From positions 1 through 52,045 of the forward strand of contig NZ_KB893741.1 in the NCBI RefSeq assembly GCF_000374165.1: a DNA stretch of 52,045 nucleotides, in the 5' to 3' direction. The notes beneath the pieces were generated by a model. It saw only the letters and a list, made by a program, of their open reading frames with translations. It was not told the origin of the DNA and did no database searches. This document shows, piece after piece, positions 1-52,045 of this stretch (positions are counted from its first letter, which is position 1; each line of letters starts with the position of its first letter). The stretch comes from Parafrankia elaeagni (GTDB lineage Bacteria > Actinomycetota > Actinomycetes > Frankiales > Frankiaceae). The translations under genes were made by a program, and so were the position numbers.

Positions 1-1350
1 CTACACGCCGCGGAAGCGGTTGATGGCGGTGAGGTGACGAGCCCGCATCTGCTCATCCCGCACCCCCAGCCCCTCCTCCGGCGCCAGACACAGCACACCG
101 ACCTTCCCCTGATGCGCGTTGCGGTGCACATCGAACGCCGCCTGCCCCGTCTGCTCCAACGGATACACCCGCGACAACGTCGGATGGATCAACCCCCGCG
201 CCACCAGCCGGTTCGCCTCCCACGCCTCCCGGTAGTTCGCGAAATGCGTCCCGATAATCCTCTTCAGATTCATCCACAGATACCGGTTGTCGTACTCATG
301 CAGAAACCCACTCGTCGACGCGCACGTCACCACCGTCCCCCCACGCCGCGCCACGAACACCGACGCCCCGAACGTCTCCCGCCCCGGATGCTCGAACACG
401 ATGTCCGGATCCTCACCCCCCGTCAGCTCCCGGATCCGCGCCCCGAACCGCTTCCACTCCCGCGGATCCTGCGTCCGCTCGTCCGACCAGAACCGATACC
501 CCTCCGCCGCCCGATCGATCACCAGCTCCGCACCCAACGACCGACAGATCTCCGCCTTCGCCGGCGACGACACCACACACACCGGCAACGCCCCACCCCG
601 CAACGCCATCTGCGTCGCATACGACCCCAACCCCCCCGACGCCCCCCACACCAACACCACATCCCCCTGCTTCATCCCCGCACCGTTACGCGACACCAGC
701 TGCCGATACGCCGTCGAGTTCACCAGCCCCGGCGCCGCCGCCTCCTCCCAACTCAGATGATCAGGCTTCGGCATCAACTGGTTCGCCTTCACCAACGCCA
801 GCTCCGCGAGACCACCGAAATTCGTCTCGAACCCCCAGATCCGCTGCTCCGGATCCAGCATCGTGTCGTTGTGACCCTCGGGCCGCTCCAACTCCACCGA
901 CAGACAGTGCGCCACCACCTCATCCCCCGGGAACCACGCATGCACCCCCGGCCCCGTCCGCAACACCACACCCGCCAGATCCGACCCCACCACGTGATAC
1001 GGCAGATCATGCCGCGCAGCCAACGGCGACGTCCGCCCATACCGCTCCAGGAACCCGAACGTCGACAACGGCTCGAAAATCGACGTCCACACCGTGTTGT
1101 AGTTCACCGACGACGCCATCACCGCCACCAACGCCTCACCCGGCCCCAGCTCCGGCGTCGCCACCTCGTCCACATGCAACGACTCCCGCGGATCCTTGTC
1201 CCGCGACACCCGCCCCTCGAACATCCCCACCTCGTCACGCCGCACCACCACACCCCGGTACGACTCCGGAACCGGCAACGCGGCGAACTCCGCCCGCCGC
1301 TGCGCCGACCGCGGCGAACCGGCCATGATCGCATCAACCAGCTGCTTCAT
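1..1350 (-). CDS. ccr: Crotonyl-CoA carboxylase/reductase
   Basis: A 449-residue NADPH-dependent medium-chain reductase-type enzyme that reductively carboxylates crotonyl-CoA to ethylmalonyl-CoA. The start is the ATG at 1350, preceded by GGAGGT; the frame stays open upstream but lacks support there. The nucleotide-binding segment GASGGLGSYATQ lies near residues 237-248. The residues reported to hold CO2 in the Kitasatospora enzyme (N81, F170, E171, H365) correspond to N85, F174, E175 and H369 at a constant offset of 4, so this looks like a true carboxylase and not a plain enoyl reductase. The stop codon sits at the window edge. Any downstream partner, commonly an ethylmalonyl-CoA mutase, would lie outside. 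Thiolase and meaB nearby support a role in acetyl-CoA assimilation or extender-unit supply. Confidence 0.95.
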   Translation of the reverse strand: MKQLVDAIMAGSPRSAQRRAEFAALPVPESYRGVVVRRDEVGMFEGRVSRDKDPRESLHVDEVATPELGPGEALVAVMASSVNYNTVWTSIFEPLSTFGFLERYGRTSPLAARHDLPYHVVGSDLAGVVLRTGPGVHAWFPGDEVVAHCLSVELERPEGHNDTMLDPEQRIWGFETNFGGLAELALVKANQLMPKPDHLSWEEAAAPGLVNSTAYRQLVSRNGAGMKQGDVVLVWGASGGLGSYATQMALRGGALPVCVVSSPAKAEICRSLGAELVIDRAAEGYRFWSDERTQDPREWKRFGARIRELTGGEDPDIVFEHPGRETFGASVFVARRGGTVVTCASTSGFLHEYDNRYLWMNLKRIIGTHFANYREAWEANRLVARGLIHPTLSRVYPLEQTGQAAFDVHRNAHQGKVGVLCLAPEEGLGVRDEQMRARHLTAINRFRGV

Positions 1351-1519
1351 CTTCGAGCTACCTCCGGCTGTGATCGGGGGACGAGCGACGGTCCGCCGCC
1401 GGCCGGCTCTGCGGACCCGCAGGTCGGCGGGCCGGCTGAACTGAGGGGTGTCGGCGTGCCGCGCGACGCGATAGAACTTCTGGGACAACCTTGGAGCCTC
1501 GGCGCGCGTCAGACCTGTT

Positions 1520-2089
1520 GTGACCGCGCCCATGACAGTCGTGGAAGGGTGGCGACCCGTGCCTGCGCGGAGCGACGCCGCCCGTAGCGCAGTCGCGCGC
1601 GACGCCGACGCCGCTCTGACGGCCCTGTACTCCGAGCACTACCGATCCCTCGTCCGTCTCGCCGCGCTGCTGCTGGATGACGTCGGTCTGTGTGAGGAGG
1701 TCGTGCAGGACGCCTACATCCGGGTGCACGGAGCCTGGGGTCGGCTCCAGGACCGGGACAAGGCCCTCGCCTACCTCCGTCAGACGGTGGTCAATCTCGC
1801 ACGATCGACCCTCCGTCGTCGACTGGTTGCTCTGAAGCACGCTCCCAAGCCGATGCCCGACGCCGCGAGCGCGGAGGAGGGGGCCTACTCTCTGGTCGAG
1901 CGGGCCGCGGTGGTGCAGGCGCTGCGCGAGCTGCCCAGACGTCAACGAGAGGCGGTCGTGCTCCGCTACTACGCGGACATGTCGGAGGCCGATGCCGCCG
2001 CGGTCATGGGATGCAGTGTCGGGTCGGTCAAGGCCTACACCTCGCGTGGGCTGACGGCCCTGAGCGGCAAGCTGGAGGGCCTGCGGTGA
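1520..2089 (+). CDS. ECF sigma factor, SigE-family type
   Basis: A 189-residue extracytoplasmic-function sigma factor. Region 2 is visible around residues 33-100 (ALYSEHYRSLVRLA, then EEVVQDAYIRVH) and region 4 around 133-185 (LPRRQREAVVLRYY followed by the helix-turn-helix MGCSVGSVKAYTSRG). There is no C-terminal sensory extension. The GTG at 1520 is used here, but the ATG at 1532 is equally possible; neither has a clear ribosome binding site. The stop codon overlaps the GTG start of the next gene (GTGA, 2086-2089), so the two are translationally coupled. That neighbour is a membrane protein and a plausible anti-sigma partner. The gene is divergent from ccr, with a shared intergenic region of about 170 bp. 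Confidence 0.93.
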   Translation: MTAPMTVVEGWRPVPARSDAARSAVARDADAALTALYSEHYRSLVRLAALLLDDVGLCEEVVQDAYIRVHGAWGRLQDRDKALAYLRQTVVNLARSTLRRRLVALKHAPKPMPDAASAEEGAYSLVERAAVVQALRELPRRQREAVVLRYYADMSEADAAAVMGCSVGSVKAYTSRGLTALSGKLEGLR

Positions 2090-3075
2090 ATGGCGGGCTC
2101 GAACCGGAGGAGCTGACCCGGCTTCTGCGGGCGGCGGTGGAGCCTGTGCGCGCGTCCCCGGACGCGCTGCACCGCATCCGGGCCGGAGTGGAGCATCGTG
2201 CCTGGTGGCGGGTGCCGCTGGCGGCTACCGGCGGGGTCGCGATGGCGGCGCTGATCGTCCTGGCCTTCATGGCGATCCGGCCGCAGTCGTCCTCCTCGGA
2301 GCAGACGGTCGAGCCGGCGGCGCCGCCGCTGGTGGCCTCCGTGATCCCGGAGTCGAGTCGGCCGGTGGCCTCCTCGTCACCGGACCGCGGTGGCACGGGC
2401 AGCGGCGGCCAGGGCTCGGGCGGCACCACGCCCCGGACCACGACAGCCCCCCCGGCCACGACCACGCCGAGCACCCCGGCCACCCCCGGGACGTCCACTC
2501 CGAGCGCGAGCGCGACGACCGGGCCGGGTGGCTCCGGCTCGCTGGACCTGCCGAGCCCGGTCAACCGCCCCGCCGGTGTGAACGACCTGGACGGCGACGG
2601 CGCCCCGGACCAGGTCCGGATCAATGGCACCAAGGTGGAGGTGGTGTTCTCCCGCGGGGGCTCCGACTCCGTCGACCTGGCCGGTCTGCAGCTCCCCGCC
2701 TCCTACGCGGTCGTGGACGCCAACGTCGACGGGTTCGCCGACATCCTGGTCCGCACGGCGAGCCGTGACGGCGTCGCCGACTACACCCTGCTGCGCTACG
2801 CCGCCCGGGGCGACCTCGCGCAGGCCACGCTCGCGCCCGGCCTGCGCCTCGCGGCCGGGTCGACGGGCACCTCCGGCTCCGGTTTCCGCTGCGACGAGAA
2901 CGGGCTGCGGATCATCGCGGGTACGTCGTCGGACGGCGCCGAGTTCCAGATCGTCACGACGGCCGTCCAGATCACGCCGGACGGGGTGGTCCCCACCGGA
3001 GCGCCGGTTCCCGGCCAGCTGACCGTCACGAGTGCCAACTCCCCGTTCATCGCGGCCTGCGGCACCTTCTCCTGA
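2086..3075 (+). CDS. Membrane-anchored protein coupled to the sigma factor, with two calcium-type loops
   Basis: A 329-residue protein from the GTG at 2086, overlapping the sigma-factor stop by 4 bp. It has a cytoplasmic N-terminus of about 40 residues, one transmembrane helix near residues 42-63 (PLAATGGVAMAALIVLAFMA), an extracytoplasmic Ser/Thr/Pro/Gly-rich stalk to about residue 155, and a C-terminal folded region. That region carries two acidic loops resembling FG-GAP, dockerin or EF-hand calcium sites: DLDGDGAPD near residue 167 and DANVDGFAD near 211. By position and topology it is a candidate anti-sigma or sensor protein. No ZAS-type zinc anti-sigma motif (HxxxCxxC) is seen, so the function is inferred from context. 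Confidence 0.85.
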   Translation: MNGGLEPEELTRLLRAAVEPVRASPDALHRIRAGVEHRAWWRVPLAATGGVAMAALIVLAFMAIRPQSSSSEQTVEPAAPPLVASVIPESSRPVASSSPDRGGTGSGGQGSGGTTPRTTTAPPATTTPSTPATPGTSTPSASATTGPGGSGSLDLPSPVNRPAGVNDLDGDGAPDQVRINGTKVEVVFSRGGSDSVDLAGLQLPASYAVVDANVDGFADILVRTASRDGVADYTLLRYAARGDLAQATLAPGLRLAAGSTGTSGSGFRCDENGLRIIAGTSSDGAEFQIVTTAVQITPDGVVPTGAPVPGQLTVTSANSPFIAACGTFS

Positions 3076-3319
3076 TCCCGCGGAGCCGGTCCGGGCTCCG
3101 TGGGGGGATGTTCGTCACATCGGTGCCGCCAGGCCCCCTTCTGACGGTCTGCGACCCCGGCGCGGGAACCAAGATCACGTTATTGTGGCTGGGAGAGATT
3201 TCTGTTTACCCCCCACCCGGCAGGCCGCGGTGCGAGCCCGACAGGGTCTGCGCACCACGGGGAAACCGTGGCGGGCCGGTACCGCGTGAACCGGTACCCG
3301 TGATCCCGAGGAGGCGTCC

Positions 3320-4504
3320 ATGCCTGGTTCTGTCATCGTGGCCGGTGCCCGCACCCCCGTCGGCAAGCTCTCCGGCGCCCTCAAGGGCTTCACCGCGGTC
3401 GAGCTCGGCGGCATCGCCATCGCGGGCGCGCTGAAGCGGGCCGGGCTGTCCCCCGAGGCGGTCCAGTACGTGATCATGGGTCAGGTGATCCAGGCCGGTA
3501 CCGGTCAGGCATCCGCCCGGCATGCCGCCGCGAAGGCCGGCGTGCCGCTGACCGTGCCGGCCATGACGCTCAACAAGGTCTGCCTGTCCGGCCTGAACGC
3601 CATCGCGCTCGCCGACGCCTACATCAACCAGGGTGAGTTCGACATCGTCGTCGCCGGCGGCATGGAGTCGATGACCCGCGCGCCGCACCTCATCCCGGCA
3701 CTGCGCCCGGGCGTGAAGTACGGCGACACCACCGTCACCGACTCCATCGCGGCCGACGCGCTGACCTGCGGGTTCGACCAGGTCTCGATGGGCACCGTCA
3801 CCGACGAGTACAACGCCCGCTACGGCATCACGCGCGCCGAGCAGGACGAGTTCAGCGCCCTGTCGCACCAGCGGGCCGCCGCCGCGGCGAAGAACGGGCT
3901 GTTCGAGAACGAGATCGTGCCGGTCGAGGTGCCGCAGCGCCGCGGTAAGCCGATCATCGTCAGCGCCGACGAGGGCGTCCGCGGCGACACCACCGCGGAG
4001 GGCCTGGCGAAGCTGCGCGCCGCCTTCCGGGACGGCGGGACGATCACCGCCGGCAACGCCTCCCAGATCTCCGACGGTGCCGCCGCGGTGATCGTCATGA
4101 GCCGGGCCAAGGCCGAGGAGCTGGGCCTGCCGATCCTGGCCGAGATCGGTCACGCCGGCTACGTCGCCGGCCCGGACAACTCCCTGCAGTCGCAGCCGGC
4201 CGAGGCGATCAAGGCCGCCCTGGCCAAGGAGAAGCTCACCCCGGCAGACCTCGACCTCGTCGAGATCAACGAGGCGTTCGCCGCGGTCGGCATCCAGTCG
4301 ATCCGCGAGCTGGGGATCAGCCCCGACATCACCAACGTCAACGGCGGCGCGATCGCGGTGGGGCACCCGGTCGGCATGTCCGGGGCCCGCATCGCCCTGG
4401 CCCTGGTGCTGGAGCTGGCGCGCCGCGGCGGCGGTGTCGGCGCGGCCGCGCTGTGCGGCGGTGGCGGCCAGGGCGACGCCCTGGTGCTGCGCGTCCCGGC
4501 GTGA
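3320..4504 (+). CDS. Acetyl-CoA C-acetyltransferase (thiolase)
   Basis: A 394-residue thiolase of usual family length that condenses or cleaves acetyl-CoA/acetoacetyl-CoA. The nucleophilic Cys is C88 (LNKVCLSG), the conserved His is H349 in [16 protein letters not shown], and the second catalytic Cys is C379 (ALCGGGGQG). The ATG at 3320 has a good upstream site (GAGGAGG). The stop codon overlaps the GTG start of meaB (GTGA at 4501-4504), so the two are made together. With Ccr and MeaB this fits the first condensation step of an ethylmalonyl-CoA type pathway. A role in beta-oxidation or storage-polymer metabolism cannot be excluded from sequence. Confidence 0.95.
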
Positions 4505-5562
4505 GCACCGGCTCCGCCGGGGTGAGGCCAGCGGTGCGGGAGGGCGATTCTCGCCGGTGGCCCGCCCGCCCCGGCCCGGCGGAGCTCACCGCCGCCGCGC
4601 TGGCGGGTGACCGCCGCGCGGTGGCCCGGCTGATCTCGCTCGTCGAGCACGAGTCCGCCGCTCTTCGGGAGGTCGGCGCTCTGCTCGCCCCGCACACAGG
4701 CCGTGCCCGGGTCGTCGGGCTGACCGGCGCGCCCGGAGTGGGCAAGTCGACGTCGACGTCCGCCCTGGTCGGCGCGTACCGGGCGCAGGGCCTGCGGGTC
4801 GGGGTGCTCGCGATCGACCCCAGCTCGCCGTTCACCGGCGGGGCGCTGCTCGGCGACCGGGTGCGGATGGTCGAGCACGCCACCGATCCCGGCGTCTTCG
4901 TCCGGTCGCTGGCGACCCGGGGCAGCCTCGGGGGGCTGTCCTGGGCCACGCCGCAGGCGCTGCGCGTGCTCGACGCCGCCGGCTTCGACATCGTGCTGGT
5001 CGAGACCGTCGGGGTCGGCCAGGCGGAGGTGGACATCGCCTCGCTCGCCGACACCACGCTGGTGCTGATCGCGCCGGGAATGGGTGACGGCATCCAGGCG
5101 GCCAAGGCCGGGATCATGGAGATCGCCGACCTGCTGGTCGTCAACAAGGCGGACCGGCCGGGGGCCGACCACACCTGCCGCGATCTCGCGGCTGCCGTCC
5201 GGATGTCCGGGTCGGACTCCCGCGCGGACACCGCGCCCGGCGCCCGGGACGGCTGGCGGCCCGAGGTGCTGCGGCTGGAGGCGGTCACCGGGCAGGGCCT
5301 GCCCGAGCTGGTGGCGGCGATCGGTCGCCACCACGCCTGGCTGGAGGAGAGCGGAGAGCTGGCCCGCCGCCGGCTGCGGCGGGCCGGCGAGGAGATCTCC
5401 CAGATCGCCCTGGCCGGGCTACGCGCCCGCCTCGGGGCCCTCGACGACGGCGGACACCTGGCCCGCCTGGCCGAGGCGGTGGCCGAGGGCCGGCTCGATC
5501 CCTACACAGCCGCCGACACGCTGCTGAGCGAGCTGCCCCGGTCCAGGACCGTCGACAGCTGA
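4501..5562 (+). CDS. meaB: MeaB/ArgK family GTPase, methylmalonyl-CoA mutase chaperone
   Basis: A 353-residue G3E-type GTPase that protects and reloads B12-dependent acyl-CoA mutases. The GTG start at 4501 overlaps the thiolase stop by 4 bp. The P-loop GAPGVGKST lies near residues 76-84, followed by [17 protein letters not shown] and the Walker B/switch segment [13 protein letters not shown], typical of MeaB. NKAD near residue 218 is the base-recognition motif. No mutase subunit is encoded in this window, so its client is elsewhere, possibly next to ccr beyond the left edge. The coupling to thiolase suggests a shared acyl-CoA pathway. Confidence 0.95.
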
Positions 5563-5651
5563 CCGCCGCCCCTCAGCGGGCCCCACAGCCCCTTTCAGGG
5601 CGCAAGCAGGACCAGCCGCGGGGCGCGCCCCCGTTCGAGCGGCCGTCCGGC

Positions 5652-7127
<1,476 letters not shown>

Positions 7128-7361
7128 CTAGACCTCGTCTGTCTCGTCATAAAACTGCATCCACCCCACGGCGGGTCATGGTAGGGCGTACCGTCTGCGG
7201 ACGTTGTCCCGGGTTTGGCTCGGACGGGTTGATTCACGCGTCCCGTTTACATCTGGTGACATCATCGTCGCGCAGGTGGTGCCCCAGGTGGGAGAGCGCC
7301 ACCCGGTCGGGCCACAGCGGGACCGCACCGGCGGAGCCGTCCCGCGTGGTACGCCTGTCGC

Positions 7362-7658
7362 ATGCTTGTTGCCTTCAGCGTCACTCCCATCGGGGCCGGC
7401 GAGGGTGTCGCGGCCGCTGTCGCCGAGGCCGTCCGGATCGTGCGCGACTCGGGCCTCCCCAACGAGACCAACGCGATGTTCACGCTGGTCGAGGGCGAAT
7501 GGGCCGAGGTCATGGACGTCGTGCGGCGGGCGGCCGAGGCCGCCGCGGCCGGCGGCGGGCGGGTCAGCCTGGTGCTGAAGGCCGACATCCGGCCCGGCGT
7601 CACCGACGCGCTGCACGACAAGGTGGCCAGCATCGAACGGCACCTTTCGGGCGGCTGA
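7362..7658 (+). CDS. MTH1187-family thiamine-binding protein
   Basis: A small 98-residue protein of the MTH1187/YkoF-like (UPF0045) family, whose members bind thiamine or related ligands and form small ferredoxin-like folds. The start [15 protein letters not shown] and the segment [17 protein letters not shown] are typical, and the length is normal for the family. The ATG start has no strong ribosome binding site. No thiamine biosynthesis or transport genes and no TPP riboswitch are seen nearby, so the ligand and role are not clear from context. Confidence 0.88.
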
Positions 7659-7873
7659 AAGGGCGCCTGGACGGGCGGTTGACCGGTCGGCCGGGGCCCA
7701 CCCGGCCCGCGCCTGGCCCGTCCTGTCGGGGTAAGCCGGGGGTACGGCGGGGGTTCCTGCCGGGCGGCTGGTCACCCGGCGGAGCGCCCGTGCACTCGGC
7801 CGCGTGAGGGCCACGCGGGAAAAAGTCGACCGGTGGCGCCCGAGGTTCATCCGCCGGGTGTAACGATGGAACC

Positions 7874-8875
7874 ATGCAGCGGAGGTCACCTGTCCCCCCC
7901 GGCTCGCCGCGCAGGGGCGGGCCGGGCCGAATGCCCGAGTCACTCGGCGGTCTGCGGCTGGCCGGCGCCGTGCCCCTCGATCCCAAGCCCGCCGCACCGC
8001 CGCCACCGGCGGGGCGTCCCGGCGCCCCCCCGGCGGGCGGGCCGGGCGGCTCCGGCGGCCAGCCGGGCGTCGCCACCGGTCCCGTCGCCACCGGTCCCGT
8101 CGTCATCGATGTGACGGAGGCGACGTTCACCACCGAGGTGGTGGACCGGTCCATGGAGGTGCCGGTCGTCCTCGACTTCTGGGCGGAGTGGTGCGGGCCG
8201 TGTAAGCAGCTCAGCCCGGTGCTGGAGCGTCTCGCGGTGGCCGACGGCGGCCGGTGGATCCTCGCCAAGATCGACGTGGACGCCAATCCCGGTCTCGCGC
8301 AGGCCGCCCAGGTGCAGGGCATCCCGGCGGTCAAGGCCGTCGTCGGCGGCCGGATCGTCGGCGAGTTCACCGGCGCGGTGCCTGAGCGCGAGGTCCGCGG
8401 CTGGCTCGACCAGCTGCTCAGCGCGGTCGGCGAGCTCGGTGGCGCGGCGGCGGGAGCGGAGCCGCCGCCGCACCTCGCCGCCGCCCAGGATGCGATGGCC
8501 CAGGGCGACCTGGACGCGGCGGCCGAGGCCTTCCGGGCTCAGCTGGCCGAGTCACCCGCCGATCCCGAGGCGACCATCGGGCTGGCCCGGGTCGAGCTGC
8601 TGCGCCGGGTCGGTGGTTACGACACGGCCTGGCTGCGGGAGCGGCTGGCCGCGGATCCGTTCGACGTGGAGGCCGGGCTGGCGGTGGCCGACCTGACGGT
8701 TGCCCAGGGCGACCCGGCCACGGCCTTCGGCCGGCTGGTGGAGCTGGTCCGCCGCACCTCCGGGGACGACCGGGAGAAGGTGCGCGCCCACCTGGTCGGG
8801 CTCTTCCAGGCGCTGGGCGACGACGAGCCCGCGGTCGCCCCGGCTCGGCGGGCGCTCGCCGCGGCCCTGTTCTGA
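7874..8875 (+). CDS. Thioredoxin-domain co-chaperone with TPR-like C-terminus (YbbN/CnoX type)
   Basis: A 333-residue protein. A Pro/Gly-rich N-terminal segment covers residues 1-75, then a thioredoxin domain with the intact redox motif WCGPC at residues 106-110 (FWAEWCGPCKQLSP) and the cis-Pro loop GIPAVKAV. Residues 195-333 are helical and resemble tetratricopeptide repeats (AAQDAMAQGDLDAAAEAFRA and later pairs). This is the architecture of YbbN/CnoX, which binds chlorine-damaged or unfolding proteins and hands them to chaperones. E. coli YbbN lacks the CxxC pair (SxxC); here both cysteines are present, as in many actinobacterial members. It is followed by a strong hairpin. Confidence 0.92.
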   Translation: MQRRSPVPPGSPRRGGPGRMPESLGGLRLAGAVPLDPKPAAPPPPAGRPGAPPAGGPGGSGGQPGVATGPVATGPVVIDVTEATFTTEVVDRSMEVPVVLDFWAEWCGPCKQLSPVLERLAVADGGRWILAKIDVDANPGLAQAAQVQGIPAVKAVVGGRIVGEFTGAVPEREVRGWLDQLLSAVGELGGAAAGAEPPPHLAAAQDAMAQGDLDAAAEAFRAQLAESPADPEATIGLARVELLRRVGGYDTAWLRERLAADPFDVEAGLAVADLTVAQGDPATAFGRLVELVRRTSGDDREKVRAHLVGLFQALGDDEPAVAPARRALAAALF

Positions 8876-8960
8876 GCCACCGGGTTCTGTTCTGAGCCAC
8901 CGCGTTCCGAGCCGCCGGGCCGGCGGTCTTTCCCCGCGTGACCGGCAGTCACGCGAAACG

Positions 8961-9022
8961 CCCCCGGCCCTGCCCCCGCCCGTCAGCCGTCACGACTGGC
9001 GGGCAGGGGGCAGGGCCGGGGG
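8961..9022. terminator. Bidirectional hairpin between co-chaperone and glgB
   Basis: A perfect 17-bp stem: CCCCCGGCCCTGCCCCC at 8961-8977 pairs with its complement at 9006-9022 around a 28-base loop. It lies between the convergent ends of the co-chaperone gene and glgB. There is no T-run, which is common for actinobacterial terminators. Confidence 0.75.
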
Positions 9023-9046
9023 TGCCGATCTGACCGGCGTGGTCTG

Positions 9047-11473
9047 TCAGTCGCCTGAGACGGTGGTGGGAGGCGCCGACGGCTCCTCCGGCTCGTAACG
9101 GAACCAGAGCGTGCCGAGCGGCGGCAGCGCCAGCGTCGCCGAGGCCGGCAGGCCGTGCGACGGTTCCGGCACCGCGGTCACCGCACCGAAGTTGCCCATG
9201 CCGCCGCCGCCGTACTCGGTGGCGTCGGTGTTGAGCACCTCCCGCCAGCGGCCCGCGAACGGGAAGCCGAGCCGGTAGTCGACGTGGCCCACGCCGGCGA
9301 AGTTCGTCACGCAGGCCAGCACCTGGTTGCCGTGTCCCGACCAGCGGGCGAACGCGAAGACGTTGCTCTCCGCGTCGTTCGCGTCGATCCAGGAGAAGCC
9401 GCTGGGGTCGGTGTCACGTTCCCACAGCGTCGGATTCGCCTGGTAGGTGTGGTTGAGGTCCTGGACGAGACGGGCGATCCCGGCGTGCCCCGGGTCGTCC
9501 AGCAGGTGCCAGTCGAGGGTGGTGCCCTCGTTCCACTCGTTGTCCTGGCCGAACTCGCAGCCCATGAACAGCAGCTGCTTGCCCGGGTGGGCCCACATGT
9601 AGCCGTACAGGCACCGCAGGTTCGCCAGCTGCGCCCGCCGGTCGCCCGGCATCCGGCGCAGCAGCGAGCCCTTGCCGTGCACGACCTCGTCGTGGCTGAA
9701 CGGCAGAATGAAGTTCTCGGAGTAGGCGTACATCATCGAGAACGTCATCTGGTGGTGGTGGTAGGTGCGGAAGACCGGCGCCCGGGACGTGTAGTCGAGG
9801 GTGTCGTGCATCCAGCCCATGTTCCACTTGAACCCGAAGCCGAGGCCGCCGAGATGGGTCGGGCGGGTCACCCCCGGCCAGGCCGTGGACTCCTCGGCGA
9901 TCATCATGGCGCCGGGCACCACCCGGTAGACGGTGGCGTTGACCTCCTGCAGGAACTCGACGGCCTCCAGGTTCTCCCGGCCGCCGTGCCGGTTCGGCGT
10001 CCACTCGCCGGAGGGGCGGGAGTAGTCCAGGTAGAGCATCGAGGCGACCGCGTCGACCCGCAGCGCGTCGACGTGGAACTCCTCCAGCCAGTACAGCGCG
10101 TTGGCGACCAGGAAGTTGCGCACCTCGCGCCGGCCGAAGTCGAACACGTAGGTGCCCCAGTCGGGCTGCTCGCCGCGGCGGGGGTCGGGGTGCTCGTAGA
10201 GCGGGGTGCCGTCGAAGCGGGCGAGTGCGAAGGCGTCCCGCGGGAAGTGGGCGGGCACCCAGTCGACGATCACGCCGATGCCCGCGAGATGCAGGGCGTC
10301 GATGAGGAAGCGCAGATCGTCCGGACTCCCGAAGCGGGACGTCGGAGCGTAGTAGGAGGTGACCTGGTAGCCCCAGGAGCCGCCGAACGGATGCTCGGCG
10401 ACCGGGAGGAACTCGACGTGGGTGAAGCCGTTCTCCACGAGGTACTCGACGAGCTGCTCGGCGAGTTCCCGGTAGCTCAGGCCGCGCCGCCACGAGCCGA
10501 GGTGGACCTCGTAGACGCTGACCGGCGAGGCGTGCCAGGCGGTGCTCGCCCGGCGCTGCAGCCAGGCCGCGTCCTGCCAGGTGTGGTCCGACTCGTGCAC
10601 CACGCTGGCGGTGGCCGGTGGGCGTTCGGTGGCGAAGGCCATCGGGTCGGCCTTCTGCCGCCAGACGCTGTCGGCGCCGAGGATCTCGTACTTGTAACGG
10701 GTGCCCACGCCGACGCCGGGCACGAACAGCTCCCAGACGCCGGACATCCCCAGCACCCGCATCGGCAGCGCGCGGCCGTCCCAGAAGTCGAAGTCGCCGA
10801 TCACGCGCACGCCCCGGGCGTTCGGCGCCCAGACGGCGAAGCTGACCCCGGCCACCTCGACGTCGCTCCCGGGCGCGCGCAGACGGCGCACCTGCGCGCC
10901 GAGGACCGTCCAGAGCTGCTCGTGCCGGCCCTCGCCGATCAGGTGCAGGTCGACCTCGCCGAGGGTCGGCGCGTGGCGGTACGGATCGTCGACGAGGTGG
11001 GTGGAGTCCGGGTAGGTCACCTCGAACCGGTAGTCGGGGACGCCGCCGTCGGAGGTGCGGCTGGGCAGCGCGACGCCGAAGATCCCGCCACTGTGCAGCC
11101 GGGCCATGGGGTGACGCTCGCCGTCCACGAGCACGTCGACGGACGTCGCGTCGGGGCGCAGCGCGCGCAGCACCGTCCACGCTCCGCCGGGGTGCGGCCC
11201 GAGGATGCCGTGCGGGTTGTGGTGCGCGCCGCCGACAAGGCGGTCCAGCTCCTCCCGCGGCAGGTCGGCCGAGGGCGCGCCGGCCGGTGACGCCGCGGCG
11301 GCCGGCGCGCGCGTGCCGGCGGGGTCGGCCCGGTGGGCCGGGTCGGCGGAGTCGGCCGGGCCGGGCCGGTCCGCGACCGCGGTGTCGGCGAATCTCGTCA
11401 GGCGCACCGCGTCCGGGAGCCCGTTCACGGACCCGGCCCGCCCGATGTCGCGGGGATCGTCCACTACGGCCAC
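9047..11473 (-). CDS. glgB: 1,4-alpha-glucan branching enzyme
   Basis: An 808-residue GH13 branching enzyme that introduces alpha-1,6 branches into linear alpha-glucan. The GTG start at 11473 has GAGAGGGAC upstream. An Ala/Pro-rich N-terminal extension of about 65 residues precedes the N1 and CBM48 domains. The catalytic barrel holds nucleophile D474 (LRVDAVAS) and acid/base E527 (MMIAEEST), with [12 protein letters not shown] carrying the third conserved Asp. It is the last gene of the glgE-treS-mak-glgB block, 113 bp after mak, and converges on a strong hairpin. In the GlgE pathway it acts on the linear chains made by GlgE. Confidence 0.97.
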
Positions 11474-11586
11474 CTGTCCCTCTCTCGTCGTCAGGGCCTC
11501 GTCATCGATGACCCCTCCCGCCCGGGCGCCGCGGGCGCCGCCGCGGTCACCACCGTGCCCGCCGCCGCGACACCCCGCCCGACGGG

Positions 11587-13002
11587 CTACAGCGCGCCCT
11601 CATCCGACGCCCGCAGAGCCGGCTTGGCGCGTTGCTGTTCAGGGTCGCCGGTGAGCCGCGCCACCGAACGCAGCGGGATGCCGATCCAGCCGGGCCGGTG
11701 GCGTGCCTCGTACAGCACCTCGTACACGGCCTTGTCCAGCTCGAAGGCGCTCAGCAGGGCACCCTCGTCGCGCGGGTCGGTGCCGGAGCGGGCGCCGTAG
11801 CCGCGGCAGAACGCGTCCCGGTTGCGGTCGGCCCACTCCAGCGCGCGGTAGGCCAGTGCCGGCTCGTCCTGGCGCTCGAGCAACATCGACTGGGCGGCGT
11901 AGTCGAACGACCGGAGCATGCCGGCGACGTCCCGCAGCGGGGACTCGAGCACGGTGCGCTCGGGTACCGGCCGGGCCGGCTCGCCCTCGAAGTCGAACAG
12001 CACCCACCCGGACTCGACCCGCAGCACCTGCCCGAGGTGCAGGTCGCCGTGGATGCGCTGGAACGGCGCCGGATGCTCGATGCCGCGGACGGCGTCGTAG
12101 GCGGTCCGCAGCGCCGTCTCGAACGGCGCCAGCTCGGTCACCGCGGCCAGTGCGCCGTCGAGCCGCTGGTGCAGGTAGTCGGCGACCGCGCCGAGGGTGG
12201 CGGCGTCGGCCGGTCGGGTCGGCAGTGCGCCCGCCAGGTCGCGGTGGACCTGGGCGGTGGCGGCGCCGAGGCGCTCGGCCTCGGCGGCGAAGTCACCGCC
12301 GACCTCGTCGGCGTGCAGATCGCCCTCGGCGTACAGATCGCGCACGCTGGCCAGGGCCAACAGCCAGCCCTCGGCACCGGTGCGCAGGTAGTCCTGCATG
12401 AAGGCGAAGGTGGTCGGGATGCCGGAGAGCTGCCCGCTCAGCCAGGCGACCGGGCGCGCCACGTGACCGCTGCCAGCCCGAGCCAGCACCTGGGTGATCT
12501 CCAGGTCCGGGTTCATCCCGGGCCACAGCCGGCGGAACACCTTCAGGATGTAGGCCTCGCCGTACACGACCGAGGTGTTCGACTGCTCCGCGCCGACCGG
12601 GCGGGCGGTGAGGTCCTCCAGGGTCTCCACCGCGGTCGCGGTCAGGCCCTCGCGGCTCGCGCCGCGCCGCAGGTAGGTCAGCAGGGCGGCGTTGCCGTCG
12701 GCGTCGCGCAGGCCGTCGTAGACCATGCCGCCCGCCGACTCGCCGATCAGGAAGCCTTCGTGGCCGAACGGGGAGTCGCCCCGGATCACCACCGGGACCT
12801 GGTAGTAGTCGCCGGGCCCGCCGTCGTCGTAGCTGACCTGGATCACGAGCAGGCGCAGCACGGCCTTCGCCTGCGAGTCCAGTGTGAGCCGGATGTCCTG
12901 TTCGACGCGCAGCCGCCCGCCGGCCCGGCCCTTGCCCGCGAACCATCGCTGCCGGGGCAGCCAGTCCGAGAGCAGGGCCGTGAGCTCGGAGTGGTCCGTC
13001 AT
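11587..13002 (-). CDS. mak: Maltokinase
   Basis: A 471-residue kinase (Mak/Pep2 family) that phosphorylates maltose to maltose-1-phosphate, the donor for GlgE. The ATG at 13002 is preceded by a strong GGGAGGT; the frame is open for another 120 codons upstream but that part has no homology-like character. Typical features are [13 protein letters not shown] at the N-terminus, the catalytic-loop segment [13 protein letters not shown], and the metal-binding Asp in [11 protein letters not shown]. It is a separate gene, not fused to treS as in some actinobacteria, and sits between treS and glgB in the same direction. Confidence 0.96.
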
Positions 13003-13172
13003 GCTCGACCTCCCTGCGCGTCGCTGCCGCTGCCGCGTCGTCGTCGGCGCGGCCTTCCGGCCACCGCTCGGGCGGGACCGATGTGCCGCGCGATCCGTGC
13101 GTGAGCGTGTGGGCCGGCAGACCTCATCGTGACGGCGGCCCACACGAAGATCAAGGTGTGGCCGCCGACCGC

Positions 13173-17005
<3,833 letters not shown>

Positions 17006-17029
17006 GGGGACCTTATCCAGACGAACCAC

Positions 17030-18020
17030 GACTCAATGGTCGACCCTGCACATGGCGTTCGATGACACCGCCACGTGAACTGCATGCAACCACCGGATGG
17101 GTCTGCGTTGTTTCCACGGTGTGTCTGGCTGTGCTGTCCGGATGGTTACGGTCCTGACCGATGTTCCCGGCTTGCCGGGGTCGTTAACCCTCCGCCGTCG
17201 ATATTGCTTGCGTTGATCTTGTTGGGTGACTGGTGGGCGGCTGGCGCGGGCCGCGTCGAGGCCGTCGCGATCCGCCCCGGCGTCCATTTCTGACGGTGTG
17301 CCCATCGGGCCGGCGGTGTCACTCCGCAGTCGGGCGATGTGTCGGCGGCGTGACAGACCTTCTGGGCATCGACGGACCTTCGGTGGTGGCACGCTCCTCG
17401 ATCAGGGAACTTCGTCGAGCTGTCGTTCGTCTCGCTGGGCACGGAACTGTCGCACAGGAACTGCTGAACACCCACACTCATCGGCTGGCGCACCGGAGCG
17501 CAACCGCACCGGGCCGGGCGATGCACCGCACGGGAGGCGTGGCCGGGGCTGTGGCAAGGGGACAGTACGGCCGCCGGGGCCGCCGCCCTCGGGCGTGTTC
17601 GCCGTGTTCGCCGTGTTCGCGTCGCCCGGGGCCGCCCGCTCGGCCTCGCCGTGCCCCGACCGGTGCGCGGCGGGCCGCCCGTGTGACATCCGTGGGCACT
17701 CCGCGTGCCGGCGTGGGTGGGCGGCGGGCACTCCGGGCCCGCGTGGGGCCTTCGGCGTGAAGTGTGACGCAGTAGGCTGCCGCCGCCCGTACGCCCGGGT
17801 GGCGGGGCCTGTGTACGACCGGTCCGGTCCGGTCTGGCCGCGGGGGCGGCCGGGCGGCGGCCGGGAGAGGTGGGGAGCCTGACGCACCTGTCCGGTGAGC
17901 CCTGTGTGCGGCTCGCCTGACAGGCGGCGGGCCGGCACCAGCCCGGCCCGCCGATGATCTGAACCCCCGAACCGGACATCACCCTGAACATCGACCCTGA
18001 ACATCGAAACTGGAGGAGCA
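17030..18020. other. 991-bp intergenic region between divergent glgE and terD
   Basis: No convincing gene is seen. Open frames on both strands are Arg/Pro/Gly-rich and overlap one another, as expected of GC-rich noncoding DNA. The left part (about 17040-17230) is less GC-rich and should hold the glgE promoter. It includes a small perfect hairpin, CCCGGC-TT-GCCGGG, at 17166-17179. A triplicated GTGTTCGCC-type motif lies near 17597-17622. The terD promoter should be close to 17900-18010; I could not fix its -10/-35. Confidence 0.6.
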
Positions 18021-18596
18021 GTGGGAGTCAGCCTTAGCAAGGGCGGCAACGTTTCGCTGACCAAGGAGGCGCCCGGTCTCACCGCCATCGTCGTCGGTCT
18101 CGGCTGGGACGTGCGGACGACCACCGGCGACGACTTCGACCTGGACGCCAGCGCCATCGCGTGCCGGGCCGACGGCAAGGTCGTCTCGGACGGGCACTTC
18201 ATCTTCTTCAACAACCTGAAGAGCCCGGAGGGTGCCATCGAGCACCAGGGCGACAACCTGACCGGCGAGGGCGAGGGCGACGACGAGAAGATCAACGTCA
18301 GCCTCGTGGGTCTGCCGGCCGACGTCGACAAGATCGTTTTCCCGGTCTCGATCTACGACGCGGACAACCGCTCGCAGAGCTTCGGCCAGGTGCGTAACGC
18401 CTTCATCCGGGTGGTGAACGCGGCGAACCAGTCCGAGATCGCGCGCTACGACCTGACCGAGGACGCCTCGACCGAGACCGCCATGGTCTTCGGCGAGGTC
18501 TACCGGCACGGGGCGGAGTGGAAGTTCCGCGCGGTAGGCCAAGGCTATGCCTCGGGTCTCTCCGGCATCGCCCGCGACTACGGGGTCAACGTCTGA
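18021..18596 (+). CDS. terD: TerD-family calcium-binding stress protein
   Basis: A 191-residue TerD/CABP-type protein of usual length. The GTG start at 18021 follows GGAGGAG. The opening [19 protein letters not shown], the first acidic motif [10 protein letters not shown], the segment [15 protein letters not shown] and the second acidic motif [12 protein letters not shown] match the calcium-binding double-sheet fold. The end [19 protein letters not shown] is also typical. TerD proteins are cytosolic and linked to tellurite, oxidative and envelope stress and to differentiation in actinobacteria. It heads a plus-strand island with a TerC-like membrane protein and a second TerD paralogue. The gene symbol is by family. 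Confidence 0.95.
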
Positions 18597-18985
18597 GCTG
18601 TCCGCCGGTCGCGGGGCCCGTGCGGGCCGTGCTGTCGTGCGGTGCTATCCCGGGGCGTGCCCGGCTCGGGGTGGCACCGGCAGCGGCACGGGCCGCACGT
18701 CGGCGTCCGTCGCGGCACACAGGTGCGTGCCAGGATGTGATCTCGCCGTCTCCGCGGCGGTCGGAGCAGACCAGAGCCGGCTTCCGTCAGATTTCGGTCG
18801 TATCCCCCGGGACCGCGGCTTAATACGATGCGCTCGACCACACGGCCGGCACAGTCCGGTGAACCGGACCCGATGTCCGGCGACAGCGCGGTGATGTGTG
18901 AGTGGTGGGGCCGGTACGGACCGCGGTCCCCGCTGCGAACGCCTGTCGGAGCATCGCGAGCCGGTCCGGGAGGTGTTTCCCAGCA
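18597..18985. other. 389-bp intergenic region between terD and the DUF475 gene
   Basis: No gene is seen. There is a short GGCCCG-TG-CGGGCC hairpin at 18615-18628 just after terD, which may act in termination. A TAATACGAT stretch at 18822-18830 resembles a -10 element upstream of the next gene, but I cannot identify a matching -35. Confidence 0.45.
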
Positions 18986-20191
18986 GTGCACACACTTCGG
19001 ATCTTTGGCTGGTCGATCGCGATCACAGTGATCGGCATCGCCGCCGCGGGCGTGATCGGCGGCGCCGACGCCGCGGCGATCGTCGCGATTCTGGCCGTTC
19101 TGGAGATCAGCCTCTCGTTCGACAACGCTGTGATCAACGCGACGATTCTCCGCCGGATGAGCGAGTTCTGGCAGCGGATCTTCCTGAGCGTTGGCATCAT
19201 CATCGCGGTCTTCGGCATGCGGCTGGTGTTCCCCATCGCGATCGTGGCGCTGACCGCGCACCTGAGCCCGGTGGAGGTCTTCGATCTCGCGTTGAACGAC
19301 GAGGCCGAGTACGCAGCCCGGCTGCACGAGGCGCATCCCTCGATCGCGGCGTTCGGCGGAATCTTCCTCTTCATGATTTTTCTGGACTTCATGTTCGACC
19401 CCGAGCGTGACATCCAGTGGCTGAAGCAGCTGGAGGAGCCCTTCCGCCGGGCCGGGCAGCTCGCCGTGCTGCCTGTCGTGACCGGGCTGGTCGCGTTGCT
19501 GGTCGTCGCCGAGGGCTTCTCGGGCGATCACACCCAGCAGGTGCTGACGGCCGGTGTCGCCGGTCTGGCCACGTACCTGGGCGTACGCGGGCTGGGCGAG
19601 TTCTTCGAATCCCGCGGGGTCGGCGCCGAAGTGGACGAGGACGCGAACGGCGAGGCCGGAGAGAGCGGCGCGGGTGACCCGCCGCAGCGCCGGAGTGGTA
19701 CTCCCGACCTGGTGCTCGCCACCGGCCGGGCCGCCTTCTTCCTGTTCCTCTACCTGGAGGTGATCGACGCCTCGTTCTCGTTCGACGGTGTCGTCGGCGC
19801 CTTCGCGATCTCGCAGAACATCTTTATCATCGCGGTCGGTCTCGGTATCGGCGCGATGTACATCCGGTCGGTCACGGTGTTCCTGGTCCGGCGTGGAACG
19901 CTGGGCGAGTACATCTATCTCGAGCACGGGGCGCACTACGCGATCGGTGCGTTGGCCGTCATCCTGGCTGTCTCCATCGAGACCGAGGTGCACGAGATCG
20001 TCACCGGTCTGATCGGTGTCGGATTCATCGGGCTGGCGTTGCTGTCGTCGATCCGGTACCGCGCGACGCAGCGCAAGGCGGCAGGCGGTGGCACGAGTGC
20101 CGTCGACAGCGGGGACGGGGACGGGGAGGACGTATCCGCCGCGGCCGGCGACGGCGAGGAGAACGCGCCCGTCATCGGAACCCGGACCTGA
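18986..20191 (+). CDS. TerC-like DUF475 integral membrane protein
   Basis: A 401-residue polytopic membrane protein, distant kin of TerC/YjbE metal-exporter-like proteins. I place the start at the GTG at 18986, after GGGAGG, so the first helix begins at TLRIFGWSIAITVIG. The two family half-repeats are visible: VLEISLSFDNAVINA near residue 38 and LEVIDASFSFDGVVGAF near residue 257. Each carries the acidic DNA/DG residues thought to line the pore. GAMYIRSVTVFLVRRGTL and YLEHGAHYAIGALA follow, and the acidic Gly/Asp/Glu-rich tail is cytoplasmic or disordered. About nine helices are expected. It lies between two terD-type genes, consistent with a membrane partner for the cytosolic TerD proteins. 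Confidence 0.93.
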   Translation: MHTLRIFGWSIAITVIGIAAAGVIGGADAAAIVAILAVLEISLSFDNAVINATILRRMSEFWQRIFLSVGIIIAVFGMRLVFPIAIVALTAHLSPVEVFDLALNDEAEYAARLHEAHPSIAAFGGIFLFMIFLDFMFDPERDIQWLKQLEEPFRRAGQLAVLPVVTGLVALLVVAEGFSGDHTQQVLTAGVAGLATYLGVRGLGEFFESRGVGAEVDEDANGEAGESGAGDPPQRRSGTPDLVLATGRAAFFLFLYLEVIDASFSFDGVVGAFAISQNIFIIAVGLGIGAMYIRSVTVFLVRRGTLGEYIYLEHGAHYAIGALAVILAVSIETEVHEIVTGLIGVGFIGLALLSSIRYRATQRKAAGGGTSAVDSGDGDGEDVSAAAGDGEENAPVIGTRT

Positions 20192-20349
20192 CGGACGAAT
20201 CCGGACTGTTCGGTGCTTCCGCGCATGCCCCGCCGGCCCGTTCCCCCGGGTCCTGATTCCGTGGGGCCACCGTTCGGGATAATCAACGCCTGCCGTCGCT
20301 GACTGTTATCAGCTGTCGCCACACCCGCCAAACCGCGAAGGAGCGGATC

Positions 20350-21027
20350 ATGGGAATCGACTACAACAAACGACCTGCGGCGCCGGCGGCCGGGCCTCCG
20401 GTTTCGCTGAGCAAGGTGACCCTGACCAAGACCGCGCCGAGCGTGTCGCTGAGCAAGCAGGGCGGCGGCGGTCGCCTGCACGTCAATCTCAACTGGGACC
20501 AGAACAACGCGGGTTCCGGCGGGGGCAAGAGCGGCTTCCTCAAGCGCGTGCTGAGCGCGGCGGGCGGCGGCGCCGACCTCGACCTCGCGTGCCTGTTCGA
20601 GCTGGCGGACGGCCGCTCCGGTGTTGTCCAGGCGCTGGGGAACGCGTTCGGCTCGTTCGACAACCCGCCCTACGTCCAGCTCGACGCCGACGACCGCACC
20701 GGTGCGACAGCGGGCGGCGAGAACCTGCACGTCAACCTGTCCCGCATCACGGAGATCCGTCGGCTGCTGGTTTTCGCCTTCATCTACGAGGGCGCCGCCT
20801 CGTTCGACCAGGCGAACGCCGTGGTGACCCTGACCCCGGCCCAGGGCGCGCCGATCGAGGTGCGCCTCGACGAGCGCGCCGGCGGTTCGCGGATGTGCGC
20901 GATCGCCCTGCTCACGAACACCGGCAACGACTTCACCGTCAGCCGCGAGGTTCGGTATGTGGGCGGCCACCGGGAGCTGGACACCGCCTACGGGTGGGGG
21001 CTGAACTGGTCCGCTGGCCGGAAGTGA
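20350..21027 (+). CDS. Divergent TerD/TerA-like stress protein
   Basis: A 225-residue TerD-superfamily protein. The ATG at 20350 has GAAGGAG upstream. An N-terminal extension repeats the VSLSK element twice (near residues 18 and 35) before the core. Core motifs are GGADLDLACLFELADG, LDADDRTG and GENLHVNLSRI, equivalent to the TerD metal-binding signatures, then EIRRLLVFAFIYEGA. The form is closer to TerA-like and tandem-SLSK paralogues than to the first TerD here. It is 158 bp after the DUF475 gene and 189 bp before the GrpE-like gene in the same direction, linking the Ter genes physically to the chaperone genes. Confidence 0.9.
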   Translation: MGIDYNKRPAAPAAGPPVSLSKVTLTKTAPSVSLSKQGGGGRLHVNLNWDQNNAGSGGGKSGFLKRVLSAAGGGADLDLACLFELADGRSGVVQALGNAFGSFDNPPYVQLDADDRTGATAGGENLHVNLSRITEIRRLLVFAFIYEGAASFDQANAVVTLTPAQGAPIEVRLDERAGGSRMCAIALLTNTGNDFTVSREVRYVGGHRELDTAYGWGLNWSAGRK

Positions 21028-21216
21028 CCGGAAGGTCAGGACCGGGCCGGAGTTGAGCGGACCGCCCGAAGAGGGCAGGCTGTGCTCTGGACCGGGCGCA
21101 CAGGCAACGACAGAACGGATCTGTGTCGGCTCGGGCCGCTCCCGTGACCCGGGCCGGGCCGACCCACCGGGATGATCCATCCAGTGCCGTCGCCTGCAGG
21201 GGAAGGGCGTTACTCC

Positions 21217-23805
21217 ATGTTCCAGCCACGCCGTTCCTCCCGCGCGGGCCGTTCGGGCGCGGTTCCCGACCCGGCCGCGCAGGGCGCGGAGCAGGACGAG
21301 GCCAACTACCGTTGGTTCGCGCCGGACCCGGTGCCCGAGGTGGACGAGCCGCCGGGCACCGGGCCGGACGGACCTGACCGCGGTGACGCGGAGCAGTCTG
21401 GCCGCGGTCCCGCCTGGTACGACACGGAGGACGGGACGGATCCGGGCTCCGGCGGCCATCCACGTCCCCGGGGCTACGTCGTCGCGGTGCCGGTCACGCG
21501 CCGCCCGCGTGACCACGGATCGCGCGGCGGCGGTGACGGCCGCGGCGGTGACGGCGGCCGGGAGTCGCTGTTCGCGCCCGAGAGCTACGAACGTGCGGGG
21601 TACGGCCCGCCGGACCGCGGCGCTGGCGACCCGGAGGCCGACTTCCGCGCCGCGTACCCGGACGCGCCCTACGGGGTGCCGGCCGAGGAGTACCCCGCCG
21701 CCGGGTACCCGGCGGCCGAGGCGCGCGGTGGCGGCTACCAGGATTCCGGCTATCGGCTGCCGGCCGGGCCTGCCGGCGGGTACGGGACGGCCGGCCAGTT
21801 CGACCGGCCCGATTTGCCCGGCACCCGCGACCGCCGTGGTGACCCGCGGGCCGATCGCCTCGCCGAGGACCGCTCCGCGCCCGGCGGGTACGTCGAGGCC
21901 GATCGCTACGGTGAGACAGACGGTTATGCCGGGGGCAGCGGTTACGAGGGCGCCGGCGGTTACGAGGGCACCCGCGCCTACGGCGGCACCGACGGCGGAT
22001 CCGGCGACCGTGACTACGGGACGGAGACCGCCGGCTACGGCGAGGCCGGTGGCTACGTCGCCACCGACGGCTATGCGGGCACCGACGGCTATGCGGGCAC
22101 CGACGGCTATGCGGGTGCCGACGGCTATGCGGGTGCCGACGGGTACGCCGGCAAGGGCGATCGCGCGGGCGCGGGCGACTACCGCCCGGATGAGTACGCC
22201 TCCCCCAGGGAGTACACCGGCTCCGGCGACGGCGGCAGTCAGGGCGACGCCGGAGGGTACGAGAACGCAGGTGGCTACGCCGGCGACCGCGCCGGGCGGG
22301 GTGACTACCGCGCGCCGGCCGACTACGACCCGGCCGACTACGACCCGGCCGACAGCTACCAGGACGGCAGCGGCTACCAGACCGCCAACGGCGGCGACCG
22401 CGCACCCGGGTACGACCGTTCCGACGGGCCCGACCGCGCCGACGGCTACGAGAGCCGCGGCTATGACGACGCTGCTGCCCGCTTCGACCGCTCGGAGAGC
22501 CGGCGCCGGGCCGACCTGCCCGAGGGCTTCCGCTCGGCGGACCAGTACGACGCCACCGCGGTCAGCGCCGACGCCGAGTACCCGGACAGCGGCTACCCGG
22601 CCGACCCGGGGTTCGCCGGTCGCCCGGCGTACGGCCGGGCGGAGTACGGCGGCGCCGACTATCCGGATCCGGACGCTGATCCGGCCCCCTACCTGGACCC
22701 GCCCCGCCCCGACGCCGAGGTGTCGGGGCCGTCGGCCACCCCGGCCGGGCCAGCTGTCACGGACGGTGTGGCCAACGCTCCGAGCCTCCCCCCGCTGCCC
22801 GTCCAGAAGATCGACTTCTTCCGGCGTGACAGCCCGCCGACCTTCGACGCCGGTCCGCCGCCCACGGTGCAGGCGCCTCTCGAGGAGGAGCATGCCAGCG
22901 GCCACGCCGCCCGTACGGACGAGTTCGATCTGCTCGACTACGAGATTCTCGGAGGCGGCCCTTCGGGCCGGCACCGCGCCGACCCGATCGGTGACCCACG
23001 CGGCAGCGCCGAGGGCTCTGCGGGTGACGGCGGGGACGTCCCCGGGAGGGCCGAGGAGCGCGCCGCGGTCGGTCCGCCGGCACCGGGGCTGGTGGACGAC
23101 CTGACCGGGCCGGGCCTGCCGGGCCTGCCGGGCGCGGTCGACCTCCCGGGCGGCACCCTCGACTCCGGCGCCTTTGCCGCGGGGACGTCCGATCCCCGGG
23201 CCGCGATCGGCGGGCTCGAGATGCCGGACGCGGCGGACATCGTCCCGGCGCTGCCGGGGGTGCGCGGCCCGGACGGCTCCGCGGCCGCGACGCCCGCCCC
23301 GGCCACCGACGCCGACCGGGGCGACCGGGCTGCGGAGGACGGTGCCGCCGCGGTGGCCGACCGGCTCGTGCTGGAGAGGCTCGCCGAAAGTGTGGACGAA
23401 CTCGTCCGCCTGCGGCGGCATGACGCCGAGCTCGTCGACCGCCTGCACGCGGAGAACAGCCGCCTGCGCGGGGGCGAGCTGACCGAGGCGATGGCACCGC
23501 TGCTGCGCGGGCTTGTCCGGCTCTACGACCAGATGAGCAGTCTCGGGGGCGAGGACTCGCAGAGCGTCGCCGGCATCCTGCGCAAGCAGCTGCTCCAGAT
23601 CCTCGACCTGGCGGCGGACGTCCGTCCGTTCACCCCGGAGGTCGGGGAGTCCTTCGACCCGGGCCGGTTCCTCGGGGTCCGGCGCGTCGCCACGGACGAT
23701 CCGGAGCTCGCGGGGACGGTCGCCCGGACGGTCCGGCCCGGCTTCGTCCGGGGCGAGTCAACTGTCATCCGCCCGGCGGAGACCGAGGTGTACCGGGCGC
23801 GCTGA
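21217..23805 (+). CDS. GrpE-like nucleotide-exchange domain on a giant Tyr/Gly/Asp-rich disordered protein
   Basis: An 862-residue protein. The chosen ATG at 21217 follows GGGGAAGGG; another ATG at 21172 is in frame. Residues 1 to about 700 are low complexity, dominated by Gly, Tyr, Asp, Ala and Arg with spaced tyrosines ([15 protein letters not shown]), and include five hexapeptide repeats at about residues 283-312. Only about the last 145 residues look folded. A coiled coil begins near residue 718 ([19 protein letters not shown]). A GrpE-like end follows: [12 protein letters not shown], then [22 protein letters not shown] and [10 protein letters not shown], matching the GrpE beta-domain order. 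Ordinary GrpE is about 180-270 residues. The next gene is an Hsp70, so it probably serves as that protein's exchange factor. Confidence 0.85.
22063..22152 (+). repeat. Five in-frame 18-bp repeats (hexapeptide [12 protein letters not shown])
   Basis: Units ACCGACGGCTATGCGGGC at 22063, 22081, 22099, 22117 and 22135, with few changes. They use the TAT codon for Tyr in four units, unusual for this GC-rich context, which points to recent unit duplication. They lie inside the disordered part of the GrpE-like protein. Confidence 0.9.
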
Positions 23806-24008
23806 CCCGCCCGATGACCACCGGATGGCCGTCCGGGGGACGGCCGGCTACAACGGCCTGCGGCGACCCCGTCATCATCATGAGGCAGATGCCGGCGGGA
23901 GTGACGCCGGCGGCGAGGCCGGCGATGAGTTCCCGCCGGCGGTGTGGGGGCGTCGCCGGCTGCGGGCCGTCGGTGGCAGCAGTCGTCAGCGGAAGGGAAG
24001 ATCAGACG

Positions 24009-25760
24009 GTGGCAGGCACCAAGGTGTTCGGCATTGACCTGGGCACCACCTACTCGTGTATCGCCCAGGTCGACGAGTACGGCCGCCCGGACGTGATCCG
24101 CAACATCGAGTCTCAGCCCACGACACCCTCTGTGGTCCTGTTCGACAGCGCCGGTGAGAGCGCCGCGTCCGCGGGCGCGTCCGCGGGCGAAGTCGGCGCC
24201 GCGGGCGGGAGCGGGAGCGCCGCGGGGGCCGACAGCGGCGGGTCGGGCTCCTTCGTGGTCGGGACGCAGGCCAAGCGCCAGGCCCGGATCCGCCCGGACG
24301 ACGTCGCGCGGCTGGTGAAGCGGCACATGGGTGCCTCGGACTGGCGGTTCGTGGCCCACGACGTCGAGTACAGCGCCGCCTCGGTCTCCAGCCTGGTCCT
24401 CAAGGCCCTCGCCGCGGACGCCCAGCGGGCGACCGGCACGCCGGTGACCGACGTGGTGATCACCGTCCCGGCGTACTTCGGTGACGAGGAGCGCAAGGCG
24501 ACCAAGCTCGCCGGCGAGCTCGCCGGCCTCAACGTCGTCGACATCATCAACGAGCCGACGGCCGCCGCGTTCGCCTACGGGTTCGCGCAGGACGGCCAGT
24601 CCACCGCCACCGTGCTGGTGTACGACCTCGGCGGTGGCACGTTCGACACGACGGTGATCAGGCTCGACGGGAACGACATCACCGTGGTGGCCACCGACGG
24701 CGACCACGAGCTCGGCGGCGCCGACTGGGACAACGAGATCGTCCGCTACCTGGCGCAGAAGTTCGTCCAGGAGCAGCCGGACGCCGGTGACCCGCTGGAC
24801 GACGTCTACGACGAGCAGGAACTGCTCACCGGCGCCGAGGACGCCAAGCTCGCGCTGTCGGGACGGGAGAGCGTCGACGTCCTGGTGGTGCACGGGGGGA
24901 AGCGGTGCAGCGTCACGCTGACCCGGGCGACCCTGGAGGAGATCACCGCGCCGCTGCTGCAGCGCACGGTGGACCTCACCGCCTCGGTCCTGCAGCGGGC
25001 GAAGGAGAAGGGCGTCGACACCATCGACCTCTGCCTCCTCGTCGGCGGGATGAGCAAGCTGCCGGCGGTCGCCCGCCGGCTCGGTGAGACGTTCGGCCTG
25101 AACTGCCGGCTCGCCGACCCGGACCTCGCCGTCGCCAAGGGTGCGGCTGTCTACGGTCAGAAGAAGGCGCTGGAGCGCGAGGTCCGTGCGGAGCTCGTCT
25201 CGAGCGGGCGGCTGCGCCCGGACCAGCCGCTCGACGCCGCCGCCGCCGGCGACCTGGAGGCGGCCGCGGCCGCGAGCGCGTCCGCCGCCGGGCTGACGAC
25301 CTCCTCCGTGGTCGACCTGGTGCGCACCCGGGTGACGGACGTCACTTCCCGCGGGTTCGGGATCTTCGCGGAGGACCGCGGGTCGGCCGTCGCGGCCTTC
25401 CTCGCCCACCAGAACGACGCCCTGCCGATCCAGGTGAAGCGAACGTTCTACACGATCTCCGACGACCAGGCCGAGGTCGACATCCGCGTCTTCGAGCAGG
25501 GCACCGGCGTCGAGTCGACCCGCATCGACGACAACAAGGTGATCGTGGCCGGAGCGATCAGCGGCATCCCGGCCGGGCACCCCCGCGGCACTCCGGTCGA
25601 GGTCAGCTTCGAGATGGGCCGGGACCAGACCATCCAGGTGACGGCGACCCATGTGGGCGCGTCCGAGCCGCTGGTGCTGCGGGTCAAGGCGGGGGTCGGC
25701 AGCGAGAGCATGAAGACCGAGGAATCGGCCAAGGTCAACCTGCTCAAACAGCGGGACTGA
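24009..25760 (+). CDS. Divergent Hsp70 (DnaK-like) without helical lid
   Basis: A 583-residue Hsp70. The GTG at 24009 follows GGAAGGGAAG. The ATPase domain is well kept: [18 protein letters not shown] at the start, [44 protein letters not shown] and [21 protein letters not shown] Ser/Gly/Ala-rich loop of about 35 residues (near 47-81) is inserted after PSVVLFDS where DnaK has a short turn. The usual VLLLDV linker is replaced by a weakly similar stretch ending DVTSRGFGI (near 444), after an Ala-rich spacer. The beta substrate-binding domain follows, and the protein ends soon after it (KVNLLKQRD), so the alpha-helical lid is missing. It lies between the GrpE-like and J-like/zinc-ribbon genes and is clearly not the housekeeping DnaK. 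Confidence 0.93.
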
Positions 25761-25887
25761 CCGCCGCCGGGAGCCCGGGCGGGTCGGGGCGACCACCACG
25801 GTGGCCGCGGGCCCGGACGGGATCCGTACCCTCGTCGGAGGAGCGGAGTGCCCGGCAGGCGGGCGGGGGTGGAACGAGGGTGGAGCG

Positions 25888-28800
25888 GTGAGCGCGGCAT
25901 TCGACGGCAGCGGCTACCGGCGACGGGTCCTGGCTCCGCTGCGCGCCCGGACGCCGGTGGACACCACCGACCCGTTCCTGATCGCGGACCTCGACCCGGC
26001 CCGGGAGGACACCGACTCGGACGTCGCCGCGCGGCTGGCCCGGGTGATGGCCTTCCTGCAGCGCGAGCGCAACTCGGCGAAGTACGCGGCGCTGGCGACG
26101 GAGCTCGTCCGCCGCCGGGCCGAGTGGGAGGCGCCGCTGCTCGACGGCGACACCCGGGCGCACCTGCGCCAGCTGGTGCTCGACGCCCGCCGCAGCGGGG
26201 ATGCGGAGCGGCTCGCCAAGGTCGACGGCTATCTTGTCACGCTGCGTGATCGTTTTGGTGGCATTCCGGAGTCCCGTGTGGCGGGCCTGCGCCGGCTCGC
26301 CGCCGCGGCGGGTGTCACCGGCGCCGAGTTCGACGCCCGTCTCGCCCGCGAGCACATCATCGCCGACGGCGAGGGATCCGGTGTCGCCGCGCTGGCGCCG
26401 GAGGTTCGCAGCCAGATCCGGCAGCGCCTCGAGGACCTGCGCGTCCTGCGCGGCGGAGACCAGGTCGGCACCGCCTCGCTGTGGGACTTCCTGGGCCTGC
26501 CGCCCGACACCGGGCCGGACCGGATCCGGGCCGCCTGGGAGGCGGTGGCCGCGGGCAACGCCCGGCGACCGCACGACCGGGAGAAGACTCTGACGGCGGA
26601 CCTGCTGGCGATGGTGCGCTCCCGGCTCGTCGAGGGCGACCCCGCGGCGTACACCGCCGGCCTGCTGGCGGACGTCGCGGACGAGCTGCGCCCGGTCGTC
26701 GAGGAGCACGTGGTGCTCGACGGCGAGCTGACCGCGGTGGCCTACGAGGGCGCGGTCCGGGCTGCCCTGGCCGCTGGCCGCGGGCTCGGCGCCGAGCAGG
26801 TGAAGACGGTCATCCTCGGCATCGCGCGCGATCTCGGCGCCGCGGTGAGCACCGGGGGCGCCGTCGACTACGTGCTGTGCTCGGGCTGCGGACGTCCCGA
26901 GCCGGTCGGCGGGTCGGCCACCTGCCGCTACTGCGACACCGGGCTCTACACCACCTGCCCCGCGTGCTCGGCGCTCACCGAGGCGGCCGCCGTGACCTGC
27001 CGGCGGTGCGGCCACAGCCTGCGCCAGGTCCGGGCCGCCGGCGACGCGCTGACCGCGGTCCGCCAGGCCCTCGAGGGCGGGCGGCCCCGGGAGGCCCGCG
27101 AGGGCCTGGCCCGTGCCCGCGCGGCGCTCGCGGCGGCCGGGCCGGCCGGGGGCAACAGCGCCCGGGAGTCCGCGGAGGAACTGGAATCACTGGTCCGCGC
27201 CGCCCTCGGCGCCGCCGAGGCGGGCTGGCGCGCCCTTCTCGAGGACCGCGCCACCCTGCGGCCGGACGCCGCCATCGAACGCGCCCGCTGGCTGGTCGCC
27301 CGGGCCGCGGACGTGCCCGGCCCGGACGGCCGCACGCCCGCGGACGTCCTCGGCGAGCTGACCGCGGAGCAGGCGGTGATCCGGCGCCGGGTCGAGGCCG
27401 CTCGCGGGCTGCCCCCGCACCAGCGGGAAGCCGCCCTCGTCGCGGTGCTCGCCACCGCCGTCGACAGCCAGGACGCGCTGCGCGCGCTCGCCGCGGTGCC
27501 ACTCGCACCCCCGGACGACCTCACCGCAGCGGTGGTCGACAACGCGGTCGTCCTGCGGTGGCGGCCGTCCCCGTCCGCCGGGCCGGTCACCTACCGGGTG
27601 GAACGGATCACCGAGCAGCCGGGCTCGGCCCGGGCCGACCGGCGGGCGCTCGGCACGACCGGCGCCACCGAGCTCGCGGACGCCGGTGCGCCGGCCTGGG
27701 CGACGGTCCGGCACGAGGTGACGGCGCTGTCCGGCGACCGGCGGTCCCGACCGGTGACCACCCGGCCGGTCATCGCCGTCCGCGACATCGCGGACCTGCG
27801 CGCCGAGGCGACGCCGACCGGGGTGCGGCTCACCTGGCGGCCCGGCGGGCCCGCCGACACGGTCACCATCGAGCGGATCGTCGACCCGGACTCCGAGGTG
27901 ACCGCCCCGTCGCGGCGTGCCCGCGTCACCGGCGGCAGCTTCCTCGACCCGGACGTGCTGCCCGGGGTGGGCTACCAGTACCGGGCGTTCGTCGAGTACA
28001 CCGACATCGACGGCAACGCCGCCCGGACGGTGGGAGCGCAGGCCGAGTTCGGCGTGCCCTCCCGGCGCCGGCCGGTCACCGATCTGATGACCGGCTCGGA
28101 GGGCGATCAGGTCGCGTTGCGCTGGAACGCCCGGGCCGGGGCGGAGGTGCGGGTCTACGCGGTCCCCGTTCCGGTGGCCGGCCCGGTCACGTTCGCCGGC
28201 GCCGGCATCGGTGTGTCCGGCACATCCGGCACATCCGGCCGGTCCGCCGCGGCGGGGGCGGGTCTGCCGGGCGCGGTCGGCCCCGGCCTTCCCGGAGAGC
28301 CGACGTCCGGGCCGCTCGCCCTGCTGGGACAGGAGGGGACGGAGGTGCCGCTCGCCGCGCTGGTACCGCCGCTGCGGCTGGTCGGCGCCAGCCGCTACGG
28401 CCAGCTGCGGGACGCGGCGGTCCCAGGCAGCTCGGGCCTGCGGGAACTGATCTACACCCCGGTGACGGTCACCGGTGATCTCGGTGTGGTCGGGCGATCG
28501 GTGCGTCACCGGATGCCTGCCCCCGTCACGCCCCCGGCGCCGCGGGCCGCCGATCACGCCGGGCGAGACGCTCCGGCCCCCCTCGGCCGTTCTCCGCTGC
28601 CATCCCTCTCGCCGGGCACGCAGCCGGTGGTGATCGACGTGATGCCGATGCCTCCCGCCGTCCAGCTGGTGGAGACGTCGGTGCCCCTGACGTCCGCGGT
28701 GCCCCTGACGTCCGCGGTGCCTCTGACGTCCGCGGTGCCTGTCGCACCCGCCGTGCCCGCGGTGCCTGTCGCACCCGCCGCACCCGCCGCACCCGCCGCA

Positions 28801-29748
28801 CCCGCTGTGCCTGCCGTGCCTGCGGCGCACGCGCCGATGTCGGGGGTGTCCGATGATCTCGCCGTGGCCGCACCCACGACCGGCGCCTTCTGGCTGCCCA
28901 CCGGCCCACCGATCTCCGGCCTGCCGGTGGCCGGCCGGGCGGCTGGCGGGCATGCACCCGCCGGCCCGCCGCCCGCCTCGCAGCCGGTTACCGGGCCACC
29001 GCCTGCCGGGCAGCTGGCGGCCGGGCGGATGATGGCGAACGCGGGTCCGCCCACCGCCGGGATGCCGGTGCCCGGCCCACTGACGGCCGGAGTCCCGATT
29101 CCGGAACCGCTCGCCGCGGGGCTGCCGGTTCCCGGGGCTGCGACGCCGAACGGCGCCACCGAGCACACCGAGTACACCGAGTACACCGAGCACACCGGGC
29201 CGTACGGTGCGCTCTGGCACGGCGTTCCACCCATGCACGCAATGGCACCTGTGACTCCGATGAATCCGACGGTACCGGGGAGCCCGGACGGCGGGCCGGC
29301 AGTGCCGGGCGCCGCTCCGAACGGCAGGGGCGGCGTCGGCCACGCCGACGGGCCGGAGCCGGCGCTGATGATGGCCGCCGGTTCCGGCGCGGATCAGACG
29401 CCCCTGCCGGCCGCGGCGCCGAACCCGGCCGAGCTGAGCTCGGTGTCGTACACGGTGTCGAAGGCGGGCTGGCGGCGCCGGACGCTGCGGGTCCAGGTAC
29501 GGTCCACCGGGCCGACCCCACGGCTCGTGCTGGTGGCCCGGCCCGGCGAGGAACCACCCTCGACGCCGGCCGAGGGCCAGCCGCTCACCGAGCTGCAGCC
29601 TGCCGGGTACGCCGGGTCCTGGACCATGGAGGTCACCCTCGAGGGCGCGCAGCTGCCGTGGGGGGTGCGCCTTCTTCCGGTGGTGACGCCGGACGGGCCC
29701 GCCCTGTGGGTGGATCATCCCGAGGACAGTCAGCTCGTCATTCGCTGA
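25888..29748 (+). CDS. Large J-like/double zinc ribbon/fibronectin III protein
   Basis: A 1286-residue protein from the GTG at 25888 (GGTGGAG upstream). Residues 1-190 are helical and of unknown family. Residues about 197-255 resemble a J domain in helix order (WDFLGLPPDTGPDRIRAAWE, ending near EGDPAAYTAG) but the HPD signature is absent; RPHD occurs in that loop. Residues about 331-376 hold four CxxC pairs (CSGC, CRYC, CPAC, CRRC), a double zinc ribbon. A helical spacer follows, then two or three fibronectin III-like domains (about 541-628, 633-720 and possibly 728 onward). Next is a Pro/Ala/Val-rich disordered region of about 350 residues with short repeats. A conserved-looking C-terminal beta domain of about 100 residues starts near LSSVSYTVSKAGWRRRTL. 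No signal peptide or transmembrane helix is seen. The context suggests a client-binding co-chaperone for the upstream Hsp70; this is inference. Confidence 0.82.
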   Translation: MSAAFDGSGYRRRVLAPLRARTPVDTTDPFLIADLDPAREDTDSDVAARLARVMAFLQRERNSAKYAALATELVRRRAEWEAPLLDGDTRAHLRQLVLDARRSGDAERLAKVDGYLVTLRDRFGGIPESRVAGLRRLAAAAGVTGAEFDARLAREHIIADGEGSGVAALAPEVRSQIRQRLEDLRVLRGGDQVGTASLWDFLGLPPDTGPDRIRAAWEAVAAGNARRPHDREKTLTADLLAMVRSRLVEGDPAAYTAGLLADVADELRPVVEEHVVLDGELTAVAYEGAVRAALAAGRGLGAEQVKTVILGIARDLGAAVSTGGAVDYVLCSGCGRPEPVGGSATCRYCDTGLYTTCPACSALTEAAAVTCRRCGHSLRQVRAAGDALTAVRQALEGGRPREAREGLARARAALAAAGPAGGNSARESAEELESLVRAALGAAEAGWRALLEDRATLRPDAAIERARWLVARAADVPGPDGRTPADVLGELTAEQAVIRRRVEAARGLPPHQREAALVAVLATAVDSQDALRALAAVPLAPPDDLTAAVVDNAVVLRWRPSPSAGPVTYRVERITEQPGSARADRRALGTTGATELADAGAPAWATVRHEVTALSGDRRSRPVTTRPVIAVRDIADLRAEATPTGVRLTWRPGGPADTVTIERIVDPDSEVTAPSRRARVTGGSFLDPDVLPGVGYQYRAFVEYTDIDGNAARTVGAQAEFGVPSRRRPVTDLMTGSEGDQVALRWNARAGAEVRVYAVPVPVAGPVTFAGAGIGVSGTSGTSGRSAAAGAGLPGAVGPGLPGEPTSGPLALLGQEGTEVPLAALVPPLRLVGASRYGQLRDAAVPGSSGLRELIYTPVTVTGDLGVVGRSVRHRMPAPVTPPAPRAADHAGRDAPAPLGRSPLPSLSPGTQPVVIDVMPMPPAVQLVETSVPLTSAVPLTSAVPLTSAVPVAPAVPAVPVAPAAPAAPAAPAVPAVPAAHAPMSGVSDDLAVAAPTTGAFWLPTGPPISGLPVAGRAAGGHAPAGPPPASQPVTGPPPAGQLAAGRMMANAGPPTAGMPVPGPLTAGVPIPEPLAAGLPVPGAATPNGATEHTEYTEYTEHTGPYGALWHGVPPMHAMAPVTPMNPTVPGSPDGGPAVPGAAPNGRGGVGHADGPEPALMMAAGSGADQTPLPAAAPNPAELSSVSYTVSKAGWRRRTLRVQVRSTGPTPRLVLVARPGEEPPSTPAEGQPLTELQPAGYAGSWTMEVTLEGAQLPWGVRLLPVVTPDGPALWVDHPEDSQLVIR
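28681..28734 (+). repeat. Three in-frame 18-bp repeats (VPLTSA)
   Basis: Near-identical units GTGCCCCTGACGTCCGCG at 28681, 28699 and 28717 within the disordered region of the J-like/zinc ribbon protein. They are followed by degenerate Val/Ala/Pro repeats to about 28830 and a 9-bp TEY/TEH-type repeat near 29158-29197. Confidence 0.85.
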
Positions 29749-30217
29749 GGCCCGTCCGAATCGCGCGGAGACCTCCGCCGCCTGACCGATGACGCTTCGC
29801 GGAGAACCGCGAAGAAATTCGCCGTAGCGAAGCCGATGTGGTCTGGATCGCCTGGACAACACGGTTCGTTGTGTATCCGTTACTTAAGCGCGCCGCTTCT
29901 GGGTGCTAGTTGATCGCCGATTTTCCCGCTACCACTCCGCATATTTCCCGGTAGTACTGCCCCCGTTCGGGTTGGTCCCTTACGATGAGTCCGTTCAGTC
30001 GTGTGCAGTTTGGTCGGATTCTTCTGAGGTCCGGCCGGCGAACCGGAGAATCCGTCGGACGCCGTCGGCTCTGGCACCGCAGCGGCGCGCTGGGTCACAC
30101 CACGGTGGTGGCGACCCGGAGGGGACGAGCCGCGGGGAGGCACCACGAGTCCTCCCGCGTGTGCCGGTCGTGTGTCCGCCGATGATCCGCGCCACAACCG
30201 AAAGGCGGCCCGCGAGC
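29749..30217. other. 469-bp intergenic region before the GH26 gene
   Basis: No gene is recognised. It starts with a hairpin (separate entry). The stretch about 29815-30000 is less GC-rich than its surroundings (for example TTGTGTATCCGTTACTTAAG at 29868-29887) and is the likely promoter region of the GH26 gene. I could not assign a -10/-35 pair with confidence. Confidence 0.5.
29795..29814 (+). terminator. Hairpin after the J-like/zinc ribbon gene
   Basis: Perfect 8-bp stem CTTCGCGG with loop AGAA and complementary arm CCGCGAAG, 47 bases after the stop codon. It is followed by AAATTCGCC, not a true T-run. It is a probable transcription end separating the chaperone genes from the GH26 gene. 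Confidence 0.5.
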
Positions 30218-31942
30218 ATGGCCTCGACACTCGGCGGCCGACCGACCCCTCGGGTCGACCGCCTATCCCGCGCTGGTCTCCGCCGGCGCTTCGCTGTCTG
30301 TCCTTCCTCCCGCACGTCCGGCCAGCGCATGTCCGGCCAGCGCACGTCCGGTCAGTTCGGGCGCAGGCGTGGCCGCCGGGTCGGCCGCGGGCCCCGGCTG
30401 GGCCTCGCCGCCGCGTTCGCCATCCTGCTGTCGCTGGAGCTGGTGTCTCCCGCGGGCGCCGTGGCTGCCGGCGTGACGCCGACCCCGTCCCGTTCCCCGG
30501 CCGGCGGCGCTGGCCCGGGTGACCCGCAGAGCCCTGCCGATCCAGGAGCCGGTCAGCAGGTTCCCGTCGCCGGCCTGACATCCGGCCCGGCCGCGACCGG
30601 GCGGGCGACTCTGACGGTCGTGCTGTTCGACGGCGACATCGTGCTTGTGGGCGGCCGTGGTTTCAGTGCCGACGGCGATGTGACCGTGACCGCGGCCACC
30701 ACCGATCTCGGTGGTTCGGCAACGGCCCGTGCCGGCGCGGACGGTCGGTTCATCCTCGGTTTCCAGGTGCCCGCCGGGTTCGCCGGCCGGGTGACGGTCA
30801 CCGCGCGGCAGGGCTCGCTGGAAGCCAGCGGATCGCTCGACGTCGTCGCCACCGAGGCCGCGGCCCCGGAAGCCACCCTCACCGAGGATGCCCCGGAGAA
30901 CCCGGCCCCGGAGGACCGGGACCGGGTTGTCTCCGCTCCGACCTCCTCGGCGCCGTCCACTTCCGCGCCGGCGGCCACCGGCGCTCCGGCCCCGGCGCCT
31001 GCGCCCAGCCCGGCCACGCAGCCGGCCCCCGCCGGTTCCGGCGGCGGTACCGGCGGGGCGCACTCGGGCCTGCCGTGGATGTCGGGCGTCTACCCCTCGC
31101 ACGTCCTGTCGCAGGTCCTGTCGTTCGGCAACTGGCGCGGCCGGCCGAACGACGTCGCGCACGTGTTCACCGTGCGGACCAAGGGCTGGTCTGCGATGGT
31201 CGAGCCGCGCTGGCCGCTGGACCTGTACAAGGGCTTCCAGGGCAAGCTGGTGATCAGCCAGCCGACCTACCCGAAGGGCCAGGGCAACAACGCGGCCTGC
31301 GCCCGCGGTGAGTACGACGAGCACTGGAAGAAGTTCGGCACCTTCCTGAAGAACAACGGCCGTGCCGACTCGATCGTGCGTATCGGCTGGGAGTTCAACG
31401 GGACGTTCATGTACTGGCATTCGGACGCGGCCGGGACGCAGTTCCGGGACTGTTTCCGCAGGATCTCCACGGCCATCCGGTCGACTGATCCGGAAGTGAA
31501 GATCGACTGGACGTTCAACGCGCACGCCTCGCCGGTGCCGAACGGTGGATCGCCGTGGGCGGCCTACCCCGGGGACGAGTACGTGGACTACGTGGGTATT
31601 GACTCCTACGACTGGTACCCGGCGTCCCGGAACGAGGCCGAGTGGAACCGCCAGTGCGACAACCCGAACGGTCTGTGCTACCTCCTGGACTTCGCCCGCC
31701 AGCACGGCAAGAAGGTCGGCGTGGGTGAGTGGGGTGTGGCTTCCTGCAGCCGAGGCGGCGGGGGTGACAACCCCTTCTACATCCAGAAGATGTACGACAC
31801 GTTCATGGAGTACAAGGACGTGATGGCGTACGAGGCGTACTTCCACGACGCCGCGCCCGGGAACGTCTGCTCGACCATTCAGAACGGCGGCCAGAACCCG
31901 AAGGCCTCCGCCACCTACAAGCGGCTGTTCGGAAGGGCCTGA
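30218..31942 (+). CDS. Secreted glycoside hydrolase family 26-like protein (beta-mannanase type)
   Basis: A 574-residue exported protein from the ATG at 30218 (AAAGGCGG upstream). A basic N-terminus of about 60 residues with three SGQR-like repeats leads to a hydrophobic segment GLAAAFAILLSLELVSPAGA, a long signal peptide or anchor. A beta-sandwich-like region (about residues 125-215) and a Pro/Ala/Ser linker precede the catalytic domain from about residue 290. The domain begins LPWMSGVYPSHV. The acid/base is probably E392 (RIGWEFNG) and the nucleophile E504 (GVGEWGV), the GH26 pattern. The substrate could be mannan, another beta-glycan or the cell's own exopolysaccharide. It sits between the chaperone triad and the nucleoside-metabolite operon without obvious functional link. 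Confidence 0.88.
   Translation: MASTLGGRPTPRVDRLSRAGLRRRFAVCPSSRTSGQRMSGQRTSGQFGRRRGRRVGRGPRLGLAAAFAILLSLELVSPAGAVAAGVTPTPSRSPAGGAGPGDPQSPADPGAGQQVPVAGLTSGPAATGRATLTVVLFDGDIVLVGGRGFSADGDVTVTAATTDLGGSATARAGADGRFILGFQVPAGFAGRVTVTARQGSLEASGSLDVVATEAAAPEATLTEDAPENPAPEDRDRVVSAPTSSAPSTSAPAATGAPAPAPAPSPATQPAPAGSGGGTGGAHSGLPWMSGVYPSHVLSQVLSFGNWRGRPNDVAHVFTVRTKGWSAMVEPRWPLDLYKGFQGKLVISQPTYPKGQGNNAACARGEYDEHWKKFGTFLKNNGRADSIVRIGWEFNGTFMYWHSDAAGTQFRDCFRRISTAIRSTDPEVKIDWTFNAHASPVPNGGSPWAAYPGDEYVDYVGIDSYDWYPASRNEAEWNRQCDNPNGLCYLLDFARQHGKKVGVGEWGVASCSRGGGGDNPFYIQKMYDTFMEYKDVMAYEAYFHDAAPGNVCSTIQNGGQNPKASATYKRLFGRA
30311..30355 (+). repeat. Three in-frame 15-bp repeats near the N-terminus of the GH26 protein
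   Basis: Units CGCACGTCCGGCCAG, CGCATGTCCGGCCAG and CGCACGTCCGGTCAG at 30311, 30326 and 30341 encode RTSGQ/RMSGQ repeats in the basic segment before the signal helix. Confidence 0.85.
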
Positions 31943-31978
31943 CACCGCTTCGCAGAGTAATCGACCAGTTCCTGGCAC

Positions 31979-32012
31979 GGGTCGGCGTCCCCAGCGACAG
32001 GGACGCCGGCCC
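31979..32012 (+). terminator. Hairpin terminator after the GH26 gene
   Basis: GGGTCGGCGTCCC at 31979-31991 pairs with GGGACGCCGGCCC at 32000-32012 (one G-T pair) around an 8-base loop, followed by GTTTG. It lies 37 bases after the GH26 stop. Confidence 0.75.
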
Positions 32013-32239
32013 GTTTGCGTGTCGACAACTGTTGTGCATCCAGGTGTCGTGCGGTGTTTCGTCCCGGATCCCCGAAGGGGCGGGGTACCGTCTGCGACGG
32101 GCCCTCTGTCCCGCGCTGACCGCCCTGCGACCCGCGCGGCTCTGCGGGTTGGGTGAGGGATACGGCCTGGCCGTTCCCGATTCCGTGGATCGTCGTGCAC
32201 CGCCCCCGCTGCCGGAACGTCCTGACAGGAGCGAGCCGC

Positions 32240-33433
32240 TTGCGTCATTTCAGTTTCCTGGACGACGCCAGCGCGGGTGCGCTGTTCCACCGTGCTCCCC
32301 GGGAGATCGTCCCGACCGACGACCGGCGGCTGGTGGCCACGGCGCTGGGTGCCACCCTGTACGCCCCCGGCACCAGGCCACGCCTGGCCAGGGACGTCCG
32401 GCGGCAGGTGGCGGCAGGTGTGACGTCGATGGTCCTCTGCCTGGAGGACGCCATCGCCGACCACGAGGTGCTCGGCGCGGAGTCGAACGTCGTGGCCGCC
32501 CTGGACGATCTCGGTGCGGATCCCCCGCGCTGCGGAGCCGGCCCGCCGATGTTGTTCGTCCGAGTACGTGCCGTGGAACAGATAATGACGCTGCTGGGCC
32601 GCCTGAGCCGCCCGGCGCGCGCCCTCATCGCCGGATTCGTGCTGCCGAAGTTCGGCATCGAGAACGGCGGCCCGGGTCTCGCCGCGGTGCTGCGCGGATC
32701 GGAGGTGCTGGGCCGTCCGCTGTGGGCCATGCCGGTGCTGGAAAGCCCGGCGGTCATCTTTCGTGAAACGCGGGTCGACGAACTGGGCGGTGTGCGTCGG
32801 CTGATGGACGAGTACACCGACAACGTCCTTGCCGTGCGGCTGGGGGCGACGGACCTCTCCGGTCTCTTCGGGCTGCGCCGGGACCGGGATCTCACCATTT
32901 ACGACATCGCGGTGGTCCGGGACTGCATCGCCGACATCGTGAACATCTGCGCCCGCGGTGGTGACCATGTGGTCACAGGTCCGGTGTGGGAGTACTTCGC
33001 GCAACCGGAGCGATTGTTCGTCAGCGCGCTGAGGGTCACGCCGTTCGAGGAGGCCGACCTGGTCCACGGCAGCGAGCAGGGAGCCCGGATCCGGTCCGAG
33101 CTGGTATCCGCCGACTTCGACCGGCTCATCCGGGAGGTCGTGCTCGACAAGGCCAACGGCCTCATCGGCAAGACGGTGATCCATCCCACCCATGTGCCGG
33201 CCGTGCACGCGCTGCACGTCGTCACCCAGGAGGAGTACGAGGATGCGGAGGTGATCCTTGCCGGTGACACGGGCGGGGTACGGGCGAGCAGCTACGAGAA
33301 CAAGATGAACGAGCTTCGTCCGCACCGGCTGTGGGCCGAGGCGGTGCAGCGGCGGGCACAGGCGTTCGGCGTGCTGCGCGAGGGCCTCACGTTCGTCGAC
33401 GTGCTGGCCGCGACCCAGGACGCGCTCCGATGA
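32240..33433 (+). CDS. HpcH/HpaI (CitE-like) lyase of the Ter-associated biosynthetic operon
   Basis: A 397-residue CitE/HpcH-type TIM-barrel protein. The start is the TTG at 32240, with AGGAG eight bases upstream, giving MRHFSFLDDASAGALFHRAP; the upstream in-frame GTG at 32153 has no such support. Metal and substrate residues are visible in MVLCLEDAIADHE and PVLESPAVIF, and GKTVIHPTHVPAVHALHVV resembles the CitE C-terminal signature. It probably cleaves or forms a C-C bond on a CoA-like or keto-acid substrate. The stop overlaps the next ATG by 4 bp. Families in this operon are known from Ter-linked clusters predicted to produce a nucleoside-like metabolite (Anantharaman, Iyer and Aravind, 2012). 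Confidence 0.92.
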   Translation: MRHFSFLDDASAGALFHRAPREIVPTDDRRLVATALGATLYAPGTRPRLARDVRRQVAAGVTSMVLCLEDAIADHEVLGAESNVVAALDDLGADPPRCGAGPPMLFVRVRAVEQIMTLLGRLSRPARALIAGFVLPKFGIENGGPGLAAVLRGSEVLGRPLWAMPVLESPAVIFRETRVDELGGVRRLMDEYTDNVLAVRLGATDLSGLFGLRRDRDLTIYDIAVVRDCIADIVNICARGGDHVVTGPVWEYFAQPERLFVSALRVTPFEEADLVHGSEQGARIRSELVSADFDRLIREVVLDKANGLIGKTVIHPTHVPAVHALHVVTQEEYEDAEVILAGDTGGVRASSYENKMNELRPHRLWAEAVQRRAQAFGVLREGLTFVDVLAATQDALR

Positions 33434-34926
33434 CCGCGCTGGTCCCCGGCGGGCTGGTCCCCGGCGGGCTGGTCCCTGGTGGGCTGGCACCCGGCGAGCT
33501 GGCTCCGCCTGGCCCGCCGGCGAGCCGGCCGTCCGGTCCGGACTGGCTGTGGGAGGCGCTCGGGCTGCGGATCGAGGTCCGTCAGGACGGGGAGCAGGAG
33601 CCACCGCAGGAGCACCACGGGGAGGAACTGCGGGAGCTGGTGGGGCTCGCCCTGCGGCGCAACCCGCGGCGGGCCCACCTGTTGGTCAGCCGGGTCCTCG
33701 GCAAGCACCTGCCGGTGCCGCCGGCCGTCGCGCTCGACGCGGGCGCCCGGCTGGCCGACCTGGTCCGGGCCCTGCCCGAGCCGGGCCGCGGGCCCGGTCC
33801 GGCGTCGACAGCGGCGTCGACAGCGGCGCCGGCGCCGGTGGTCATCGGCTACTGCGAGACCGCGACGGCGCTGGGCCACGCGGTCGCCGACGGCCTGCCG
33901 AACAGCCACTACCTGCACACGACCCGCCGGGCCGTCCCGGGCACGACCCCGCTGCTGGAGTTCGTCGAGTCGCACTCGCACGCCACCCACCACTGGCTCA
34001 TGCCGGAGGACCCCGGCGTGCTCGCCGCGCCGGGTCGGCTGGTACTCGTCGACGACGAGCTGTCGACCGGGCGCACGGCCCTGGGGACCATCCGCATCCT
34101 GCACGCGTTCGCCCCCCGGACGGACTATGCCGTCGCCGCGCTCGTCGATGCCCGGCCCCCCGCCGCGCGGGCCGCGTTCGCGGCCCTCGCCGCCGAGCTG
34201 GGCGTGCGCCTGGACGTCGTCTCACTGGTCGCGGCCACGGTCTCCGTGCCCGAGGACGTCACCGAGCGCGCCAGCGCCATCCGCGGCTCGTACGCCGCGC
34301 TCGCCCCCGCGCCCGGCCCGGTGGCCGCCGCCGGCGGCCCGTCTCCGGAGGGCGCGGTGGCGGCGGTCCCGCCAGCCGCAACGGTGACCCGGGTGGCGGT
34401 GTCCTGGCCGGCCGGGCTGCCGGACGGGGCGCGGCACGGCTGGTCGCCGGCCGTCCGCGAGCGCCTGACCGAGGCACTTCCCGCCGCCGCCCGGGACATC
34501 CTGACCGCCCTGCGGTCAGCGCACGGAGACGGGGCGGCCCGCGGTGGCGACATCCTGGTCCTGGGCACCGAGGAGCTGATGTACGTGCCGATGCGGCTGG
34601 CGCACGGTCTCGCCGAACTGACGGAACGGCATGTCGTCTACCAGTCGACGACCCGGTCGCCGGTGCACCCGCTGGACGTCGACGGCTACGCCATCCGGTC
34701 GTCGCTCACCTTCCCCGCGCCGGACGATCCGGGGCGGGTCAGCCATGTCTACAACGTCGGGCCGGGCCGCTACGACGACATCGTGGTCGTCGTCGACTCG
34801 GGTATGGACGGCCGCGGCCCCGTCCCCGGTGGGCCTGCCCTGGACGGGCTGCTCGCCGAGCTGGCGGCCTGCGCGCCGGTGACCGTCGTGACGCTGCCCT
34901 GCTACGTCCCGGAGCGTGTGGCATGA
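33430..34926 (+). CDS. Phosphoribosyltransferase with C-terminal TRSP domain
   Basis: A 498-residue protein from the ATG at 33430, overlapping the lyase stop by 4 bp. The N-terminus is a Gly/Leu/Val/Pro repeat tail (residues 4-23). The PRTase domain has the PRPP-binding signature VLVDDELSTGRTALG, with the acidic pair at D208 and D209. The C-terminal third carries the motif TRSP at 408-411, the hallmark of the TRSP domain found after PRTase_2-type domains in Ter-linked operons. It is expected to attach or remove a ribose-5-phosphate on a base-like substrate; the substrate is unknown. Overlapping neighbours on both sides imply stoichiometric production with the lyase and StiP-like protein. Confidence 0.93.
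   Translation: MTALVPGGLVPGGLVPGGLAPGELAPPGPPASRPSGPDWLWEALGLRIEVRQDGEQEPPQEHHGEELRELVGLALRRNPRRAHLLVSRVLGKHLPVPPAVALDAGARLADLVRALPEPGRGPGPASTAASTAAPAPVVIGYCETATALGHAVADGLPNSHYLHTTRRAVPGTTPLLEFVESHSHATHHWLMPEDPGVLAAPGRLVLVDDELSTGRTALGTIRILHAFAPRTDYAVAALVDARPPAARAAFAALAAELGVRLDVVSLVAATVSVPEDVTERASAIRGSYAALAPAPGPVAAAGGPSPEGAVAAVPPAATVTRVAVSWPAGLPDGARHGWSPAVRERLTEALPAAARDILTALRSAHGDGAARGGDILVLGTEELMYVPMRLAHGLAELTERHVVYQSTTRSPVHPLDVDGYAIRSSLTFPAPDDPGRVSHVYNVGPGRYDDIVVVVDSGMDGRGPVPGGPALDGLLAELAACAPVTVVTLPCYVPERVA
33439..33498 (+). repeat. 15-bp in-frame repeats at the PRTase N-terminus
   Basis: CTGGTCCCCGGCGGG occurs at 33439 and 33454, then with small changes at 33469 and more at 33484. It encodes LVPGG-type pentapeptides directly after the start codon. 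Confidence 0.88.
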
Positions 34927-36092
34927 CCATCTCCCCGCCCGCGGGTGTCGGCGGACGCCCGCTGATCGGCTCCGGGTCGTACCCGCCCGAGGACGTCACG
35001 TTCCTGCTCACCGACCTGAGCGCGGCGAACCTGGAACGGCCGACGGAAGATCGGGAGGAGGGCTTCCAGTCCGGCCGGCACTACTCCGAGGACCTGCCGA
35101 TCGAGTACCAGCCGGATGCCGCCTACCTGGAGATCTACCGCCAGGCGCTGGACCGCTCGGCGCGCCGGGTGGCCCTGGCGACCGGGATCGTCGCCGAGCT
35201 CGTCCGGCACACCAAGCCGGCGCCGGTGCTCGCCTCGATCGCCCGCGCGGGCACGCCCATCGGCATCCTGATGCGGCGCTGGTACCTGTTCCGGCACGGC
35301 CTGGACGTCCCGCACTACGCCATCTCGGTGATCAAGGATCGGGGCGTGGACCTGAACGCGCTGCGGCACATCACCGACCGGCACCCGGCCGCGGCGGTCC
35401 AGTTCGTCGACGGCTGGACGGGCAAGGGCGTGATGACCCGGGTCCTCACCGAGGCGGTGCGCGGGCTCGGGCTCGACGACACCCTCGCCGTACTCGCCGA
35501 CCCGGCGCGCTGCGTGTCGCTCTTCGGCACCCGGGACGACTTCCTGATCCCCAGCGCCTGCCTGAACTCCACGGTCAGCGGCCTGGTGAGCCGCACGGTG
35601 CTGAACGCCGAGCACATCGGCCCGGACGACTTCCACGGCGCCAAGTTCTACGGCGAACTCACCGAGCACGATCTCTCCCGGCACTTCGTCGACACGATCG
35701 TCAGCCGCTTCGACGAGGTGGCCGACGAGGTCGACCGTGAGTGGCCCCGGCTGTGGGCCGCCGACCGCACCCCGACCTGGGAGGGCTGGGCCGCCGTCGA
35801 GCGCATCGCCGCCCGGTTCGACATCCCCGATGTGATCATGGTCAAGCCCGGGGTGGGGGAGGCGACCCGGGTGCTGCTGCGCCGGGTGCCCTGGCGGATC
35901 CTGGTCGCGCCCGACCGGGTCGACGAGCTCGCGCACGTGCTCGCGCTCGCCGAGGCGCGGGGGGTGCCGGTGGAGGAGATGGAGGGCCTGCCGTTCTCCT
36001 GCGTCGGCCTCGTCCGGCCGGTGCGGTCGGAGGCGGAGGGCGCGCCGGTGTTCCACACCCCCGCGGCGCGCTGGCGCCCGGTCGCACCGTGA
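34923..36092 (+). CDS. StiP-family protein (PRTase_1/cysteine-protease annotated) with PELOTA domain
   Basis: A 389-residue protein from the ATG at 34923, overlapping the PRTase stop by 4 bp. It begins GSYPPEDVTFLLTDL; conserved stretches include EYQPDAAYLEIYRQAL, LASIARAGTPIGILMRRW, HYAISVIKDRG and FVDGWTGKGVMTRVL, all typical of the family named cysteine protease StiP or PRTase_1. The second name fits the GWTGKG loop, which resembles a PRPP loop. Residues about 290-375 match a PELOTA-type RNA-binding domain (IPDVIMVKPGVGEATRVLL, then RILVAPDRVDEL). The biochemical activity is not settled, and I do not claim proteolysis. Confidence 0.88.
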   Translation: MTISPPAGVGGRPLIGSGSYPPEDVTFLLTDLSAANLERPTEDREEGFQSGRHYSEDLPIEYQPDAAYLEIYRQALDRSARRVALATGIVAELVRHTKPAPVLASIARAGTPIGILMRRWYLFRHGLDVPHYAISVIKDRGVDLNALRHITDRHPAAAVQFVDGWTGKGVMTRVLTEAVRGLGLDDTLAVLADPARCVSLFGTRDDFLIPSACLNSTVSGLVSRTVLNAEHIGPDDFHGAKFYGELTEHDLSRHFVDTIVSRFDEVADEVDREWPRLWAADRTPTWEGWAAVERIAARFDIPDVIMVKPGVGEATRVLLRRVPWRILVAPDRVDELAHVLALAEARGVPVEEMEGLPFSCVGLVRPVRSEAEGAPVFHTPAARWRPVAP

Positions 36093-36976
36093 CCTCGGCG
36101 GTGTCCTCCCCGGCGGTGTCCTCCCCGGCGGAGTCCCCGGCGCCCGGCGGCTCCGTCCCGCCGGTGCGCGGGCGGGTCATGCTGGCCTGCGACCTGGACC
36201 AGACCCTGATCTTCTCCCGGACGTCGTTCCGCCTCGCCGAGGGAGCCGCGGAGCCGGCGGTCACCGTGGTCGAGCTGATCGACGGCGCCCCGTCCGCCTA
36301 CCTGACCACCCGCGGCCTCGGCGTGCTGGCCCGGCTGCACGAGGCGGCGGTCTTCGTCCCCGTCACCACCCGCACCCTCGCCCAGTACCGGCGGATCGAC
36401 CTGGGCGTGCGTCCGGCGTTCGCGGTCGCCGCCAACGGCGGGCACCTGCTGGTCGACGGCGAGCCCGACCCGGCGTGGGCGGAACAGGTCGCCGCCCGGC
36501 TGGCCGGCGCCTGCGCACCGCTGGCGCAGATGCAGGACCTCGCCGCCCGGCTCGCCGCCGAGGGCTGGGCCCGGCTGGTGCGCACCGCCGACGACCTGTT
36601 CGTCTACCTGGTCGCCCACAGCCGGGAGGCGATCCCCGACCTGTCCGCCGTCGCCGCCGAGGTGGCCGGGGTGGGCTGGTCGCTGTCCGCGCAGGGCCGC
36701 AAGGTGTACCTCGTCCCGGCGGCGCTCACCAAACAGGCGGCGGTGGCCGAGGTGGCCCGCCGTGCCGGGGCCGGCCGGGTGCTCGCCGCGGGTGACTCCG
36801 TCCTGGACGTGCCGATGCTCGCCGCCGCGGACCTCGCCGTCCGCCCGGCCCACGGGGAGCTGCACGACCAGGACTGGCACGCACCCCACCTGACGGTCAC
36901 CACCGCCACCGGCCTGCTCGCCGCCGAGGAGCTCCTGGACCTCCTGCACACCTGGGCGACCACGACCGGCGCCTAG
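36089..36976 (+). CDS. HAD-superfamily hydrolase (sucrose-phosphatase-like)
   Basis: A 295-residue HAD phosphatase from the GTG at 36089, overlapping the StiP-like stop by 4 bp (GTGA). After a Ser/Pro-rich N-terminus the motifs are: I, LACDLDQTLIF (nucleophile and acid Asp); II, PVTTRTL; III, Lys in LTKQAAVAEV; IV, AAGDSVLDVPML. The cap is of the type seen in Cof/sucrose-phosphatase proteins. It is the last gene of the four-gene coupled operon and probably dephosphorylates the pathway product or an intermediate. A 172-bp gap to acsA follows. Confidence 0.92.
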   Translation: MTSAVSSPAVSSPAESPAPGGSVPPVRGRVMLACDLDQTLIFSRTSFRLAEGAAEPAVTVVELIDGAPSAYLTTRGLGVLARLHEAAVFVPVTTRTLAQYRRIDLGVRPAFAVAANGGHLLVDGEPDPAWAEQVAARLAGACAPLAQMQDLAARLAAEGWARLVRTADDLFVYLVAHSREAIPDLSAVAAEVAGVGWSLSAQGRKVYLVPAALTKQAAVAEVARRAGAGRVLAAGDSVLDVPMLAAADLAVRPAHGELHDQDWHAPHLTVTTATGLLAAEELLDLLHTWATTTGA

Positions 36977-37148
36977 TCCTCGCGCGCTCCCGTCCCGTCC
37001 GGGCTGGTCCCGTCGGCGGACCAGCGGGTTCTGGGAGGACGTCGGTGCTTCGTGATACACCGGTGAAACCGTAGGTGACCATGCGCTTCGGTCACCGCGC
37101 CGCAGGACCGTCCGCCGTTCGGAACCTTCGCCGCCGCAGGAGGAACGC

Positions 37149-39200
<2,052 letters not shown>

Positions 39201-39300
39201 TCGTTCCGGCCGGATTACGGCGAAGTTGTTCCTCCTCCTTTACCGACGCGCCGAACCCGGGTGTCGCGAGTTCATGCGCCCTGTTTAGGCTTCCCGTCTC

Positions 39301-41862
39301 GTGAGAGCGCTGCGCAGATTCACTGTCCGTGCCCAGCTCCCGGAGCAGCTCGCGGCTCTGGGCGAACTGGTTCTGAACCTCCGCTGGTCGTGGCACCCGG
39401 AGACGCTCGACCTGTTCGAGTCCGTCGATCCGGAGCTGTGGCGGGCCTGCAAGGGAGATCCGGTCCGCCTGCTCGGCGAGGTCGACCACGATCGCCTCGT
39501 GGCGCTCTCGACGGACCGGAAGTTCCTGCGCCGTCTTTCCGACGCGGCCGACGACCTTCAGGAGTACCTGACCACCGACCGCTGGTACCAGAAGCAGGCG
39601 ATCGCGGACGCTCCGCGCGCCATCGCCTACTTCTCGCCCGAGTTCGGCATCACCGAGGTGCTTCCGCAGTACTCGGGCGGTCTGGGCATCCTGGCCGGCG
39701 ACCACCTGAAGACCGCGAGCGACCTGGGTGTCCCGATCGTCGGCGTCGGTCTGCTCTACCGGGCGGGCTACTTCGTCCAGTCACTGTCCCGGGACGGGTG
39801 GCAGCAGGAGCGCTACCCCGGGATCGACCCGCACGGCCTGCCGCTCACCCAGCTCACCGACGCCGACGGCTCCCCGGTGAAGGTCGCCGTCGGCCTCCCC
39901 GAGGGCCGCACCCTGCACGCGCAGATCTGGAAGGCCCAGGTCGGGCGGGTTCCGCTGCTGCTGCTCGACTCCGACGTCGAGGACAACCAGTCGTCCGAGC
40001 GCAGCGTCACCGACCGCCTCTACGGCGGCGGGACGGACCATCGCCTGCTCCAGGAGATGCTGCTCGGCATCGGCGGGGTGCGGGCGCTGCGGGCCTATGC
40101 GGCGGTCACCGGCAACCCGGCGCCGGAGGTGTACCACACCAACGAGGGGCACGCCGGCTTCCTCGGCCTGGAGCGCATCCGTGAGCTCACCGAGACCGGG
40201 CTGAGCTTCGACGAGGCGCTGGAGGCCGCCCGCGCCGGAACGCTCTTCACCACGCACACCCCGGTGCCCGCCGGCATCGACCGGTTCCCCAAGGACCTGG
40301 TGGCCCGGCACTTCGGCGGCGACAACAGCTGGCCGGGTGTCCCGGTCGAGCGGGTGCTCGAACTCGGCGACGAGCCCGACCCGAACGTCTTCAACATGGC
40401 CCACATGGGCCTGCGTCTCGCGCAGCGCTCCAACGGCGTGAGCGGCCTGCACGGCATCGTCAGCAGGGAGATGTTCGCCGCGCTGTGGCCCGGGTTCGAC
40501 CACAGCGAGGTGCCGATCGGCTCGGTGACCAACGGCGTGCACGCGCCGACCTGGGTCGCCCGGTCCATAGTCGAGCTCGCGGACCGCCAGACCGGGCCGG
40601 GGCTGCTCAGCGGCGACGCCGGTTTCGCCCAGTTCGACCGGGTGCCCGAGGAGGCCATCTGGGCCACCCGCCGCGAGCTGCGGGAGCAGCTCGTCGCCGA
40701 GATCCGGCGCCGGGTGCGCGCCTCCTGGCTGCAGCGCGGGGCCGCCCCCGGCGAGCTCGACTGGGTGGAGTCGGTCTTCGACCCGGACGTGCTCACCATC
40801 GGTTTCGCCCGCCGGGTGCCGTCCTACAAGCGGCTGACGCTGATGCTGCGTGACTCCGAGCGGCTCAAGCGCCTGCTGCTGCACGCCGACCGTCCGGTGC
40901 AGATGGTCATCGCGGGCAAGGCACACCCGGCCGACGACGGCGGCAAGCTGCTCGTCCAGCAGATCGTGCAGTTCGCCGACAACCCGGCGGTGCGGCACCG
41001 GATCGTCTTCCTGCCCGACTACGACATCGGCATGGCCCGTTTCCTCTACGCAGGCTGTGACGTCTGGCTGAACAACCCGCTGCGCCCCCTGGAGGCCTGC
41101 GGCACGTCCGGGATGAAGGCCGCGCTCAACGGCTGCCTCAACCTGTCCATCCGGGACGGCTGGTGGGACGAGATGTTCGACGGCCAGAACGGCTGGGCGA
41201 TCCCGACCGCCGACGGTGTGGAGGACCCCGACCGCCGTGACGACATCGAGTCCGCCGCGCTGTACGACCTGCTCGAGAACACGGTGACGGCGCACTTCTA
41301 CGACCGGGCGCAGCCGTCGGCGCACCCGCCCCGGTGGACGGCGATGGTCCGGCACACCCTGTCGACGCTGGGCCCGCAGGTGCTGGCCACCCGGATGGTT
41401 CGCGAGTACGTCGAGCGCTACTACGTCCCGGCCGGGGTGTCGGCGCGTCGGGCGACCGAGGACGACCTCGCGGGAGCCCGTGACCTCGCCGCCTGGAAGC
41501 AGCGGGTGCGGGCCGCCTGGTCCGGTGTGCGGGTGCTCAACGTCGACTCGGCGGGGCTCGGGGACACCCCCCAGGTGGGCCAGTCGCTGGTCGTCCGGGC
41601 GACTGTCGACCTCGGCGGGCTCGACCTCGCCGACGTCGACGTGATCGCCTCCTACGGCCGGGTGGACGAGACCGACCGCATCCTCACGTCCGCCACGCTT
41701 TCGCTGAGCGAGGTGGGGGAGGGCGAGGGCGGCCACGGCCACCGCTTCGAGGGCACCATTCCCCTGGGGCGCACCGGCCCGTTCGGGTACACCGTGCGCG
41801 TCCTGCCGCGCCATCCACTGACGGCCAGCTCGGCCGAGCTCGGCCTGGTCACGAACCCCTGA
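39301..41862 (+). CDS. glgP: Alpha-glucan (maltodextrin) phosphorylase
   Basis: An 853-residue GT35 phosphorylase of the alpha-glucan phosphorylase type common in actinobacteria and archaea. It releases glucose-1-phosphate from glycogen ends. The GTG start at 39301 gives MRALRRFTVRAQLPEQL; no strong ribosome binding site is seen. YFSPEFGITEVLPQYSGGLG, HTNEGHAGFL, and the PLP-binding K606 in GTSGMKAALNG identify it. NNPLRPLEACGTSGMK is family-typical. It is convergent with glgX, with only 19 bp between stops. The pair provides glycogen breakdown opposite the GlgE synthetic block. Confidence 0.96.
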   Translation: MRALRRFTVRAQLPEQLAALGELVLNLRWSWHPETLDLFESVDPELWRACKGDPVRLLGEVDHDRLVALSTDRKFLRRLSDAADDLQEYLTTDRWYQKQAIADAPRAIAYFSPEFGITEVLPQYSGGLGILAGDHLKTASDLGVPIVGVGLLYRAGYFVQSLSRDGWQQERYPGIDPHGLPLTQLTDADGSPVKVAVGLPEGRTLHAQIWKAQVGRVPLLLLDSDVEDNQSSERSVTDRLYGGGTDHRLLQEMLLGIGGVRALRAYAAVTGNPAPEVYHTNEGHAGFLGLERIRELTETGLSFDEALEAARAGTLFTTHTPVPAGIDRFPKDLVARHFGGDNSWPGVPVERVLELGDEPDPNVFNMAHMGLRLAQRSNGVSGLHGIVSREMFAALWPGFDHSEVPIGSVTNGVHAPTWVARSIVELADRQTGPGLLSGDAGFAQFDRVPEEAIWATRRELREQLVAEIRRRVRASWLQRGAAPGELDWVESVFDPDVLTIGFARRVPSYKRLTLMLRDSERLKRLLLHADRPVQMVIAGKAHPADDGGKLLVQQIVQFADNPAVRHRIVFLPDYDIGMARFLYAGCDVWLNNPLRPLEACGTSGMKAALNGCLNLSIRDGWWDEMFDGQNGWAIPTADGVEDPDRRDDIESAALYDLLENTVTAHFYDRAQPSAHPPRWTAMVRHTLSTLGPQVLATRMVREYVERYYVPAGVSARRATEDDLAGARDLAAWKQRVRAAWSGVRVLNVDSAGLGDTPQVGQSLVVRATVDLGGLDLADVDVIASYGRVDETDRILTSATLSLSEVGEGEGGHGHRFEGTIPLGRTGPFGYTVRVLPRHPLTASSAELGLVTNP

Positions 41863-41881
41863 CCCGATCCGTCAGGATCCG

Positions 41882-41887
<6 letters not shown>
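41857..41887. terminator. Small shared hairpin/tandem repeat between glgP and glgX
   Basis: CCCTGAC at 41857-41863 pairs with GTCAGGG at 41881-41887, overlapping both convergent stop codons. Between them the 10-mer GATCCGTCAG is repeated in tandem at 41866 and 41876. It may terminate both genes, but the 7-bp stem is short. Confidence 0.4.
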
Positions 41888-44074
<2,187 letters not shown>

Positions 44075-44305
44075 GGCTTCGACGCTAGCCCTCAGCCGCG
44101 CGGCGGTCCCGGAAACGACTCTTGCGCCCCGTCAGGTGATCTGCATCACTTCCGGTCGGCCGGGTGGTCGGCGCCGGAGGCCCCGGGCCCCGGGATCGGA
44201 CTCCTGAACGTGCACGTGCGCTCGTCTAGGGTTGGCGAGGGCCCGCCAGGGACTGCCTGGTGGGTGAGGGTGTCCCACCCGTTCGCGGTGATGCGGAGGT
44301 CTGTG

Positions 44306-45082
44306 ATGGCGGTCGTGCGGCTTGAGGTCTCGGACGGAGTCGGGACGGTCAGGCTTGATCGCCCGCCCATGAACGCCCTCAACGCAGAACTCACCGTCGA
44401 ACTGCGGGCCGCGGTGCTGGAGGCCACCAGCCGGACCGACATCCGCGCCCTCGTCATCTACGGCGGGGAGAAGGTCTTCGCCGCCGGCGCCGACATCAAG
44501 GAGATGGCCGGCCTGGACACCGCCGGCATCGCCGCCTGGGTCCGCGACCTGACCTCGACCTTCGAGCTCATCGCCCGGATCCCCAAGCCGGTGGTCGCGG
44601 CCGTCACCGGCTTCGCTCTCGGCGGCGGCCTGGAGCTCGCGCTGTGCGCGGATTTCCGGGTGCTCGCCGAGAACGCCAGGGTCGGCCTGCCCGAGATCAC
44701 CCTCGGTGTCATCCCCGGCGCCGGCGGCACCCAGCGCCTGCCCCGTCTCGTCGGCCCGAGCCGGGCGAAGGAGCTCGTCTTCTCCGGCCGCCAGGTGCGC
44801 GCGCCCGAGGCGGAGGCGATCGGCCTCGCCGACAGGGTGGTGCCCGCGGGGGAGGTGTACGCGGCGGCGCTCAGCCTGGCCGGGACGTTCGTCAACGGTC
44901 CGGCGGTGGCACTCGCCGCGGCGAAGCAGGCGATCGACGACGGCTCAGAGCTCGCCATCTCCGAAGCGCTCCGGCTGGAGAGCGCCCTGTTCACCGGCCT
45001 GTTCGGCACCGAGGACCGGCGCCGCGGCATGGAGTCGTTCCTGGAGCGCGGACCGGGCAAGGCCGAGTTCGTCGGGCGTTAG
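44306..45082 (+). CDS. Enoyl-CoA hydratase/isomerase family protein
   Basis: A 258-residue crotonase-fold protein, standard length. The ATG at 44306 has GGAGGT upstream; the frame is open further up but overlaps the divergent glgX start region. Both catalytic Glu equivalents are present (GGGLELALCAD and GLPEITLGVIPGAGGTQRL), with the oxyanion-hole segment AAGADIKEM. It should hydrate enoyl-CoA such as crotonyl-CoA. Crotonyl-CoA is the substrate of Ccr, so a link is possible, but beta-oxidation is equally likely. Confidence 0.94.
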   Translation: MAVVRLEVSDGVGTVRLDRPPMNALNAELTVELRAAVLEATSRTDIRALVIYGGEKVFAAGADIKEMAGLDTAGIAAWVRDLTSTFELIARIPKPVVAAVTGFALGGGLELALCADFRVLAENARVGLPEITLGVIPGAGGTQRLPRLVGPSRAKELVFSGRQVRAPEAEAIGLADRVVPAGEVYAAALSLAGTFVNGPAVALAAAKQAIDDGSELAISEALRLESALFTGLFGTEDRRRGMESFLERGPGKAEFVGR

Positions 45083-45179
45083 CCGTCCCCGGCCTCGGCC
45101 CTGTCCTCGGCCCTGTCCTCGGCCCGGCCCGGCGCGGCCGGGGCCGGGGCCGGGGCTCCTCGGCCACAGCTCCCCTTGG

Positions 45180-46499
45180 TCAGCGCAGGGCGAGATCGAC
45201 GGTCACGGGCCTGTGGTCACTGCCGAACTCGGTGCCCACCCGGTAGCTGGTGATCGCGAACGCCGGTGAGGCCAGCACGTGGTCGATCCGCAGTACCGGT
45301 GGGAACATGACCATGTCGGCGTTCCAGGTCGGCGTCCACCCGGCGCCGACGACGTCATGGGCGTCCCGGACGCCCGCCGAGATCAGCCGGCGCATCGGCC
45401 GGTGGTCCCGGGTGGCGTTGAAGTCCCCGGCGAGCACCACCGGCAGCCGAGCCGCCCGGACCTCCTCCTGCAGCTGGTCGAGCTGGTCGCGCCACCGGCG
45501 GGCGTAGTCACCGGAGGTGGGCGAGATCGTGTGCACCGCGTAGACGACGAACGACCTGCGCTCGTCCACCCGCACCGTCGCCCGCAGCGACATGGACCCG
45601 GCGACCTCGGGCGCCGCGGCGTCCGAGAGGGGGAAGCGGGAGAACACCGCCGCACCGAACGCGCCCTCCTCCGGCCGGGCCTCGGAGTAGCGGTACCCCT
45701 CCAGCGCACCCGACTCCCGGACCTTCGCCAGCGTCAGCGGCGAGACCTCGACCAGGACGATCACATCCGGGCTGGCCTGGCGGATCTGCTGGCCCAGCTG
45801 TCCCGCCTCCGCGTTGCGGTACAGCAGGTTCGCGGTCATCACCCGGAGCCGGGCGGAGCCCTGCCCGGCCTCGTCCGGGTCGCCGGGGATCACCTCGGGT
45901 GCCGTCCAGACCAGGTGCGCCGCCGCGACCAGGACGCACAGGATCATGAGCCGGCCGCGTCGCAGCGCGAACCCGATCGCCAGCGCCGCGTACACCGGCA
46001 GGTAGAGCAGCGGAGTGAGGGCGTTCGCCGCCGATGCCGGCCAGGCGACCGCATCGTCCAGGTGGACCAGCCGCCCGGCGGCGATGAGCGCGAGACCGGC
46101 TGTCGTGATCCAGGCGGCAAGCACGAGCAGGGTCCGGCCCGGGTGGGTCGGCCACGCGCCGTCCGTCTCTCGCCCGAACGGACCGGACGACCCGACGGGC
46201 GGCAGCGCCGGAACGGGCCCGGCCCCTCCAACGGCCCCTGGGTCGCCTGGCCCGTCACCTCCGCCGCGCGGGCCTCTCCCACCCGACCGGTCATCCCCGC
46301 CGTGTGGGCCCCCGCCGCCACCGCCGGCCGAGTCACCTCCGACCGAGTCACCTCCGACCGAGTCACCTCCGCCGCGCGGGCCGTCCGTGCCTGTCGGGTC
46401 CCCGCCGCGGCTGGTCGGGTCGCTGCTGCCGGGCACGCCATTGCCAGATCTCGGTGCGCGGCGGGCGAACCGCCGGCCGGCGTCCTTTGCGAGGCTCAC
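45180..46499 (-). CDS. Membrane-anchored endonuclease/exonuclease/phosphatase family protein
   Basis: A protein of about 439 residues, with the GTG at 46499 chosen because the upstream gene stops at 46526; there is no clear ribosome binding site, so the start is tentative. Residues 1-110 are a Gly/Asp/Ser-rich disordered segment with GGDSV repeats. Three transmembrane helices follow (LLVLAAWITTAGLALIAAG, LLYLPVYAALAIGFAL, RLMILCVLVAAAHLVW). The C-terminal EEP domain is extracytoplasmic, with RVMTANLLYRN, LVEVSP, AGDFNATRDHRP and the terminal GSDHRPV holding the catalytic Asp-His. The substrate may be a nucleic acid, phospholipid or phosphoester. It is 26 bp downstream of the NsdA-like regulator gene. 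Confidence 0.9.
   Translation of the reverse strand: MSLAKDAGRRFARRAPRSGNGVPGSSDPTSRGGDPTGTDGPRGGGDSVGGDSVGGDSAGGGGGGPHGGDDRSGGRGPRGGGDGPGDPGAVGGAGPVPALPPVGSSGPFGRETDGAWPTHPGRTLLVLAAWITTAGLALIAAGRLVHLDDAVAWPASAANALTPLLYLPVYAALAIGFALRRGRLMILCVLVAAAHLVWTAPEVIPGDPDEAGQGSARLRVMTANLLYRNAEAGQLGQQIRQASPDVIVLVEVSPLTLAKVRESGALEGYRYSEARPEEGAFGAAVFSRFPLSDAAAPEVAGSMSLRATVRVDERRSFVVYAVHTISPTSGDYARRWRDQLDQLQEEVRAARLPVVLAGDFNATRDHRPMRRLISAGVRDAHDVVGAGWTPTWNADMVMFPPVLRIDHVLASPAFAITSYRVGTEFGSDHRPVTVDLALR
46330..46374 (-). repeat. Three 15-bp repeats in the EEP protein linker
   Basis: GAGTCACCTCCGACC at 46330 and 46345, and a variant at 46360. On the minus strand they encode GGDSV/GGDSA pentapeptides in the disordered linker before the membrane helices. 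Confidence 0.88.
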
Positions 46500-46525
46500 C
46501 GGACAAGCGTGCACGGTGGTCAGGG

Positions 46526-48088
46526 TCAGACGGCCGAGGGGTCCTTCTGGTCCCGTGAGCGGGCCACGACGCCGGTGGCCCGTGTGCGCCACTCCCGCGC
46601 GGCGACAACCGTCGAGAAGCCGGCCATGGCCCCGTCCAGTTCGGCCAGCTTGTTCGTGATCCGGGTGGACGACACCGAACCGGCGAGCTCGACCGCCCGG
46701 TACCCGGCCTCGAGCGCCGCGTCCAGATCGGGCCGCGACCGCCGCAGGTAGGAGAGCGCGAGGTCCGCCTCCGCATAGGCCCGGGTGCGGGCCCGGGCCG
46801 GGCCCTGCAGGTCGCGGGCCTCCAGCAGCCGCTGCTCGGCGATGACCGCCCGGCCCAGCAGCATGAAGCAGTGGCCCTGGCACTCGGCCACGTCACCGGG
46901 GTTGTAGTGCCCGGCCCAGGACGGCGCGTCACCCGGCTCGCGGGCAATCACCCGCTCCAGCTCCGCCAGCGCGCGCAGGCATCCCGACTCGTCACCGTTG
47001 CGGGCCAGTGCCCAGGCCAGCCTGTCCTGCAGCATCGCCTGAACGGGGGGTGCGGACTGCCGGGCCGCGCGGTCGATGGCCGCCCGGGCGAGCGCGAGGC
47101 TGTGCCGGGGGTGCCCCAGCGCCGCTGCCTGGTCGCTCATGGCCGACAGGACCCGGCCGGCCATCATCACGTCGTCGGCGTGCTCGGCGAGCGTCAGGGC
47201 CTGGATGTAGTAGCGCTGGGCCAGCGCCTGCCGGCTGGTGTCCTGCGCGAGCCAGCCGCTGAACTGGGCCAGCTCGGCGAGCGCGCTGAAGGTGTCGGTG
47301 TCCGCCGGACCGTCGACCGCGGCCCGCGTCCGGTCGTGCAGGAAGGCGACGACCTGAGGCCGGATCTCGCCGCTGCCGAACCGGGCGTCCAGCCGGCGGA
47401 AGGTCGCTGTCATATCCCGGATCATCGTGCCGCCGGCCGGAGACGCCGGGACGTCCGAGGCAATGCGGCGGATCACGCCGGTGAGACTGGAGAGCACGGG
47501 GTCGGCGAACGCGGCCGCGGCGAAGGCCGCACCGTCATGAAGCACGTCACGTCGCCGCATGTCCCGTCCCGACAGTCCGGCCAGGGTCCTCAGGGTGTCG
47601 TCCGGGACGTCGGCGACGGCAAGGCCGAGATCATCACGTTCGTAGGACTCGCCCCGCCAGCCGAGGTCGGCCGGCGGCACCGGGTAGCCGACCAGGGCGG
47701 AGAGTTCGGCGGCGGCGAGTTCCGCGACCATCGGGTCGCGAGGCTTCATCCCGCGCCGCCAGTGGCCGACCGTGGTTCTCGCGAGGCCGAGCTCGATGCG
47801 ACGCTGCACCTTGGCGCGGTTGTTGACCTGGCGGGCGAAGCGGGTGTCGGAGACGCCTGCCTCGGCGAGGAGGCGGGCGAAGAGCCCGGGGGTGACGCCG
47901 CGGGCCTGGGCTCTCGCCGGTGGCGCGGACGGCGTCGGGGCCGGCGACGTTGGAGCTCCTGTCGACCGCGCCACCGCGATCGACGGGAGCGGCAGGAGCT
48001 GTGCGGGTGCCGATCGGGATCCCGGTGGGCCCGTGGCGCGGACACTGCCCGAGAACTCGTCTGTGACCATGCGTCCCCCGTTGACCAT
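46526..48088 (-). CDS. NsdA-like regulatory protein (helix-turn-helix plus TPR-like repeats)
   Basis: A 520-residue protein resembling the actinobacterial family that includes Streptomyces NsdA, a negative regulator of sporulation and antibiotic production. After a Pro/Ala/Ser-rich N-terminus of about 65 residues comes the conserved region GLFARLLAEAGVSDTRFARQVN and TTVGHWRRGMKPRDPMVAEL, a helix-turn-helix-like element. GYPVPPADLGW is family-typical. The rest is helical, with TPR-like repeats (RYYIQALTLAEHADD, LAWALARNGDESGCLRALAEL). Two in-frame ATGs (48088 and 48070) each have the same GGGGGAC upstream because of an 18-bp duplication. The assignment to NsdA itself is tentative. Confidence 0.82.
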   Translation of the reverse strand: MVNGGRMVTDEFSGSVRATGPPGSRSAPAQLLPLPSIAVARSTGAPTSPAPTPSAPPARAQARGVTPGLFARLLAEAGVSDTRFARQVNNRAKVQRRIELGLARTTVGHWRRGMKPRDPMVAELAAAELSALVGYPVPPADLGWRGESYERDDLGLAVADVPDDTLRTLAGLSGRDMRRRDVLHDGAAFAAAAFADPVLSSLTGVIRRIASDVPASPAGGTMIRDMTATFRRLDARFGSGEIRPQVVAFLHDRTRAAVDGPADTDTFSALAELAQFSGWLAQDTSRQALAQRYYIQALTLAEHADDVMMAGRVLSAMSDQAAALGHPRHSLALARAAIDRAARQSAPPVQAMLQDRLAWALARNGDESGCLRALAELERVIAREPGDAPSWAGHYNPGDVAECQGHCFMLLGRAVIAEQRLLEARDLQGPARARTRAYAEADLALSYLRRSRPDLDAALEAGYRAVELAGSVSSTRITNKLAELDGAMAGFSTVVAAREWRTRATGVVARSRDQKDPSAV

Positions 48089-48099
48089 GCGTCCCCCGT
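48064..48099 (-). repeat. Perfect 18-bp tandem duplication of ribosome-binding site and start codon
   Basis: TGACCATGCGTCCCCCGT occurs at 48064-48081 and again at 48082-48099. On the minus strand each copy is ACGGGGGACGCATGGTCA, a possible Shine-Dalgarno with an ATG. Because 18 is a multiple of 3, both ATGs are in frame with the NsdA-like protein. Confidence 0.92.
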
Positions 48100-48557
48100 C
48101 CGGTCCGTGTGGCCGGCAGCGGCCCTACCAGGTGCGCAACTGCCCCGCGAGGCAGAAAGTAGCCGATTGGTCACGCATTTAGAAGAGGGGTGTGCAGTAG
48201 TAGGCCACAATGCACGGCCATGGTGGGACCCGGGACCCTTGTGTGTTCCGTGCCCAGGCGCCCGACAGGCGAACCCAGGTCACGAGTGGTGTCAGGCGGT
48301 AGGGGTCGTGTCACGGGCCTCGTGGAAGACCCGGGACGGGCGGCGTGCTGCCCGCTCGGGCGGTACGGACGGTACGGACGGTTGAGCGTCCGTTCGGCAG
48401 ATGTCCGCGGATGTCGTCCTGAGGTTGGCCTCGCCACCGGTGAGCAGCCCGACTGCGGCTTGCGTCACGGTCGCGATCATCGGGCACGTCGGCGCGTCAG
48501 ATGCGACGATGCGGGGAGGACCGACATCGATATTGCTGGCTACGGAGGCCCCAAGGC
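48100..48557. other. Intergenic region between the NsdA-like gene and etfB
   Basis: About 460 bp without a recognisable gene. An AT-richer patch at about 48140-48220 should contain the promoter of the NsdA-like gene. A short tandem repeat (GGTACGGAC twice) lies at 48362-48379. The etfB promoter is expected in the right part; I did not find a clear -10/-35. Confidence 0.5.
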
Positions 48558-49343
48558 GTGAACATCGTGGTTACCGTCAAGCAGGTTCCCGATACCTGGG
48601 CGGAGAAGAAGCTCGACGCCTCGGACAAGACGGTCGACCGCAAGAGCGTCGACAACGTCATGAACGAGATGGACGAGTACGGGGTTGAAGAGGCCCTCAA
48701 GATCAAGGAAGCCCACGGCGGCGAGGTGACGGTCGTCACGATGGGTCCGGACAAGGCCGTCGAGACGATCCGCAAGGCGCTCTCGATGGGCGCGGACAAG
48801 GCCGTCCACCTCAGCGACGAGTCGCTGCACGGTTCCGACGCGCTCTCCACGTCCGCCGCCCTCGCGAAGGTGATCTCCACCCTCTCGCCCGACATCGTCA
48901 TCACCTCCTCGGAGGCCTCCGACGCCCGGGGCGGCGTCATGGGCGCGCTCCTCGCGGAGCGGCTCGGTCTCCCGCAGCTCACCCAGGCCCGCAAGGTCAC
49001 GGTCGACCCGGGCGCCGGCAAGGTCTCGGTCGAGCGTCTCGCGGATAACGGGTACGCCCTTGTCGAGGCGTCCCTGCCCGCGGTCGTCGGCGTGGTCGAG
49101 AAGATCAACCAGCCGCGCTACCCCTCGTTCAAGGGCATCATGGCGGCGAAGAAGAAGCCGCTGACGAAGCTCTCGGCCGCGGATGCCGGCCTGGACGCCG
49201 GGTCGGTCGGCCTGCCCGCCGCGGCCTCCACCGTCCTCGAGGCCCAGCCGGCCCCGCCGCGGCAGAGCGGCACCATCGTCAAGGACGAGGGTGACGGCGG
49301 CGCCAAGGTCGCTTCGTACCTCGCCGCCCAGAAGCTCATCTAG
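48558..49343 (+). CDS. etfB: Electron transfer flavoprotein beta subunit
   Basis: A 261-residue EtfB. The GTG at 48558 (GGAGGCCCCAAGG upstream) gives MNIVVTVKQVPDTWAEKKL, a typical start. The signature NEMDEYGVEEALKIKE and the AMP-binding region GADKAVHLSDESLHGSDAL are present. It transfers electrons from acyl-CoA dehydrogenases to the quinone pool through ETF:quinone oxidoreductase. etfA follows after 12 bp, so the two form an operon. Confidence 0.97.
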   Translation: MNIVVTVKQVPDTWAEKKLDASDKTVDRKSVDNVMNEMDEYGVEEALKIKEAHGGEVTVVTMGPDKAVETIRKALSMGADKAVHLSDESLHGSDALSTSAALAKVISTLSPDIVITSSEASDARGGVMGALLAERLGLPQLTQARKVTVDPGAGKVSVERLADNGYALVEASLPAVVGVVEKINQPRYPSFKGIMAAKKKPLTKLSAADAGLDAGSVGLPAAASTVLEAQPAPPRQSGTIVKDEGDGGAKVASYLAAQKLI

Positions 49344-49355
49344 GAAGGTTGTTCG

Positions 49356-50318
49356 ATGGCTGAAGTACTTGTTCTCGTCGAGCACACCGACGGTGAGCCG
49401 AAGAAGGTCACGGCCGAGCTGCTGACCCTGGCCCGCACTCTGGGCGAGCCCTCGGCGGTCTTCCTGGGCGGCCCGGGCACCTACGCCAAGGCGAAGGACT
49501 ACCTCGCCCAGTACGGCGCGGCCAAGGTCTACCTGGTCGAGTCCGAGGACATCGCCGACCACGTGGCCGCTCCCGCCGCCGAGGTCCTCTCCAAGCTGGT
49601 GGCCGACACCTCGCCGGTCGCCGTGCTCGCCGCGGCGACGCCGGACTCCCGCGAGATCGCGGCGCGCACCGCGGCCCGGACGGACTCGGGTCTGATCTGG
49701 GACGCCACCGCGCTCACCGCGGACCTCACGGCCACCCAGGGCATCTTCGGCGGTTCGACGATCGTCAGCTCGAAGGTGACCAAGGGCACCCCGGTCGTCG
49801 TCGTCCGCCCGAACTCCACCGCGCCCGAGGCCGCTCCGTCGACGCCGACGGAGACCCCGGTCGACATCACGATCTCCGACGCCGCGAAGGGCGCGAAGAT
49901 CGTGGACAGGGTGGTGGAGGCCAAGTCCGGGCGCCCGGACCTCACCGAGGCCCAGGTCGTCGTCTCCGGTGGGCGGGGTCTCGGCGCAGCGGAGCACTTC
50001 GCCCTGGTCGAGAAGCTCGCCGACACGCTCGGCGCCGCTGTCGGCGCGTCGCGTGCGGCGACCGACGCCGGCTGGTACCCGCACCAGAACCAGGTCGGCC
50101 AGACCGGCAAGACCGTGTCGCCGCAGCTCTACATCGCTGTCGGCATCTCCGGTGCGATCCAGCACCGGGCCGGGATGCAGACCTCGAAGACCATCGTGGC
50201 CGTCAACAAGGACCCCGAGGCCCCGATCTTCGAGTTCGCGGACTACGGCATCGTCGGCGACCTGTTCAACGTCGTCCCGCAGCTCACCGACCAGATCCAG
50301 AAGCACAAGGCGGGCTGA
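49356..50318 (+). CDS. etfA: Electron transfer flavoprotein alpha subunit
   Basis: A 320-residue EtfA with AGGAAGG before the ATG. The C-terminal FAD-binding domain is clear: [49 protein letters not shown], and [19 protein letters not shown]. It pairs with EtfB 12 bp upstream. Transcription probably ends at the 20-bp hairpin 59 bases after the stop. It fits the acyl-CoA metabolism genes elsewhere in the window. Confidence 0.97.
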
Positions 50319-50376
50319 TCCGCCGTCGGTCCCGGCGCCGGTCGCCGGAACCGGCCGCGGCCACCTCGCACGGCAT

Positions 50377-50424
50377 GACGGCCGGGTGTGGGTCTCGGAA
50401 CCAGGAGACCCACACCCGGCCGTC
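50377..50424 (+). terminator. 20-bp perfect hairpin after etfA
   Basis: GACGGCCGGGTGTGGGTCTC at 50377-50396 pairs perfectly with 50405-50424 around the loop GGAACCAG. No T-run follows. It ends about 65 bases before the PadR gene start. Confidence 0.85.
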
Positions 50425-50459
50425 GGCGTTCCAGGCCCCCGCCTCCTTCGGCTACTCTG

Positions 50460-50474
50460 CGTAGTTAAACTGCG
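50460..50474. promoter_or_regulatory. Candidate PadR operator
   Basis: CGTAGTTAAACTGCG is a 15-bp imperfect dyad (CG.AGTT.AACT.CG) in an AT-rich spot 15 bases before the padR start codon and overlapping its likely promoter. PadR regulators commonly bind such dyads and repress themselves. No protein-binding evidence is available from sequence alone. Confidence 0.45.
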
Positions 50475-50489
50475 GCGGAAGGTGTCTAC

Positions 50490-51041
50490 GTGTCACTGCG
50501 TCACGGGTTGCTGGGCCTGCTGGCCGAAGGTCCGGCCAGTGGCTACGACCTGACCCGCCGGTTCGAGCAGGTACTCGGGGCGGTGTGGCCCGCCGGTCAC
50601 CCACAGATCTACGGCGAACTGAGCCGCCTCGCCAGCGACGGCCTGATCGAGATCGACAGCGAGGGTCCGCGCGGCCGAAAGGCCTACCGCATCACCGAGT
50701 CGGGCCTGACGGAGATCAGGCGCTGGTTGCGGGACTCGTCCGAGGTGGACCACACCACCCGGCTCCAGTCCCTCCTCCGCTCCTTCTTCTTCTGGCTGAT
50801 GGAGCCAGCGGACCTCAACGACCATCTGATGCGCGAAGCCGACTTCTTCGCCGCCGCTGCCGGCCGGTACCGGGCATACGCGGATGCCGCGGACCGGGCC
50901 GAGGGCACCGACACCCCACAGCAGAGATCGCAGCGCATCGCGATCGAAGGCGGCGCGCGGCTCTACGAGGCACTTGCGGCCTGGGCCCGCTGGGCCGCGG
51001 ACCGGACGGAGCTGACGGGCGACCGACGCCGGCCGCTGTGA
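50490..51041 (+). CDS. PadR-family transcriptional regulator
   Basis: A 183-residue PadR regulator with the normal N-terminal winged helix (LRHGLLGLLAEGPASGYDLT, then HPQIYGELSRLASDGLIEI and GRKAYRITESG) and a C-terminal helical dimerisation domain. The GTG at 50490 follows GGAAGG. A small dyad lies just upstream. The target genes are unknown. The next gene downstream is 16S rRNA, not an obvious efflux or enzyme target. Confidence 0.94.
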   Translation: MSLRHGLLGLLAEGPASGYDLTRRFEQVLGAVWPAGHPQIYGELSRLASDGLIEIDSEGPRGRKAYRITESGLTEIRRWLRDSSEVDHTTRLQSLLRSFFFWLMEPADLNDHLMREADFFAAAAGRYRAYADAADRAEGTDTPQQRSQRIAIEGGARLYEALAAWARWAADRTELTGDRRRPL

Positions 51042-51518
51042 TCCGCGTCGACTCCGCGGCGCTCCACCCGCCTCGGACGCTCTTCGCGGCCGGGCCCTTC
51101 GCGGCCGAGTACTTCCACGGCTGCGAACTTCCTCGTTGCTGTCCGCTTTGTTCAGCCCGGGCCGCTCTGCCGCCGTACGGGGGTCTCGGGACGACCGCAC
51201 GGTCGCCGACGGAAACGCCCCGACCCGAGCGGGGCCCGCGAGCCGGGGATGGATTGTCCTCGTCCGGCTCCCCGACGGACCGGGCGAGAGCGTCGCACAA
51301 CGGGCCTGCGCCAGGCCACGAATGCATGTCAGGTGGGGGCGCGTCCACCCCCCGGATCGGTCGTGTATAGTTCCGTCTCACCGCAGCAACCGGGGCTTAA
51401 CGGCCTCGACGTCCGCGGGCCCAGGATCCTCCGAGGGGGCACAGACCCCCCGAGGCAAGTGGCTCCCAGACAGTGCGGTAAGGTTAGGAAAGTGGCAGTC
51501 ACCGGCAAACGCCGGAGT
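51042..51518. other. Intergenic region upstream of the rRNA promoters
   Basis: About 480 bp with no credible gene. A TATAGT hexamer at 51364-51369 could be the -10 of another upstream promoter, but no TTGACA-like -35 is found at the right distance. Confidence 0.45.
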
Positions 51519-51521
51519 GAT

Positions 51522-51551
51522 TTGACACAAACCCGAAAAGCTCGGTAACTT
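51522..51551 (+). promoter_or_regulatory. rRNA promoter P1
   Basis: TTGACA at 51522-51527 and TAACTT at 51546-51551 with an 18-base spacer, a strong sigma-70/HrdB-type promoter upstream of 16S rRNA. Confidence 0.8.
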
Positions 51552-51633
51552 GACCGAGTCGCCACAGCCGGGGCCGAAAGGCCGAAACGGATGAGGCACC
51601 CCGGCACAGGAATGAATCGCAGAAAACAGCGAT

Positions 51634-51662
51634 TTGACACCAGCCGAAAAGCTCGGTAACTT
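51634..51662 (+). promoter_or_regulatory. rRNA promoter P2
   Basis: TTGACA at 51634-51639 and TAACTT at 51657-51662 with a 17-base spacer, within the second direct repeat. Confidence 0.82.
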
Positions 51663-51741
51663 AACCGAGTCGCCACAGCCGGGGCCGAAAGGCCGAAACG
51701 GATGAGGCAAAAGCCGAAGGAAGAATCGCAGAAACAGCGGT

Positions 51742-51771
51742 TTGACACCGGCGGGAAACACCAGGTAACTT
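51742..51771 (+). promoter_or_regulatory. rRNA promoter P3
   Basis: TTGACA at 51742-51747 and TAACTT at 51766-51771 with an 18-base spacer. The hexamers match P1 and P2 but the flanks differ, so it is not part of the 80-bp repeat. Confidence 0.8.
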
Positions 51772-51815
51772 AAAGAAGCTCCGGGGAACGCCGAAGGGCG
51801 GGAACCGGAAGCATC

Positions 51816-51837
51816 TGCTCCTTGAGAACTCAACAGC
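51816..51837 (+). promoter_or_regulatory. boxA-like antitermination/processing element of the rRNA leader
   Basis: The stretch TGCTCCTTGAGAACTCAACA in the leader matches the conserved actinobacterial rRNA leader element and the start of the E. coli boxA (TGCTCTTTAACA). Such sites recruit Nus factors and lie near RNase III processing stems. Confidence 0.65.
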
Positions 51838-52000
51838 GTACCGAATAGTCAGTGCCATATTTTTTAACCCCCGTCCATGGCCAGGGCTTGTTTGTTCTGG
51901 TGATGGTAGGGAAATTCCTTTGGCAATGATAGACGATCTTACGAGGATCTGTCTTGCCAGGATTGGTTGGGCTTGGCGGCCCGGCCATCTCTTTCAAGCA

Positions 52001-52045
52001 TTGATGGAGAGTTTGATCCTGGCTCAGGACGAACGCTGGCGGCGT
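52001..52045 (+). rRNA. rrs: 16S ribosomal RNA, 5' end only
   Basis: The last 45 bases match the universal 16S start: AGAGTTTGATCCTGGCTCAG at 52008-52027 (primer 27F site), then GACGAACGCTGGCGGCGT. The mature 5' end is placed by counting back from E. coli position 8. The gene runs off the window. Confidence 0.97.

Follow-up and report, generated by a model that had tools for sequence, protein, structure and literature searches.

A lidless Hsp70 encoded between GrpE-like and J-like genes in a Ter island of Parafrankia elaeagni

Ter genes are widespread, and Ter stress-response systems were reportedly set out by Anantharaman and colleagues in 2012. Here, we describe a Ter island in a 52,045-nt stretch of the Parafrankia elaeagni genome (assembly GCF_000374165.1, contig NZ_KB893741.1, positions 1–52,045), henceforth termed the window. 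The island holds on the plus strand a canonical TerD of 191 amino acids (18,021–18,596; Pfam TerD, E 5.5e-85), followed by a DUF475/TerC-like membrane protein of 429 amino acids (18,902–20,191, plus strand; PF04332, E 7.3e-117; PF03741, E 1.4e-18) and a divergent TerD paralog of 225 amino acids, TerD2 (20,350–21,027, plus strand). TerD2 itself has no Pfam match and was assigned through its relatives, two of three of which match TerD (9.6e-5 and 0.0063; the third is unmatched), and through a profile comparison with the canonical TerD1 (E 2.6e-6). Beyond the three genes that are the subject of this study, the island continues on the same strand with a C-C_Bond_Lyase gene (32,153–33,433; PF15617, E 2.1e-116), which we take to be part of the Ter metabolite module, and a PRTase_2-TRSP gene (33,331–34,926; PF15609, E 3.5e-67; PF12500, E 1.5e-37). 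PRTases are named as Ter signal-synthesis genes in one account of these systems (PMC7824862). Pfam and profile comparison thus place the TerD and TerC-type genes that mark a Ter system in the island, as the original prediction had it when it set the trio after terD, a TerC-like DUF475 gene and a second TerD gene; a tblastn search of the window found no TerB.

The central trio occupies three adjacent open reading frames (21,172–23,805, 23,814–25,760 and 25,801–29,748), all on the plus strand and all with coding-type GC3, confirming three neighboring genes at 21,217–29,748. Taking the likely starts, 127–305 bases separate the genes. A promoter scan found none, and a terminator scan, with 5 found against 2.8 expected, was uninformative; given these scans and gaps, a single operon is at most putative, which we count against the dedicated-module reading developed below.

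The first gene (21,217–23,805; frame open from 21,172, with a further ATG at 21,217, the start predicted originally) encodes a protein whose large, low-complexity N-terminal part carries short tandem repeats and whose conserved C-terminal domain (about residues 732–877; 23,365–23,802, plus strand) is of GrpE type. Pfam does not recognize the window protein by itself; its identity comes from alignments of relatives (A1, A6), with 11 of the 14 A6 members matching PF01025 (GrpE; best 2.2e-9) and the A6 profile matching the solved GrpE structures 3a6m (E 3.4e-9) and 4ani (E 9.5e-9). For the GrpE fold of long helix plus beta-wing, a low-quality structure model of the domain predicts a long helix (mean pLDDT 62, pTM 0.29; residues 101–163 mostly below pLDDT 50). 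By the matches of relatives and of the A6 profile, the proposal of a GrpE-like end on a giant protein holds for this gene. The giant tail is not a general feature of the family, and most relatives can be aligned at the C-terminus only.

The second gene (23,814–25,760, plus strand; likely true start near 24,009) encodes an Hsp70 (PF00012, E 3.5e-91). By Pfam and alignment its nucleotide-binding domain (NBD) spans 24,024–25,157; the alignment then shows an insert of about 45–50 residues and a non-canonical linker replacing VLLLD (25,158–25,343), followed by an SBD-beta-like domain (25,344–25,700) after which alignment and residue count leave no alpha lid. In an alignment of 34 rows, comprising 32 family members and two DnaKs of the same genome, the K70, DLGGGT and LVGG positions are conserved throughout (34/34). 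Behind the VGG motif the window protein has 240 residues, insert included, whereas the two DnaKs have 301 and 288, so that a lid has no room. The protein is a divergent Hsp70 and not a DnaK, with the actin-fold NBD and SBD-beta kept and the lid absent, bearing out the predicted combination of intact ATPase motifs with a missing lid; these motifs suggest that it would hydrolyze ATP. In a phylogenetic tree, the Hsp70s from Ter islands, those of a solo form and those of GAP1-N2 systems (see below) separate from the two DnaKs with support of 100/100. The genome additionally carries two ordinary dnaK-grpE-dnaJ sets, and we rejected the trio as a housekeeping DnaK set, its Hsp70 differing from the genome's own DnaKs at the R167 position.

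The third gene (25,801–29,748, plus strand; likely start 25,888) combines a J-like segment (26,476–26,637), a double zinc ribbon (26,878–27,012) and an FN3 tandem (27,490–28,071). None of the 18 members of the family alignment A3 matches a DnaJ family in Pfam. Profile comparison of the segment with four J domains of the same genome gave E 3.3e-5 to 7.3e-5 in 4 of 16 comparison windows, namely those containing the first two J helices, and E 0.039 or worse in the remaining 12, the match being carried mainly by helices I–II. The AF2 model (mean pLDDT 81, pTM 0.43) places helices at residues 198–202, 210–225 and 231–248. Among the 50 Foldseek matches listed for it, none reached E 0.001 or better; 12 were named J-domain chains (prob 0.25–0.94, all at E >1; for example 5nro_B, TMt 0.75, rmsd 2.0), and the top matches by E were mostly long helical proteins with rmsd around 20, not J domains. 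Together, the modeled helices, the J chains and the profile E-values point to a predicted J-like helix arrangement. The zinc ribbon scores E 0.0028 in Pfam, under the curated cut-off, and is matched in 9 of 18 A3 members (best 1.6e-6); it is not a general feature across the family. FN3 likewise falls under the cut-off in the window protein (0.0055) and among seven full-length relatives is absent by Pfam in six and at 0.08 in the seventh, while the A9 profile matches fibronectin at 2.3e-6. The anticipated union of J-like segment, double zinc ribbon and FN3 in one protein is upheld by these lines of evidence.

At the loop joining the second and third helices, where HPD is expected, the window protein carries RPHD (26,566–26,577). 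HPD occurs in none of 28 J-like proteins, the loop motifs being RPHD (8), RPD (12), PPD (1) and PAG/AAG/PPG/GAG (7); a classical J protein was accordingly rejected and the term J-like retained. The Hsp70 side is altered as well: the site equivalent to R167 is D in the window protein, within VVDIINEP (24,534–24,557), and R in both DnaKs of the genome, whereas none of the 32 family rows has R (24 D, 7 G, 1 N); the family linker also differs from VLLLD/LLLD. The two sides covary, the Hsp70 D being kept with 21/21 D-type loops and missing with 7/7 G-type ones. The pairs would be RPHD/RPD/PPD with an Hsp70 D, and PAG/AAG/PPG/GAG with an Hsp70 G. This covariation may stem from just one or two changes on the phylogeny. 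Judged from these residues, the Hsp70-J contact appears rewired relative to the ordinary machine. Of the suggested division of labor into exchange factor, ATPase and client adaptor, the domain assignments stand; the roles of DnaK, DnaJ and GrpE cannot be transferred unchanged, as neither partner retains its side of the HPD-R167/linker contact.

A survey of gene neighborhoods showed that the trio recurs across Frankiaceae and in Gordonia, Pseudonocardia and others, often near TerD, and led us to discard a strain-specific oddity. Sampling 36 members of the family, we found the J-like gene in 35. Among 22 named Frankiaceae Ter-type loci, 15 have TerD and DUF475 upstream and 19 have GrpE; the other 7 and 3, respectively, end at a contig edge. 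In 17 loci outside Frankiaceae, Hsp70 always adjoins the J-like gene, TerD is present in 11 and GrpE in 10. We regard Hsp70 and the J-like protein as the tighter core, since GrpE was not found in 7/17. Frankiaceae Ter islands and two GAP1-N2 operons share the gene order GrpE-Hsp70-J/FN3, which sustains the claim that the three genes belong together; in Mycobacteriales-type loci, GrpE adjoins Hsp70 and is transcribed divergently. Searching 296 genomes of the phylum with the A3 profile returned the source genome as sole match. In this search, as in the sample of 36, miss counts are upper bounds, because a first-look filter scores 5 to 9 candidates per genome.

The Ter neighborhood could be purely historical, the trio being an accessory, otherwise ordinary Hsp70 set. 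Six of the 17 loci outside Frankiaceae (L080, L100, L102, L107, L149, L150) lack TerD in the fetched DNA, L080 being a short contig and the other five spanning 15–21 kb, and a second Frankiaceae copy, a solo pair, showed neither TerD nor GrpE in the fetched DNA; Ter is for these reasons a common, non-obligatory partner. We nevertheless consider a purely historical linkage very improbable, as Ter neighbors recur in Frankiaceae, Geodermatophilaceae MAGs, Gordonia, Pseudonocardia and one GAP1-N2 region, and the J-interface residues are unlike those of ordinary Hsp70 sets. A metalation chaperone, in which the trio would hold exported or membrane proteins in a state fit to receive metal from the DUF475/TerC-like protein, seems just as improbable. 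It draws on the adjoining DUF475/TerC gene, the zinc ribbon within the J-like protein and a report from Bacillus subtilis in which TerC proteins carry out protein metalation at the SecYEG translocon (PMC12096827). Outside Frankiaceae, however, TerD2 is the Ter gene most frequent around the trio (11/17) and commoner there than DUF475 (3/17; L052, L091, L099). We also know of no metalation-chaperone role for any Hsp70.

The original prediction that no described system has exactly these parts proved overstated. In their treatment of GAP1-N2/DO-GTPase conflict systems, Kaur et al. (2020, eLife, PMC7159879) describe a theme of HSP70, GrpE and DnaJ-FNIII, with some systems carrying a second HSP70 without a peptide-binding domain. 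In two of nine GAP1-N2 regions examined, homologs of GrpE, Hsp70 and J/FN3 follow one another as in the trio; one of these regions (L120) has a TerD-domain gene upstream. The Hsp70s of GAP1-N2 systems form a sister clade (98/98). The N-terminus of the J/FN3 protein matches its GAP1-N2 counterpart at a moderate level only (E 1.8e-4, probability 48). By homologs, gene order and tree, the trio thus contains the Hsp70, GrpE and J/FNIII module of GAP1-N2 systems and is related to their Hsp70 theme by homology. A GAP1-N2 system proper was rejected because the genome has no GAP1-N2 match; among the window proteins scanned, none matches GTPase or GAP1 families in Pfam. The trio might instead be a GTPase-less offshoot of these anti-invader systems, in which the FN3 protein senses the invader, Hsp70, GrpE and the J-like protein build a signaling scaffold and the Ter parts respond. 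Besides the shared gene order and the TerD-domain gene at L120, this would accord with the naming of FNIII domains as possible direct sensors in GAP1-N2 systems (Kaur et al., PMC7159879) and with a proposal that Ter systems block phage entry (PMC7824862). We consider it unlikely: the genome lacks GAP1-N2, the near-constant presence of the J-like gene is unlike a patchy defense locus, and a PADLOC scan gave one weak match only (E 0.04).

The reading we favor, with reasonable though not strong confidence, sees in the trio a module dedicated to one Hsp70 cycle, cooperating with the Ter island and kept separate from the housekeeping DnaK/DnaJ. In it, Hsp70 would bind and hydrolyze ATP and hold its client in an SBD-beta left open by the missing lid; nucleotide reset would fall to the GrpE-type C-terminus of the first gene's product; the third protein would dock onto Hsp70 via its J-like segment through the rewired contact and recruit clients or partners by its FN3, helical and zinc-ribbon parts. 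We infer that the three proteins form a physical complex. Its client would likely be a Ter complex made up of TerD proteins and perhaps also the DUF475/TerC-like membrane protein, with ATP gating how the complex is built or dismantled; this may couple the module to Ter signaling and give it a role in the stress response. A bacterial proteomics study reports TerD as one of the proteins recovered by co-immunoprecipitation with GroEL and DnaK (PMC9111180), so that TerD could more generally be a partner of Hsp70s. A further-reaching version, which we put forward tentatively and would not yet back, is a natural orthogonal Hsp70 machine: the HPD-R167/linker contact would be replaced as a matched pair without cross-talk to DnaK/DnaJ, the machine would be shared between Ter islands and GTPase conflict systems, and it would use an ATP cycle to drive TerD-based complexes. 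A recurrent ATPase module adjoining TerD offers a testable biochemical handle on Ter mechanism, and if HPD and R167 were indeed lost in concert, the trio would offer a natural experiment on which contacts between Hsp70 and J proteins are essential, as well as a possible source of an orthogonal chaperone pair.

Compared with the DnaK-DnaJ-GrpE machine, the trio shares the ATP-site motifs of the NBD, the SBD-beta region, the GrpE domain and J-type helices, but lacks the lid, the R167 equivalent and HPD, has an altered linker and carries its GrpE domain as the C-terminal portion of a long, low-complexity protein. With Ter systems the island has TerD, TerC/DUF475 and a PRTase gene in common, and differs from them by a complete Hsp70-type trio; neither such a Ter-linked trio, nor its GTPase-free, Ter-embedded form, nor a rewired Hsp70-J interface was found in the literature searched. 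With the GAP1-N2 theme it shares homologous Hsp70 and GrpE, an FN3 protein related at its N-terminus and an identical order, and differs in its Ter-island setting, the zinc ribbon of its J-like protein and the missing GAP1/GTPase match among the scanned window proteins. The Hsp70/GrpE/J-FNIII theme is thus already known from GAP1-N2 systems, and what appears new relative to that literature is its GTPase-free occurrence embedded in a Ter island and the rewired interface between Hsp70 and J-like protein.

The window, which is contig C72 in a genome of 7.6 Mb, carries the three consecutive plus-strand genes at the predicted positions, as borne out by ORF analysis: a GrpE-like gene (21217–23805; an ORF of 877 amino acids with a further ATG at 21217), an Hsp70 gene (23814–25760; 648 amino acids), and a gene for a J-like/zinc-ribbon/FN3 protein (25801–29748; 1315 amino acids), whose J-like protein region is 99% identical in the closest named match, Parafrankia colletiae. 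Upstream lie genes for TerD (18021–18596), DUF475/TerC (18902–20191), and a divergent TerD, termed TerD2 (20350–21027), all on the plus strand; downstream follow a GH26-like gene, then genes for a C-C bond lyase, presumably part of the Ter system, and PRTase_2-TRSP. The GH26-like glycoside hydrolase gene (29903–31942) had no match between the J-like and C-C lyase genes in loci L041, L042, L074, L075, and L077 of relatives. Glycogen/alpha-glucan genes (GlgE, alpha-amylase and maltokinase-cap families, phosphorylase, CBM48 alpha-amylase) lie on both sides of the Ter island (11587–17029 and 39301–44074), and in the relative locus L091 a StiP-PELOTA gene (16736–17902) is located near Ter and Hsp70/J-like genes. 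Ter systems are described in PMC7824862 as employing PRTases and HAD enzymes for signal synthesis, TerB/TerD for ligand binding, and TerC as the membrane part. Since the genome encodes two ordinary dnaK-grpE-dnaJ sets (contigs C43 and C45), the trio is extra. A second Hsp70/J-like pair on contig C125 (locus L034, 8860–13488), with no GrpE or TerD found within 20 kb, adjoins a histidyl-tRNA-synthetase-like gene and also recurs in other Frankiaceae.

The second trio protein is certainly an Hsp70. The GrpE-like end of the first is upheld through its relatives: the window protein alone gave no Pfam match, a GrpE Pfam match was obtained for 6 of 11 close relatives and 11 of 14 proteins in a wider set, and the wider profile matched solved GrpE structures (E 3.4e-9 and 9.5e-9). 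A structure model of this domain was poor (mean pLDDT 62, pTM 0.29), with little visible except a long helix. The long N-terminal region contains short tandem repeats and is enriched in G, A, D, P, R, and Y, and alignment to most relatives is limited to the C-terminus, same-genus loci being the exceptions.

The third protein has a helical N-terminus, carries the J-like segment together with a double zinc ribbon and tandem FN3 domains, and also contains low-complexity sequence and, at its C-terminus, a segment kept in several relatives. The DnaJ family was absent among Pfam matches of 18 aligned J-like proteins. When a 28-row alignment was compared in 16 sliding windows of 100 columns with four J domains from the same genome, the four windows containing the first two J helices matched at E 3.3e-5 to 7.3e-5 and the other 12 at 0.039 or worse, i.e., the match is carried mainly by helices I and II. 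In an AF2 model (mean pLDDT 81, pTM 0.43) covering 391 residues of the N-terminal part, three J-type helices are seen, and RPHD lies in the loop that joins the second to the third. In a Foldseek search with this model (160 rows, E up to 10), named J-domain chains made up 12 of the 50 listed rows, including 4j7z_C (prob 0.94, rmsd 1.8) and 5nro_B, a J domain from a structure that includes DnaK (TMt 0.75, rmsd 2.0). All had E > 1, unrelated long helical proteins ranked ahead by E-value, and no listed row reached E 0.001; the J matches (54–94 columns) would fall on the J-like segment. Together, the modeled helices and the profile matches support the J-like segment of the original prediction. The FN3 profile matched fibronectin (E 2.3e-6). 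A DZR Pfam match occurred in 9 of the 18 proteins (best 1.6e-6). Among full-length relatives, a Pfam zinc ribbon was present in same-genus L037 and not found in L034, L091, L099, L100, L102, and L125; outside Frankiaceae, one of 14 loci has a C-x2-C pair, far upstream of the match (some ORFs end at contig ends). The zinc ribbon is not general among J-like relatives.

In DnaK-DnaJ, R167 is contacted by D35 of HPD and linker residue L391 by H33 (PMC13012618). We aligned 32 Hsp70s of the trio's family with the two DnaKs of the genome. ATP-site motifs are retained in all 34 rows; R167 is present in both DnaKs and in none of the 32 family members (D 24, G 7, N 1), and instead of the VLLLD linker the family has an insert of ~45–50 residues (shorter in L125) and a different sequence. 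HPD is likewise found in none of 28 J-like proteins. In same-locus pairs, the J motif keeps D in 21/21 cases with D in the Hsp70 (RPHD, RPD, or PPD) and reads PAG, AAG, PPG, or GAG in 7/7 cases with G. We read this as a matched change in both partners, one that would make the pair orthogonal to DnaJ; because G-type rows are confined to one part of the tree, it may represent one or two events.

The neighborhood survey proposed in the original prediction revealed that the trio is not confined to one strain. With either copy counted, the J-like profile matched 39 genomes out of 394 in the class, including 35 of the 36 family members listed (the single miss is a 63% complete genome) and, beyond the family, three strong matches in one other family and a weak one (6.9e-4); searching with a single sequence gave matches in 13 of 148 genomes, one of them weak. 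The Frankiaceae Ter type accounts for 22 of 54 named loci, with TerD and DUF475 upstream in 15 and GrpE in 19, the remaining seven and three, respectively, ending at contig ends. Outside Frankiaceae, 17 loci (14 named and three more; species may overlap) have Hsp70 adjoining the J-like gene in every case, GrpE in 10, TerD in 11, and both in six; here GrpE adjoins Hsp70 on the opposite strand, which differs from the window's order. TerD was not seen in the DNA examined around L080, L100, L102, L107, L149, and L150. TerD occurs in 38 of 148 genomes, 26 without a strong trio match; all 12 genomes with one have TerD, and since 11 belong to one family, this co-occurrence is not an independent statistic.

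The best supported mechanism is a dedicated Hsp70 cycle, in which the ATPase would operate with a GrpE-type exchange factor and a J-like, FN3-bearing partner. With no lid over its SBD-beta, the Hsp70 would be expected to bind clients quickly and weakly, as fits complex remodeling rather than refolding. The cycle would probably act on Ter complexes; outside Frankiaceae, TerD2 is found near the trio more often than any other Ter gene. One study reports TerD among the proteins that co-immunoprecipitated with a bacterium's GroEL and DnaK (PMC9111180), at most an indirect hint.

Few papers turned up that cover both Hsp70/GrpE/DnaJ and TerD or Ter operons; among these, a Ter-linked Hsp70 trio was not seen in the available portions of PMC7159879, PMC7824862, PMC3710099, and PMC9111180, although a 2012 Ter paper may mention one. 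The claim that no described system has exactly these parts nevertheless needs revision: in Kaur et al. 2020 (PMC7159879), a theme found in ~14% of GAP1-N2 neighborhoods combines HSP70 and GrpE with FNIII proteins that carry a DnaJ or TPR fusion, a subset having a second HSP70 without peptide-binding domain, and the main text names TerD once, as a nucleotide-related domain. GAP1-N2 was not found in the window's genome and occurs in 9 of 148 genomes. Two of nine regions compared (one ends at a contig end), L120 (same genus) and L125 (another family), encode GrpE-Hsp70-J/FN3 in the window's order, then DO-GTPase. Among the nine, a TerD match was obtained only for the L120 region (7562–18942), whose TerD-domain gene (E 6.1e-17) precedes GrpE-Hsp70-J/FN3 on the same strand. 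With the Hsp70 profile, the L120 and L125 proteins scored 505 and 469 bits over full length (next row 341, NBD only), and Ter-linked and Ter-free (solo) forms at least 855 bits (at least 22 in 12 of 148 genomes). In the 34-row Hsp70 tree, the GAP1-N2 pair falls outside the Ter-plus-solo clade (98/98), and all three forms are apart from the two DnaKs (100/100); the branches of the GAP1-N2 and DnaK rows are long. Solo copies from Frankiaceae nest within Ter-linked forms that come from other families (99/98 and 100/99). The FN3 region matches L125 (BLASTP 5e-14), and the N-termini match only moderately (E 1.8e-4, probability 48). Shared gene order, Hsp70 scores and tree, and the FN3 match thus identify the trio as a relative of the described module, which it resembles in the order of its GrpE, Hsp70, and J/FN3 genes and from which it differs in being Ter-embedded and GTPase-free. 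We conclude that it is a variant of the already described Hsp70/GrpE/DnaJ-FNIII module rather than a wholly new system.
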